From positions 1 to 54,579 of the forward strand of contig CAIWXW010000188.1 in NCBI GenBank assembly GCA_903916755.1: 54,579 nt of DNA. Direction: 5' to 3'. The stretch comes from an uncultured Opitutaceae bacterium (GTDB lineage: Bacteria > Verrucomicrobiota > Verrucomicrobiia > Opitutales > Opitutaceae). The position numbers and the translations under genes were made by a program. Numbering within the stretch: the first letter of the stretch is position 1; every line of letters begins with the position of its first letter. The notes under the pieces are model-generated. The model made no database searches and was not told where the DNA came from. It saw nothing but the letters and a program-made list of their open reading frames with translations. Positions 1 through 54,579 of this stretch are shown piece after piece.

Positions 1-140
1 GCCTGCGGGCAGCCGGGGGGCGCGCCGCGGGCCGGCGTCACCAAGCACTGCTTGCGGCTGCCGTCCGAGTTCGTCTGGAACAGGCAGTAGCCGGTGTTCG
101 TGTCGCCCGTGAAATGGCAGGCCTGGCCGCTCGTGTCCTC
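1..140. other. Window-edge segment that does not continue the NRPS
   Basis: The NRPS frame has a TAG stop at 88–90, and nothing upstream of it resembles an NRPS. Read on the minus strand, roughly 1–150 is open and gives a coherent Cys-rich peptide (including SCPNEDTSGQACHF and TGYCLFQTNSDGS), which runs into NRPS-coding sequence and then meets a stop. The C domain begins almost exactly where this peptide ends, and its first residues (PLVSSFGQERLWF) carry about two extra residues compared with the usual PLSFGQERLWF. This suggests a junction near 125–150, either a rearrangement or an assembly chimera. Confidence 0.4.
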
Positions 141-3100
141 GTTCGGGCAGGAGCGGCTCTGGTTCCTGAACCAGCTCGAGCCGGGCAATCCCTTCTACAA
201 CATGCCCGCGGCCCTGCGGCTGCGCGGCGCCTTTTCGGCGGCGGCGGCGGAGCGCGTCCTGCGCGAGCTGGTGCGCCGCCATGAATCGCTGCGGACGGTG
301 TTCGTCGCGATCGACGGCCGGCCGGCCCAGCGGATCCTTCCGGCGATGCCGGTGCCGCTGGCGCGGGAGGACCTGCGGGCGCTGCCGGCGGCGGCGGCGG
401 CCTCCGCCTTGGAGCGGCTCGCCGCCGAGGAGGCGCGGCGTCCCTTCGACCTCGCGTCCGGCCCCTTGCTCCGGGCCCGGCTCATCCAGCTGGCGGACGA
501 GGAGCACGTGCTGCTGCTCACGATGCACCACATCGTCTCCGACGGCTGGTCGATGGGCGTCCTCACCCGCGAAATGGGCGCCCTCTACGGGGCCTTCACC
601 GAGGAACGGCCCTCGCCCCTGCCGGAGCTGGCGCTCCACTACGCGGACTTCGCCGCCTGGCAGCGGCAGTGGCTGAGCGGGGCGGTCCTGGCGGACCAGC
701 TGGCCTACTGGAAGCGCCAGCTGGCCGGCGCCCCGCCCGTCCTCAAGCTGCCGACCGACCGGCCGCGTCCCCCCGTGCAGAGCTTCCGCGGCGGCAGCCA
801 TGCCTTCGCGCTCGGGCGTCCGCTCGCCGACGCGCTCGCTGCCTTCAGCCGCGAGGCCGGGGCCACGCTTTTCATGACGCTGCAGGCGGCCTTTGCCGCC
901 CTCCTCGGGCGGCTCTGCGACCAGGAGGATCTCGTGATCGGCACGCCGATCGCGAACCGTCACCGGGTTGAGATCGAGCCGCTGATCGGGTTCTTCGTGA
1001 ACACGCTGGTCCTGCGGACGGACCTTTCCGGCGCGCCGACCTTCCGCGAGCTGGTCGGCCGCGTGCGGCGCGGGGCGCTCGAGGCCTATGCGCACCAGGA
1101 TCTGCCCTTCGAGCGGCTGGTGGACGAGCTGCAGCCCGAGCGGGACCTGAGCCGCAATCCCGTCTTCCAGGTCATGTTCGCGCTGCACAACACGCCGCAG
1201 GGCGCGCAGGTGCTGCCCGGCCTGGTGATCGAGGCGCTCCCGGCCGAGCGGATCTCCGCGCAATTCGACCTCGTGCTCGACCTCTGGGAGACGCCCGACG
1301 GCCTGGCGGCGGTGCTCGAATACGCGACCGACCTGTTCGAGCCGGCCACCATCCGCCGCTGCGCGGGGCATTTCCGCAACCTGCTGGCCGGCGCCCTGGC
1401 GGCGCCGGACGCGCCGGTGGGCCGGCTCGAGCTGCTCGATGCGGCGGAGCGGCGGGAACTGCTCGAGGGCTTCAACGCGACGACGATGCCCTATCCGCAC
1501 GACCGCACGCTGCAGGGGCTGATCGCCGAGCAGGCGGCGCGGCACCCGCAGCGGATCGCGGGCGCGCATCGCGGCCGGCGCCTGACGTACGCCGAGCTGG
1601 ACGCGGCCGCCAATCGCCTTGCCCGCCGCCTGCGCGCGCGGGGGGTCCGACGGAACGACTTCGTCGGCATTCTCGACGAGCGCGGGCTCGACTGCCTCGT
1701 CGCCATGGTGGGCATCCTCAAGGCGGGCGCGGCCTTCCTGCCGATCGACCCGGCCTATCCGGATGAGCGCGTCCAGTACATGATCGCCAACAGCGGGGTC
1801 GCGATGCTCGTCACGCGCGAGGCGGTGCTCGCCCGCTTCGACCTCTCCGGCGCGGGCGCCCTGCGCGAGGTGGTGCTCTTCGACGAGCCGGCCGCCGCCG
1901 CCGGGCCGCTGCGGCGCCACGGGCACCGGGATTGGGCGATGGAATCGGCGGCGCCGCTCGCCGACGACGGCGCCAGCGCCGACTACGCCTACCTCCTGTA
2001 CACCTCCGGCTCCACCGGCCTGCCGAAGGGCGCGATCATCCGGCACAACGGCGCGGTCAACCACATCTACGGCCAGTTCCGGGAGCTCGCGTTTCATCCC
2101 GGCACCGCGTTCCTGCAAAGCGCGCCCTCCTCCTCGGACATCTCCGTGTGGCAGTTCCTGGCGCCGCTCCTCATCGGCGGCCGCACGGTCATCGCCGACT
2201 ACGAGACGGTCTGCGACGCGGAACGCCTGCACGCGCTGATCCGGGACGAGGCTGTCACGCTGATCGAGCTGGTCCCGGTCGTGCTCAAGGAGCTGCTGGA
2301 CCACGCCGCGCGGCTGCAGGCCCCGGCGCGGGCGCTCCCCGCGCTTGAATTCTCGATGGTCACCGGCGAGGCCGTGTCGGTCGCGCTGGTGAACCAGTGG
2401 TTCGCCACCTATCCCGCGATCCGGCTGGTGAACGCCTACGGGCCGACCGAGGCGGCCGACGACATCTGCCAGGCGATTCTCGACCGGCCGCTGCCCGCCG
2501 ACCTGCCCACCGTCCCCATCGGTCGGACGCTGCCCAACCTCACGCTCTACGTGCTCGACCGCCACCGCCAGCTCGTCCCGGTCGGCGTGCCGGGGGAAAT
2601 CTGCGTCTCCGGGGTCGGGGTGGGGGCGGGCTACTGGCGGAACGAGGAGAAGACGCGCGAGGCGTTCCCGGCCAACCCCTACGCCGAGGACGGCCGCGGC
2701 GACGTGCTCTACCGGACGGGCGACCTGGGCCGCTGGCGGCCCGACGGCTCGCTGGAGATGCTCGGGCGCTTCGACCAGCAGGTGAAGCTGCGGGGCTTCC
2801 GGATCGAGCTGGGCGAGATCGAGAGCATGCTGAGCCGGCACGCGGCGGTCGCGGAGGCGGTGGTGCTGGTCCGCGAGGACCGGCCGGGCGACAAGCGGCT
2901 CGTCGCGTACCTGACGCCGGACGAGGCCGCCGAGACCCTGCGGGAAAAGCTCGGCGCGCTCCAGGGCGAGCAGGTCGCGCTCTGGCAGGACCTTCATCAG
3001 GACAGCTACCGCGGCACGCTGGACTATGGCGACGCGACCTTCAACGTCATCGGCTGGGACAGCAATTACACCGGCCAGCCGCTCGCGGTGGCCGAGATGC

Positions 3101-6100
3101 GGGAATATGTCGCGGACACGGTCGCCCGGATCCGCGAGCTGCGCCCGCGGCGCGTCCTTGAGCTGGGCTGCGGGACCGGCCTCCTGCTCTTTCCGCTGGC
3201 CCCGGCCTGCGAGTCCTATTTTGGCACGGATCTATCCGCCGTGGCGATCGAGCGCCTCGAGGCCCGGCGGCGGGACCGGCCGGACTTGGGGCACGTCACG
3301 CTCCGCGCCCAACCGGCCGATGATTTCAGCGGCATCGCCCCGGGTTCGCTCGACGCGGTCGTCCTGGGCTCGGTCGTCCAGTATTTCCCCGGCATCGACT
3401 ACCTGCTCACCGTCCTCGAAGGCGCGCTGCGCGCCCTGCGGCCGGGCGGCGCCATTTTCCTGGGCGACGTGCGGGTGCGCGCGCTGCTGCCGGCCTTCCA
3501 TGCCTCGGTCCAGCTCTTCAAGGCCCCCGACCGGCTGGACGCGGCGGGCCTCCGCGAGCGGGTGCGCGGCGCGCTGGCCCGCGAGCAGGAGATGGCGGTT
3601 GACCCCGCCTTCTTTGCGGCGCTGCGATCGCGCTGGCCGCAGCTCACCCGGGTGGAGATCCGGCCGAAGGCCGGCACCGTGCACAACGAGATGACGCGCT
3701 TCCGCGCGGACGTGACGCTCCACACCGACCCCGTGCCCCCGGCGGCGAACCCCGCTTGGGTCGACTGGCGCGACCGCGCCCTCGGCCTGGCGGATCTGCG
3801 GCGCGAACTGACCGGACCGGCCCGGACCGGCCTGGCGCTGCGTCGCGTGGCCAATCCGCGGGTGCAGGCGGAACTGCGCACGCTGGCGTGGCTCGAGAGC
3901 GCGCCCGCCGGCGATACGGTGGGGGGCTGGAAGGCGACCCTCGCGCGCGAGGAGCCGGCGGGTCTCGATCCTTCCGCGCTCGAGACGCTGGGCGCGGAGC
4001 TCGGATTCACGGTCCAGGCGGCCTTCGCCCTTGATGTGGCGGATGGCAGCTTTGACGTGGTCTTCCAGCCGGGGACCGTGGCCCGGCCGGTCGAATTCTT
4101 CGCGGTGGGGGCGCCGCGGCCCTGGCGCACCTACGCCAACAATCCCCTGCACGAGAAGCTCGCGCGCGAGCTGGTCCCGCCCCTCCGTGGCTTCCTGCGC
4201 GAACAGTTGCCCTCGTACATGGTGCCGGCGGATTTCGTGGTCCTGGAGGCCATGCCCCTCCTGCCCAACGGCAAGGTGGACCGGCGCGCGTTGCCGGCGC
4301 CCGAGGCCGGCGCGGCCGAGCGCGACTACGTGGCCCCGGCCACGCCGACGGAGGAGAAGCTCGCCGGCATCTGGGGCCCGGTGCTCGGGCTCGAGCGGGT
4401 CAGCGCGACGGCCAATTTCTTCGAGCTCGGCGGGCACAGCCTGAAGGCCACCCAGGTGGTGAGCCGGATCCAGCGGGACCTGGGAGTCGAGGTGGCCCTG
4501 CGGGAAGTGTTCAACCGGCCCACGGTCCGGGAGCTGGCCCGCGAGATCGAGGGCCGGCGCCGGACCGGCTACGCGCCGCTGCCCCGCGCGGACGAGGCGG
4601 CGCACTATCCGCTGTCGCATGCGCAGCTTCGCCTCTGGGTGCTGGCGCAGATGGAGGGCGCCTCGGCCGCCTACAACATGCCCGCGGCGCTGCTCCTCGA
4701 GGGGACGGTCGATCCGGAGGCGCTGGGACTGGCGCTGGCCGATCTCGCCGCCCGGCATGAGTCGCTGCGGACCACGTTCACGGTGATCGCCGGCGAACCC
4801 CGGCAGCGCATCTCGCGGCGGGCGCTCGGATCCCTCGAACGCGCGGACCTCGCGGGCGAGGCCGACCCGGAAGCCGCGGCCCGAGCGCTGGCCCGCGCGG
4901 ACGCGGCGCGGCCCTTCGATCTGGAGGCCGGGCCGCTGCTGCGCGCCACGCTGCTGCGCCTCGGCGAGGGGCGGCAGGTGCTGCTGTTCAACACGCACCA
5001 CATCGTTTCCGACGACTGGAGCCTGGGGGTCCTCGTCCGCGAGTTCATCCGGGGCTACACCCTCCGGCAGGGCGGCGAGGAACCGGGCCTGCCGGCCTTG
5101 CGCGTGCAATACCGGGACTACGCGGTCTGGCAGAACGCGCAGCTCGAGGGGGAGGCTCTGGCCCCTCACCGCGACTACTGGCGCCGGCAGTTTGCGGGCG
5201 AGATCCCGGTGCTCGATCTCGCGGCCGATTTTCCGCGTCCGCCGGTCAAGACCTACCGGGGCCGGTCGCGTCCGTTCGTCCTGCCGCCGGAGCGCGCCCG
5301 CGAGCTCAACGCGCTCGCCCGCCGGAGCGAGAGCAGCCTTTTCATGCTCCTGGTCGCCGCCGTGCAGGCGCTGCTCCACCGCCAGACGGGCCAGCGCGAC
5401 CTGATCGTGGGCTTCCCCATCGCGGGCCGAAACCATCCCGACCTCGAGGACCAGATCGGATTTTACGTGAACACGCTCCCGCTCCGGGTGCAGATCGAGC
5501 CCGCCCGGCCGTTCACGGCGCTGCTCGACCAGGTGCGCCGGACCGCCACCGAGGCCTTCGAGCACCAGGCCTATCCGTTCGACCGGCTGGTGGAGGACCT
5601 GGCGCTGGCGCGCGACGTCACCCGCTCCCCGCTCTTCGATGCCGTGGTCGTCATGCAGAATGTGGATCCCTACGCGCTGGCGCTGCCCGGCGCGGTGGTC
5701 CGGCCCTTCCTCGACGAATCGGATGTGAGCAAGTTCGACCTCGCCTTTCATTTCGAGGAGCGGGACGGCACCCTGGCGGGCGCGCTGGTCTTCAATCCGG
5801 ACCTTTTCACCGACGAGCACATGGCGCGGCTCGCCGCGCAGCTGCTGAACATCTGCGACAGCGTCGCGGCCGATCCCGCCCAGCCGGTCGGCCGCCTCAA
5901 CCTGCTGCCGGCCGAGGAACGCCGCCGCGTCCTGACGGCGGCCGATCCCGCGCCCGCCGAGTTCCCGCGCGGCGGGACCCTGGTCGCCCGCTTCGAGGCG
6001 CAGGCGGCGCGCGCCCCCGGGGCGGTGGCGCTGACGCTCCCGGGCCCGGGCGGCGGCGCGCTGACCTACGCGGAACTCAACGCGCGGGCGAACCAGGTGG

Positions 6101-7842
6101 CGCATCGGCTGCGCGGCCTGGGCGTCCGGCCGGAGGATCGCGTCGGCCTCTATGTCGAGCGTTCGCTCGAGCTGATCGTCGGCCTGGTCGGCATCCTCAA
6201 GGCCGGAGCCGCCTACCTGCCGCTGGACCCGGCGTATCCCCGCGAGCGGCTGGCGTTCATGCTGCAGGACGGCGGCGTCTCGGTCCTCCTGACACAGGCA
6301 AGCCTGGCCGCGACCGCGGACTTCCGGCCGGCGCGGGTGATCCGGCTCGACGCCGAGGCCGACGGGCTCGCCGCGGGCGACCGCGCGAATCCCCCGCCCG
6401 CGGTGGGACCGGACCACGCCGCCTATGTCATCTATACCTCCGGCTCGACGGGACAGCCCAAGGGCTGCGTCGTGACGCACCACCAGGCCCTGCGGCTATT
6501 CGAGGCCACCGCCGCCTGGTTCCATTTCGGGCCGGACGATGTCTGGACGCTGTTCCACTCCCACGCCTTTGATTTTTCCGTCTGGGAAATCTGGGGCGCC
6601 CTGCTCCACGGCGGCCGCCTGGTGGTGGTGCCCTTCGCGGTCAGCCGCTCGCCCGAGGCCTTCCGCGGCCTGCTGGCGGGCGAGGGGGTCACGATCCTCA
6701 ATCAGACGCCCTCGGCCTTCCGGCAGCTCATGGCCGCCGACGAGGCGGCCCCCGGCCCGCTGGCCCTCCGCGAGGTGATCTTCGGCGGGGAGGCCCTGGA
6801 TGTGCCGGGCCTGCGCCCGTGGTTCGACCGGCACGGCGACCAGCGCCCGCGGCTCGTCAACATGTACGGGATCACGGAAACCACGGTGCATGTGACCTAC
6901 CGGCCGCTGACCCGCGCGGACTGCAACGAGCAGCGCAGCGTGATCGGCGTGCCGATTCCGGACCTGCAGCTGCATGTGCTGGATCCCTGGCTGCAGCCGG
7001 CGCCCATCGGCGTCACCGGGGAGATGTATGTCGGCGGCGCGGGCGTGGCGCGAGGTTACCTGAACCGCCCCGGTCTCACGGCCGAGCGCTTCATCCCCGA
7101 TCCCTTCAGCCGCCGGCCCGGCGCGGTGCTGTATCGCTCGGGCGACCTCGCACGGCGCCTGCCGGAGGGCGATCTCGAATACCTCGGCCGGATCGACCAG
7201 CAGGTGAAGATTCGCGGCTTCCGCGTGGAGCTGGGGGAAATCGAAGCCGCCCTGGCCGGGCATCCCGGCGTCCGGTCGGCCCTGGTTCTGATCCGGGCGG
7301 ACGCTCCGGGGGAGCCGCGCCTCGTGGCTTACATCGTGCCCCGGGCGGCGGCCGTCGCGCCGGCTGAGCTGCGCGATCAGCTGAGGCCGCGGGTGCCGGA
7401 CTACATGGTCCCGTCGGCCTTCGTCTCGCTCCCGGCCTTCCCGCTCACTCCCCATGGCAAGGTCGACCGCCGCGCGCTGCCCGCGCCCGAGGCGGGCGGG
7501 GTGGCGCCTGGCCCGGAGTTTGCGGCGCCGCGGGATCCGCTGGAGGAGACGATCGCGGGGCTCTGGCGGGAGGCGCTCCAGGTGGACCGGGTGGGGCGGC
7601 AGGATAATTTCTTCGACCTCGGCGGCCATTCGCTCCTGGTCGTGCAGGTGCACCGGAAGCTCCGCGCGGAGCTGGGCCGGGAGCTTTCCGTGGTCGACCT
7701 CTTCAAGCACGCGACGATCGCGGCGCTCGCGGAATTCCTCCGCTCCGCACCCGGAGCGCCCGGCGCCGGGCTCGAGGATGCGCGCGAGCGGGCGCGCAGG
7801 CAGCGCGACGCGCGGCGCGCCCGGCCGGGAGGCCAGCCATGA
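94..7842 (+). CDS. Non-ribosomal peptide synthetase, two modules: C-A(N-methyltransferase)-T-C-A(Thr)-T
   Basis: Dimodular NRPS of 2582 aa from a GTG at 94; the true 5' end is probably lost, because the first C domain starts at residue ~12. Domains: C ~12–450 (HHIVSDG 145–151); A1 from ~460 with LLYTSGSTGLPKG near 637, interrupted after core A8 by a SAM N-methyltransferase ~965–1345 (VLELGCGTG near 1021) and resuming with A9–A10 to ~1408; T1 with Ser1449 in LGGHSL; C2 ~1505–1945, whose motif reads HHIVSDD; A2 ~1955–2445; T2 Ser2513. By alignment to GrsA positions, A2 gives DFWNIGMVHK, the established threonine code. A1 reads DIWEMTADDK, which I cannot match. The product therefore contains an N-methylated residue followed by Thr. 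The Arg-rich tail (ARRQRDARRARP) probably docks to the PKS. The stop overlaps the next start (ATGA). Confidence 0.93.
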   Translation: MFVSPVKWQAWPLVSSFGQERLWFLNQLEPGNPFYNMPAALRLRGAFSAAAAERVLRELVRRHESLRTVFVAIDGRPAQRILPAMPVPLAREDLRALPAAAAASALERLAAEEARRPFDLASGPLLRARLIQLADEEHVLLLTMHHIVSDGWSMGVLTREMGALYGAFTEERPSPLPELALHYADFAAWQRQWLSGAVLADQLAYWKRQLAGAPPVLKLPTDRPRPPVQSFRGGSHAFALGRPLADALAAFSREAGATLFMTLQAAFAALLGRLCDQEDLVIGTPIANRHRVEIEPLIGFFVNTLVLRTDLSGAPTFRELVGRVRRGALEAYAHQDLPFERLVDELQPERDLSRNPVFQVMFALHNTPQGAQVLPGLVIEALPAERISAQFDLVLDLWETPDGLAAVLEYATDLFEPATIRRCAGHFRNLLAGALAAPDAPVGRLELLDAAERRELLEGFNATTMPYPHDRTLQGLIAEQAARHPQRIAGAHRGRRLTYAELDAAANRLARRLRARGVRRNDFVGILDERGLDCLVAMVGILKAGAAFLPIDPAYPDERVQYMIANSGVAMLVTREAVLARFDLSGAGALREVVLFDEPAAAAGPLRRHGHRDWAMESAAPLADDGASADYAYLLYTSGSTGLPKGAIIRHNGAVNHIYGQFRELAFHPGTAFLQSAPSSSDISVWQFLAPLLIGGRTVIADYETVCDAERLHALIRDEAVTLIELVPVVLKELLDHAARLQAPARALPALEFSMVTGEAVSVALVNQWFATYPAIRLVNAYGPTEAADDICQAILDRPLPADLPTVPIGRTLPNLTLYVLDRHRQLVPVGVPGEICVSGVGVGAGYWRNEEKTREAFPANPYAEDGRGDVLYRTGDLGRWRPDGSLEMLGRFDQQVKLRGFRIELGEIESMLSRHAAVAEAVVLVREDRPGDKRLVAYLTPDEAAETLREKLGALQGEQVALWQDLHQDSYRGTLDYGDATFNVIGWDSNYTGQPLAVAEMREYVADTVARIRELRPRRVLELGCGTGLLLFPLAPACESYFGTDLSAVAIERLEARRRDRPDLGHVTLRAQPADDFSGIAPGSLDAVVLGSVVQYFPGIDYLLTVLEGALRALRPGGAIFLGDVRVRALLPAFHASVQLFKAPDRLDAAGLRERVRGALAREQEMAVDPAFFAALRSRWPQLTRVEIRPKAGTVHNEMTRFRADVTLHTDPVPPAANPAWVDWRDRALGLADLRRELTGPARTGLALRRVANPRVQAELRTLAWLESAPAGDTVGGWKATLAREEPAGLDPSALETLGAELGFTVQAAFALDVADGSFDVVFQPGTVARPVEFFAVGAPRPWRTYANNPLHEKLARELVPPLRGFLREQLPSYMVPADFVVLEAMPLLPNGKVDRRALPAPEAGAAERDYVAPATPTEEKLAGIWGPVLGLERVSATANFFELGGHSLKATQVVSRIQRDLGVEVALREVFNRPTVRELAREIEGRRRTGYAPLPRADEAAHYPLSHAQLRLWVLAQMEGASAAYNMPAALLLEGTVDPEALGLALADLAARHESLRTTFTVIAGEPRQRISRRALGSLERADLAGEADPEAAARALARADAARPFDLEAGPLLRATLLRLGEGRQVLLFNTHHIVSDDWSLGVLVREFIRGYTLRQGGEEPGLPALRVQYRDYAVWQNAQLEGEALAPHRDYWRRQFAGEIPVLDLAADFPRPPVKTYRGRSRPFVLPPERARELNALARRSESSLFMLLVAAVQALLHRQTGQRDLIVGFPIAGRNHPDLEDQIGFYVNTLPLRVQIEPARPFTALLDQVRRTATEAFEHQAYPFDRLVEDLALARDVTRSPLFDAVVVMQNVDPYALALPGAVVRPFLDESDVSKFDLAFHFEERDGTLAGALVFNPDLFTDEHMARLAAQLLNICDSVAADPAQPVGRLNLLPAEERRRVLTAADPAPAEFPRGGTLVARFEAQAARAPGAVALTLPGPGGGALTYAELNARANQVAHRLRGLGVRPEDRVGLYVERSLELIVGLVGILKAGAAYLPLDPAYPRERLAFMLQDGGVSVLLTQASLAATADFRPARVIRLDAEADGLAAGDRANPPPAVGPDHAAYVIYTSGSTGQPKGCVVTHHQALRLFEATAAWFHFGPDDVWTLFHSHAFDFSVWEIWGALLHGGRLVVVPFAVSRSPEAFRGLLAGEGVTILNQTPSAFRQLMAADEAAPGPLALREVIFGGEALDVPGLRPWFDRHGDQRPRLVNMYGITETTVHVTYRPLTRADCNEQRSVIGVPIPDLQLHVLDPWLQPAPIGVTGEMYVGGAGVARGYLNRPGLTAERFIPDPFSRRPGAVLYRSGDLARRLPEGDLEYLGRIDQQVKIRGFRVELGEIEAALAGHPGVRSALVLIRADAPGEPRLVAYIVPRAAAVAPAELRDQLRPRVPDYMVPSAFVSLPAFPLTPHGKVDRRALPAPEAGGVAPGPEFAAPRDPLEETIAGLWREALQVDRVGRQDNFFDLGGHSLLVVQVHRKLRAELGRELSVVDLFKHATIAALAEFLRSAPGAPGAGLEDARERARRQRDARRARPGGQP
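7827..7832 (+). promoter_or_regulatory. Ribosome binding site for the PKS gene
   Basis: GGGAGG lies 6 bp before the ATG at 7839, inside the 3' end of the upstream NRPS. With the 4-bp ATGA overlap it fixes the PKS start and implies translational coupling. Confidence 0.7.
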
Positions 7843-10800
7843 GCGCGGAAGGTATTGCAATCATCGGCCTGGCCGTCCGGTTTCCGGGCGCGGATTCGGT
7901 GGAAGCCTTCTGGCGCAACCTGCGGGGGGGGGTGGAATCGACCACTTTTTTCTCTGAGGCGGAGCTCCGGGCCGCCGGGGTCGATCCGGTCCAGCTGGCG
8001 GATCCGCGCTATGTGCGCGCCAATGGGGTGCTGCCGGGCGCCGATGCCTTCGACGCGGAATTCTTCGGGCTGAGCCCGCGCGAAGCGGAGGTGACCGACC
8101 CGCAGCATCGCGTGCTGCTGGAGCTGGCCTGGACGGCGCTCGAACGCGCGGGTTATGATCCCGAGCGGATGCCGGGACGCGCGGGCGTCTTCGCCGGGGC
8201 CGGCCTCAGCACCTATCTCCTGAAGAATCTGGCGCCGAACCGCGCGCTGGTGGAATCCGTGGGCGAGCTGGCGCTGCTCCTCGGCAACAACAAGGATTTC
8301 GCGCCGACGCGGATCTCGTACAAGCTGAACCTCCGGGGACCGAGTGTGGCGGTGAATACGGCCTGTTCCACCTCGCTCGTGGCCGTGCACCTGGCGTGCC
8401 AGAGCCTGCTCGACTTCCATTGCGACGTGGCGCTGGCCGGGGGCGTCTCGGTCCAGGTGCCGCAGGCCCAGGGGTATGTGCACCAGGCGGGCGGAATCGG
8501 CTCGCCCGACGGCCGCACCCGGACGTTCGACGCCCGGGCCGAGGGGACGGTGGGCGGAAACGGCGCCGGCCTGGTGGTGCTGAAGCGCCTGGCCGACGCG
8601 ATCGCGGACGGCGACACGATCCACGCCGTGATTCGCGGATCCGCCGTCAACAACGACGGATCCGCCAAGGTCGGCTTCACCGCGCCGAGCGTGGAGGGCC
8701 AGGCCCAGGTGATCGCCGAGGCCCAGGCGGTGGCCGGCGTGGCGCCGCGGGACATCTCGTATGTCGAAGCCCACGGCACCGGCACGGCCATGGGAGACCC
8801 CATCGAGCTGGCGGCCCTCACCGAGGTGTTTGCCGCCAGCACCGCGGATCGCGGCTTCTGCGCCCTGGGCTCGGTGAAGACCAATTTCGGGCATCTCGAC
8901 GAGGCGGCCGGCGTGGCCGGCCTGGTCAAGGCGGTGCTGGCCCTGGAGCACGGCGAACTCCCCCCGAGCCTGCACTATGAGACGCCGAACCCCCGCATCG
9001 ATTTTGCGGGCGGCCCGTTTTATGTGAACGCCCGGCTGGCACCCTGGCCCCGGACTCCGGGCCAACCGCGCCGGGCCGGGGTAAGCTCGTTCGGCATCGG
9101 GGGCACGAATGCGCATGTCGTCCTGGAAGAGGCGCCCGCGCCGGGCGCCGCGGCCGACCCCGGGACGCCGCAGCTGCTGGTCCTCTCGGCCCGCACGCCG
9201 GAGGCGCTCGTCCTCGTCGCGGAAAACCTGGCGCGGGATCTCGAGGCGCATCCGCAGCGGTCGCTCGCCGACGTGGCGTACACGCTGGCGCTGGGACGGC
9301 GGGCCTTTGCCCACCGGCGCGGCGTGGTGGCAAAAACGACCGCGGAGGCCGCGGCCGCCCTGCGGGGAGCCGCTCCGGCGGAGGGTCCGGCTGGACTGGT
9401 GGCCACCGCCCGCGACTGGGAGGCGGGCGGCGCGGTGGACTGGGTGGGCTTTTATGCGGGACAGCGCCGCCGCCGGCTGCCGCTGCCGACCTATCCCTTT
9501 GAACGCCGGCGCCATTGGATCGAAGCGCCGTCCGCCGTCGATGGCGCGGACTCCGCCCCGGCGCGCAAGCGCGCCCGCGTCGAAGAATGGTTCTACCAGT
9601 CCTCCTGGAGACAGGCGGCCGTGCCACCGGCGGCGGCCACGGCCCCGCGCCACCTGGTCTGGTTCGGTCCCGCCGCCGCGGGGGACGAGGCGATCCGCTC
9701 GCTGCGGACCGCGGGGGTGAAGGTGACGGTGGTGGACGACCCGGCGGTCCTGGATGCGGCGCCGGCCGCGCTCGCCTGGGCGCGGAAGCTGAAGGACGCC
9801 GGTGAGCGGCCCACGGACATCGTCCACGCGCGCGGCGCGGGCGTGTTCGATCGGGACGAGGGCTTTGCCGCCGCGCAGGCCGACGGCTACCTTAGCGGGC
9901 TCGCCCTGGTCCAGGCGCTGGTCGCCGCCGATCTGGCGGCGGAGGTTCGCCTCACGTTCCTGCTGCGGCATGCGGCGGATGTCACGGGGTCGGAGGTGCT
10001 GGCCCCGGGCCGCGCGACCCTCCTGGGGCTGGCCAAGGTGATTCCGCAGGAATTTCCCGGCCTCAGCTGCCGGGTCGTCGACCTCACCGGCAGCGAGGCC
10101 GGCGGGGCCGCGGTGGCGGCCGAGCTGGTCAGCGGCGCGACCGATGCGCTGGTCGCCTACCGCGGCTCGCGCCGCTGGGTCCACGCCTTCGCGCCGCTCG
10201 CGCTCGACTCGGCCGCGGGCGCGGCGCGGCTGCGCCCCGGGGCCGTCACGCTGATCACCGGCGGCCTGGGCGGCGTCGCCCTGATCGTGGCAGAGCACCT
10301 CGCCCGCACCGCTCAGGCCCGGCTGGTGCTGGTGGCCCGCCGCGGACTGCTGGCGGGCGCCAGCCCGGTTCCGCGCTCGGAACTGCTGGAGCTCACGGCC
10401 GCCGAAGCCGTCCTGGCGCGGCGCCGGGATCTCGGCGAAGCCGCCACTTACCGCGCCTTCTCCGGCGAGGTGGACCGGCTGTGCGCCGTCCTGGCCTACC
10501 ATTACCTGGCGGACGCGGCTCCGGACCGCTCCCCTGGGCGCCGGCAGTCGGTCGCGGCGCTGCGCGCGGACCTCGGGCTCCTGCCGGCGTTCGGAAAATT
10601 TCTCGACTATTTCCTGCATGTGCTCGCGTCCGATGGCTACCTGGACCGGGCGGGCGACGAGCTTACCTGGCGGCGGGAGCCCGCGACGGTGCCCTCCGCC
10701 GCGTCGGCGATCGCGGATCTCCTGGCCCGCCATCCGGAATTTCGGGGCATCGTCTCGCTCCTGGCCCACTGCGCCCGCTCCTATCCCGCGGCCCTGAGCG

Positions 10801-12470
10801 GGCGGGTCCCGGCCATCAGCGTGCTATATCCCGACGGCCGCTCCGACCTGCTGGAGGCCGCCGGCCGCGAGATGGCGCGGCCGACGAACAAGCCCGTCCG
10901 GATCGCGCTCCTGCGCGAACTGGTGGAGCGGTTGCTGGCGGGAGCCCAGGGCCGGAAGATCCGAATCCTCGAAGTCGGGGTGGGGGACGGCCTCCTCGCC
11001 GGCGAGCTCGTGCCGGGATTGGCCGGCCGCAATGCCGAGTATGTGGCGACCGACCTCAGCCGCGCCTTCGTGGTGAAGGCGGAGAGAGCCGCGACCGCCG
11101 CCGGCTGGGATTTCGTCTCCTTCGACGTGCTCGACATCTCGCGCGACCCGCTGGCGCAGGGCTTTCGCGCCGAGAGCTTCGATCTGATCGTGGCCATGGA
11201 CGTCATCCACGCCACGCCGCGGCTCGCCGAGACGCTCGGGCATCTGCGGACGCTGCTGACGCCCGAGGGCGCGCTGGCGCTGGTCGAGAAGGTCCGCGAC
11301 GAACGCTGGGTGGATCTGGTCTGGGGCCTGGCCGAGGGCTGGTGGTGCTTTGCCGACCCGGAGTGGCGCCAGCTGCATCCGCTGCTGGCGGCCGGCGACT
11401 GGGAGCGGCTGCTCGCCGGCAGCGCGATCGGCGAGGTGGCGGTGTTTCCCGAGGAACCCGCGGCGCGCGCCGCCACCGACTACGCGCTGGTCACGGCTCG
11501 GCGGCGCTCCGGCGCGGCGGCCGCGGTCCGGCGGCTCGAGGCCCTCGGCGCCGAGGTGGTCGTGGAGGAGGCGGACGTGGCCGATCCCGCGCAGCTGCGC
11601 GCCGTCGTGGCGCGGACGGAGGCTCGCTTCGGCGCCCTGCATGGCGTGGTGCACACCGCGGGCCTGACCACCGGCGCGGCGGTCTTCAACCTCCTGCCCA
11701 CGGCGACCGCGGCGCAGGCTGAGGCGCTCTTCCGGCCGAAGGCCCGCGGCGCGGCGGTGCTGGCCGAGGTGCTCGGGGACCGCCCGCTCGACTTCTGCGT
11801 CCTGATTTCCTCCAACGCGTCCGTCCTCGGCGGCCTCGGGCTGGCGGCCTATGCGGCGGCGAACGCCTATCTCGACCTGCTCGCCGCCGAGCAGCGGCGG
11901 CGGGGCCGCGGCCGCTGGACCAGCACGAACTGGGATGGCTGGCCGACGGAGCCGCCACCGGGCGCCGCGGCGGTCCGGACGAGCATCGACCAATTCGCGA
12001 TGACGCGGGCGGAGGCGGAGGCCGCCTTCACCCGGGTCCTGGCCGCGCCCGTGGCCCAGGTGGTGGTCTCCTCGGGCGATCTGGCGGCCCGGCAGCGGCC
12101 GTGGGCGCGGCCCGCGCCGCGCGCGCCGGACGTTGCGGGCGAGGCCGCGGCGGCGGAAGCCGCCTCCTCCTTCCATGCGCGCCCCGCGGCGGCGGGGCCA
12201 TATGTGCCGCCGCGCAGCGGGGCCGAGCGCGCGGTGGCGGCCCTCTGGTCCGAACTGCTCGGCATCGATCCCGTGGGGGCGGAGGATAATTTCTTCGACC
12301 TCGAGGGCGATTCGCTGCTGGGCACGCAGCTGGTGGCGCGCCTCTCCCAGGATTTTGGCGTCACGCTTTCCGTCGGTGTCCTCTTCGAATTCCCCTCCGT
12401 GGCCGGCCTGGCCGCCCGGCTTGAGGCCGCCCAGGCGGAGGCCGGCGAACAGGAGGAAGGCACCCTGTGA
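7839..12470 (+). CDS. Type I polyketide synthase module lacking an AT domain: KS-KR(N)-cMT-KR(C)-ACP
   Basis: Single-module PKS of 1543 aa. KS spans residues 1–~430 with Cys176 in NTACSTS and His residues in EAHGTGT and NFGH. A normal KS–AT linker follows (LLVLSARTPEAL to RRAFAHRRGVVA), but it runs directly into the post-AT linker (RLPLPTYPFERRRHWIE near 535). The ~300-residue AT, with its GQGSQ and GHSxG motifs, is missing. KR starts ~575 with TGGLGG near 806 and is interrupted after LVLVARRGL (~830) by a methyltransferase (ILEVGVGDG near 1042; GLAEGWWCF resembles C-methyltransferases). KR resumes ~1222 with Lys, Ser (LISSNAS), Tyr and Asn (AYAAAN) retained, so reduction is likely. ACP Ser1492 sits in LEGDSL, followed by an acidic tail. 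Expected action: extend threonyl with malonate, C-methylate and reduce it. The acyl loader must act in trans or be missing. Confidence 0.92.
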   Translation: MSAEGIAIIGLAVRFPGADSVEAFWRNLRGGVESTTFFSEAELRAAGVDPVQLADPRYVRANGVLPGADAFDAEFFGLSPREAEVTDPQHRVLLELAWTALERAGYDPERMPGRAGVFAGAGLSTYLLKNLAPNRALVESVGELALLLGNNKDFAPTRISYKLNLRGPSVAVNTACSTSLVAVHLACQSLLDFHCDVALAGGVSVQVPQAQGYVHQAGGIGSPDGRTRTFDARAEGTVGGNGAGLVVLKRLADAIADGDTIHAVIRGSAVNNDGSAKVGFTAPSVEGQAQVIAEAQAVAGVAPRDISYVEAHGTGTAMGDPIELAALTEVFAASTADRGFCALGSVKTNFGHLDEAAGVAGLVKAVLALEHGELPPSLHYETPNPRIDFAGGPFYVNARLAPWPRTPGQPRRAGVSSFGIGGTNAHVVLEEAPAPGAAADPGTPQLLVLSARTPEALVLVAENLARDLEAHPQRSLADVAYTLALGRRAFAHRRGVVAKTTAEAAAALRGAAPAEGPAGLVATARDWEAGGAVDWVGFYAGQRRRRLPLPTYPFERRRHWIEAPSAVDGADSAPARKRARVEEWFYQSSWRQAAVPPAAATAPRHLVWFGPAAAGDEAIRSLRTAGVKVTVVDDPAVLDAAPAALAWARKLKDAGERPTDIVHARGAGVFDRDEGFAAAQADGYLSGLALVQALVAADLAAEVRLTFLLRHAADVTGSEVLAPGRATLLGLAKVIPQEFPGLSCRVVDLTGSEAGGAAVAAELVSGATDALVAYRGSRRWVHAFAPLALDSAAGAARLRPGAVTLITGGLGGVALIVAEHLARTAQARLVLVARRGLLAGASPVPRSELLELTAAEAVLARRRDLGEAATYRAFSGEVDRLCAVLAYHYLADAAPDRSPGRRQSVAALRADLGLLPAFGKFLDYFLHVLASDGYLDRAGDELTWRREPATVPSAASAIADLLARHPEFRGIVSLLAHCARSYPAALSGRVPAISVLYPDGRSDLLEAAGREMARPTNKPVRIALLRELVERLLAGAQGRKIRILEVGVGDGLLAGELVPGLAGRNAEYVATDLSRAFVVKAERAATAAGWDFVSFDVLDISRDPLAQGFRAESFDLIVAMDVIHATPRLAETLGHLRTLLTPEGALALVEKVRDERWVDLVWGLAEGWWCFADPEWRQLHPLLAAGDWERLLAGSAIGEVAVFPEEPAARAATDYALVTARRRSGAAAAVRRLEALGAEVVVEEADVADPAQLRAVVARTEARFGALHGVVHTAGLTTGAAVFNLLPTATAAQAEALFRPKARGAAVLAEVLGDRPLDFCVLISSNASVLGGLGLAAYAAANAYLDLLAAEQRRRGRGRWTSTNWDGWPTEPPPGAAAVRTSIDQFAMTRAEAEAAFTRVLAAPVAQVVVSSGDLAARQRPWARPAPRAPDVAGEAAAAEAASSFHARPAAAGPYVPPRSGAERAVAALWSELLGIDPVGAEDNFFDLEGDSLLGTQLVARLSQDFGVTLSVGVLFEFPSVAGLAARLEAAQAEAGEQEEGTL
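12451..12456 (+). promoter_or_regulatory. Ribosome binding site for the four-module NRPS
   Basis: A perfect AGGAGG ends 10 bp before the GTG at 12467, whose GTGA overlaps the PKS stop codon. It supports the unusual GTG start, which places the TubC-type docking domain at the very N-terminus. Confidence 0.75.
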
Positions 12471-15400
12471 CCGCCCTCGACCAGATCCTGGCCGACGCCG
12501 AGCGGGCCGGCGTGAAACTCTGGCTCGACGGCGGCGAACTGCGTTTCCGCGCGCCGAAGGGCGCCCTTTCGCCGGCCCTGCGGGCCGCCCTCATCGCGCG
12601 CAAGGCCGAGCTGGTGGCGCTGCTCTCGGCCGGGGGCGGCGCCGGCATTGCCCGGGTGCCGGACGCGGCGGATTATCCGCTGTCGCCGGCGCAGCGCCGC
12701 CTCTGGGTGCTGGCGGAAATGGATCCGGCTTCCTGCGCCTATCACATCCCGCTCGCCCTCCTCCTCGTCGGCGCGCTGGACCGGGTCGCGCTGGCCTCGG
12801 CCCTCGCGGCCGTCCTCCGCCGGCACGAGTCGCTGCGCACGGTGTTCGCCGTCGTCGCGGGCGAACCCCGCCAGCGCGTCCTGGATCGCGCGGAGCCCGC
12901 GATCCTGGAGCACGACCTCTCGGGCCGCTCGGATCCCGAGGAGACGGCGCGGGTCTGGCTGCGCGCGGAGGCCGCGCGCCCCTTCGACCTGGCGGCCGGC
13001 CCGCTCCTGCGGGTGGCGCTGCTCCGGCTGGCGCCGGAGCGCCGCGTGCTCGCCGCCACGCTGCACCACATCGTGGCCGACGGCGTCAGCCTCGCGGTGC
13101 TGGTGCGCGAGCTCGCGCAGGCCTACGAGGCGGCCCGCCGCGGGCAGCCCCCGGGCTGGAAGCCGCTGGCGCTGCAGTACCGGGATTATGCCGCCTGGCA
13201 GAACGCGCGCCTGGCCGGACCGGCCCTGGCGGCGCACCAGGCCTACTGGCGGGAAAAGCTCGCGGGCGTGGCCCCGGCCCTCGATCTGCCGTTGGATCAT
13301 CCGCGGCCCGCCGTCCAGACCTTCAGCGGCCGCATCCAACCCTGGAGCCTCGACGCCCGCCGGCTCCAGGCTCTGCAGGCCCTGGCGCGCCGGGAGCAGG
13401 CGAGCCTGTTCATGGTGCTGGTCGCGCTCGTCAAGGTGCTGCTGCGCCGCCACACCGGGCGGGAGGACATCGTCGTGGCGAGCCCCATCGCCGGCCGCGA
13501 GGAGCCGGCGCTCGAGGGCCAGATCGGATTCTACCTCAACACCCTGGTCCTGCGGGACCAGGTGGAGGGCGCCGCGTCGTTCCGCGCTTTGCTGCGGCGC
13601 GTGCGCGCCTCCGCGCTCGGAGCCTACGAGCACCAGGCCTATCCCTTCGACCAGCTGGTCAATGAGCTCGGCCTGCCCCGTGACCTGAGCCGCGCCCCGC
13701 TCTGCGACGTCGTGGTGATGCTGCAGAACACGGGCGACCTGCACTTGTCGCTCGCCGGGGTGGCGGCGCGGGCGTTTCCATTCGAGGCCGGGGTGAGCAA
13801 GTTCGACCTGACCTTCGATTTCCAGGAGGGCGCCGATGGCCTGGAGGCGGGCCTGGAATACAACACGGACCTCTTTGCCTCCGACCGCATCGCCCGGCTG
13901 GCGGCGCAGCTCAGCACCCTCGTCGACGCGGTTCTCGCCGCGCCGGATCGGCCCATTGCCCGCCTCGCCCTCCTGCCCGGGGCGGAAGTCCGGCAGCTCG
14001 CGGAGACCTTCAACGCGACGGCGGTGGCCGTGGACGAGGGCGCGACGGTGGTCAGCCTGGTGGCGGCCCAGATGGCGCGCTCGCCTGCGGCCGCCGCGAT
14101 CGTCTGCGGAGGCGAGTCCCTGACCTATGCCGAGCTCGACCGCCGGGCCGACCGGCTCGCCCGGCGGCTCCGCCACCAGGGTGCGGGTCCCGGGCGTCCG
14201 GTGGGCGTCTGCCTGGAGCGATCGCCCGACCTGGTCGTCGCGCTGCTCGCGGTCGCGCGCACCGGCGCGCCCTACCTGCCGCTCGACCCGATTTTCCCCC
14301 CGGAGCGTCTCGCCTTCATGCTCGAGGATTCGGGCGCGGTCCTGCTGGTGGCCGACGACCGTGTGGATTTCCCCCTCCCCGGCACCTGCGCCCGGATCGC
14401 CCCGCGCGCCGCCGGGGAGGCGGATGACGCTGCGCTCCCTCTCCCGCCGGTGGCGCCCGACCAGCCTGCCTACCTCATCTACACGTCCGGTTCAACCGGG
14501 CGGCCCAAAGGGGTCGCGGTGCGGCATGCCGGCCTCGCCCAGTTTCTGCTCAGCCTGCGCGAGCAGCCCGGACTGTCGGCGGCCGACGCGCTGCTGGCGG
14601 TGACCACGATCTCCTTCGACATCGCCGGCCTCGAACTCTGGCTGCCGCTGATCGTCGGCGCGCGGATCGTCCTGGTCGGCCGCACGACCGCGGCCGACGG
14701 GGCGGCGCTGCGGGACAGCCTGGCCAGCTCCCAGGCCACCGTGCTGCAGGCGACCCCGGCCACGTGGCGCCTCCTGCTGGCGGCGGGCTGGCCGGGCACG
14801 CCCGGCCTGCGCATGCTCTGTGGCGGCGAGGCGCTGCCGGGCGACCTGGCGCGGCAGCTCCTGCCGCGCGGCGCGGAGCTCTGGAATCTCTATGGGCCGA
14901 CCGAGACCACCATCTGGTCGACGCTGCGGCGGGTGACCCCGGTCGACGCGGCCGAAAGCACCGTGACCATCGGCCGGCCGATCGCGAACACCCAGTGCCG
15001 GGTGGTCGACGCCGCCGGCGAACTGGCCCCGATCGGCGTCCCGGGAGAATTGCTGATCGGCGGCGCGGGCGTGGCGCAGGGGTATTGGCGGCGACCGGAG
15101 CTCACCGCGGACAAGTTCATCCCGGATCCGTGGGGACCGCCGGGCGCGCGGCTTTACCGCACGGGCGACGTGGCGCGGTGGCGGGCTGACGGGACGCTGG
15201 AATTTCTGGGGCGCGGCGACGACCAGGTGAAGCTGCGCGGCTATCGCATCGAACTGGGCGAGATCGAGGCCGCCCTGGCGGCGCATCCGGCCGTCCGCGC
15301 TGCGACCGTGGTCCTGCGCGAGGACGTGGCCGGGGATCCCCGGCTTGCCGCCTACCTCGTGCCCCGGACGGAGGGCGGGCTGGCCGACCCCGCCGAACTG

Positions 15401-18400
15401 CGCGCCTTCCTCCGCGACCGGCTGCCGGAATACATGGTTCCCACCGCCTGGCGGACCCTGGCGGCGCTGCCGCTGACGGCCAATGGCAAGGTGAACCGCC
15501 GCGCCTTGCCGGCGCCGGAGGCCGCGGACTCAGCGGACGCCGCGGCGTATGTCGCGCCGCGGACGCCGGCGGAGGCGGAGGTCGCCGCCATTTGGGCGGC
15601 CGTGCTCGGCGTCCCGCGCCTGGGCGTCGACGACAATTTCTTCGAGCGCGGCGGCCACAGCCTCAAGGCGACGATGGCGGTGGCCCGACTGCGGCAGTCG
15701 CGCGGCGGCGATGTCTCGCTGGCGGACCTTTTTCGCCATCCCACCGTGGCGGCCTTCGCCGGGCGGCTCGGCCCGCGGACAGTTCCGCCGGCCGCGGCCG
15801 CGGCCGGGGAACCCGTTGGATCCGCGCCCCTGTCGGCGTCCCAGCGGCGGCTGTGGATCATCGACCAGATGCGCCCGGGCCTCGCCGCCTACCACATGCC
15901 GGAGGCGCTGCGGCTGGAGGGGCCGCTCGATTCCGCGGCGCTGACGGCGGTGGTGCGCGCGCTGGTCCGGCGTCACGAGGCGTTGCGGACGATTTTCGTG
16001 GCCGAAGGCGGCGAACCCCGCAGCCGGGTTTGCGCCGCCGACGATTTCCGCGTGCGCGAGGTCGACGTGGCGGGCCAGGGCGATCCCGCTGGCGCGGCGC
16101 GCGCCGTGGCCGAGGCGGAGGCGGCCGCCCCGTTCGCGCTTGATCGCGGCCCGCTTTTTCGCGCGACCCTCGTGCGGCTGGCGCCGGAGCGGCATCTGCT
16201 ACTCTGCACGCTCCATCACATCGTGGGGGACGCCTGGTCGGTGGCGCTGCTGCTCCGCGAATTGACCGCCCTCTATGATGCCCAGGTGGCGGGCCGGCCG
16301 GATCCGCTCCCGATCCTGCGCGCCGGTTACGGCGACTTTGCCCGGTGGCAGGAGCGCGAGCTGGCGGGTGCCTCCGGCGCGGCGCAGCGCGCCTATTGGC
16401 TGAAGCAGCTGGCCGGCGAACCGGCCGCGCTGGCGCTGCCCACGGATTTCCCCCGGCCCGCGCTCCAGACGGCGGCCGGCCGCACGGTGGTGTTTGCCTT
16501 TGGGGCTGAGCTTTCCGCGGCCCTGCTCCGCCTGGGCGCGCGCCATGGCGCCACTCCGTTCATGGCGCTGCTGGCCCTCGTCAAGACGCTGCTGGCGCGA
16601 TACACGGGCCAGAGCGACATCAGCGTGGGCACCCCGGTGGCCGGCCGCGACCGGCTGGATTGGGAAGGGCTGGTGGGCTTCTTCGTCAACACGCTGGTGC
16701 TGCGGGACCGGGTGGAACGGACCGCGGGTTTCGCGCAGCTGCTGGAGCAGGTCCGGGACACGTGCCGCGCCGCCTTCGCCCATCAGCTCTATCCCTTCGA
16801 TCGCCTGGTCGACGACCTCCGGCTCGCGCGCGATCTCAGCCGTCCGCCGCTCTTCGACGTGTCGGTTCAGCTCCTGCACGCGGAGGGCGCGGCGCCGGCT
16901 TTGGCCGGCCTCCGAGCCGAGGCCTACGATCACGGCCACACCCCGGCCAAATGCGACCTGAGCTTCGATTTCACCGCGGGGACGGACGGGGTATGCTGCG
17001 CCCTCACGTACAACTCCGACCTGTTCGCCCCGGCCCGGATCGGGCGGCTGGCGGAGCATCTGGTTCGGCTGGCCCGATCCGCGGTGGCGGATCCCGCCGG
17101 GCCGCTCAGCCGGCTGGCGCTGCTGGAGGAGCCCGAACGGCGCCGGCTGCGCGCCGAGTTCAACCCGCCGGCCGCGCCGCCCGGCGCCCGGGCAATTCCC
17201 GAGGTGTTCGCCGCGCTGGCCGCGCGCCAGCCGGAGCATCCGGCCCTGCGGCACGGCGGGGTGGCCTGGTCCTATCGCGAGCTCGACGAGCGATCGAACC
17301 GGCTCGCCCAGATCCTGCGCCAGCGGGAAGTCGGGCCGGAGCGGCGGGTGGGGGTCCTCCTCGAACGGGGCCTCGAAATTCCGTGGGTTTTCCTGGCCGT
17401 CCTGAAGGCGGGCGGCGTCTACCTGCCGCTCGATCCCCTGCATCCGGCCGAGCGGCTCAGGCTCATGGTGGCCGATGCCGAGCCGACGCTCATCCTCACG
17501 CAGGCGAGCCTGCGGGACCGCTGCCCCGGAGGGGTGCCGGTCGTCGCCTGGGAAGAGCTGGCCGCCGAGCTGGAGGCCGCCGCGCCGGCCACTCCGCACC
17601 CCCCGCCGGCGGCCGGGCAGGCGGCCTATCTCATCTACACGTCCGGTTCGACCGGGATGCCCAAGGGGGTGGTGGTCGAGCATCGCGGGCTGGTCAACAC
17701 GATGGCCGACCAGGCGCGGCGGCTAGCCATGATGCCGGCGGACCGGGTGCTGCAGTTTGCCAACAGCTCGTTCGACGCCTCCATCTTCGAGATCTTCCTT
17801 GCGCTGCTGAGCGGGGCGACGCTGGTGCCCGCGCTCCGCACCACCCTCGCGGATCCGCGCGAGTTCCTCTCCTTCCTGAAGCACGAAGGGGTGACGGTGG
17901 CCGTGCTGCCGCCCTCATTCCTGCGCAGCCTCGACCAGGCGCCGCTCCCGCTGCGCGTCCTCTTCACCGCGGGCGAGGCCGCCCGGCCCGAGGATGTCCG
18001 CCATTACCGGGACCAGCTGACCTATGTGAACGGGTATGGCCCGACGGAAGCCTCCATCTGCAGCACGGTCTATGTGGTGCCGGGCGGCGACGCGCTGAGC
18101 CCGGGCGGCGTCCCGATCGGCGTGCCGCTGGCCGGCACCCAGGTCCATGTGCTCGATGCCGACCTCCAGCCCGTCCCGCAGGGGGTGGTCGGCGAAATCT
18201 GCGTGGGCGGTGCCGGGGTCGCGCGCGGGTCCTGGCGCCGGCCCGAGCTCACGGCGGACCGGTTCGGGCCGGATCCATTTTCCGAGGCGCCGGGCGCCCG
18301 GCTCTATCGCACCGGCGACCTCGGCCGCTGGCGGGACGACGGCGTCGTGGAATTTGTGGGCCGGGCCGATGCCCAGGTGAAGCTGCGGGGCTATCGCATC

Positions 18401-21400
18401 GAACTGGGCGAGATCGAGGCCGCCCTCATGGCGCAGGCCGACGTCCGCGAGGCGGTGGTGCTCCGGCGGGAGGACCGGGCGGGCGTGCCGCTGCTCGCCG
18501 CCTATGTCCTGCCCCGCCGGCACCCAGGCCCAACCGCCGCCGTGCTCCGGGCCGCGCTGGCGGCGCGACTGCCGGACTACATGATTCCTTCCGCCTTCGT
18601 CGAGGTGGAGGCATGGCCTCTGACGACGGCGGGGAAGATCGAGCACCGCGCGCTCCCCGCCCCGGATGGGATCGACGACGCCCTGTTCCAGCCGGCGCGG
18701 GATCCGGCCGAACGCGCGGTCGCCGCGATCTTCCAGGCGGTCCTCCGGCTGCCCGCCGTGGGCGTCCACGCCAATTTTTTCCAGCTGGGGGGAAATTCCC
18801 TGCTGGCGATCCAAGCCATCGGCCGGCTGCGGGACCTGGGGCGGGGCGAACTTTCCGTCCTGCAGTTTTTTTCTGCGCCGACCGTGGCCGGCGTGGCTGG
18901 GTTGCTGGCGCCCGGCGCCGCGGCCGCGGCCGATCCGATCCGGCCGCGGCCGCCGGGCCAGCCCGGGGTGCTTTCCTTCGCCCAGCAGAGGCTCTGGGTG
19001 CTCCACCAGCTCGACCCGGCGAGCCCGGCCTATAACCTCTCGGCCGCCGTGCGGCTCGACGGTCCGCTCGATCCAGCCCGCCTGGAAAACGCGGTGAACG
19101 CGATCGTGGCCCGGCACGAGTCGCTGCGCACGGGATTTTCGAACCACGAAGGCCGGGCGGCCCCCGTCCTTTTTCCGGCCGTGACGGTGCGCGCCGAAAC
19201 CGAGGATCTGCGCGGGCTGGCGAGCGACGCCCGCGCGGGCGCGGTCAGCGCGCGCGTGGCGGCCGAGATCGCCCGACCCTTTGATCTCGCCCGGCCGCCG
19301 CTGCTCCGGCTGCGCGTCCTGCGCACCGGATCCGCGGCTTCGGTGGTGATCCTCGTGATGCACCACATCATCTCCGACGGCTGGTCGATGGATATCCTCG
19401 TCCGGGAGCTGGGAGCGGCGTATGCGGCGGGCGGCCCGCTGCCGCCCCTGGCCGTGCAATATGGCGACTTTGCGGCCTGGCAGCGGATGCGCCTGCAGGG
19501 GGAGACGCTCGAGCGGGAGCTGGCCTACTGGCGCCGGCAGCTCGCCCAGCCGCCGACCCTGGCGTTGCCCACCGACCGGCCGCGGCCGGCCCGGCCCGAC
19601 CTGGCGGGAGCCACCCTGACCTTTGCGCTGCCGCCGGAGGTCGTCGCCGGCGCGCGTGAGCTGGCCCGCGCCGAGTCGGCCACCGTCTTCATGGTCCTGC
19701 TGGCCGGGTTTCAGGCCCTGCTCCATCGCGTCACCGGGCAGAACGACATCGCGGTCGGGGCGCCCGTGGCCAATCGCACGCGGAGCGAGCTCGAACCCCT
19801 GATTGGATTTTTCGTCAACACGCTCGTGCTGCGGGCCGATTTCTCGGACGGCCCGGACTTCCGCTCGCACCTGCGCCGGGTGCGCCAGACGACGCTCGAG
19901 GCCTTCTCCCACCAGGAGGTGCCGTTCGAGCGGGTGGTCCAGGAGCTCCAGCCCGACCGCCAGCTCAGCCAGAATCCCTTGTTCCAGGTCATGTTCTCGG
20001 TGCAGGCCGCGGCCCGGGAGACCCTCGAGCTGGCGGAGGTGACGCTGACGCCGCTGCCCACGGAGAGCCGGACCGCGAAATTCGATCTGACGTTCGCGCT
20101 GGAGGAAAACGGGCCGGATATCTTCGGCGCGCTCGAGTACCGGACCGAGCTTTTCGACGCGGCGACCGTGCGCCGGCTATGGTCGCACTATGAGAACCTG
20201 CTGCGGGCGGCCGTGGGCGCGCCGGAACAGGCGGTGGCGGCGTTGCCCCTGCTGGGCGCCGGCGAGCGCGCGCAGGTGGTCGTTGGCTGGAATCAGACGG
20301 CGCGGCCGATCCCCGCCCTTTCCATCGGCGCCTTGTTCGCGGAGCAGGCCGCGGCGCGGGGCTCGGCGCGGGCCGTGACTTTCGGCTCCGACCACCTGAC
20401 GTACGCGGCGCTGGACGCGCGCTCAAACCAGCTCGCCCATTGCCTGGTGCGCGCCGGCGTGCGGCCCGGACAGCCGGTCCCGGTCTGCCTAGACCGATCG
20501 CTGGAGCTGATCGTGGCCCTGCTCGCCATCGTCAAGGCGGGAGGCGCCTATGTCGCGCTGGATCCCGCCTATCCGGCCGAACGTCTGGCGTTGATGCTGG
20601 CCGAAACCGGCGGGACGGTGGTGCTCACGCAATCCAGCCTGGCCGGACGGATTCCGGCCACGGCGGCGCGGTCGATCGAGCTCGACCGGATGGCGGCGGC
20701 GCTGGCGCAAGAGAGTCCCCGTCCGCCCGCGCGTGCGGTGACCCTCGAAAATCCGGCGTACATAAGCTACACGTCGGGGTCGACCGGCCGCCCCAAGGGC
20801 GTGGTCGTGCCCCATCGTGGCGTCGTGCGCCTGGTGAAGAACACGGACTTTGCGGACCTCGGGCCCGAGCAGGTCTTTCTGCAGCTGGCCCCGGTGGCCT
20901 TCGACGCCTCGACCCTGGAAATCTGGGGTCCGCTGCTGAACGGCGGCCGGCTGGTGGTGGCGCCGCCAGGTCCGCCGAGCCTCGAGGACCTCGGCCGCCT
21001 GCTGCGCGAGCAGGAAATCACGACGCTGTGGCTGACCGCGGGGCTTTTTCATCTCATGGTCGACGAGCGGCTCGAGGATCTCCGCGGCCTGCGGCAGCTC
21101 CTGGCGGGTGGCGACGTGCTCTCGGTCCCGCACGTCCGGCGCGTGCGCCGCGCGCTGCCGGGCCTGCGCCTGATCAACGGCTATGGGCCGACCGAGAACA
21201 CTACGTTCACCTGCTGCCATACCGTGGCCGAGGCCGACCTGGACCTGGCCTCCGTGCCGATCGGACGCCCCATCGCCAACACCCGCGTCTACCTGGTGGA
21301 TGCGGCCGGGGAGCCGGTCCCGGTGGGCGTGCCGGGCGAGCTGCTGACCGGCGGCGACGGGCTGGCCCTCGGCTATTGGAGGAATCCCGAGCTCACGGCG

Positions 21401-24400
21401 GAGAAGTTCGTGGCCGATCCCTGGGCGGGCGTTGCGGGCGCCCGCCTCTACCGGACGGGCGACCTCGCGCGCTGGCGGGTGGACGGGACGATCGAATTTC
21501 TTGGGCGCGTGGACCAGCAGGTGAAGATTCGCGGCTACCGGATCGAGCCCGGCGAGATCGAGGCGGCGCTGCTGGCCGAACCGGGCGTGAGATCGGCGGT
21601 GGTCGTCGTGCAGTCCGCCGAGGGCCGCAAGCGGCTGGTGGCCTATGTCACCGGTCCCGCGAGGCCGGCGGCGCTGCGCCAGGGCCTGCAGGCGCGGCTG
21701 CCCGACTACATGGTGCCGGCCGCGATCGTGGCGATGGACCAGCTCCCCCTGACGGCCAACGGCAAGGTTGACCGTTCCGCGCTGCCGCCGCCGCAGTTCG
21801 GGGCCGCCGACGAAGCGGCCGCCGTCGCGCCCGCCGGCGGGCTGGAGGAGTCCGTGGCGGCGATATGGCGCGCGGTGCTCGGGCTGGGCTCCATCGGCGC
21901 CCACGACAATTATTTTGCGATCGGCGGTGATTCGATCGGCGCGATCCAGGTCGCGAGCCGCCTCAAGCGGGCGGGCTGGCGGGTGGATGTGCGCGATCTT
22001 TTCCAATACCCCACCGTGGCGGCCCTGGCCCGCCGGCTTGCGAGCGTGGGGCCCGCGGCGGCAGCGGGGGCATCCGGGGAGGAGGCAGCCGGGCCGGTCG
22101 GGCTCACGCCGGCGCAGGCCTGGTTCTTCCGGCTGCCGCCGGAGAATCGCGAGCATTTCAACCAGGCGATCCTGCTGCGCCCGGCCGGGCGGCTGGACCC
22201 GTCCGCGGTGGAAGCCACGCTGGCCGAAATTTGGCGGCACCATGACGCCCTGCGGACAGTTTTTGCGGTGGGGGCGGCGGGGATCGCGGCGCGGATTCCC
22301 GGGCCGTCGGCCTTCCCCGGCTTTGCCTGCGTCGACCTGACCGCCGAAGCGGATCCCGGCGCCGCCCGTCTGGCGCATACCGAGGCGGCGCAGCGTTCCT
22401 TCGATCTCGCGGCGGGGCCGCTTTTCCGGGGGGTGCTGTACCGGCTGCCCGAAGGCGAGCGCCTGCTGCTGATCGCCCATCATCTCGTGATCGACGGGGT
22501 GTCCTGGCGCATCCTGCTCGAAGACCTCGAGACCGGGTTGCGCCAGTCGGAACAGGGCGGGGCGATCGATCTCGGTCCGAAATCCACGTCGGTCAAGCGC
22601 TGGACGGAGGCGGTGGCGGCCGCCGCCTGGTCCGGCGCCGAAGCCGCCGAGTGGCGGTCCCAGGCCGAGATCGCCGCGCCCGCGTGGCCCGCCGGCTCCG
22701 CGGTGGAAAATCGCTTTGGGGCCGCGCGCACCGCGGAGCGGGCGCTCGACGAGGCCTCGACCCGGCTGCTGCTGACATCGGCGCATCAGGCGTATCACAC
22801 GGAGATCAACGACCTGCTCCTGACCGCGCTCGCGCGCGCGGTGTCCGCCCGGCAGGGCGGCGGCCCCGTGCGGCTGACGCTGGAGGGCCATGGCCGCGAG
22901 GACGGGGCGGACGGCCTGACGGTCGACCGCACGGTGGGCTGGTTCACCAGCCTTTTCCCGGTGGTGCTCCCGGTCGGCGGCGACACGGTGGGCGGCCAGA
23001 TCAGGGCCATCAAGGAGGCGCTGCGCGCGGTGCCGCGCAAGGGCCTCGGCTTCGGCGTCGCCGCCTGGCTCCGCCCGGACCTGGCGCCGCCGCTGGCCGC
23101 CGCCCCCTGGCCGCGCATCAGCTTCAACTACCTTGGCCAGTGGGGGGAGGGCGGGGGCGGCCGGCTGCTCTTTGCCGACGAATCCGCCGGCACGCCGGTG
23201 GGCCCGCGGGTGCTGCGCCCGCATGAACTCGACGTCGGCGCCGCGGTGGTGCGCGGCCGGATGGGCCTTTCCCTCACCTACCATCCCGACCGGTTCCCGG
23301 CCGGCGACGCGGAGGCGCTCCTCGAGGATTTTGTGCGCGAATTGGGCATGGTGGCGGCGGCGGGCGCGAGCGCACGCGCGCCGGAAAAGACACCGGCCGA
23401 TTTTACCTCCCGATTTTTTGGGCTCGCGGCCTACGACGCGTGGCTGCGCGCCCACGCCTGGGAGGCGGCGGCGGTCGAAGACGTGGCGCGGCTTTCGCCG
23501 ATGCAGGCGGGGCTCCTCTTCCAGGCGGTGTTCGACGCGGACTCAAGCGCCTATTTCATCCAGATGGCGTATCGCATCCGCGGCGCGCTGGACCCAGCCC
23601 GGTTTGGCCTCGCCTGGCGGGACCTCGCCCGCCGCCATGCGATTCTCCGCACCTCCTTCGTGCACGAGGGCGAGACGGCGCCCCTGCAGCTGGTCTGGCG
23701 CGAGCGGGCCCCCACGGTGGAGGTGAGCGACCTCCGGGCCCGCGCGCCGGCGGAGCAGGGGGAAATCATCGCCGCCTATCGTCGCCGCGATCTCGCGCGG
23801 GGTTTCGACCTGCAGCGGGAAATCCTGGTGCGCATAGGCCTGTTCCAGCTGGCGGACGATCTCTTCCAGGTGGTGTGGAGCTACCCGCATCTCCTCATCG
23901 ACGGCTGGAGCCTGGGGATCGTCCACCGCGACCTGCTCCAGCTCTATGCCGCGCGGGGGGCGAGCCAGCCCGCTCCCCTGCCGGAACCCGCGCCTTACCG
24001 GAATTACCTCCAGTGGCTGGAGGGCCGCGATGCCGCGTCGGCCCGGTTGTTCTGGACGGATTACCTGCGGGATTACGAAGCGACGGCCTCGATTCCGCGC
24101 CTGGAGGCGGGCGAGGGGCAGCCCTATGCCTACGCGGAGCAGGTTGTTGACCTCGGGACGGACCTGAGCGCGCAGCTGCGCGCGGCCGCGGCGGCCGCCG
24201 GCGTCACCTTGGCCACGCTGGTCCAGACGGCCTGGGGCATCTTGCTGGCCCGCTACAGCCGGACGGAGGATGTGATCTTCGGCGGCATTGTCTCCGGCCG
24301 GCCCGCGGGGCTGCCGGGCGTCGAGGAGATGGTGGGACTGTTCATCTGCGCGGTGCCGGTGCGGGTGCGGCCGCGGGCCGGGCTCAGCGTGGCGGCGCTG

Positions 24401-27400
24401 GCCCGCGAGGTGCAGGAGGCCGCGCTGGCGGCGGAGCCGCATCACGCCCATCCGACCGCCGAGATCCAGGCGCTGACGCCGCTCGCGGGCGCGCTTTTCG
24501 ACCACGTCGTGATCGTTGAAAATTATCCAGTGGACCGCGAACTCGCCCGTGCGGGGCCGCCGGGCGCCGGAGCCTGGAAGATCGAGGACGTCGAGGCCCA
24601 TGACCGGACGCACTACGATTTTGACCTGACGGTGCTCCCGGGAGAAACGCTCGTCCTCAAGCTGGCCCACAATGAGGCGGTGTACCCGGCGGCGCAGGTA
24701 ACCCGGATCGCCGGGCACCTGCGGACCGTGCTGGCCCAGGCCGCGGCGCAGCCGGAGCTGCCCATCGGGGAAATCCGGCTGCTGCCGGAGGCGGAGGAGC
24801 GCCAGATCCTCGAAACGTTCAATCCCTCCCGGCGGCCGCCGGCGGCCCGGCAGACCCTGGTTGACCTGCTGGAGGAGCAGGCCGCCCGGACGCCGGACCA
24901 TCCGGCCGTCTGGTCCGGGGATGGGCGGCTCACCTATCGGGAGCTGCACGCCCGCGCGAACCAGCTGGCGCAGGCGCTCCGCCGCCGAGGCGTCGGGCCG
25001 GAGACCACCGTCGGCCTCTGTGTCGACCGTTCGGCGGACATGGTCGTCGGCGTCCTCGGGATCTGGAAGGCGGGCGGCGCCTATGTGCCGCTTGATCCCC
25101 TTTATCCAGAAGACCGGCTCGCCTTCATGCTGGAGGATTCGGGTGCGACCGTTCTGGTGACACAGGCGGCCTTCGCCGGGTTCTTCGCTCCCGGTTCACG
25201 CGCGACCCTCCTGCTTGACACGGACGCGGGGCAGTGGGCGCATGAGCCCGCGACGCCGCCGGCGAGCGGCCTGTCGCCGGCGAGCCTGGCCTATGTCATC
25301 TATACCTCCGGATCGACCGGGCGCCCCAAGGGGGTGATGGTGGAGCACGGCTCGCTGGTCAGCGCCGCCGCCGCCTGGCGCGACGCCTATGGCGCGGAGG
25401 TCCTGGCGGCGCCGCTCCTGCAGATGGCGAGCCTCTCGTTTGACGTCGCGGCCGGGGATCTGATTCGCGCGCTCGCGCACGGCGGCTCGCTGGTGCTCTG
25501 CGAGGCGGAAACGCGGGCCGACCCGGCGGCCCTCGCCAGGCTCCTCGCGCGGCATCGGATCGCGCTCCTCGAATCCACGCCCGGCCTGATCCTGCCGCTG
25601 ATGGAGCACGCGCGCCGCCACCAAGTGGACCTCGGCGCCCTGCGCCTTCTCATCCTGGGCTCCGACACGCTCGGCGCGGCCGATTACCGGCGGCTGGTGG
25701 CGGACTTCGGCGCGGGCCGCCGGATCCTCAACAGCTATGGCGTCACCGAGGCGACGATCGATTCGAGCTTCTACGAGGATGCCGCGGGCGGCGCGGGGGC
25801 AGGGGGCTCGGCGCCCATCGGCCGCCCGCTCGCGAACACCCGCATGTACGTGCTGGATGCGGCCGGCGCCCCGGCGCCGATCGGGGTGCCGGGCGAGCTG
25901 CACCTCGGTGGTCCGGCGGTCGCGCGGGGCTACCGCGGTCGGCCGGACCTGACGGCCGAGCGCTTCATCACGGCGGACGTCGGCGGCGAGCGCCAGCGGC
26001 TCTACCGCACCGGGGACCTGGCGCGCTGGCGTCCGGACGGGAACCTGGAATTCCTCGGCCGCGGCGATGGCCAGGTGAAGGTGCGCGGCTTCCGGATCGA
26101 GCTCGGTGAGATCGAGGCGCGCCTGCGCGCCCACGCGGCGGTGCGGGAGGCGGCCGTCGCAGTCCGTCCGGTGGGCGGCCTGCCGGAGCTCGTGGCGTAC
26201 CTCGTCGTCGAGGGGGCCTGGGATCCCGGCGCGCTGCGGCGCCATGTCACGGCCGCCCTGCCGGAGCCGATGGCCCCGTCGCACTGGGTGCGGCTCGAAC
26301 GGATGCCCCTGTCCCCGAATGGCAAGCTCGACCGCCGGGCTTTGCCGGAGCCGGCCGGCGACGCGGCGTTCGCCAGCGCGGCGTTCGCCGCGCCCCGCAC
26401 GCCCGCGGAGGAACTGCTGGTCCGCCTCTGGCGCGAGGTGCTGCAGGTCGATCGGATCGGCATCCACGATAATTTCTTCGAGCGGGGCGGGCACAGCCTC
26501 AAGGCGATGCAGGTGGTCTCCCGCATCCAGCAGGAACTCGGGGTCAAGCCGGGCCTGCGGGCCTTTTTCCGGGATCCGACGATCGCGGCGCTCGCCCTTC
26601 AGCTCGGCTCCGCCCGGGCCGAGGGCATCGCCACGATTCCACCGGCGCCCCCGGGGGACACCCATCCGCTGTCCTACGCGCAGCAGCGGCTCTGGCTGCT
26701 GCACCGATTGGGCGGCGCTTCCGCCTACAACATGCCCGAGGCGTATGTCCTCGAGACGGCGATCGACGCCGGCGCGCTCGAGGCGGCCTTCCGCTCGCTG
26801 GTGGCGCGGCATGAGGCGCTGCGCACGGCCTTCGTCGAGATCGACGGCGAACCCCGGCAGCGGATCCTGCCGGCGGTCGCCTTTGACCTGGCGCGCGTCG
26901 ACCTCTCGGCCGACCCCGCGGCCGAGGAAAAGGCGAGGCTCCTCGCCGACCGCGAGGCGGCCGCCCCGTTCGACCTGGCCCGGCCGCCCCTGCTGCGGGC
27001 CACGCTGGTCACGCTGGGGCCGCGCCGCGCCGTCTTCCTCTTCACGATGCATCACCTGATCGGCGACGGCTGGTCGGGCAACGTGCTTTACCGGGAGGTC
27101 TTCGCGCTCTACGCGGCGGCGCGGCGCGGTGAGCCGGACCCCCTGCGTCCGCTCCGGATCCACTACAAGGACTTCGCGGTCTGGCAGAAGGCGAGGGGCT
27201 ACGCGGCCGACGAGGCGTACTGGCTCCGGCAGCTGGCGGGAGCGCCGGCGGTCCTGGCGCTGCCCTATGATTTCACGCCGGGCGAGGAGCGCGACTTCCG
27301 CGGCGACACCGTGACGGGCGGGATCGACGCGGGGACCGCCGCCGGCCTGCGGCGGCTGGCGCTCGCCCGGCAGACGACCGTCGCCAATGTGATGCTGGCG

Positions 27401-27895
27401 GTCTTCAAGCTCGTGCTCTTCCAGCTGACCCAGCAGGAGGACTTCTGCGTCGGCGTGAGCGTCGCCAACCGCAACCACCCGGACCTCGAGAGCCTGATCG
27501 GCTTCTTCGTGAACATCCTGCCGGTGCGGACCCGGCTGCAGGCCGCGATGGAATTCGACGAGCTCCTCGGCCAGGTCGCGGCCGCGGCCGGCGACGCCTT
27601 CGAGCACCAGGACTATCCCTTCGACCTCCTGGTCCAGCGGCTCAACCCGCTCCGCGCCGCCAACCGGCAGCCCCTGCTCAACGTCATCTTCGCCTTCCAG
27701 AACTTTGCCGACGTGCACATCGATGTCGGCGCCGGCGCCGCGGCCGGGGCGGAGGCCAGCGCCGAGCTGGCGCCCGCCCGGGCGTTCGCCCATGCCTTCA
27801 AGACCTCCAAGTTTGACCTCACGCTCTTTGTGGCGGATGAGGGGGGGGGAACTTTTGCTGACTTTGGAATACGACACCGGCCTCTTCCGGCCTGA
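12467..27895 (+). CDS. Non-ribosomal peptide synthetase: docking-CAT(Gly)-CAT-CATE(Val)-CAT(Orn/Dab)-C, frameshifted near its 3' end
   Basis: Giant NRPS of 5142 aa as read. Residues 1–60 form a TubC_N-type docking domain suited to the acidic ACP tail of the preceding PKS. Module 3: C ~69–500, A code DILQLGLIWK (Gly), T Ser1065. Module 4: C ~1120 (motif HHIVGDA), A code DAFVFAGICK (hydrophobic or aromatic, uncertain), T Ser2111. Module 5: C ~2165, A code DALWLGGTFK (Val-like), T Ser3156 in GGDSI, then an epimerase ~3207–3645 (HHLVIDG, FNYLGQW). Module 6: DCL-type C (LSPMQAGLLF; PHLLIDG keeps the catalytic His), A code DVGEIGSIDK (Orn; close to Dab codes), T Ser4677. A final C domain from ~4734 loses its C-terminus at a G9 run (27841–27849). 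One G fewer restores ELLLTLEYDTGLF, ending at TGA 27954–27956 with an ATGA overlap onto the next gene. Confidence 0.93.
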   Translation: MTALDQILADAERAGVKLWLDGGELRFRAPKGALSPALRAALIARKAELVALLSAGGGAGIARVPDAADYPLSPAQRRLWVLAEMDPASCAYHIPLALLLVGALDRVALASALAAVLRRHESLRTVFAVVAGEPRQRVLDRAEPAILEHDLSGRSDPEETARVWLRAEAARPFDLAAGPLLRVALLRLAPERRVLAATLHHIVADGVSLAVLVRELAQAYEAARRGQPPGWKPLALQYRDYAAWQNARLAGPALAAHQAYWREKLAGVAPALDLPLDHPRPAVQTFSGRIQPWSLDARRLQALQALARREQASLFMVLVALVKVLLRRHTGREDIVVASPIAGREEPALEGQIGFYLNTLVLRDQVEGAASFRALLRRVRASALGAYEHQAYPFDQLVNELGLPRDLSRAPLCDVVVMLQNTGDLHLSLAGVAARAFPFEAGVSKFDLTFDFQEGADGLEAGLEYNTDLFASDRIARLAAQLSTLVDAVLAAPDRPIARLALLPGAEVRQLAETFNATAVAVDEGATVVSLVAAQMARSPAAAAIVCGGESLTYAELDRRADRLARRLRHQGAGPGRPVGVCLERSPDLVVALLAVARTGAPYLPLDPIFPPERLAFMLEDSGAVLLVADDRVDFPLPGTCARIAPRAAGEADDAALPLPPVAPDQPAYLIYTSGSTGRPKGVAVRHAGLAQFLLSLREQPGLSAADALLAVTTISFDIAGLELWLPLIVGARIVLVGRTTAADGAALRDSLASSQATVLQATPATWRLLLAAGWPGTPGLRMLCGGEALPGDLARQLLPRGAELWNLYGPTETTIWSTLRRVTPVDAAESTVTIGRPIANTQCRVVDAAGELAPIGVPGELLIGGAGVAQGYWRRPELTADKFIPDPWGPPGARLYRTGDVARWRADGTLEFLGRGDDQVKLRGYRIELGEIEAALAAHPAVRAATVVLREDVAGDPRLAAYLVPRTEGGLADPAELRAFLRDRLPEYMVPTAWRTLAALPLTANGKVNRRALPAPEAADSADAAAYVAPRTPAEAEVAAIWAAVLGVPRLGVDDNFFERGGHSLKATMAVARLRQSRGGDVSLADLFRHPTVAAFAGRLGPRTVPPAAAAAGEPVGSAPLSASQRRLWIIDQMRPGLAAYHMPEALRLEGPLDSAALTAVVRALVRRHEALRTIFVAEGGEPRSRVCAADDFRVREVDVAGQGDPAGAARAVAEAEAAAPFALDRGPLFRATLVRLAPERHLLLCTLHHIVGDAWSVALLLRELTALYDAQVAGRPDPLPILRAGYGDFARWQERELAGASGAAQRAYWLKQLAGEPAALALPTDFPRPALQTAAGRTVVFAFGAELSAALLRLGARHGATPFMALLALVKTLLARYTGQSDISVGTPVAGRDRLDWEGLVGFFVNTLVLRDRVERTAGFAQLLEQVRDTCRAAFAHQLYPFDRLVDDLRLARDLSRPPLFDVSVQLLHAEGAAPALAGLRAEAYDHGHTPAKCDLSFDFTAGTDGVCCALTYNSDLFAPARIGRLAEHLVRLARSAVADPAGPLSRLALLEEPERRRLRAEFNPPAAPPGARAIPEVFAALAARQPEHPALRHGGVAWSYRELDERSNRLAQILRQREVGPERRVGVLLERGLEIPWVFLAVLKAGGVYLPLDPLHPAERLRLMVADAEPTLILTQASLRDRCPGGVPVVAWEELAAELEAAAPATPHPPPAAGQAAYLIYTSGSTGMPKGVVVEHRGLVNTMADQARRLAMMPADRVLQFANSSFDASIFEIFLALLSGATLVPALRTTLADPREFLSFLKHEGVTVAVLPPSFLRSLDQAPLPLRVLFTAGEAARPEDVRHYRDQLTYVNGYGPTEASICSTVYVVPGGDALSPGGVPIGVPLAGTQVHVLDADLQPVPQGVVGEICVGGAGVARGSWRRPELTADRFGPDPFSEAPGARLYRTGDLGRWRDDGVVEFVGRADAQVKLRGYRIELGEIEAALMAQADVREAVVLRREDRAGVPLLAAYVLPRRHPGPTAAVLRAALAARLPDYMIPSAFVEVEAWPLTTAGKIEHRALPAPDGIDDALFQPARDPAERAVAAIFQAVLRLPAVGVHANFFQLGGNSLLAIQAIGRLRDLGRGELSVLQFFSAPTVAGVAGLLAPGAAAAADPIRPRPPGQPGVLSFAQQRLWVLHQLDPASPAYNLSAAVRLDGPLDPARLENAVNAIVARHESLRTGFSNHEGRAAPVLFPAVTVRAETEDLRGLASDARAGAVSARVAAEIARPFDLARPPLLRLRVLRTGSAASVVILVMHHIISDGWSMDILVRELGAAYAAGGPLPPLAVQYGDFAAWQRMRLQGETLERELAYWRRQLAQPPTLALPTDRPRPARPDLAGATLTFALPPEVVAGARELARAESATVFMVLLAGFQALLHRVTGQNDIAVGAPVANRTRSELEPLIGFFVNTLVLRADFSDGPDFRSHLRRVRQTTLEAFSHQEVPFERVVQELQPDRQLSQNPLFQVMFSVQAAARETLELAEVTLTPLPTESRTAKFDLTFALEENGPDIFGALEYRTELFDAATVRRLWSHYENLLRAAVGAPEQAVAALPLLGAGERAQVVVGWNQTARPIPALSIGALFAEQAAARGSARAVTFGSDHLTYAALDARSNQLAHCLVRAGVRPGQPVPVCLDRSLELIVALLAIVKAGGAYVALDPAYPAERLALMLAETGGTVVLTQSSLAGRIPATAARSIELDRMAAALAQESPRPPARAVTLENPAYISYTSGSTGRPKGVVVPHRGVVRLVKNTDFADLGPEQVFLQLAPVAFDASTLEIWGPLLNGGRLVVAPPGPPSLEDLGRLLREQEITTLWLTAGLFHLMVDERLEDLRGLRQLLAGGDVLSVPHVRRVRRALPGLRLINGYGPTENTTFTCCHTVAEADLDLASVPIGRPIANTRVYLVDAAGEPVPVGVPGELLTGGDGLALGYWRNPELTAEKFVADPWAGVAGARLYRTGDLARWRVDGTIEFLGRVDQQVKIRGYRIEPGEIEAALLAEPGVRSAVVVVQSAEGRKRLVAYVTGPARPAALRQGLQARLPDYMVPAAIVAMDQLPLTANGKVDRSALPPPQFGAADEAAAVAPAGGLEESVAAIWRAVLGLGSIGAHDNYFAIGGDSIGAIQVASRLKRAGWRVDVRDLFQYPTVAALARRLASVGPAAAAGASGEEAAGPVGLTPAQAWFFRLPPENREHFNQAILLRPAGRLDPSAVEATLAEIWRHHDALRTVFAVGAAGIAARIPGPSAFPGFACVDLTAEADPGAARLAHTEAAQRSFDLAAGPLFRGVLYRLPEGERLLLIAHHLVIDGVSWRILLEDLETGLRQSEQGGAIDLGPKSTSVKRWTEAVAAAAWSGAEAAEWRSQAEIAAPAWPAGSAVENRFGAARTAERALDEASTRLLLTSAHQAYHTEINDLLLTALARAVSARQGGGPVRLTLEGHGREDGADGLTVDRTVGWFTSLFPVVLPVGGDTVGGQIRAIKEALRAVPRKGLGFGVAAWLRPDLAPPLAAAPWPRISFNYLGQWGEGGGGRLLFADESAGTPVGPRVLRPHELDVGAAVVRGRMGLSLTYHPDRFPAGDAEALLEDFVRELGMVAAAGASARAPEKTPADFTSRFFGLAAYDAWLRAHAWEAAAVEDVARLSPMQAGLLFQAVFDADSSAYFIQMAYRIRGALDPARFGLAWRDLARRHAILRTSFVHEGETAPLQLVWRERAPTVEVSDLRARAPAEQGEIIAAYRRRDLARGFDLQREILVRIGLFQLADDLFQVVWSYPHLLIDGWSLGIVHRDLLQLYAARGASQPAPLPEPAPYRNYLQWLEGRDAASARLFWTDYLRDYEATASIPRLEAGEGQPYAYAEQVVDLGTDLSAQLRAAAAAAGVTLATLVQTAWGILLARYSRTEDVIFGGIVSGRPAGLPGVEEMVGLFICAVPVRVRPRAGLSVAALAREVQEAALAAEPHHAHPTAEIQALTPLAGALFDHVVIVENYPVDRELARAGPPGAGAWKIEDVEAHDRTHYDFDLTVLPGETLVLKLAHNEAVYPAAQVTRIAGHLRTVLAQAAAQPELPIGEIRLLPEAEERQILETFNPSRRPPAARQTLVDLLEEQAARTPDHPAVWSGDGRLTYRELHARANQLAQALRRRGVGPETTVGLCVDRSADMVVGVLGIWKAGGAYVPLDPLYPEDRLAFMLEDSGATVLVTQAAFAGFFAPGSRATLLLDTDAGQWAHEPATPPASGLSPASLAYVIYTSGSTGRPKGVMVEHGSLVSAAAAWRDAYGAEVLAAPLLQMASLSFDVAAGDLIRALAHGGSLVLCEAETRADPAALARLLARHRIALLESTPGLILPLMEHARRHQVDLGALRLLILGSDTLGAADYRRLVADFGAGRRILNSYGVTEATIDSSFYEDAAGGAGAGGSAPIGRPLANTRMYVLDAAGAPAPIGVPGELHLGGPAVARGYRGRPDLTAERFITADVGGERQRLYRTGDLARWRPDGNLEFLGRGDGQVKVRGFRIELGEIEARLRAHAAVREAAVAVRPVGGLPELVAYLVVEGAWDPGALRRHVTAALPEPMAPSHWVRLERMPLSPNGKLDRRALPEPAGDAAFASAAFAAPRTPAEELLVRLWREVLQVDRIGIHDNFFERGGHSLKAMQVVSRIQQELGVKPGLRAFFRDPTIAALALQLGSARAEGIATIPPAPPGDTHPLSYAQQRLWLLHRLGGASAYNMPEAYVLETAIDAGALEAAFRSLVARHEALRTAFVEIDGEPRQRILPAVAFDLARVDLSADPAAEEKARLLADREAAAPFDLARPPLLRATLVTLGPRRAVFLFTMHHLIGDGWSGNVLYREVFALYAAARRGEPDPLRPLRIHYKDFAVWQKARGYAADEAYWLRQLAGAPAVLALPYDFTPGEERDFRGDTVTGGIDAGTAAGLRRLALARQTTVANVMLAVFKLVLFQLTQQEDFCVGVSVANRNHPDLESLIGFFVNILPVRTRLQAAMEFDELLGQVAAAAGDAFEHQDYPFDLLVQRLNPLRAANRQPLLNVIFAFQNFADVHIDVGAGAAAGAEASAELAPARAFAHAFKTSKFDLTLFVADEGGGTFADFGIRHRPLPA
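27841..27849 (+). other. G9 homopolymer causing a frameshift in the last C domain
   Basis: Nine consecutive G follow GATGA. Read as is, the protein ends with an aberrant tail (TFADFGIRHRPLPA) at 27895. With eight G the frame yields EGGELLLTLEYDTGLF and further C-domain sequence to 27956, where the stop overlaps the next ATG. The intact gene would be 12467–27956. Candidates are a sequencing error, a true +1 insertion, or a slippage site. Another G9 run at 7924–7932 is in frame in the KS. Confidence 0.85.
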
Positions 27896-27952
27896 AACCG
27901 CCCGCCGCTACCTGGGCCTGCTGCGCCGCTTCGCCCAGGCGGTCGCCGCCGC

Positions 27953-30900
27953 ATGAAGCTGGGCGACTTCAACCTTTTGGAGGGCGCGGAGGACCTGGGC
28001 GCCCTGCGCGAGCAGGTCGAGGCGTTCAACCGCAATGCCACGGCCTATCCCCGCGACCGCTCGGTCCCGGCCCAGTTCCGCCTGCAGGCCGCGCGGGCGC
28101 CCGACGCCGTGGCGGTGACGGAGGGGCCCGAGCGCCGCACCTATGCCGAGGTCGAGCGCCGCTCGAACCAGGTCGCGCGTTTCCTTTCCGCCCAGGGCCT
28201 GCCCCGCGAGGGCGTGGTCGGCGTGATGGTATCCGGCGCCTTCGATCTCGTCACCTCGCTCCTCGGCATCCTCAAGGCGGGCGGGGCCTACCTGCCGCTT
28301 GATCCCGAGCTGCCGCCCGCGCGCCTGGAGTACCTGCTGCGGGACACGCGGGCTTCCCTCCTGATCGGCGGCCGGCGGCAGATCCGCCTGCTCAACCGGC
28401 TGCAGTGGGAGAGCGCCGACCTGAAGGCGCTCCTCTGCATCGACAGCCTGGACGTCCACGCCGAATCCGAGGGCATCGGTGAATTCATGCGCGAGGAGGT
28501 CTGGGACCATGCGGGCCGGGAGACGTTCGATGACATTTCCGGCGGCGGCTGGAAGAGCAGCTTCACCGGCGAATGGCTCAGCCGCGAGGTGATGGACGAG
28601 TACGGCGACAACATCCTGCGCAAGCTGGCGCCCCTCCTGACGCCCCGGTCCCGCGTCCTGGAGGTCGGCTGCGCCTCCGGCATCAGCATGTTCCGGCTGG
28701 CGCCGCTCGTCGGCTACTACCACGGCACGGACCTCTCGGCGGAGATACTCAAGTGGTCCGAGCGCGAGATCGCCCGGCGGGGCCTGGGCCACGTCCGTCT
28801 GCAGCACCTGCCGGCGCACGCGCTCGACCGGGTCGCGGAGGGCAATTTCGACGTCGTGATCATCAACAGCGTCCTGCAGTGCTTCAGCGGGCACAACTAC
28901 CTCCGCGGCGTGCTCCGGCAGGCGATCGACCGGATGGGCCCGGACGGCGTGATCTTTCTCGGCAATGTCTGGGACCAGGACCTGAAGGCGGAATTCATCC
29001 GCCAGCTCGCCGAATTCCAGCGGGCCCACGCCGGCGGCGCGTACCGGACGAAGGTCGACCGCTCCGAGGACCTCTTCATCGCGCGGGGCTTCTGGGAGGA
29101 TCTCCAGGCCGATTGGCCCGAGATCGCGGAGATCCAGTTTTCGAAGATGCTGGGCCACGCGGAGAGCGAGCTCTCGCGCTTTGGCTACGATGCGGTGCTG
29201 CGCATCGACAAGCGGGCGGCCGGCGCCGCGCCGCGGGCGCGCCACAAGCGGCAGTTCGACGGCCGCGCGCTCGACGCGATGGACGTCGCGCCCGGGCCCG
29301 AGCTGGCCGGTCCCCGCGCGCTGGCCTACGTGATCTACACCTCCGGCACGACTGGCCAGCCGAAGGGCGTCCTGGTGGAGCACCGCAGCATCCTGCGGCT
29401 GGTCCTGGACACCAATTACATCCGGCTCGGCCCCTCGGACCGGATCCTGATGACCGGCGCCCTCTCCTTCGACGCCTCCACTTTCGAGATCTGGGGCGCC
29501 CTGCTGAACGGGGGCGCCCTCTGCCGGCCGCCCGAGCGCGGCGTGCTAGATCCCGCCGTCATGAAGGCGCTAATCCGGGAGCAGGGCATCACCACCCTGT
29601 GGCTGACCGCGAGCCTCTGCCACCAGCTGGCGGACGCGGACCTCACCCTCTTCGCCGGCCTGAAGCACCTCCTGGCCGGCGGCGAGAAGCTGTCCGCGCC
29701 GCACTTTGCGCGGATCCGCGCCGCCCATCCCGGGCTGACCGTGATCAACGGCTACGGCCCCACCGAGAACACGACCTTCACGACCTGCCATGTGATCGAG
29801 CGCGACTATCCGCAGGACATTCCCATTGGCCGGCCGATCGCCAACACGCAGGTCTACCTGCTCGACGGCCGATTCGGCCTGGTGCCGCCCGGCGCGGCCG
29901 GCGAGATCTGCGCGGGGGGCGACGGGCTGGCGCGCGGCTATCTGAACGACCCCGCGCTGACCGAGGAGAAGTTCATAGCGCACCCCTTCCGGCCGGGCGA
30001 GCGCCTCTACCGCACGGGCGACCTCGGGCGCTGGCGGGAGGACGGCGTGGTGGAGTTCATCGGGCGGCGGGACCTCCAGGTGAAGATCCGCGGCTTTCGG
30101 ATCGAGCTCGGCGAGATCGAAACCCGGCTCCGCCAGCAGGAGGGCGTCCGCGCCGCCGCGGTCCTGGCCCGCGACCTGGGCGAGCCGAGCCTCACCCTGG
30201 TGGCCTACGTCGTGGCCCCGGTGGAGCTGGCCGACGAGACGCTGCGGGCGCAGCTCGGCCAGACCCTGCCCGATTACATGATCCCGGCGGCGTGGGTCCG
30301 CCTGGAGGCGCTGCCCCTGACCGCCAACGGGAAGGTGGACCGCGCCGCGCTGCCCGCGCCCGACCGCGCCGGCGGCGCCCGCCGCGCGGACCCCGCGGCG
30401 ACCGAGCTGGAGCGGCAGCTGGTCGCGATCTGGGAGGAGGTCCTGGGCCGCAAGGGGATCGGCGCCACCGAGAATTTCTTCGCGGCGGGCGGGCACAGCC
30501 TGAAGGTGACCAAGCTCGCGTCGCTCATCCGGCTGCGGCTTGGAGCGGAGGTGCCGCTAACCGCCGTCTTCAAGGCGGCGACGGTCCGCGACCAGGCGGA
30601 GTACCTGCTCGGGGCCGCGCGCTTTGGCGCGCCGGGGATCGACGAGCCGATGGTGCCGCTCAATCACGTTGAGGCCCCCGCGGGCCGGATCTTCCTCTTT
30701 CCCCCGGGGACGGGCGATGCGCTGGGCTATCTCCAGCTGGCCGAGCTCCTCCGCCCCCATGCCTGCCATGGCTTCAATTTCCTGGAGGAGGAGAGCCGGC
30801 TGCGGACCTATGCCGACCTGATCGAGCAGGCGGACCCGGCGGGGGAGCCGATCCTCTTCGGGTTCTCCGCCGGCGGGAACCTGGCCTACCACGTGGCGGG

Positions 30901-31369
30901 CGAACTCGAGCGTCGCGGGCGCCGGGTGGCGGCGGTCATCCTGGTGGATTCCGGCCGGGTGGTCCGGCCGATCGTCTTTCCCGAGGGCGAAGCCGAGCGG
31001 GTCACGGCGGACTTCCTCGGGCACGAGAGCATCCGTCCCTATGTGTCGACCCCCGTCCTCTATGAAAAGGCGGCGCGCCGGATTGCCCGGTACTACGACT
31101 ACATGGCGCGCGCGGTCGATGACCACGTGATCGCGGCCGACATCCTGCACCTGGTGTCGCATGAGCCGGGAGATCACTATGATGCGGAAGGCCGACTGTT
31201 CGTCACCCGGGGCGGGTGGGCCCAGGCCACCCGGGGGCGCTATGTCGAGGCCCTCGGCGAGGGCGATCACAAGCACATGCTGATGCCGCCCCACCTGGCC
31301 GCCAACGCCCGGTGGCTTTGCCATGTCGGCGAAAAAATTCTTCGGGACTCAAAAGCGCCTTTGCGCTAG
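27953..31369 (+). CDS. NRPS termination protein: A domain split by a methyltransferase between A2 and A3, then T and thioesterase
   Basis: 1138 aa. The protein starts inside the usual C–A linker (GDFNLL, then FNRNATAYPRD), so the C domain for this module is at the end of the previous protein. Core A2 (LKAGGAYLPLDPELP, ~110–125) is followed not by A3 but by a SAM methyltransferase (~183–425; VLEVGCASGISMFRLAP, then IINSVLQCFSGHNYLR). The A domain resumes with YVIYTSGTTGQPKG (~460). The specificity code reads DAFWLGGTFK, Val-like. T Ser849 is in AGGHSL; thioesterase Ser972 in GFSAGG and a His in GDHKHML complete a release domain. This is a different interruption site from the A8–A9 N-methyltransferase of the first protein. 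The methylation target is unclear, since Val has no side-chain heteroatom. Start is coupled by ATGA to the previous (restored) stop. Confidence 0.92.
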   Translation: MKLGDFNLLEGAEDLGALREQVEAFNRNATAYPRDRSVPAQFRLQAARAPDAVAVTEGPERRTYAEVERRSNQVARFLSAQGLPREGVVGVMVSGAFDLVTSLLGILKAGGAYLPLDPELPPARLEYLLRDTRASLLIGGRRQIRLLNRLQWESADLKALLCIDSLDVHAESEGIGEFMREEVWDHAGRETFDDISGGGWKSSFTGEWLSREVMDEYGDNILRKLAPLLTPRSRVLEVGCASGISMFRLAPLVGYYHGTDLSAEILKWSEREIARRGLGHVRLQHLPAHALDRVAEGNFDVVIINSVLQCFSGHNYLRGVLRQAIDRMGPDGVIFLGNVWDQDLKAEFIRQLAEFQRAHAGGAYRTKVDRSEDLFIARGFWEDLQADWPEIAEIQFSKMLGHAESELSRFGYDAVLRIDKRAAGAAPRARHKRQFDGRALDAMDVAPGPELAGPRALAYVIYTSGTTGQPKGVLVEHRSILRLVLDTNYIRLGPSDRILMTGALSFDASTFEIWGALLNGGALCRPPERGVLDPAVMKALIREQGITTLWLTASLCHQLADADLTLFAGLKHLLAGGEKLSAPHFARIRAAHPGLTVINGYGPTENTTFTTCHVIERDYPQDIPIGRPIANTQVYLLDGRFGLVPPGAAGEICAGGDGLARGYLNDPALTEEKFIAHPFRPGERLYRTGDLGRWREDGVVEFIGRRDLQVKIRGFRIELGEIETRLRQQEGVRAAAVLARDLGEPSLTLVAYVVAPVELADETLRAQLGQTLPDYMIPAAWVRLEALPLTANGKVDRAALPAPDRAGGARRADPAATELERQLVAIWEEVLGRKGIGATENFFAAGGHSLKVTKLASLIRLRLGAEVPLTAVFKAATVRDQAEYLLGAARFGAPGIDEPMVPLNHVEAPAGRIFLFPPGTGDALGYLQLAELLRPHACHGFNFLEEESRLRTYADLIEQADPAGEPILFGFSAGGNLAYHVAGELERRGRRVAAVILVDSGRVVRPIVFPEGEAERVTADFLGHESIRPYVSTPVLYEKAARRIARYYDYMARAVDDHVIAADILHLVSHEPGDHYDAEGRLFVTRGGWAQATRGRYVEALGEGDHKHMLMPPHLAANARWLCHVGEKILRDSKAPLR

Positions 31370-31379
31370 CCTTTCCGCC

Positions 31380-32642
31380 ATGAACGTCTTCCAGCGGAGG
31401 GAATCCGAGGTGCGGTCCTATGTGCGCTCCTTCCCCGTGGTATTCGAGCGCGCCAGCGGCTGCCACCTGTATGACCGGGAGGGCCGCGCCTACCTCGATT
31501 TCTTTTGCGGCGCGGGGGCCCTCAATTACGGGCACAACCCCGACGGCATGAAGCAGGCCCTGATCCGCTATCTCCAGGAGGATGGCGTGGCCCACAGCCT
31601 CGACATGGCCACGGTGGCCAAGCAGCGGTTTCTGGAGCGATTCGAGTCGGTCATCCTCCAGCCGCGCAGGCTCGACTACAAGGTGCAGTTCACGGCGCCC
31701 ACCGGCACGAATGCGGTCGAAGCCGCCCTCAAGCTGGCGCGCAAGGTCAAGGGCCGCGGCAATGTCATCGCGTTCTCGCAGGGCTACCACGGCCTGAGCG
31801 CCGGCGCGCTGGCCATCACCGCCAACCAGCACTACCGCCACGAGTCCTGGATCAACCGGCTCAACGTCTCGTTCCTGCCCTACGACGGCTACCTCGGGGC
31901 CGGGGTCAACACCATCGACTACCTGCGCAAGACCCTGGAGGACACCAGCAGCGGCGTGGACAAGCCGGCGGCGGTGATCGTCGAGACCGTGCAGGCGGAG
32001 GGCGGCGTCAATGTCGCCGCCAAGCGCTGGCTGCAGGACCTCGCCGCCGTCTGCCGCGACCACGACATCCTGCTGCTGGTCGACGACATCCAGGTGGGCT
32101 GCGGGCGGACCGGCCCGTTTTTCAGCTTCGAGAGCGCGGGCATCGTGCCGGACATGGTGATCCTCTCCAAATCGATCGGCGGCTACGGGCTGCCGATGGC
32201 GCTGGTCCTGCTCCGGCCGGAGCTCGACCAGTGGAAGCCGGGGGAGCACACCGGCACCTTCCGCGGCAACAACCTGGCCTTCGTCGCCGCGAGCGAGGCG
32301 CTGCGCCACTGGGAGACGCCGGACCTGGCTGCGGCCGTGGCGGCCCGGGGCCGGGAGCTGGAGGCGGGGCTGCGGGCGATTGCGGCCGAATTTTCGGAGC
32401 TGGGCGCGAAGGTCCGCGGGACCGGGCTGATCTACGGCCTCGAGTTCGCGGATCCGGCGCGCTGCGCCGCGTCGGCCCGCGCCGCCTTCGCCCGGTCGCT
32501 CATCATTGAGGTCTGCGGCTCGCGCAAGAATGTCCTGAAGTTCCTGCCCCCGCTGGTGATCGATGCGGCGACCCTGGCCAGGGGCCTGGGCCTCGTCCGC
32601 GAGGCGATCCAGTCCACGCTGGCGGCGCCGGTCAGCCCTTAG
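31380..32642 (+). CDS. ectB: Diaminobutyrate–2-oxoglutarate aminotransferase-like, class III, PLP-dependent
   Basis: 420 aa from the ATG at 31380, 10 bp after the NRPS stop. A 57-bp longer frame exists from 31323, but EctB proteins typically begin near MNVFQRRESEVRSYVRSFP, so the internal ATG is preferred. Visible features: DFFCGAGALNYGHN, the TGTNAVEAALKLARK cofactor region, the VDDIQVGCGRTG Asp motif, and Lys264 in SKSIGG as Schiff-base lysine. Known reaction: L-aspartate-semialdehyde plus glutamate to L-2,4-diaminobutyrate. No EctA or EctC lies nearby, so ectoine synthesis is unlikely. Position at the end of the NRPS operon implies supply of diaminobutyrate to the module with the Orn/Dab-type code. 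It could instead make a related diamine; the exact substrate is inferred. Confidence 0.88.
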   Translation: MNVFQRRESEVRSYVRSFPVVFERASGCHLYDREGRAYLDFFCGAGALNYGHNPDGMKQALIRYLQEDGVAHSLDMATVAKQRFLERFESVILQPRRLDYKVQFTAPTGTNAVEAALKLARKVKGRGNVIAFSQGYHGLSAGALAITANQHYRHESWINRLNVSFLPYDGYLGAGVNTIDYLRKTLEDTSSGVDKPAAVIVETVQAEGGVNVAAKRWLQDLAAVCRDHDILLLVDDIQVGCGRTGPFFSFESAGIVPDMVILSKSIGGYGLPMALVLLRPELDQWKPGEHTGTFRGNNLAFVAASEALRHWETPDLAAAVAARGRELEAGLRAIAAEFSELGAKVRGTGLIYGLEFADPARCAASARAAFARSLIIEVCGSRKNVLKFLPPLVIDAATLARGLGLVREAIQSTLAAPVSP

Positions 32643-32759
32643 CCCGGATATTTCACGAGGCACGGGCGAATCTGGACAAACTACCGGCCAGCATACCCTC
32701 ATCCTTGCTCGAAGGGCTGAAAGCCCATCTTCATCCCGTGTTCATGAAATATCCGGGCT
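32641..32759. repeat. 119-bp inverted-repeat element (MITE-like or bidirectional terminator) between convergent genes
   Basis: Ends are near-perfect inverted repeats. The left arm 32641–32666 starts AGCCCGGATATTTCA and ends CACGGG; the right arm 32735–32759 reads CCCGTG to TGAAATATCCGGGCT. A smaller hairpin (GGGCT-GAA-AGCCC, 32714–32726) lies inside. No ORF is present. The left end supplies the last two bases of the aminotransferase stop (TAG 32640–32642). The right end supplies the final codons and TGA of the minus-strand gene. The family is not identified. Confidence 0.7.
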
Positions 32760-34079
32760 GGGGCGTCGGCGCAGGACCAGCAGGAGGCCGGGTTCGCCGG
32801 CGTCGAGCAGGGGCGGCAATTCCGCCAGCAGGCCGGCGGTCGCATGGCCGGCGAAGGTCGCGAGGTAGTAGTCCAGCCGGGCGCGATTGACCGCGCCCAG
32901 GGAGGCGAGCGCCACGGGCTCGCCTCGGGCCCAGGCCGCGGCATCCGGGGCGGCGCCCCGGCAGTGCGCGCTGTTCCAGGTCTCAAGTCCGGCCCCGCCC
33001 CAACGTACAACCCGTAGTTCCTGCAGGCCAAAAAGGAGCTCGGTTTCGAGGGCGGCCTCGGGCATCGGGTGCCGCGCCAGCGCGTCGCGCAGGTAGGCGG
33101 CGGCCGCGCGCGCCCGCACCGTCGCCGCCAGGTCGCCGCCCGAGCCGGCCACGCCCGCGAAGGCGGCGCCGCCCGCCGGCAGCTCGAGGCCGCCGGCGAG
33201 GTAGGCCGGCGGGGTCAGGCCCACGGGCAGCCAGGCGGCGTCCGCGCCGCCGGTCGACCAGCCGGCGGGAGGCTGCAATTGCTGGCGATAGACCGCGGCC
33301 AGGCCGAGGTCGCTGCGGTAGGCGTCGCTTTCCAGCAGGGCGCGCCGCCCTTTTTCCACCGTCTCGCCCAGGACGCTGTGCATGACGCCGAAGGTATTGC
33401 CCAGGTCCGAGATCTCCTGGATGACGCTGCCGGTCTCACCCTCCGTAAACGCGGGGGAGCCAATCTTGTCGACCGCCCGGCCGAGCCGGTGGATCGGACG
33501 GCTGATCAGCCAGCCGAGCAGGGCCGCCACGGCCAGGCCGGCCAGGGTCGCGAGCGTGCCGTCGACCTCGACGTCATGGAGGATGGTGGCCCGCTCCTGG
33601 ACGTACTCGTCGGCGGAAATCTCGACCAGCAGCACGGCATGTCCGTCCTTGGTGAGTTCGATCAGCGGAAGCAGCATGTGGCCGTCGTCGGATCGCCGCA
33701 AGGGGAGCGGCCGCACCTCGACCGGCCCGATCCGGCCCAGCGAGGCGAGCGTGGGCGCCGGCGCGCCCGGGACGGTGTCGACCAGCACCTTGCCGGAACC
33801 CCGGTCGATGAGGGTGAGCCGCCGCACGATGGCCCAGCGCTCCAGCCGGTCCAGCGTCGCCCCGAGGCGCGTCTGCGCGAGCGGCTTGCCCGCGCGCAGC
33901 GCCGCCACGTCCGCCGGCGCCAGGAACTCCTGGACGGTCACCGCCAGGCCGTTGGCCTCGTCGTCGAAGGACTGCCGCACCACCTCCGTCTCGAGCCAGC
34001 GGGCGACCGCGCTGCCCGTGACGCCGACGCCGACGAAGAGCAGGGTCACGAAAATGAAGATCTGCCAGCGGATGGTCAT
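32742..34079 (-). CDS. HAMP-domain membrane sensor with degenerate SpoIIE/PP2C-like C-terminus
   Basis: 445 aa from the ATG at 34079, which overlaps the upstream stop by 4 bp. Transmembrane segment near residues 5–25 (WQIFIFVTLLFVGVGV), an extracytoplasmic sensor region, a second segment near 165–185 (LAGLAVAALLGWLI) and a HAMP linker (SRPIHRLGRAVDKIG). The rest follows the layout of SpoIIE-type phosphatases: AAVYRQQLQPP, then AFAGVAGSGGDLAATVRARA where active enzymes have DVSGHG, then WNSAH where they have NAGH. The metal-binding Asp residues are absent, so it is probably a pseudophosphatase; this is inference from pattern, not a search. The last codons (PDIS, stop) come from the inverted-repeat element, so the native C-terminus may have been altered. 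Confidence 0.65.
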   Translation of the reverse strand: MTIRWQIFIFVTLLFVGVGVTGSAVARWLETEVVRQSFDDEANGLAVTVQEFLAPADVAALRAGKPLAQTRLGATLDRLERWAIVRRLTLIDRGSGKVLVDTVPGAPAPTLASLGRIGPVEVRPLPLRRSDDGHMLLPLIELTKDGHAVLLVEISADEYVQERATILHDVEVDGTLATLAGLAVAALLGWLISRPIHRLGRAVDKIGSPAFTEGETGSVIQEISDLGNTFGVMHSVLGETVEKGRRALLESDAYRSDLGLAAVYRQQLQPPAGWSTGGADAAWLPVGLTPPAYLAGGLELPAGGAAFAGVAGSGGDLAATVRARAAAAYLRDALARHPMPEAALETELLFGLQELRVVRWGGAGLETWNSAHCRGAAPDAAAWARGEPVALASLGAVNRARLDYYLATFAGHATAGLLAELPPLLDAGEPGLLLVLRRRPSPDIS

Positions 34080-34495
34080 GGGGCTGCCGGCGCCCCCTCG
34101 GCGCCGAGCTCGATCAGGCCGAGCACGAATTCCGGGCATTCCCGGGCGAGGGTGAAGAAGTGGTGCCGGCTGATGGAAAGAACGCGGGCGCCCGCCGCCG
34201 CGTCGGCCCGCAGCACCGGCACGATCGTGTCGTTGAGCAGGGATGCGACGCCGGTGATCGCCCCAGTGGCGTGTCCGGCGGGATCGCGGACGCTGCCCTC
34301 CGTCACGACGAGGAGGCGCGACAGGGGGGCATCGCCCAGGTGCATGATTTCCCCGGGGGCATAGGTCCGCGGCCGGGCCACTTCCGCCACCAGCGTGAGT
34401 TCGTCGGGCGAGAGGCGGTCGAAAGGCTGCACCCCGCGCAGCGCGAAGAGTTTCTCGAGCAGCGAGGGAATCGCGTGCGGGGCGGAGAGGCTCAT
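34076..34495 (-). CDS. Small cyclic-nucleotide-binding-domain-like protein
   Basis: 139 aa starting MSLSAPHAIPSLLEKLFAL at the ATG at 34495, with 4-bp overlaps at both ends. It shows a Crp/cNMP-type beta-roll layout: L..G..PFDRLSPDELTLVAEVA, then YAPGEIMHLGDAPLSRLLVV, a G.ITGVASLLND segment in the phosphate-binding-cassette position, and a closing helix. No DNA-binding helix-turn-helix follows and no catalytic domain is attached, so it is not a Crp regulator. The cassette lacks the clear RA/TA residues of true cAMP binders, so ligand binding is uncertain. Its position between two HAMP sensors suggests a soluble partner or adaptor in the same pathway. Confidence 0.65.
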   Translation of the reverse strand: MSLSAPHAIPSLLEKLFALRGVQPFDRLSPDELTLVAEVARPRTYAPGEIMHLGDAPLSRLLVVTEGSVRDPAGHATGAITGVASLLNDTIVPVLRADAAAGARVLSISRHHFFTLARECPEFVLGLIELGAEGAPAAP

Positions 34496-36594
34496 GGCGC
34501 GCCGCCTCCCACGAGGGCGAAGGCGCGCGTGTCGGCCGCCGCCGCCGCCGAGCGCCACGATGCGAGCAGTGAAGCGGCGGTGGCGCCATCGGCATGGGCC
34601 AAGTCAGCCCAGGGCGCCTCCGGCCCGGCGAGAATGACGAATTCCCCCGGCGCCGGCGGCAGCGCCGCCGCGAAATCCGGCGCGGGGATTTCAACCAGCG
34701 TCCCGTCCCGTCCCCGCCGCCAGAGCAGGCGCGGCCGGCGCAGGCAGACATGGAGGCCATCGTCCGCCACCAGGGCCCAGGCGGGAATCTCCTCGGGGAA
34801 AAGGACCCCCAGGCGGGCGCCGAGCGTGCCGAGGTCGGAACCGTGGCGCAGGAGGAGCGCCTCGGCGGTGGCGGCGATCTCGGCCCGGCGCGCCTGGCCG
34901 GCCAGCGGGTCTTCGGCGTGCCCGGCGATCCAGGCCAGCGTCCGCCCGGCTGCCCGGATGGCCCCGCCGGCGGGGATGGCGGAACGAGGCCCCAACTCGC
35001 CCCAGGCCCAGGGCGAGCCCGCCGGGGCTTCCGCGACGAGGGGGGCCATGAGGGCCAGCCGCTCGACCAGGCCGGCCCGGTCGCGCGCCGTCTGGCGCAC
35101 GGAGAGATTCTCGCGGAGGGCCTTCACCTCGCGGCCGAGCGTGGCCGAGACGGCGGTGAAGCGCTGCGCCAGCCGGCGCAGCTCCCGCGGCCGGTCGATC
35201 TCGGTCTGGTGCCCATAGTCGCCCGCCGCGGCGCGCAGCGCCGCCGTCCGGATCGCATGCAGCGGTCCGGTCAGCCGGCGGGCAATCGCCAGCGTCAGGA
35301 GACCGCCCACCAGGAGCATGGCGGCGCCGAACCCAAAGGTGATCACGAGGGCCCGGCGGATCTGGAACTGGATCGTGCCGGCGTCCACGTCGGCGCCGGC
35401 CATGCTCACGGGCCGGCCCTGCTCGTTGAGGATCGGGGCGAAGGAGCTCTTGAGCACACCCCAGGGCGGCCAGGGCTGTATGCCGCTGACGTAGGGCACC
35501 CCCTCGGTCATGAGGCGCTGCACGCCGTCGACCTCGGCCTCGCGGAGGGTGTCGGTGCTGAGCAGGGTCGAGTGCTCCTTCCCGATGGTGCCGTCGAGGC
35601 CGTAGATGATGTGGTCGCGCCCCCGCACCGCCATCGTGTACAGGTAGGTGAGGTTCGCCCGCCCCATGATCTGCGTCATCGGGCCGGCGTAGCGCTGGTA
35701 GACCTCGCCATGCTCCTGGCCGAAGCCGGGCAGGTAGCCCTTGACGGAGACGATGCCGGTCTCCGGGTCGATGGGCATGAGGGAGGTGGAGGAACCGAAG
35801 AGCTTCTCGCTGATGCGCTCGAAGACCAGGGTGCGCAACTCGACCGGCGGCGGGTCGGCGTCGGGATTGTCGGGATCCTTCTCGAACGTCAGCTTGATGC
35901 GCTTGCGCAGGGCGCCGGTGGCGGGATCCAGGTTGAAGATCTCGTTGCCCTGCTCGCTCAGCGCCCAGAGGACATCCCGCTTCTTGTCATAGGACATGTC
36001 GCGGATCGGCCCGGGGACCGAGTTGATGCGCGTGACCTTGCCCGTCGTCAGGTCGACCTTGCGCAGGTCGCGGCCGGCCACGTAGAGGCCGTTGCGCCGC
36101 ATGATGGTCCCGATCGCCGTGATCGGCGGCTCGACGGTCCAGGCGGGGGTGATCTTCCCGGTGGCGGTGGAAAAGTGGGTGAAGTGCCCGGTCGCGTCGT
36201 CGAGCATCAGCAGGTTGCCGGCGCCGAGATCGTTGCTCAGGGAGTCGATCTCGGGGGGGACCTTGATGCCGGTTTCCTCCGCCATGCCGTCGGCCGGGCG
36301 GATCTTCATCAGGACGTGCCGCGACGTGTCCAGGGCCCAGATGGTGGGATCGGCCGGGTCATGCGTCATGTTGCTGATCGGCAGCGGCTCCATCAGCCGC
36401 TCGTGCTCGGCCGGATCGATGAAGCCGGCGGTCGTCGTGCTGATCGCGGTCAGCTTGCCGTCGAAGCCGACGATGATGAAGTCATGCAGGCGGCCGTAGA
36501 CGAGCAGCGCATAGACCACGATGAGCAAGCCGAGCGCGGGCAGCAGCACGGCCAGCAGCCAGCCCTGCAGGGTGAGAACGGGTGGGCGGCTCAT
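34492..36594 (-). CDS. Large HAMP-domain sensor with propeller-like extracytoplasmic region and PP2C-like C-terminus
   Basis: 700 aa. TM segment 1 (WLLAVLLPALGLLIVVYALLV, ~12–32); an extracytoplasmic region ~35–405 with repeats typical of beta-propellers (TIWALDTSRHVLMKI, VLWALSEQGNEIFNLDP, GLYVAGRDLRKVDL); TM segment 2 (ITFGFGAAMLLVGGLLTLAI, ~415–435); a HAMP domain (ARRLTGPLHAIRTAALRAAAGDYG) and a helical stretch. The C-terminal ~170 residues have the spacing of a SpoIIE/PP2C domain (WIAGHAEDPLAGQARRAEI, VADDGLHVCLRRPRL) but lack an evident Asp metal site. Overlaps both neighbours by 4 bp, so it is translationally coupled to the carrier-like gene upstream and the cNMP-like gene downstream. 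Role: membrane sensing; ligand unknown. Confidence 0.65.
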   Translation of the reverse strand: MSRPPVLTLQGWLLAVLLPALGLLIVVYALLVYGRLHDFIIVGFDGKLTAISTTTAGFIDPAEHERLMEPLPISNMTHDPADPTIWALDTSRHVLMKIRPADGMAEETGIKVPPEIDSLSNDLGAGNLLMLDDATGHFTHFSTATGKITPAWTVEPPITAIGTIMRRNGLYVAGRDLRKVDLTTGKVTRINSVPGPIRDMSYDKKRDVLWALSEQGNEIFNLDPATGALRKRIKLTFEKDPDNPDADPPPVELRTLVFERISEKLFGSSTSLMPIDPETGIVSVKGYLPGFGQEHGEVYQRYAGPMTQIMGRANLTYLYTMAVRGRDHIIYGLDGTIGKEHSTLLSTDTLREAEVDGVQRLMTEGVPYVSGIQPWPPWGVLKSSFAPILNEQGRPVSMAGADVDAGTIQFQIRRALVITFGFGAAMLLVGGLLTLAIARRLTGPLHAIRTAALRAAAGDYGHQTEIDRPRELRRLAQRFTAVSATLGREVKALRENLSVRQTARDRAGLVERLALMAPLVAEAPAGSPWAWGELGPRSAIPAGGAIRAAGRTLAWIAGHAEDPLAGQARRAEIAATAEALLLRHGSDLGTLGARLGVLFPEEIPAWALVADDGLHVCLRRPRLLWRRGRDGTLVEIPAPDFAAALPPAPGEFVILAGPEAPWADLAHADGATAASLLASWRSAAAAADTRAFALVGGGAP

Positions 36595-39500
36595 GCGGCC
36601 AGGGTGCGGCCCAGCAGGGTGAGCCCGAGTTCAGGGAAGATCTCCAGGCAGCGGCGGAGGACCGCGGCCGAGAGGAAGAAGGCCTCGACTTCGCCGGCGG
36701 CCATCAGGCCGCCCGCAATCCTTGGGATGCCATGGAGGGCCTCGACTCCGGCGATGGCGCCGGGCCCGAGGAGGTCCGGCGCGCCCTCCGCGCGGACGAA
36801 TCCGCGGAGGATCAGCCAGAGGCCCGGCAGCGGCGCGCCGCGCGAGCAGAGCGACGCGCCGGGCGAGAACGTGACCCGCCGGGCGTGCGGCGCCAGAAAT
36901 TCGTGGTGCAGGTAGCGATAGGAGGCGAAGGCGGGCGCCCCCATGAAGGCGTGGATCACCTCGATCGGCGTCGCCGGATCCGCGCGGCCGGCCGGCCGGG
37001 TCAGGAGGATCACAATGGTCTGGGCCAGCATGGGCGGCGGCTCGTGGCAGAGCCGCGCGAGGAAGGCCTCTTGCATGGGCTTGCCCTGCGCCAGGAGCGC
37101 CTGGGCCGCCGCGGCGGAGGCGAGGGGCAGGCCCTTATCGAGAGCCTGGGTCATCGCGTCCTCCGCCGTGAAGACGGGAATGATCCCGCGCTCGCGCGCG
37201 AACGCGACCTGGGCCTCGATCGGCCGGCCGTCGAGCAGCGGGAGGAGCAGGGGGAACGTGCCGCTGGGGCAGGCCAGCTCGACCGTCTCGATGGCGTAGC
37301 CGCGATCCTTGGACTGGCCGCTGCGCAGGGCGACGACCAGGGCCTCGTAGTTGGGGAGGCGCCCGGCGACCGCCAGGGTTTCCAGGATCATCTCCAGGTT
37401 GACGGACGGATACTCGCGACCGATCCGGACCAGGACCGACAGTCCGGGCTCGGCGATGGGACGATCGTCGGGCGCGCGCCAGGCCAGGTACCGGGCGAGC
37501 GCGTAGTAGGAGGTCGCCGCGATCTGCTCGAGGAGCGGGCCGGCGAGGAGCTGCATCTGAGGCAGCGCGAGCTTCGCGAGGGCGCGCAGGGCGACGGAGC
37601 GGCCGGCGAGGGCGATCAGGCGGTTCTGGGCGATCTCGACCAGAATCGGCACGGTGCCCTGGCCGAGCTGCAGGATGAGCTGCTCGGCCCGGCGGCGCTC
37701 GGCGGGCGTGAAGGTTCCGGCGGCGGTGAGCAGGGCGGGCAGCGCCGCGGAGTCGCCGATCCGCTCGAACGCCTCGAGGGCGCACAGGCGCTCCTCGCCC
37801 GTGGTCTCGACCAGGGCGGCCAGGACCTCGGGCAGCAGGATTCGGCTGGAGGGATCGGCCAGGTGGCGGAGCGCGGCGAGCGCCGCCTGCCGGACGGGAG
37901 CGTCGGGGGAGCGCAGGTAGTCGCGCAGCAGGTAGGCGTAACGGGTCTCGCCGATCTGGCCCAAGGCGCGGAGGCCGGCCAGCACCGAGCGCTGGTCGCC
38001 GGCGGCGAGGAAGTGCTCGACCTCCTGGAGGGCCTGGCGGCTGTCCGGCACGCGCCAGCTGCGCCAGAGGGCCGCGGCGGCGGCGCCGCGGCCCTCGGGG
38101 ACGCCGGCCTGGAGCAGCGCCTCGGTCTGGCGGGCGGGCAGGAGGCCATGGCGCCCGAGTTCGCCGGCCAGCTCGGCGCCGGGCGCGTCGGCGCGCTCGG
38201 CGAGCCAATGCTGGATCTCCTGCGCGGCGGCCGAGCCCGGCTGCGCGAGCACCTCGTCCAGCAGCGGCTTCACCCGGAAAAGCGAGCCGCCGGGGATCCG
38301 GGTGAGGAAGGCCGGCAGCGCGCGAATCGCGCGCGCGGGCTGGTTGAGCCAGAGGATGCGCAGCGCGACCGCGGCCTCGGCCGGGCCCGCGGAGAGCGCG
38401 CGGCCCTCGGCCAGATCCAGGTCACCGGCCGAGCTGGAGAGCAGCAGCGGATCGGACGGGCGGGAGAGGTCGAGCCAGTCCCGCCGCAGGTTGGTGCCGA
38501 TCGCCTTCACGTAGTCGTAGCGCAGGACGAAGACCAGGGCCACCCCCACGAGGGCCACCACGACGCCGGCGAGCGAGATCTGCTCCGGGCTCAGCCGGGG
38601 GGCCACCAGCAACAGGAAGAAGCCGGCGGTCGCCGTCGCCAGCGGCTCGCAGATGCCCTCGATCACGGTGCGCATCTGCTTGCCGGTGTCCGCGGGCAGC
38701 CGGGCAAACAGCAGGTTGGCGTTGTTGAAGTCGATCGAGGTCATCAGCCCCTGGTAGGCGAAGAAACCGGCCACCGCCGCGGGGAAGCCGCCGTCCAGCA
38801 GCAGCCACGAGAAAACGAGCGCGTAGGCGACGGACTGGAGCAGGGCCACGTTGCGCACGCCGAACCTGCCCACCAGCCGGTTGAAGACGAGCAGGCTGAT
38901 CGCAAGGTTGAAGACGTTGACCAATGCGGTCAGATGGCCGAGGAGCGCCGCCAGCTCGGCCTCGTTCCGGCCGGTGGAGAAGATGCCGAGATACTGGAAC
39001 TCGCAGGTGGTGGCCGCAATCAGGGTGAAGAACAGGACGAACGTGAGGACGAGGGCATAGCGGGTGCGGAAGAGCTTGAGCACGATGTGCAGCGTTTCCT
39101 TCAGGGCCGGCGCCGGATCCTCCTCGCCCTCGCCCGACTCGAGCTTGTGCCAGCGGCGCCGGGTCCAGCCCGCGACCGGCCACGCCGCGACGGCGCAGAC
39201 CGCCCATCCGAGGAAAAGCGCCTGGACGCCGAAATGCGCGGTGATCGGCCCGACCAGGCTGCCGCCGATGATGGCGCCCACCGCCGAGCCCGCCGCCAGG
39301 AGGGCGAAGAGGCGCTTGGCGTCGTGCAGGTCAAAATAGCCGTCGATGAAGTTCCAGTAGAGGCTGTAGAGCCCGACGTACCAGACGGAGGTGTAGAGCT
39401 TGGCCGCGTAGGCGACCACCAGCGGGGGCGCCCCGAAGTGCAGCGCGGCCGCCAGGCCGAGCCCGCCGGCCACCAGCAGCCCGAGCGTGGCATCGAACAC

Positions 39501-39746
39501 CCGGTCCAGTCCCCACCGGCCCATCAGCGCCGAGTAGATCGGGACGTAGAGCAGCATGATCACCGGCATGGCCAGGTAGATCCGCGGCAGCTTGTCCGCG
39601 CCGGCCTTGATCAGGAACAGCGTGTCCGCCCCGTTCATGCCCATGGTCAGCCCGGCCTGCAGCAGGAGGCCGATCAGGGCGAGCTGGGCGATCTTGCGCC
39701 CCTCGCCCGCCTCAAGGTTCAGGAACCGCCGGAGCAGGGCTGGCAT
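36591..39746 (-). CDS. Npt-type (ATP:ADP antiporter-like) membrane protein fused to HEAT repeats and a cNMP-binding domain
   Basis: 1051 aa from the ATG at 39746 (MPALLRRFLNLEAGEGRK); an upstream in-frame start exists but adds only a Pro/Arg-rich run. Residues ~15–410 contain about a dozen hydrophobic segments with motifs seen in Npt1/Npt2-type nucleotide carriers of PVC bacteria (GMNGADTLFLIKAGADKLP; WNFIDGYFDLHDAKRLF). Residues ~470–880 are Ala/Leu-rich helical pairs of HEAT type (GLRALGQIGETRYAYLLRDY; PVRQAALAALRHLADP). Residues ~910–1050 form a cNMP-binding-like beta-roll (VTFSPGASLCSRGAPLPGLW, DLLGPGAIAGVEALHG). A transporter turned receptor or a regulated carrier are both possible. First gene of the four-gene overlapping unit, 23 bp after the methyltransferase gene. 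Confidence 0.75.
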   Translation of the reverse strand: MPALLRRFLNLEAGEGRKIAQLALIGLLLQAGLTMGMNGADTLFLIKAGADKLPRIYLAMPVIMLLYVPIYSALMGRWGLDRVFDATLGLLVAGGLGLAAALHFGAPPLVVAYAAKLYTSVWYVGLYSLYWNFIDGYFDLHDAKRLFALLAAGSAVGAIIGGSLVGPITAHFGVQALFLGWAVCAVAAWPVAGWTRRRWHKLESGEGEEDPAPALKETLHIVLKLFRTRYALVLTFVLFFTLIAATTCEFQYLGIFSTGRNEAELAALLGHLTALVNVFNLAISLLVFNRLVGRFGVRNVALLQSVAYALVFSWLLLDGGFPAAVAGFFAYQGLMTSIDFNNANLLFARLPADTGKQMRTVIEGICEPLATATAGFFLLLVAPRLSPEQISLAGVVVALVGVALVFVLRYDYVKAIGTNLRRDWLDLSRPSDPLLLSSSAGDLDLAEGRALSAGPAEAAVALRILWLNQPARAIRALPAFLTRIPGGSLFRVKPLLDEVLAQPGSAAAQEIQHWLAERADAPGAELAGELGRHGLLPARQTEALLQAGVPEGRGAAAAALWRSWRVPDSRQALQEVEHFLAAGDQRSVLAGLRALGQIGETRYAYLLRDYLRSPDAPVRQAALAALRHLADPSSRILLPEVLAALVETTGEERLCALEAFERIGDSAALPALLTAAGTFTPAERRRAEQLILQLGQGTVPILVEIAQNRLIALAGRSVALRALAKLALPQMQLLAGPLLEQIAATSYYALARYLAWRAPDDRPIAEPGLSVLVRIGREYPSVNLEMILETLAVAGRLPNYEALVVALRSGQSKDRGYAIETVELACPSGTFPLLLPLLDGRPIEAQVAFARERGIIPVFTAEDAMTQALDKGLPLASAAAAQALLAQGKPMQEAFLARLCHEPPPMLAQTIVILLTRPAGRADPATPIEVIHAFMGAPAFASYRYLHHEFLAPHARRVTFSPGASLCSRGAPLPGLWLILRGFVRAEGAPDLLGPGAIAGVEALHGIPRIAGGLMAAGEVEAFFLSAAVLRRCLEIFPELGLTLLGRTLAA

Positions 39747-39769
39747 GGTGGGAACGGAGGCCGGCCCGC

Positions 39770-40456
39770 TCAGCGCGGGCGGCGGGCCAGCACGACGCGG
39801 CCGTGGTGCCGGTGGGAGGCGTCGCGGAAGTTGGGGTGCGGCGGCTCGTCCCACACGCAGTCGTCATTGCGGACGATTTCCAGCCCGGTGGCGAGAAAGA
39901 GCGCCTCCGCCTCCGCCGCGGTGAAGAACCGATAGTAGTAGGACCCCTGGTAGAGCCAGCCGCCCTCCGGTCCCGGCTGCATGTCCACCCCGGCGACGCC
40001 GTCATCGGTCGCGGGCACGTTCGCGAGCAGGCAGCCGCCGGGAACGAGCAGGCGACGCAACTCCGCGAGGATCAGCTCCGGTTCGGGCAGGGTTTCGAGC
40101 GCGTCGCTCAGGAGAATCAGGGCGAAGGACGCGGCGGGCAGCGGGACGCACGCCAGGTCGCAGACCAGCGGGGTGACCTGGCGTCGGACGCCGGCCGGAA
40201 TCTTGGCCAGGGCCGCCGCCGAGGCGTCGCAGGCCGTCACCGGCCGGCCCAGCCCGAGCAGCACCGACAGGTTGCGGCCCTCGCCGGTGGCGGCATCGAG
40301 CACCGGACCGGGAGGCAGGTCGCAGGCCGCGGGCAGCAGCCGCGGCAGGAACCCGATGGGCTCGCGGCCCCAGATCAGATCTGGCGTGGAGGCGTAAAGA
40401 TGGTCCCAGGCGGACTTGTTCTGGTCGGCGAGTCCGGGGTTCGGTTGGGCAGACAT
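39770..40456 (-). CDS. Class I SAM-dependent methyltransferase (Methyltransf_11/25 type)
   Basis: 228 aa. The SAM-binding motif I is VLDAATGEGRNLSVLLGLG (~52–70), followed by an acidic residue closing strand 2 (VTACDAS) and a motif with LPLPAASFALILLSDALETL, then LRRLLVPGGCLLANVP. This is the standard Rossmann methyltransferase layout; the substrate cannot be read from the sequence. It lies 43 bp after the PrmC-like gene and 23 bp before the carrier-like gene on the same strand, so it is probably co-transcribed. It could be a small-molecule or thiol methyltransferase (the ENKSAWDHLY-like start resembles tellurite/thiopurine types); that is a guess. Confidence 0.85.
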   Translation of the reverse strand: MSAQPNPGLADQNKSAWDHLYASTPDLIWGREPIGFLPRLLPAACDLPPGPVLDAATGEGRNLSVLLGLGRPVTACDASAAALAKIPAGVRRQVTPLVCDLACVPLPAASFALILLSDALETLPEPELILAELRRLLVPGGCLLANVPATDDGVAGVDMQPGPEGGWLYQGSYYYRFFTAAEAEALFLATGLEIVRNDDCVWDEPPHPNFRDASHRHHGRVVLARRPR

Positions 40457-40499
40457 GCGGCGCGGGCATTCCCCCTGATTACCTCTCGCGGTGCAAAAC

Positions 40500-41333
40500 C
40501 TATTTGGCCGCGGCGGGCGCCATCTGGCAGCACAGCAGGCTGAGGCCCGGGCGGGGGGTCACGATTTCCCAGCGGGCGGCCGACCCGGCCAGGGCCTCGA
40601 GTTCGGCCCGGGGCAGCACGCCCGCGTTGAGCCAGATCTCGCTGGCCCAGCCCCGGACGGCGGCGGCGCGCAGGATCTGGGCGTGCACGCCGGTGCGGCC
40701 GCCCAGCGGAAACGAGGAGGCCGGCGGCATCGCCATATAGTGCGAGAGGGGCCGGTCCGCGTCGTAGAGGGTGGTGGAATCGCCCCAGGGCGGGTCGCCA
40801 TAGATGAAATCCGGCGCCGGAAGGTCGGCGGGCCAGTCGTCGAAGAGGTCGCTTTCCACCAGGCGCAGGGGGAGCCCGAGGCGCGCGGCGTTCGCCGCCG
40901 CGACCGCCAGGGCATCCGGGTCGAGATCGAGCCCGACGACCTGGGCATCGGGCAGCTCGGCCCGGAGAGTCAGGGCCAGGGTGCCGCAGCCCACGCCGAT
41001 TTCCGCCAGGAGGGGGGGGCGCCCGGACGCCGCCGCGTGCGCCCGGGCGCGGCGCAGGAGAGCATCCACCAGATGGGTGACTTCGGGGTCGGTGACGTAG
41101 GCGCGCTTGTCGATCGCGAAGCGCCGGCCGCGGAATTCAAAGCCGCCGATGACATGCGCCAGCGCCTCGCCGGCGGTCCGGCGCTTGAGCCAGCGCTTCA
41201 GCCGGCGGACATCGCCGCCGCCGGCGGCGGCGAGCGCGTCCAGGTCGCCCGGGGCGAAGGGTGGCAGCGCCTGGCCGAGCTCGGACTCGATCTGCGCGAG
41301 AGCGGCTTCGGCCGCCGTGCGGGAGCGTGGCAT
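40500..41333 (-). CDS. PrmC/HemK-like N-methyltransferase
   Basis: 277 aa from the ATG at 41333, which shares one base with the upstream stop (TGATG). The N-terminal helical region has the PrmC pattern (RTAGEALAHVIGGFEFRG, then YVTDPEVTHLVDALL in place of the usual LIPRPETE stretch). SAM-binding motif is AEIGVGCGTLALTL, with VVGLDLDPDALAVA. The catalytic NPPY motif reads DPPW (YGDPPWGDST). PrmC methylates the Gln of the GGQ motif in release factors; the altered PRPETE and NPPY regions and the operon context suggest a paralogue acting on another amide or amine. It is paired with a PLP decarboxylase rather than with prfA, where prmC usually sits. Confidence 0.75.
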   Translation of the reverse strand: MPRSRTAAEAALAQIESELGQALPPFAPGDLDALAAAGGGDVRRLKRWLKRRTAGEALAHVIGGFEFRGRRFAIDKRAYVTDPEVTHLVDALLRRARAHAAASGRPPLLAEIGVGCGTLALTLRAELPDAQVVGLDLDPDALAVAAANAARLGLPLRLVESDLFDDWPADLPAPDFIYGDPPWGDSTTLYDADRPLSHYMAMPPASSFPLGGRTGVHAQILRAAAVRGWASEIWLNAGVLPRAELEALAGSAARWEIVTPRPGLSLLCCQMAPAAAK

Positions 41334-42565
41334 CAGAGTAGGATTTCGCGAAATTTTCCCCGCATGCAATGGTTCGAACTCATGGCGGCGCCGTAGCCGC
41401 CGGCATTGAGGAAGGCCAGCAGCTCGCCTTCCACCGGGTCGGGGAAGGAGACGTTCTCCGCCAGGAGATCGAGGGCCTCGTTGATGTTGCCGGCGATGGT
41501 GACGCGACGGCGGGGCGCGGCGCGGCGCCGGCAGGGCAGCGGCAGGAGCGGCAACGCGTAGAAGGCCGGCTCGGGGTGAAGGTTGAAGCCCCCGTTGACC
41601 CCGACGAAAAGCGTGTCCCGCTTGCGCTCGACCGTGTTCACCTCGAGGAGGAGGACGCCGGCGTCCTTGACCAGGTAGTCGCCCGGCTCGACCCAGATTT
41701 CGCACCGGTCGCGGCGGAAATGGCGCGCGACCACCCGGCTCCAGGCGGCCAGATCGAGCGGCGCGTCGCCGGCGACCAGGGGAATGCCCAGGCCGCCGCC
41801 CAGGTTGACGTAGCGCAGGCCGGGCACGGCGGCGATGAACGGGCGGGCGGCGACCAGCACCGCCTCCAGGGCCTCCAGTTGGGGGGTGAGATAGCCGCAA
41901 CCGGCGTGAAAATGGAGGCCCTCCACGCGCAGTCCGGAGGCCTCGGCCAGGGCGAGCGCCGCGAAAAACTGCTCCCAATAGATCCCGAATTTTGTCGTCG
42001 TTCCGCCGGCGTAGCGCAGCCGCGGGTTCTGGCGGTAGCCGAGGCCGACGGCGGGATTGATCCGCAGCCCGATCCGGCGGCCGGGCGCCAGCCGCGCCAG
42101 CCGCCGCATGCTGGACAGGGAGTCGCAGTTGACGATCACGCCCGGGTGGCGCGCCAGGCAGCGGGCGTCCGCCTCCGACATCGAGGTCCCCGTGTAGGAG
42201 ATCGCCTCCTCGGCGAAGCCGCAACGCCGGGCCCGGAGCAATTCCTCCGGCGAGCAGACGTCGACCCCGCAGCGGCCCAGCCCATGCAGGAACCGCAGAA
42301 GAGGGGGAAACCGGTTGGACTTCATCGCATAGAAGACGCCGGTCCGCTTGCCGGTGTCGCTCAGCGCGGCCTGCAGCCGCCGGAGATTCGCCCGGATCCT
42401 TGAGGCGTGGTAGGCGAAAAGCGGCGTGCCGCGGGTCCGGCCCAGATCTTCGAGGTCATGCCGTCCCAGGTGAAGCGTGTCCCGGCGGTAGCCCAGGTCG
42501 CTGCGCTCCCACCAGGCGGGGGAGGGGGCGCGGGGCGCGGCGGGGAGTCGGGAGGGAGCGGACAA
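41333..42565 (-). CDS. PLP-dependent decarboxylase of the diaminopimelate/ornithine decarboxylase family
   Basis: 410 aa, fold-type III. Lys82 in FYAMKSNRFPPLL is the predicted PLP lysine; HFHAGCG, VNLGGGLGIPL and VEPGDYLV are family motifs. The LysA motif GPxCExxD reads GNINEALD, so the catalytic Cys of diaminopimelate decarboxylase is replaced by Asn. The C-terminal motif reads MSSNHCMRG, with His-Cys where LysA usually has Tyr-Asn. It is therefore probably not the housekeeping lysA and may act on another amino acid or carboxylate. Start at 42565 heads the minus-strand block; the next gene's ATG overlaps its stop by one base. Function beyond the family is not determinable. Confidence 0.8.
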   Translation of the reverse strand: MSAPSRLPAAPRAPSPAWWERSDLGYRRDTLHLGRHDLEDLGRTRGTPLFAYHASRIRANLRRLQAALSDTGKRTGVFYAMKSNRFPPLLRFLHGLGRCGVDVCSPEELLRARRCGFAEEAISYTGTSMSEADARCLARHPGVIVNCDSLSSMRRLARLAPGRRIGLRINPAVGLGYRQNPRLRYAGGTTTKFGIYWEQFFAALALAEASGLRVEGLHFHAGCGYLTPQLEALEAVLVAARPFIAAVPGLRYVNLGGGLGIPLVAGDAPLDLAAWSRVVARHFRRDRCEIWVEPGDYLVKDAGVLLLEVNTVERKRDTLFVGVNGGFNLHPEPAFYALPLLPLPCRRRAAPRRRVTIAGNINEALDLLAENVSFPDPVEGELLAFLNAGGYGAAMSSNHCMRGKFREILL

Positions 42566-42611
42566 GGCCGGGAATGATTCGGGGAGGGGGCGCGGGGCGC
42601 TATCCTAAACT

Positions 42612-42719
42612 GGCGGCTGGGACAGACCGCAGCCCGTTGGGACCGGCCGCTGTTTCGGCCGTCGGCAACCCTTTTCCCCCGGTGGTGTCTGAGAGGGGAG
42701 ACTCAATCCAGCCACCACC
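42612..42719 (+). promoter_or_regulatory. Hairpin-rich 5' leader of the ferritin-like gene
   Basis: Three stem-loops can be drawn. GGCTG/CAGCC lies at the start. CGGCCG-CTGTTT-CGGCCG follows, flanked by GTTG/CAAC. A 7-bp stem GGTGGTG (42681–42687) pairs with CACCACC (42713–42719), directly before the ATG at 42721. The only purine-rich RBS-like stretch (AGAGGGGAG, 42692–42700) is inside the loop of the last hairpin, 20 bp from the ATG. This could control translation. It matches no riboswitch class that I recognise. Confidence 0.4.
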
Positions 42720-42720
42720 C

Positions 42721-43176
42721 ATGAGCGATAAACTTAAAATCAGCCGCCAGCAGATGATCGACCTCCTCAACGAGGATCTGGCCCGGGAATTCCAGGCGGT
42801 CATCGCCTATGTCAACTATAGCCAGACCATGAAGGGCGCCGCGTACACCGACATCGCGCGCGAGCTCGCCAAGCACGCGAAGGAGGAGCTGGAGCATGCC
42901 GTCGCCATCGCGAAGCAGATCGACTATTTCAACGGGACCCCGGTCACCGTGCCCAAGAAGGTGCGCATGTCCGAGAAGGCCGAGGATATGCTCCGGTTCG
43001 ATCTCGAGAACGAGCGCGAGACCATCATCGCCTACCGGCAGCGGATCCGGCAGGCTGACGCCATGGGTGAATTCGCCCTCAGCGAGGTGCTTCGCCGGAT
43101 CATCGCGCAGGAACAGGACCACCTGATGGACCTGGCCGACGCCCTCGGCATCGACACCCCCTCCACGGGGGATTGA
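42721..43176 (+). CDS. Ferritin-like (bacterioferritin-type) di-iron protein
   Basis: 151 aa, four-helix-bundle pattern. Carboxylate/His ligands appear in helices A (LNEDLAREFQAVIAYVNYS), B (HAKEELEHAVAIAKQIDYF), C (ENERETIIAYRQRI) and D (IAQEQDHLMDLADAL), giving the E–ExxH–E–ExxH layout of bacterioferritin and related ferritin-like proteins. No rubredoxin domain is present. Likely role: cytoplasmic iron storage or oxidative protection. It stands alone, divergent from the minus-strand block, and is convergent with the TPR gene only 4 bp away. Its leader is unusually structured, so post-transcriptional control is plausible. Confidence 0.85.
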   Translation: MSDKLKISRQQMIDLLNEDLAREFQAVIAYVNYSQTMKGAAYTDIARELAKHAKEELEHAVAIAKQIDYFNGTPVTVPKKVRMSEKAEDMLRFDLENERETIIAYRQRIRQADAMGEFALSEVLRRIIAQEQDHLMDLADALGIDTPSTGD

Positions 43177-43180
43177 TGTC

Positions 43181-43960
43181 CTAGGACCGGCCGCCGTCGG
43201 CGGCCCCGCGGGCCAGCTCGGCCAGGGCCGACCGGGCCCGGGCCTGCTCTTCCTGCTGAAAGGAGGCGCGGGCCGGCATGGCCATGGCGCGGAGAAATTC
43301 CGCGCGCGCCTCGTCCCGCCGGCCGACGGCCAGGAAGGCGAACCCCAGCTCCACCCGATTGCAGGGCTCGGCCGGCTCGAGTGCGACCGCCTCGCGCAGC
43401 TGGGCGATCGCCTCGTCATAGGAGGCCGGCGGCAGGCCGCCATAGAACACGCGGACGAAGAAGCGCTGGCTGCCGCTGAGCGAGGCCAGGGCGCCGTTCC
43501 AATGCCCGAGTACATGGTGGGCCCACGCATAGCGCGGATCGAGGGCGAGGGCCCGGCGCGCCTCCACCTCGACCAGGCGGGAGTACTCGATCTTCTCCCG
43601 GGTGTCGCTCCAGCTGGCGAGTTTGCCATGGCAGATCGCGAGCGAGAGCTCGTCGATCGCGCTGCGAGGATCGAGCCGGGCGGCGCGCTCCGCGTAGGCC
43701 AGCGCCCGCTCGGCGTATTGTTTCTTGGCCGTGACGGTGGGCTGGAAGTCGGCCAGGTCGGAATACTGGCGGGCGACCTTCTGGAGGATGACCGGGTCAT
43801 CCGGACGAACGCGCAGCGCCTCCAGGTAGAGGGTCAGGGCGGCCTGGGTGTCATCGCGGGCCTCGGCGGCCCGGGCCCGCGCCAGCGCATTGGCGGACAC
43901 CTCCGCCCCGGCCCCTCCCGAGGAGAGCACCGCCAGGGAGAGCGCGAGCATCGTCCGCAT
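43181..43960 (-). CDS. Exported TPR protein
   Basis: 259 aa. The N-terminus MRTMLALSLAVLSSGGAGAEVSA is a short signal peptide. TPR-type helical repeats follow (ALTLYLEALRVRPDDPVILQKVA; ALAYAERAARLDPRSAIDEL; EARRALALDPRYAWAHHVLG; AIAQLREAVALEPAEPCNRV). The WAHHVLGHWN segment and repeat arrangement resemble the RMDN (regulator of microtubule dynamics) TPR family, which has bacterial members of unknown function. Likely periplasmic scaffold; no catalytic motif. The 83-bp gap to the divergent gene at 44044 must hold both promoters, but I see no clear consensus element there. Confidence 0.75.
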   Translation of the reverse strand: MRTMLALSLAVLSSGGAGAEVSANALARARAAEARDDTQAALTLYLEALRVRPDDPVILQKVARQYSDLADFQPTVTAKKQYAERALAYAERAARLDPRSAIDELSLAICHGKLASWSDTREKIEYSRLVEVEARRALALDPRYAWAHHVLGHWNGALASLSGSQRFFVRVFYGGLPPASYDEAIAQLREAVALEPAEPCNRVELGFAFLAVGRRDEARAEFLRAMAMPARASFQQEEQARARSALAELARGAADGGRS

Positions 43961-44043
43961 GCCCGTAGTACGGCCGGGAAAGGCCGCCGGTTGCCGGCGA
44001 TGCGCAAAGAAAAAACGGGCTATTTTGAGGCATTTGGGGCATA

Positions 44044-45018
44044 TTGTACCTTCTTATCGCTACCCGACCCCGCATCTCCCACGCCAAAGAGGAGGAGTTT
44101 TCGCTCCCCCTCTTTGTTTTCACCGTCCTTTTGACGCTGGCCGGCCTCGGCCTGGGCCTGCGTTTCCTGGCGCCGCACGGCGTCTGGCTGACGCAAATTT
44201 CTGCACCCTGGTGGAAGGCGGCCGGCGTCTTCGTCGCGGTCACCGCCCTGGACTGCTTTATTGAGTTTTTCTTTCACCGCTACGCGCTGCACAAGCCGGT
44301 GGTCCCCTTCCTCCGCCACCTCTATCGCCAGCACACGAAGCACCACGGCCTGACCCGGATCGGCCGCCGCCGGACGGCTCACGGCAAGGAAGTCCCCTTC
44401 ATCGAGAATGTCTTTCCCATGGTCGAGCCGGAGCAGAAGGAAGCCTCCTTCTTCCCCTGGTTCTCCCTCGCTGCCTTTGCGCTCGCGGTCACGCCCCTCT
44501 TTGCCGTCCTGCAGTGGATCGCACCCTCCTGGCCCTGGTTTTCCGCCGGCTACGGCGCCCTGACCTGCTCGCTCCTCCTCTACGAGATCCTGCATGCGAT
44601 CGAGCACTGGCCCTTCGAGAAGTGGATGCCGCTGATTGAGCACCCGCGCTGGGGCTGGCTCTGGAAGAAGGCCTACAGCTTCCATCTGCGCCATCACGCC
44701 GTCATCGAGTGCAACGAGTCGATCTCGGGCTTCTTCACCCTCCCGCTCGCCGACTGGGTCTTCGGGACCTACGTCCTGCCGCAGACGCTGTACGCCGATG
44801 GCGAGGAGTGGGTCGCCGCCAAGTTTCGCAATCCGCGCCCCTATGCCTTCATCCGCTGGTGCGACCGGACGGCCAACGGCATCGTCCAGCGCCGCCGCCA
44901 GCGCGCCCGCCTGAAAAAGGGGCAGCTGACGGAGCAGGAGCAGCAGGCTGAGCAGGAAGACCTGCTCGCGCTGGGCGCGCTGCTGCCGCCGCCGCCCGCG
45001 CGGTCCGGCCTGAAGTGA
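44044..45018 (+). CDS. Membrane-bound fatty acid hydroxylase/sterol desaturase-superfamily protein
   Basis: 324 aa from a TTG at 44044; a TGA lies just upstream at 44026–44028 and no in-frame ATG precedes the first membrane segment, so the start is uncertain. Hydrophobic segments include LFVFTVLLTLAGLGLGLRFL and AAGVFVAVTALDCFIEF. Histidine clusters typical of non-haem di-iron membrane hydroxylases are present: FFHRYALH, HTKHH, EILHAIEH and HLRHH. The enzymes of this superfamily hydroxylate or desaturate lipid chains. The neighbour downstream is phosphatidylserine decarboxylase, consistent with a membrane-lipid role. The C-terminus is charged (QQAEQEDLLALG). Substrate unknown. Confidence 0.75.
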   Translation: MYLLIATRPRISHAKEEEFSLPLFVFTVLLTLAGLGLGLRFLAPHGVWLTQISAPWWKAAGVFVAVTALDCFIEFFFHRYALHKPVVPFLRHLYRQHTKHHGLTRIGRRRTAHGKEVPFIENVFPMVEPEQKEASFFPWFSLAAFALAVTPLFAVLQWIAPSWPWFSAGYGALTCSLLLYEILHAIEHWPFEKWMPLIEHPRWGWLWKKAYSFHLRHHAVIECNESISGFFTLPLADWVFGTYVLPQTLYADGEEWVAAKFRNPRPYAFIRWCDRTANGIVQRRRQRARLKKGQLTEQEQQAEQEDLLALGALLPPPPARSGLK

Positions 45019-45089
45019 GCGGCTGAGCCGGCCGGCGCTCGGCGCAAAGAAGCCATTGCGGGCGGCCGGGCCGCCGCCAAGCTGGGAGG

Positions 45090-46010
45090 ATGGCCTCGGC
45101 TCCCACCCGCTTTTTTGACCGCTATACCCGGACCCTGAAGGTCGAGGAGATCTATGGCGAGCGATGGCTGAGGTTTGCCTATGAGAACCCGCTGGGCCGG
45201 CTGGCCGTGTGGGCGCTCGTGCGCCGGGCGATCTTCTCCCGCTTTTACGGCTGGAAGATGAACCTCCGCGCCAGCGGCCTGCGCGTCCTGCCGTTCATCG
45301 CCCGCTACAACATCGATGTCGACGAGTTCGCGCGCTCGGCCTTCGACTTCAAGACCTTCAATGAGTTCTTCTTCCGCGCCCTCAAGCCGGAGGCGCGACC
45401 GATCGCCCCCGGCGCGGGCGTCGCCGTCTTTCCGGCGGATGGCCGGCATCTGGCTTTCCCCGACGTGGACGCGGCGGAGGGTTTTTACGTCAAGGGCGAG
45501 AAATTCACGCTGGCGGAGCTGCTGGGCGAGGCGGGCCGGCCCGAGGCGGACCGGCCGCTGACCCGCCAATTTGCGGGCGGGGCCATGCTCATTTCCCGCC
45601 TTTGTCCGGTCGACTATCACCGCTTTCATTTCCCGGTCGACGGCGTCCCGGATGAGGCCCGGTCCATCCGCGGCTGGCTCTATTCGGTCCACCCGGTCGC
45701 GCTGCGCCGGAACGTGCGCTACCTCGTCCAGAATCGGCGGGATCTCACGTTGATCGATTCCGAGGCCTTCGGCCCGGTGGCCATGTTCGAGGTGGGTGCC
45801 ACCAATGTCGGCAGCATCCGGCAGGCGTTCGTGCCGGGGCGGAGGGCGGCCAAGGGCGATGAGAAGGGCTTCTTCGCCTTCGGCGGCTCCTGCGTGATCA
45901 CGCTCTTTGCCCGCGGCCGAATCCACTTCGACGCGGATGTGGTCGAGCCGGGCTCCCGGCAGGTCGAAATCTACGCCCGGATGGGCGACCGGCTGGGCGT
46001 CGCGCTCTAG
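45090..46010 (+). CDS. psd: Phosphatidylserine decarboxylase
   Basis: 306 aa. The family pattern is clear: NEFFFRALKPEARPI, a VFPADGRHLAFP segment with the catalytic Asp-Gly, CPVDYHRFHFPVDG with the PSD His motif, and an autocleavage site FGGSC in the position of the LGST/GGSS motif, where Ser becomes the pyruvoyl group. Reaction: phosphatidylserine to phosphatidylethanolamine at the inner membrane. The GGSC variant has Cys after the cleaved Ser, uncommon but conservative. GGGAGG directly abuts the ATG at 45090, which is too close for an ideal RBS, so a slightly different start is possible. 71 bp after the hydroxylase gene, likely the same transcript. Confidence 0.92.
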   Translation: MASAPTRFFDRYTRTLKVEEIYGERWLRFAYENPLGRLAVWALVRRAIFSRFYGWKMNLRASGLRVLPFIARYNIDVDEFARSAFDFKTFNEFFFRALKPEARPIAPGAGVAVFPADGRHLAFPDVDAAEGFYVKGEKFTLAELLGEAGRPEADRPLTRQFAGGAMLISRLCPVDYHRFHFPVDGVPDEARSIRGWLYSVHPVALRRNVRYLVQNRRDLTLIDSEAFGPVAMFEVGATNVGSIRQAFVPGRRAAKGDEKGFFAFGGSCVITLFARGRIHFDADVVEPGSRQVEIYARMGDRLGVAL

Positions 46011-46129
46011 ATCGGGAGCTGGCCGGGAGTGAACGGGCTATCCCGGGCCGGACCCGGAGCCCGGAGCCAGCTGGCGGCGGCCCAGCGAAGAAGTTCGACC
46101 GGCGCGGTGGTCTTCCTTGGATTCCTTCC

Positions 46130-47797
46130 ATGGTTACCGCCCGCCCGTCCCCGGATTCCCGCCGCCTCTGGCTGGCGGGGGCCACGCTGGCGATCCTGAC
46201 CCTGCTGGCCTACCTCCCGGCGCTGAGCGGCGGCTTCATCTGGGACGACGACAATTTCCTGACCCTGAACCCGCTGATCAAGGCCTCCGACGGCCTCCAG
46301 CGCTTCTGGTTCACGACCCAGCCGACGGACTATTGGCCGGTGACCTCCACGCTGCTCTGGTTCGAGTGGCGCCTCTGGGGTCTGAACCCCGCCGGCTATC
46401 ACGCCGTGAATGTCGCCCTGCACGTCGCGGAAGTCCTGCTGCTGTGGTCGATTTTCCGGCGGCTGCGGCTGCCGGGGGCCTTTCTGGGCGCGCTGCTCTT
46501 TGGCCTGCACCCGGTGAACGTGGAGTCGGTCGCATGGATCGCCCAATGCAAGAACCTGGTGGCGATGCTGTTCTTCCTCCTCTCGCTCGGCTGGTTCCTG
46601 CAAACGGGGCTGGCCGATCCGGAGCGGCGGCCCGTGCGCCCGGGGGCCTATGCCCTCTGCCTGGGCGCGTTTCTTCTCGCCCTGCTCAGCAAGGGATCGG
46701 TGGCGCCGCTGCCGCTGGTGCTCCTGGGGCTGGTGGCCTGGCGGCGCCGGCTGACCCTCCGCGACGCGCTCTGGTCCGCTCCGTTCTTTGCGCTGGCGGC
46801 TGCGCTCGCGCTCGTGAACGTCTGGTTTCAGACCCACGGGGCCTCGGTCATCCGGCAACTGACTTTCGCCGACCGGCTGGTGGGCGCGGGCGGGGTGGGC
46901 TGGTTTTATCTGGGCAAGGCGCTGTGGCCGGCCCGGATCCTCTTCATCTATCCGCAGTGGCACCTGGACGCGGCGCGGTTTCTCTGGTGGCTGCCCCTGC
47001 TCGCCGCCGCGGTCGTGACCGCCGCCCTCGCGCGACTCTCCCGCCCGGCCCTTTTTGCCTGGGGTTATTTCTGGGTGATGCTGATCCCGGTGCTGGGCTT
47101 CGCCGACATCGCCTTCATGGAATATTCCCCGGTCGCCAATCACTACGAGCATCTCGCGCTCATCGGCGTCGCGGGCCTCGCTGCGGCGGGGTGGAGCCTC
47201 TGGGCGGCGCGCCAGTCCGGCGCCGCGCGGGGGGCGGCGGCGCTTGTCGTGGGGGTGCTTTTCAGCCTGACCTGGCGGCAGAACCAGACCTACCGCAGCC
47301 TGGAAAACCTGTATCGGACGACGCTGGCGGGCAACGCCGACTCCTGGGTGGCCCATGGCAATCTCGGCAGCCTGCTCGCCTCGGAGGGCCGGTTGCCCGA
47401 GGCGGTCCCGGAGCTGGAAGCGGCGCTGCGGCTGCGCCCGGATTATCCCCAGGCGCGGGTCGCGCTCGGCAGCGCGCTGGCCAACACGGGCCATCTCGCG
47501 GAGGCGGGGGCCCAGTTTGCCGAGGCGGTGCGGCTCCGGCCGGACTTCGCGGAGGGGCACTACAATCTCGCGCTGGTCCTCCAGGCGGCCGGCCGCCCGC
47601 AGGCGGCCATGGACCATCTGGAGACCGCGCTGCGGATCAAGCCTGACCTGGCGACCGCGCATAATGCGCTCGGAATCCTGCTCGCGCAATCCGGCCGCCG
47701 CGCGGCGGCGATCGAACACTTTGAGACCGCGCTGCGGCTGGACCCGAACTTCGCCGCCGCCCGGGCGAACCTGCAGGTGGTCGAGCGCCAGCCTTGA
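46130..47797 (+). CDS. GT-C-like multi-spanning membrane protein with C-terminal TPR repeats
   Basis: 555 aa. The N-terminal part has the layout of PMT/TMTC-type glycosyltransferases: first TM (LAGATLAILTLLAYLPAL), the acidic loop FIWDDDNFLTLNPLIK, then YWPVTSTLLWFEWRLWG and LFGLHPVNVESVAWIAQCKN, and about ten hydrophobic segments. Residues ~405–550 are four TPR units (SWVAHGNLGSLLASEGRLPE; PDFAEGHYNLALVLQAAGR; PDLATAHNALGILLAQSGR). Proteins of this build are frequent in Verrucomicrobiota and Planctomycetota and are of unproven function, possibly O-mannosylation. ATG at 46130, 119 bp after psd. Confidence 0.75.
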   Translation: MVTARPSPDSRRLWLAGATLAILTLLAYLPALSGGFIWDDDNFLTLNPLIKASDGLQRFWFTTQPTDYWPVTSTLLWFEWRLWGLNPAGYHAVNVALHVAEVLLLWSIFRRLRLPGAFLGALLFGLHPVNVESVAWIAQCKNLVAMLFFLLSLGWFLQTGLADPERRPVRPGAYALCLGAFLLALLSKGSVAPLPLVLLGLVAWRRRLTLRDALWSAPFFALAAALALVNVWFQTHGASVIRQLTFADRLVGAGGVGWFYLGKALWPARILFIYPQWHLDAARFLWWLPLLAAAVVTAALARLSRPALFAWGYFWVMLIPVLGFADIAFMEYSPVANHYEHLALIGVAGLAAAGWSLWAARQSGAARGAAALVVGVLFSLTWRQNQTYRSLENLYRTTLAGNADSWVAHGNLGSLLASEGRLPEAVPELEAALRLRPDYPQARVALGSALANTGHLAEAGAQFAEAVRLRPDFAEGHYNLALVLQAAGRPQAAMDHLETALRIKPDLATAHNALGILLAQSGRRAAAIEHFETALRLDPNFAAARANLQVVERQP

Positions 47798-48188
47798 GTT
47801 CCCGGCGACGGAGGAGTCGGCGGTTCGGCCCCGCCGCTCAGCCGAATCGGGCGGGATCAAGTGCCGGTATTGGCTTTCGTGGTGAAACGAAATATGAAAT
47901 CACTAGATCGTCACTAGTTATTGATGTTAACAAACTAACATAATAATCTTTCATTTTTATGAAGCCAATTTGAAGGCAACTTCCGTCCCCTGCCGGACCG
48001 GAAGACTGTTCAGCAGCCCCGGCGCACAATCGGCTTGGCCAAACCGGCTTTTCTGCCCCAGAACTGCAGTTCGGGCTGCCCGTCCCCGGCTTTCTTGAGC
48101 GCGGTGCGGCCTGCTGCGTGCGTTATCTCCCCACCATGCCCCTTTCGGAACCCCGGCGCAGTCCCGCGCGCTAGCTTCCCTTTCTCCC
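47798..48188. other. Gene-free interval with an AT-rich island and a possible terminator
   Basis: 391 bp without a supported gene. A stem CGGTTCGGC (47821–47829) pairs with GCCGAATCG (47841–47849), with one G–T wobble, and could end the upstream transcript; no T-run follows. Positions ~47880–47970 are strikingly AT-rich for this genome. The remainder up to the sigma factor start is GC-rich, with no clear promoter consensus. Confidence 0.45.
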
Positions 48189-48716
48189 GTGTCCGCGGAA
48201 GACGCCGAGACCACCCAGTGGCTGAAGGAGGAGCTGCTGCAGCACGCGCCGATGCTGCGCGCCTATCTGGCCGGCCGGTTTCCTTCCATCGCGGATATCG
48301 ATAACTTGGTCGAGGAAAGCATCGTCCGGGTCCTTCGGGCGCATGAGGCCGGCGGCGTCATCTCGACCAAGGGCCTGCTCTTCTCGACGGCGCGCCATTT
48401 GGCCCTGGACCAGGTTCGACGGCAGCGGGTCGTTTCATTCGAGCCGATGACGGAAGCGGCCGATTCATACGTCTTCACCGATGGGACCGACATCGTCGAA
48501 ACGGTCAGCAAGAAGCAGGAGTTCGAAATTCTCACCCAAGCCATCCAATCCTTGCCCAAGCGCTGCCGCCAGGTGGTCACGCTGCGGACGGCCTATGGGC
48601 TCTCGCAAAAGCAAATCGCCGACAAGCTCGGCATCAGTGTGAACACGGTCGAAAAACAGATGTGCATTGGGATCCGCAAGTGCACGGCCTACTTTGCCCA
48701 ACTCGGCCTCCCGTAA
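48189..48716 (+). CDS. ECF-type RNA polymerase sigma factor
   Basis: 175 aa from a GTG at 48189. Region 2 (ADIDNLVEESIVRVLRAHEA, then LLFSTARHLALDQVRRQR) and region 4 (LPKRCRQVVTLRTAYGLSQKQIADKLGISVNTVEKQM) are both present with the expected helix-turn-helix. Length is normal for the family. It is followed after 5 bp by a FecR anti-sigma regulator, then STN/TonB receptor genes: the cell-surface signalling arrangement in which receptor occupancy activates the sigma factor through FecR. A 391-bp gene-free interval upstream leaves room for its promoter. Confidence 0.92.
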   Translation: MSAEDAETTQWLKEELLQHAPMLRAYLAGRFPSIADIDNLVEESIVRVLRAHEAGGVISTKGLLFSTARHLALDQVRRQRVVSFEPMTEAADSYVFTDGTDIVETVSKKQEFEILTQAIQSLPKRCRQVVTLRTAYGLSQKQIADKLGISVNTVEKQMCIGIRKCTAYFAQLGLP

Positions 48717-48721
48717 CGCCC

Positions 48722-49738
48722 ATGACGCCCGACGAATTCCCCCGGTCCGAAACGGATCGCATCGAGCAGCAGGCGGCCATGTGGATGATCCGGTGCGACC
48801 GCGGGCTGACCGCGGGCGAACAGGACGACTACCTGCAGTGGCGCCGGAAGGATCCCCGCCATGCCCCGGCGATGGCCCGGCAGGAGGCGACGCTGCGCCG
48901 CCTCGCGCAGCTGCGGGCCTGGCAGCCGCAGCAGGGGACGGAACCCAATCCCGATCTGTTTGCCCCGCCGGGCCGCCGTCTCCGGTGGCTCGTGCCGGTC
49001 AGCCTGGCCGCCGCCGCGATGCTCATGGCCGGCAGCTATCTCGGTTGGCGGGCATGGTCGCGCACCCTGCTGACCCCGTCCAAGAACTACCTGGTGGTCG
49101 ACGAACGCGTCGCGCTGCCGGACGGCTCGGTCGTCGAGCTGCGGGACGGCACCCACCTTGAGATGAAATTCACCCCCGGGGAGCGGCGGGTCCGGCTTTC
49201 GGGCCTGGAGGCGCTGTTCACGGTCGCCAAGAATCCCGCGCGTCCCTTCATCGTCGAGGCGGGGAGCGTCGCGGTGCGCGCGGTTGGCACCGCCTTCGAC
49301 GTCCGCCTCGACGCCGCGTCGGTGGAGGTCCTCGTGACCGAGGGCAAGGTGCGGATGGACGGTTCGCCCGGAAACCCGGCCCAGCCGCTGGCCCGCAGCT
49401 CCTACGTGGTGGCGGGCGAACGCGCGGACGTGTCGCTGTCCTCGACGGCGGCCCCCCATGTGACCCGGCTGACGCCGGCCGAAATCAGCGAGGCCCTCGA
49501 TTGGCAGAAGCCGCGCCTCCAGTTTTATGAGACGCCGCTGGCGGATGCGGTGGCGGAGTTCAACCGGCACAACCGCCGGCAGATATCGCTGGGGGAGGCG
49601 GACCTGGCCGCGCAGCCCATCGGCGGGACCTTCCAGGTGGATGACGTGGATGGCTTCTCGCACATCCTTGAAATCACGCTCGGCCTCAAGGCCGAGGCGC
49701 GGGGCCCGGACCGCGTGGTCCTGACGCGGGGCCGGTGA
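48722..49738 (+). CDS. FecR-family anti-sigma regulator
   Basis: 338 aa from the ATG at 48722, 5 bp after the sigma stop; a longer frame from 48662 overlaps the sigma gene and is unlikely. The N-terminal DUF4880 region (AAMWMIRCDRGLTAGEQDDY, LQWRRKDPRHAPAM) is followed by one TM segment (LVPVSLAAAAMLMAGSYLGW), a FecR domain (VALPDGSVVELRDGTHLEM; VAVRAVGTAFDVRL; VLVTEGKVRM) and a C-terminal DUF4974-like region (FYETPLADAVAEFNRHNRRQ). It sits in the inner membrane, its cytoplasmic part binding the sigma factor and its periplasmic part sensing the receptor's N-terminal domain. The stop overlaps a GTG that opens the next frame. Confidence 0.9.
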   Translation: MTPDEFPRSETDRIEQQAAMWMIRCDRGLTAGEQDDYLQWRRKDPRHAPAMARQEATLRRLAQLRAWQPQQGTEPNPDLFAPPGRRLRWLVPVSLAAAAMLMAGSYLGWRAWSRTLLTPSKNYLVVDERVALPDGSVVELRDGTHLEMKFTPGERRVRLSGLEALFTVAKNPARPFIVEAGSVAVRAVGTAFDVRLDAASVEVLVTEGKVRMDGSPGNPAQPLARSSYVVAGERADVSLSSTAAPHVTRLTPAEISEALDWQKPRLQFYETPLADAVAEFNRHNRRQISLGEADLAAQPIGGTFQVDDVDGFSHILEITLGLKAEARGPDRVVLTRGR

Positions 49739-50427
49739 GCATGGCCGGCGCGCGGGGCGGGCGGCCGAAATTTTCTTTGATGTCCGTATTACGGATGTTT
49801 CTCCGCCGTTCGTCTACGGGGATAGCCGCCGGATCTCCGGCCACCCGTGACTACCCCTTCCCGGCCTTGCATCAACTTTCCCTGTTCGTCCGCGCCCTCC
49901 TCCTCGGCGCCTGCACGGTCATTCTGGCCCGCGGGGCGGAGTCGGCCCGGCGCGCCTACGATCTCGCCGGCGGGGACGCCGCGGCCGCCCTCCGCCAGTT
50001 TTCCAATGTTTCCGGCCGCGAGGTGCTCTATGCGGCCGAGATTGTCCGGGGCGTGCAGACCAATCCCGTGCGGGGGATCTTCACCGCGCGTCAGGCGCTC
50101 GACCGCATGCTCGCCGGCACGTCGCTCCGCGCGGAGCAGGACAATGCAACCCTAGCCTTTGCCGTGGTCCGATCGGGCCCGGCACCCCCGCCGAGTCCTC
50201 CCATCGGGCCGCTTCCACCCCAAGCGTCCTCGAATCCCAATAAAATGAAGTCTCGGAACCATTTCCTGCCCCTGCTGACCGCACTCTTTGTGTCTGGCGG
50301 CGCCCTCGCTTCCGGCCAGACCGCCGGGGCCCCGTCGTCCGCGGCGGCGCCGGCGCCACCGTGGTCCTCCCGAAGTTCGAAGTCTCGGAAAGTTCGGCCA
50401 ACCCCTACCAGGCCTCGCAGGCCTTGA
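49735..50427 (+). CDS. STN-domain (secretin/TonB short N-terminal) protein with an internal second signal-like segment
   Basis: Open frame of 230 aa. A TTG at 49867 (encoding HQLSLFVRALLLGACTVILA) gives a much better signal peptide than the GTG at 49735 and is the likelier start. The STN domain follows (RRAYDLAGGDAAAALRQFSN; VRGIFTARQALDRMLAGTSL), the signalling domain of FecA-type receptors that contacts FecR. After a Pro-rich linker the same frame contains MKSRNHFLPLLTALFVSGG, a typical signal peptide for the TonB receptor, starting at the ATG at 50245. The frame then departs from the receptor near 50357 and ends in nonsense. Either STN and receptor were meant to be separate genes, or one fused frame has been broken. 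Confidence 0.65.
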   Translation: MSMAGARGGRPKFSLMSVLRMFLRRSSTGIAAGSPATRDYPFPALHQLSLFVRALLLGACTVILARGAESARRAYDLAGGDAAAALRQFSNVSGREVLYAAEIVRGVQTNPVRGIFTARQALDRMLAGTSLRAEQDNATLAFAVVRSGPAPPPSPPIGPLPPQASSNPNKMKSRNHFLPLLTALFVSGGALASGQTAGAPSSAAAPAPPWSSRSSKSRKVRPTPTRPRRP

Positions 50428-52652
50428 GCGCCTCGCGCGTGGCGATGAACCTGCAGGACATCCCGCAGACGGTCTCGGTCGTCACCCATGAGCTGATCGA
50501 CCAGACCGGTGCGTCCCGGATGCTGGACGCCGCCAAGTACGTGACCCCGATCGTCGAGTCGACGCTGCCCTACGGGGGCGATCGCTACATGATCCGGGGG
50601 TTCCAGGTGTCGGAGGAATTCATCGACGGCACGAATCTGTCGGGCGCCGACGGCTACAGCGCCTCGCTCGCGCCGTACAACATCGAGCGCATTGAGATCA
50701 TCAAGGGCCCGAACGCGATCCTGGTGCCCGGCGGCAGCCCCGGCGGGGTGATGAACCCCATCACCAAGTCGCCCCTGGCGGTCGACGCGACCACGCTCAA
50801 CCTGGGCGTCTCCGAATACCTCGGCGACGACACCTGGTTCGACATCAACCGGGTGCTGACCTCGGACGGTCGGATGGCCGTCCGGTTCGTGGGCGCGATC
50901 TGGAAGACGGATTACTACATCAACGGGCAGTTCCGCGACGGGTATGAGGCGGCCCCGTCGTTTTCCTACCAATTCTCGCCGACCGAGAAGCTGACGCTGA
51001 AGGCGGACCTGATGCAGGATCGCGAGACCAACCTCGCGGGGCTGCCGGTCGATCCCAGCATCGGCTCGACCGGATACGCCCAGATCGCCCGCGGCCTGCC
51101 GCGGGACTTTATGTTCGGCAAAGATGTCGATTCGCGGCACCGCACCACGATCCGGGGCAGCGGCGAGCTGCTCTCGACCTTCGGCGAGCATGTCACCTCC
51201 CGCCTCTACGTGATGGGCGACGAGGTCCGCCGCCGCGACGTGGGCGGGACCGGCGCCGGCCTGACGAATGCCGGCGGGGGCAGCGTCAATCCGTTCACCG
51301 GCCAATACCAGCCCGGCATCTCCTGGAACACCGCGGCTTATAATGCCAACCCGGGCGTCGCCCTGGTCGGCACGCCCGTGCCCGTGACGGATCCCTCCGT
51401 CTGGGTGTACACCCGGAACAACGGGCTGGTCGACCTCCACTACACGGAGGCCCACCTCAAGAACGACTACGTGATCGAGTTCGACAATCCCTGGTTCAAG
51501 TCGACGACGCTGGCGGGCTACGCCGCCAACACCTCGAAGGTGCACTACCGGTCGTATCCCGCCGCCTCCCGTCCCGCGGTCCCCGCCAGCAACCTGGCGG
51601 GCATAAGCTTTCCGGCCTACGTCTTCCCGCCGATCCTGCCCGGGCTCACCTCGGCGGCGCTCGGCACCGACAAGACGGCCCGCCAGGACGATTTCCAGAT
51701 GTTCGCGCAGGAGACGGTCAGCGTGCTCGACGAGCATCTCCTGGTGAACGGCGGCGTCTCGCGCTTCTTCGGCGAGGTCTACCGGACCGACAACACCGGG
51801 ACCGCGATCCTCGCCGCGCTGCCCACCTCGCCCGCCTACAACCTGACGAGCGACGCGACCTCGGTCGGCGTGGTCCTGAAGCCGATCAAGCCGATCTCGC
51901 TCTTTTTCAGCCGCAACACGACCGGCGGCACGCTGCCGGGCACGCTGAGCGCGGGCATCACCGATCCCTCCACCAAGCTGGCGGTCGGCGACCAGAACGA
52001 GTACGGGATCAAGACCGCGCTGCTCGACGGGCGGCTGACGGCCGCGTTTTCGTATTTCGACATCAAGCAGAAGAACTATGCGATCACGGACAGCCTGTTC
52101 TACACCCTCCAGTCGCAGGGCCTGTTCGCTGAGGCGGCGCTCCATTCGCTGCCGCTTTACGTGAATCTCGAGTCGAAGGGATGGGAATTCGAGACGACCT
52201 ATTCCTTCAGCAAGAATTTCACCATCCTGGGCAACTACACCAACTACCGCGAGCGCGTGCCGGTCACCAATATCCGGCTGCGCGCCGTCCCGGACCACGC
52301 GGGCGGCGTCTTCGCCGACTATGAATTCACCAACGGCATCCTGCAGGGTTTCGGGATCAATGTGGGGGTCGACTACAAGAGCGATGTGGCGGGCACCAAT
52401 GCCTCGGGTTACACCACCACCCGGCCGCTCCCGAACGGTCAGGCCTTTGTGCCGGTGCAGCCGACCTTCCTCGTCGCCGGCCGCACGCTCGCGAATGTGG
52501 GCCTGACGTACAAGTATGACCGCCACTGGAGTGTGCGCCTGACGGTGGATAACGCGCTGAACAAGAGCTACATCATGGCGGCCGGCAGCGGCACGTCCCT
52601 GGTCGTGGGCACGCCGCGTTCCTGGCAGAGCGAGCTGACGTACAAGTTTTAG
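50361..52652 (+). CDS. TonB-dependent (siderophore-type) outer-membrane receptor, frameshifted at its 5' end
   Basis: Frame of 763 aa covering plug and barrel: KFEVSESSANPYQASQALSA, the TonB-box region and plug (MNLQDIPQTVSVVTHELI; YMIRGFQ; IERIEIIKGPNAILVPGGSP), then a long beta-barrel ending in SELTYKF with a terminal aromatic residue. The plug resembles siderophore receptors of the FhuE/FpvA type. The frame itself starts at a GTG without a signal peptide; the signal peptide (ATG at 50245) is one frame away. A single missing base near 50357 would give AAAPAPTVVLPKFEVSE and a normal 50245–52652 receptor. So the gene is either a pseudogene or affected by a sequencing error. Neighbours fit a FecIRA-like system; the ligand is unknown. 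Confidence 0.85.
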   Translation: MVLPKFEVSESSANPYQASQALSASRVAMNLQDIPQTVSVVTHELIDQTGASRMLDAAKYVTPIVESTLPYGGDRYMIRGFQVSEEFIDGTNLSGADGYSASLAPYNIERIEIIKGPNAILVPGGSPGGVMNPITKSPLAVDATTLNLGVSEYLGDDTWFDINRVLTSDGRMAVRFVGAIWKTDYYINGQFRDGYEAAPSFSYQFSPTEKLTLKADLMQDRETNLAGLPVDPSIGSTGYAQIARGLPRDFMFGKDVDSRHRTTIRGSGELLSTFGEHVTSRLYVMGDEVRRRDVGGTGAGLTNAGGGSVNPFTGQYQPGISWNTAAYNANPGVALVGTPVPVTDPSVWVYTRNNGLVDLHYTEAHLKNDYVIEFDNPWFKSTTLAGYAANTSKVHYRSYPAASRPAVPASNLAGISFPAYVFPPILPGLTSAALGTDKTARQDDFQMFAQETVSVLDEHLLVNGGVSRFFGEVYRTDNTGTAILAALPTSPAYNLTSDATSVGVVLKPIKPISLFFSRNTTGGTLPGTLSAGITDPSTKLAVGDQNEYGIKTALLDGRLTAAFSYFDIKQKNYAITDSLFYTLQSQGLFAEAALHSLPLYVNLESKGWEFETTYSFSKNFTILGNYTNYRERVPVTNIRLRAVPDHAGGVFADYEFTNGILQGFGINVGVDYKSDVAGTNASGYTTTRPLPNGQAFVPVQPTFLVAGRTLANVGLTYKYDRHWSVRLTVDNALNKSYIMAAGSGTSLVVGTPRSWQSELTYKF

Positions 52653-52847
52653 GCCGAGGGGGCTTGAGCTTCGGGCCGCGGGAGAGGGGAGGGCTTCGGC
52701 CTTCCTTCGCCCGCGGCCCGATTCGGCTGCCGGCGGGAAAGAGATGCCGGGGACAGGCGGCGCGGGCTCGGATCAAACCCGCCCCGATGGTTCACGGAGG
52801 CGGCCCGGCAGTGACGGGTGCGGGGCCAGCGGGGGCGCTGCGAAAAA

Positions 52848-52932
52848 TGGTGCCCGGGACAGGACTTGAACCTGCACATCTTGCGATACCAGATCCTAAG
52901 TCTGGCGTGTCTGCCAATTCCACCACCCGGGC
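52848..52932 (-). tRNA. tRNA-Leu, anticodon UAG
   Basis: 85 nt. On the minus strand, the acceptor arm GCCCGGG pairs with CCCGGGC and is followed by an encoded ACCA end. The anticodon arm is CCAGA-CTTAGGA-TCTGG, giving anticodon TAG. A long variable arm (type II tRNA) and T-arm with GGTTCAAGTCC are present. No intron. It lies between the TonB receptor gene and the LacI regulator, 34 bp downstream of the latter's stop; no integrase or att duplication is seen beside it. Confidence 0.95.
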
Positions 52933-52966
52933 GGGAAAACGAGCCGCGAGCCTGAGGGGGCGGCGC

Positions 52967-54070
52967 TCAGGGCGCAACGGATTTGCGCCGGCGCGCGGGC
53001 GGGGTGGCCGGGACCGGCGCCGCCACGGGCGCAAGCGGCCGACTGGCGGTGAGCAGGCTCGGGCCGTCGACCCAGCGGGCGGGAATCATGGTCGTGGTCG
53101 GCCACTCCGGGACGCCGCGCTCATTGCGCTGCAACTGGGCCACCAGCAGTTCGGCGGCGCGGGCGCCCAGCACGTGGGGCTGGAGATCCAGCCCGGCGCA
53201 GGGCCGGGTTTTCATGACCAGATTCAGGCTGACGAAGCCGTGCGTGTCCGGGACGACCGCCCCGCAGCCCTCCATCCATTCCATCACCTCGGTGTTGTGG
53301 CAGAGGACGACGTCCGGCTGAAACCGGCGAAACCATCGGACAAATTCATCCCGCGTGAGCGCCGTCGACATCAGCGGCGCGATCGCCTCGATCCCGGGCT
53401 GGTTCTCCTGGAAGGCGCGAAAGGCGCCCGACCAGCGATGCTGCAGCCGCTCGTCGTTGTGGCGGTGGAGCACCAGGCCCGGCCGCCGGTAGCCGCGCGC
53501 CGCGAGCCGCGCCAGCCCGGCCAGCATGGCGCGGTGGTGGTCGGAGGAGACCGAGTGCAGGGCGGGGCGCTCGATGATGTAGTCCGTGTAGATCCCGGCG
53601 TAGCGCTTCCAATCGAGCTGGGACAGGTCGGGCTCGTACCAGGCCGGCAGCAGGAGGACCCCGTGGATGCCGCGGGACTGCAGGACCGAGTCCAGGCGCG
53701 GGACCGAGAGGCCGCCGTCGCGGCCCATGACGAAATTCTCCACCTTGAAGCCCAGCTCCTCGGCGCGGGCCGCGGCGCCCACGACGAGTTCGTGGTGAAA
53801 ACGAGCCGCAAAGGCGGGCCGGTCGGGCTCGTCGAGGTCGATGGCCGCGATCACGCCGCGGAAGGTGGAGCCGCGCGAACGGCGCAGCTCCGACATGAGC
53901 GCGGCGGCGAGGGGATTGCGGTGATAGCCGGCGAGGCGGGCGGCTTCCTGGACCCGCTGGACCGTCCGGAGGTCCACGCGCGGGGCGCCCCGCAGCGCAT
54001 CCGACACCGTGGTGCGGGACAGTCCCAGTTCACGGGCGAGCGATCGGACAGTGGGCGCGGCAATGGACAT
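52967..54070 (-). CDS. LacI-family transcriptional regulator
   Basis: 367 aa. The N-terminal helix-turn-helix (TVRSLARELGLSRTTVSDAL, residues 7–26) and hinge helix region (NPLAAALMSELRR) are of LacI/GalR type; the rest is a periplasmic-binding-like sensor domain (FRGVIAAIDLDEPDRP; FHHELVVGAAARAEELGFKVE; SRGIHGVLLLP; AIAPLMSTALTRDEFVRWF). The C-terminal tail is Pro/Ala-rich and basic (PATPPARRRKSVAP). Known members repress or activate sugar-uptake genes. It is divergent from the exported protein at 54414, probably its target, with repeated GCGCCAA half-sites in the shared intergenic region. The effector sugar is not predictable. Confidence 0.92.
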   Translation of the reverse strand: MSIAAPTVRSLARELGLSRTTVSDALRGAPRVDLRTVQRVQEAARLAGYHRNPLAAALMSELRRSRGSTFRGVIAAIDLDEPDRPAFAARFHHELVVGAAARAEELGFKVENFVMGRDGGLSVPRLDSVLQSRGIHGVLLLPAWYEPDLSQLDWKRYAGIYTDYIIERPALHSVSSDHHRAMLAGLARLAARGYRRPGLVLHRHNDERLQHRWSGAFRAFQENQPGIEAIAPLMSTALTRDEFVRWFRRFQPDVVLCHNTEVMEWMEGCGAVVPDTHGFVSLNLVMKTRPCAGLDLQPHVLGARAAELLVAQLQRNERGVPEWPTTTMIPARWVDGPSLLTASRPLAPVAAPVPATPPARRRKSVAP

Positions 54071-54097
54071 CTCTGACTGTCCGGGATACCCGCCCCG

Positions 54098-54277
54098 GCG
54101 CCAAGTTCAAGCCAGGCTTTGCAGCTATTCGTTGGCGCGAAGGGGCCCGCGCCAAAACTTATCAACCAAATCGCGCCGCCCCTATGGTAATCCAGTTCTG
54201 GATACAGAAGGCGCCGCCGCGCTTCCGTTCAAACGTATCCAAAAAATTGGGAAAGGGGCGCCAATTCAGACCGTCTG
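54098..54277. promoter_or_regulatory. Putative operator region with repeated GCGCCAA half-sites and short palindromes
   Basis: The 343-bp divergent intergenic region (54071–54413) holds no gene. GCGCCAA occurs at 54098–54104, 54149–54155 and 54258–54264, and inverted as TTGGCGC at 54132–54138; the middle pair forms a 7-bp inverted repeat with a 10-bp spacer. Further palindromes are TCCAG-TT-CTGGA (54191–54202), CGTT-CA-AACG (54226–54235) and CAGAC-C-GTCTG (54267–54277). A LacI-type operator is plausible; which element is bound is unknown. Confidence 0.35.
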
Positions 54278-54413
54278 ACGGACTGTCGCCCCGGGCGTCC
54301 GTTGCCAGAAGTTCGGGGCGGTCTGTTCTCCACCCCCTCACGGTCAGGCGGATTTAAAAAAAGGCGTCGTCTCATGCGGCGCCGAGTTTGCCGGACCCCT
54401 TAGTTCCCCCAAT

Positions 54414-54579
54414 ATGACCACGCCTCGCGTTCCTGTTTCCAGAAGTGCCGCCGCCGGATGGGCGCTTGCCTTCCTCATTGCCATGGCCCGGCCGACGCCC
54501 GCGCGCGCGCAGGCCGCGGCTCCGGCCGCGGCCCATCCCGCGGCCCCCACGGCGGCCGCGGACGCCGCGGGCCCGCCGC
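54414..54579 (+). CDS. Exported protein, N-terminal fragment (cut by window edge)
   Basis: Only 55 codons are visible from the ATG at 54414. They encode a signal peptide (AAGWALAFLIAMARPTPARAQ) and then an Ala/Pro-rich stretch (PAAAHPAAPTAAADAAGPP). This start resembles those of TonB-dependent receptors in related bacteria, which have an Ala/Pro linker before the plug, and the divergent LacI gene fits a sugar-responsive receptor. No diagnostic domain is in view, so the identity is inference only. Confidence 0.55.
   Translation, partial: MTTPRVPVSRSAAAGWALAFLIAMARPTPARAQAAAPAAAHPAAPTAAADAAGPP

What the first reader, a model, noticed from the sequence alone, without database searches (positions are those of the whole stretch)
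9150..9600. PKS module from which the AT domain appears cleanly removed
The KS–AT linker (LLVLSARTPEAL to AHRRGVVA) is followed within about 40 residues by the post-AT linker (RLPLPTYPFERRRHWIE). Both belong to the cis-AT architecture, yet the ~300-residue AT between them is gone while KS, KR and ACP keep their catalytic residues. This differs from classical trans-AT modules, which have their own KS clade and flanking subdomains. It suggests a recent conversion of a cis-AT module to loading in trans. No stand-alone AT is in the window.
Basis: partly seen in the sequence, partly recalled or inferred. Interest (0 to 1): 0.75.

Follow-up and report, generated by a model that had tools for sequence, protein, structure and literature searches.

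The report
AT-less module derived from cis-AT
One module of a bacterial lipopeptide assembly line has lost the domain that loads its building block, as have several sister modules in related bacteria, so the block is probably delivered by a shared enzyme, perhaps one borrowed from fatty-acid synthesis.

Summary
The PKS gene at 7839-12470 goes from KS and KS-AT linker straight into the post-AT linker, with no acyltransferase. It is not a misassembly: another Opitutaceae MAG has the same junction (74% identity over residues 2-573). Counterparts in three more genomes carry an AT, two shown as KS-AT on one frame, one cut by a contig end. AT phylogeny makes absence the derived state.

But its linkers and predicted fold match known AT-less units, best OzmN KS2 of oxazolomycin, and NaPDoS2 already describes hybrid trans-AT KSs that clade with hybrid cis-AT (PMC9582728, passage).

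The module is not alone. In six genomes (this one included) modules 2 and 4 of the six-module line lack AT, module 3 has it, and 1, 5 and 6 vary: intact, decayed or gone. Two one-contig relatives each show no free AT except one FabD-sized protein. Loading in trans is therefore likely, probably by FabD, with module 3's AT as rival. "Recent" is not supported: KSs are 74-80% identical.

The parts
7839..12470 (+). PKS gene, module 6 (M6) of the cluster: KS - [no AT] - KR(N) - MT - KR(C) - ACP
7848..9143 (+). ketosynthase, hybrid cis-AT clade, Cys/His/His motifs present
9171..9368 (+). KS-AT linker retained (PF22621, PF22336); the AT-docking/flanking subdomain of AT-less modules
9369..9410 (+). junction where the AT is missing
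9411..9518 (+). post-AT linker (RDWEAGGAVDW...LPTYPFERRRHWIE)
9561..10352 (+). KR structural part and first half of the KR Rossmann domain (boundaries approximate)
10449..11480 (+). methyltransferase nested inside the KR (boundaries approximate)
11487..11942 (+). second half of KR with SSN and YxxxN motifs
12231..12422 (+). acyl carrier protein domain (GDSL), which would have to be loaded in trans
94..7842 (+). NRPS upstream (two stretches each of condensation, adenylation and carrier domains, one methyltransferase), matches G015 2494425-2502131
12467..27895 (+). NRPS downstream with N-terminal TubC-type docking domain
27953..31369 (+). NRPS module with methyltransferase and thioesterase

Best explanation
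This is an AT-less extension module of a hybrid NRPS-PKS lipopeptide line, derived from an AT-bearing module. Shown: AT absent; KS-AT and post-AT linkers kept; KS, KR and ACP motifs kept; AT present in counterpart modules; the same junction in an independent genome; codon differences that fit purifying selection on the KS. Inferred: the ACP is charged with malonate by an acyltransferase acting in trans, most likely the housekeeping FabD; the KS extends the chain, and the nested methyltransferase and the KR process it. Dependence on trans loading is probably older than this module's loss, because modules 2 and 4 lack an AT in all six genomes, and it may be what allowed further ATs to decay.
For: AT absent from module and contig. 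Same junction in L047, an independent MAG. AT in cis in counterpart M6 of G015 and G096, and in the G102 fragment. ATs of those three M6 form one clade (100/98) and four M5 ATs another (99/93), so presence is ancestral. M2 and M4 AT-less in 6 of 6 genomes, M3 with AT in 6 of 6, one of these cut by a contig end. One-contig genomes G015 (rated 100% complete) and G096 (98%) show only their cis-ATs, a decayed M1 AT in G015, and one FabD-sized AT each. The free AT of G000 passes the fabD equivalog model, 300.5 against 260.9. KS codon differences G000 against L047 are 0.14/0.11/0.48 by codon position, whereas the decayed M1 AT (G000 against G015) shows 0.42/0.45/0.55. FabD is reported as trans-AT for AT-less NRPS-PKS in barnesin (PMC13096860, passages) and for PipC (PMC12828459, passages).
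Against: No sequence evidence singles out FabD over the M3 AT. The G000 assembly is about 93% complete and its cluster lies on four contigs, so a trans-AT could be missing there, though hardly from the one-contig relatives. In barnesin, leaving out the native FabD only slightly lowered production in E. coli, whose own FabD probably stood in. PipC ACP also self-acylated at 25 uM or more. AT-less linkers resemble one another more than AT-bearing ones do (G000 M5-M6 61%, G015 M5-M6 45%, KS about 67-68% in both), which could mean that an AT-less junction was exchanged rather than made by separate deletions. No product is known.
Confidence: 0.55

Rival explanations
1. The AT-less modules are charged by a cis-AT of the same assembly line, most plausibly that of module 3, acting on other modules' ACPs.
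For: M3 is the only module with an AT in all six genomes, with GHSxGE and YHS motifs seen in the 5 of 6 where enough of it was recovered, while M1, M5 and M6 ATs are intact, decayed or gone.
Against: The published FabD cases are AT-less modules served by FabD without a dedicated trans-AT (passages). M6 lies several proteins away from M3. An AT retained for its own module explains M3 equally well.
Confidence: 0.25
2. A dedicated trans-AT exists in G000 but lies in the unassembled part of the genome.
For: G000 is 93.0% complete in 227 contigs.
Against: The cluster contigs C174, C129, C51 and C188 map side by side on G015, the first two joins within 13 and 19 bp. G015 and G096, each on one contig, have AT-less M2 and M4 and show no dedicated trans-AT.
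Confidence: 0.07
3. Module 6 does not extend: it passes the chain on, is skipped, or a neighbouring module acts twice in its place.
For: It lost its AT and lacks the DH and ER seen in G015 M6. Iterative use of the previous module was proposed for an irumamycin module whose AT lacks the catalytic Ser (PMC11672594, passage).
Against: KS, KR and ACP motifs are present, the frame is open over 1543 residues, and codon differences fit purifying selection on KS and, less strongly, methyltransferase.
Confidence: 0.1
4. Assembly artefact: an AT was collapsed out at 9369-9410.
For: The window is a draft MAG contig; reads could not be mapped.
Against: Independent MAG L047 has the same junction. M5 on another contig has a similar, non-identical one. 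Both are in frame and match the ends seen in solved AT-less KSs.
Confidence: 0.02

Closest known systems
Oxazolomycin AT-less KS units (OzmN KS2, PDB 4wky; OzmQ KS1, 4oqj)
   Same: KS of the hybrid clade, KS-AT linker and post-AT segment at the same places with no full AT between; top rows of the structural search (two 4wky chains, then 4oqj)
   Different: As I recall, that pathway has a dedicated discrete trans-AT; here none was found beyond FabD
FabD-dependent AT-less NRPS-PKS modules: PipC (pseudotetraivprolide) and BrnF (barnesin)
   Same: AT-less PKS modules in NRPS hybrids for which no dedicated trans-AT was found; PipC keeps an AT docking domain (passages)
   Different: In the passages seen, each line has one AT-less PKS protein; here six PKS modules mix intact, decayed and absent ATs
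Kirromycin and alpiniamide mixed cis/trans-AT PKS-NRPS
   Same: AT-bearing and AT-less modules in one line (passages)
   Different: Kirromycin uses discrete ATs KirCI and KirCII
Hybrid trans-AT KS subclass of NaPDoS2
   Same: A KS that clades with hybrid cis-AT KSs in modules lacking AT (passage)
   Different: NaPDoS2 itself was not run; part of that text concerns non-elongating KSs lacking the catalytic His, whereas the His motifs are present here

Membership tests
Hybrid AT-less (hybrid trans-AT) module | no AT between KS and the processing domains | tested here: met
Hybrid AT-less (hybrid trans-AT) module | KS clades with hybrid cis-AT KSs | tested here: met
   42-row clade (31 cis, 10 AT-less, 1 unlabelled), support 100/100; NaPDoS2 not run
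Hybrid AT-less (hybrid trans-AT) module | KS-AT linker/AT-docking subdomain and post-AT segment retained | tested here: met
Hybrid AT-less (hybrid trans-AT) module | ACP charged by an acyltransferase in trans | not testable with these tools
   needs a biochemical assay
Classical trans-AT PKS | KS in the classical trans-AT clades | tested here: not met
   against four reference KSs (4z37, titled trans-AT PKS; 7zma, 7zmc and 5erb, trans-AT by recall)
Classical trans-AT PKS | dedicated discrete AT in the cluster or genome | tested here: not met
   in the six genomes only one FabD-sized free AT each; G102 has one further contig-cut AT of unknown setting; G000 is a draft
Canonical cis-AT module | AT fused after the KS-AT linker | tested here: not met
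FabD-served AT-less NRPS-PKS | no free AT other than FabD in the genome | tested here: met
   on a draft genome; fabD model run on the G000 protein only
FabD-served AT-less NRPS-PKS | FabD malonylates the module's ACP | not testable with these tools
   needs an in vitro assay

The most novel reading that the evidence does not exclude
A cis-AT assembly line caught shifting to trans loading without acquiring a trans-AT: within one conserved six-module line, FabD or one surviving cis-AT serves every ACP, so ATs are lost module by module (M5 and M6 in the window's genome, M6 also in L047's genome by the same or a separate loss, M1 decaying in two relatives). This would show how trans-AT lines can arise, with loss first and a dedicated AT only later.
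Probability: 0.4. Interest if true: 0.65.

Novelty: new variant of a known kind. Interest (0 to 1): 0.45.

Why it matters
How cis-AT lines turn into trans-AT lines is, as far as I know, mostly inferred from deep phylogenies. Here modules with an intact, decayed or absent AT can be compared at matching positions of the same line in related genomes, two of them single contigs showing no dedicated trans-AT. That makes 'AT loss first, carried by FabD or a shared AT' directly testable, and shows natural junctions at which an AT was removed while the KS stayed under selection.

Tried and rejected
Classical trans-AT membership: rejected by the KS tree. The strong total PDB score of 7zma came from two KS copies in one chain; per domain it scores 344-369 bits against 623 for 4wky.

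One loss or two of the M6 AT in G000 and L047: left open. For two: the KS tree places AT-less G106 (L047) M6 beside AT-bearing G015 M6 (100/92) with G000 outside, and G015 and G106 are sisters in M1, M3, M4 and M5 at 100/97-99, in M2 only at 94/38. For one: holding the two AT-less KSs together is not rejected (p-AU 0.338). Also, next to the junction G000 and G106 M6 are closer (linker 56%, post-AT 69%) than G106 and G015 (51%, 65%), although their KSs are further apart (79% against 85%); these are short stretches of 71 and 48 columns. The M6 tree also puts G096 inside, unlike the other modules.

Copying of an AT-less junction between M5 and M6: not excluded. G000 M5-M6 linker and post-AT are 61% and 58% identical, below the KSs (68%), so no recent conversion shows. 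But AT-bearing pairs are lower (G015 45% and 50% with KS 67%; G096 37% and 42% with KS 61%), and G000 M5 against G106 M6 is 59% and 56%. Exchange or a shared constraint could cause this.

The first KS tree thinned rows by identity and dropped G015 M6; it was replaced. Rows dropped or changed: one search labelled 130 KSs as 113 cis, 14 AT-less, 3 unknown. The C129 KS was relabelled AT-less. L077_11, counted AT-less, was dropped for because its PTYPF spacing (438) suggests an unrecognised AT. Outside cis rows left after one search were thinned to every second one. In the group table two unknown rows were counted under 'ref' and two Ozm rows under AT-less. The decayed M1 AT of G015 was labelled 'cis' by the rule and relabelled. 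M5 of G098 lies in broken frames and was counted neither way.

Papers: 9 of 10 searches used. Those cited were seen as passages only. Not held: Lohman 2015 on AT-less KSs. No paper on this cluster stood out in the Opitutaceae search (12 of 2,773 listed), and none on MT nested in KR (12 of 25 listed).

Full report
What is there. The window is a whole contig (C188) of a 3.35 Mb draft genome, G000, 93.0% complete in 227 contigs. The gene 7839-12470 encodes KS, KS-AT linker, post-AT linker, KR, methyltransferase, KR and ACP, with no AT. NRPS genes flank it. KS motifs TACSTSL, EAHGTGT and KTNFGH are present; KR SSN/YxxxN and ACP GDSL are present.

It is one of four AT-less modules in this genome. 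PF00109 gives ten KS places; six lie in modular PKS genes. PF00698 gives three places: two inside PKSs and one 331-residue frame that passes the fabD equivalog model, 300.5 against a cut-off of 260.9. Modules 1 and 3 keep an AT; modules 2 (P0003), 4 (P0004), 5 (P0002, cut by a contig end after the junction) and 6 (the finding) do not. M5 and M6 keep the KS-AT linker; M2 and M4 lack most of it.

The cluster. Contigs C174, C129, C51 and C188 map side by side on a one-contig relative, G015. C174 ends at G015 2468504 and C129 starts at 2468517; C129 ends at 2485084 and C51 starts at 2485103. The C51-C188 join is less exact, because the last piece of C51 matched another NRPS module best. A gene outside the cluster on C188 is found in 12 of 13 genomes of the genus, G000 itself included, at 63-71% in the others, so the contig fits its bin. 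The line starts with an AMP-binding domain of fatty-acyl ligase type (type by recall), so a lipopeptide is likely (inference).

Relatives. Module 2 was found at nearly full length (E reported as 0) in 6 of 252 genomes of the family, G000 included, and in none of the other 12 same-genus genomes. One of the six, G106, is the MAG of locus L047, titled 'uncultured Opitutaceae bacterium' (same contigs and coordinates as G095). So the window's family is probably Opitutaceae. G015's length matches what I recall for Opitutus terrae PB90-1; I did not check this.

AT by module in the six genomes. M1: intact in G000, G096 and G102; decayed in G015 (GAGAGE for GHSxGE, YHS motif not found) and G106 (GAGIGE, YHS not found); not recovered in G098. 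M2: none in 6 of 6. M3: present in 6 of 6, one cut by a contig end. M4: none in 6 of 6. M5: present in G015, G096, G102 and G106; none in G000; G098 has broken frames. M6: present in G015, G096 and G102 (the G102 fragment starts inside the AT, so its KS is not seen); none in G000 and G106; not found in G098. Free ATs: one FabD-sized frame in each genome (331 residues in G000, 317-320 in the other five), plus in G102 one contig-cut AT next to a DH-like stretch, not assigned to these modules. Only the G000 protein was run against the fabD model.

Not a misassembly. L047, an independent assembly, runs through the same junction at 74% identity over residues 2-573, followed by methyltransferase and KR, not by an AT. 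Junctions in G000 M5, G000 M6 and L047 are similar but not identical in sequence and length. Reads were not available.

Direction of change. KS tree, 74 rows, careful method: the M6 KS sits in a 42-row clade (31 cis, 10 AT-less, 1 unlabelled; 100/100) separate from four classical trans-AT references. M6 rows form (G000 no AT, (G096 AT, (G106 no AT, G015 AT))), 100/99. M5 of G000 nests among AT-bearing rows. The AT-less label needs 11 changes on this tree, at least 6 forced by starred branches. AT tree: three M6 ATs are one clade (100/98), four M5 ATs another (99/93). So AT presence is ancestral in M5 and M6 and absence is a loss. Whether M6 lost its AT once or twice is open: the KS tree and the other modules favour two, but the AU test does not reject one clade (p 0.338), and the short flanks of the junction are slightly closer between the two AT-less M6 than the KSs would suggest. 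AT-less linkers also resemble one another across modules more than AT-bearing ones do, so exchange of an AT-less junction is not excluded.

Selection. KS of M6, G000 against L047: differences at codon positions 1/2/3 are 0.14/0.11/0.48. M1 AT, intact G000 against decayed G015: 0.42/0.45/0.55, while the KS of the same module gives 0.18/0.13/0.47. For scale, intact M1 ATs of G000 and G096 give 0.35/0.33/0.61, so ATs vary more than KSs even when intact. The KSs look constrained; the decayed AT little if at all.

Fold. AlphaFold2 on residues 1-590 with 17 rows gives mean pLDDT 83.8. Ten-residue blocks are 89-96 in the linker (441-510), 80 at the junction (511-520) and 90-94 in the post-AT segment (521-560). 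Best PDB match: OzmN KS2, TM 0.88/0.90, rmsd 4.4, 57% identity over 579 columns, then OzmQ KS1.

Mechanism. Shown: absence of the AT, partner motifs, constraint, and other modules AT-less throughout the six genomes. Inferred: loading in trans. FabD is the first candidate because it is the one AT found outside the PKSs and has precedent. For barnesin the authors conclude that FabD acts as trans-AT, although omitting the native FabD in E. coli lowered production only slightly (PMC13096860, passages). For PipC, FabD was shown to malonylate the ACP in vitro, with some self-acylation at 25 uM or more (PMC12828459, passages). The M3 AT is the rival because it alone is present in every genome. Skipping or iteration by a neighbour is a further rival (PMC11672594, passage).

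Comparison. [quoted passage not shown] Displacement of ATs in trans has been proposed for algal PKSs (PMC4661987, passages). Mixed lines are known from kirromycin (PMC5818483, passages) and alpiniamide (PMC6113372, passages). The module itself is therefore a known kind; the lineage-by-lineage AT loss in one line with no dedicated trans-AT found is the less usual part.

Noticed in passing
window 10323-11942: The methyltransferase is nested inside the KR (KR N-half, MT, KR C-half). The same nesting occurs in an AT-bearing module of Desulfobacterales HSG2 (L073), while G015 and L047 M6 place MT before KR.
   Followed up: partly
L037 2902-9246 (G015) and L135 908-5716 (G106): Module 1 ATs are decayed in place: catalytic GHSxGE replaced by GAGAGE or GAGIGE, YHS motif not found, yet the frame stays open.
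   Followed up: yes
ATs of M1 and M3 in the related genomes: M1 and M3 ATs do not separate by module: G096/G102 M1 group with G096/G098 M3 (100/98), suggesting exchange between the two ATs.
   Followed up: no
M2 and M4 (P0003, P0004): These AT-less modules lack most of the KS-AT linker as well, leaving a short stretch before the next domain; an AT docking subdomain may not be needed.
   Followed up: partly
L041 10035-13763, L043 112-3678, L046 2066-7456, L095, L108: Further AT-less KS modules in G035, G038, G062 and in Desulfobacteraceae and Clostridia MAGs; in the first three, AT-bearing modules lie on the same contig.
   Followed up: no
window 27953-31369: The NRPS protein has a methyltransferase that probably lies inside its AMP-binding domain: two AMP-binding stretches are reported and the best one starts at profile position 152, after the methyltransferase.
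   Followed up: no
L141 5059-7833 (G098): Module 5 of G098 lies in several broken frames; pseudogene or assembly errors.
   Followed up: no
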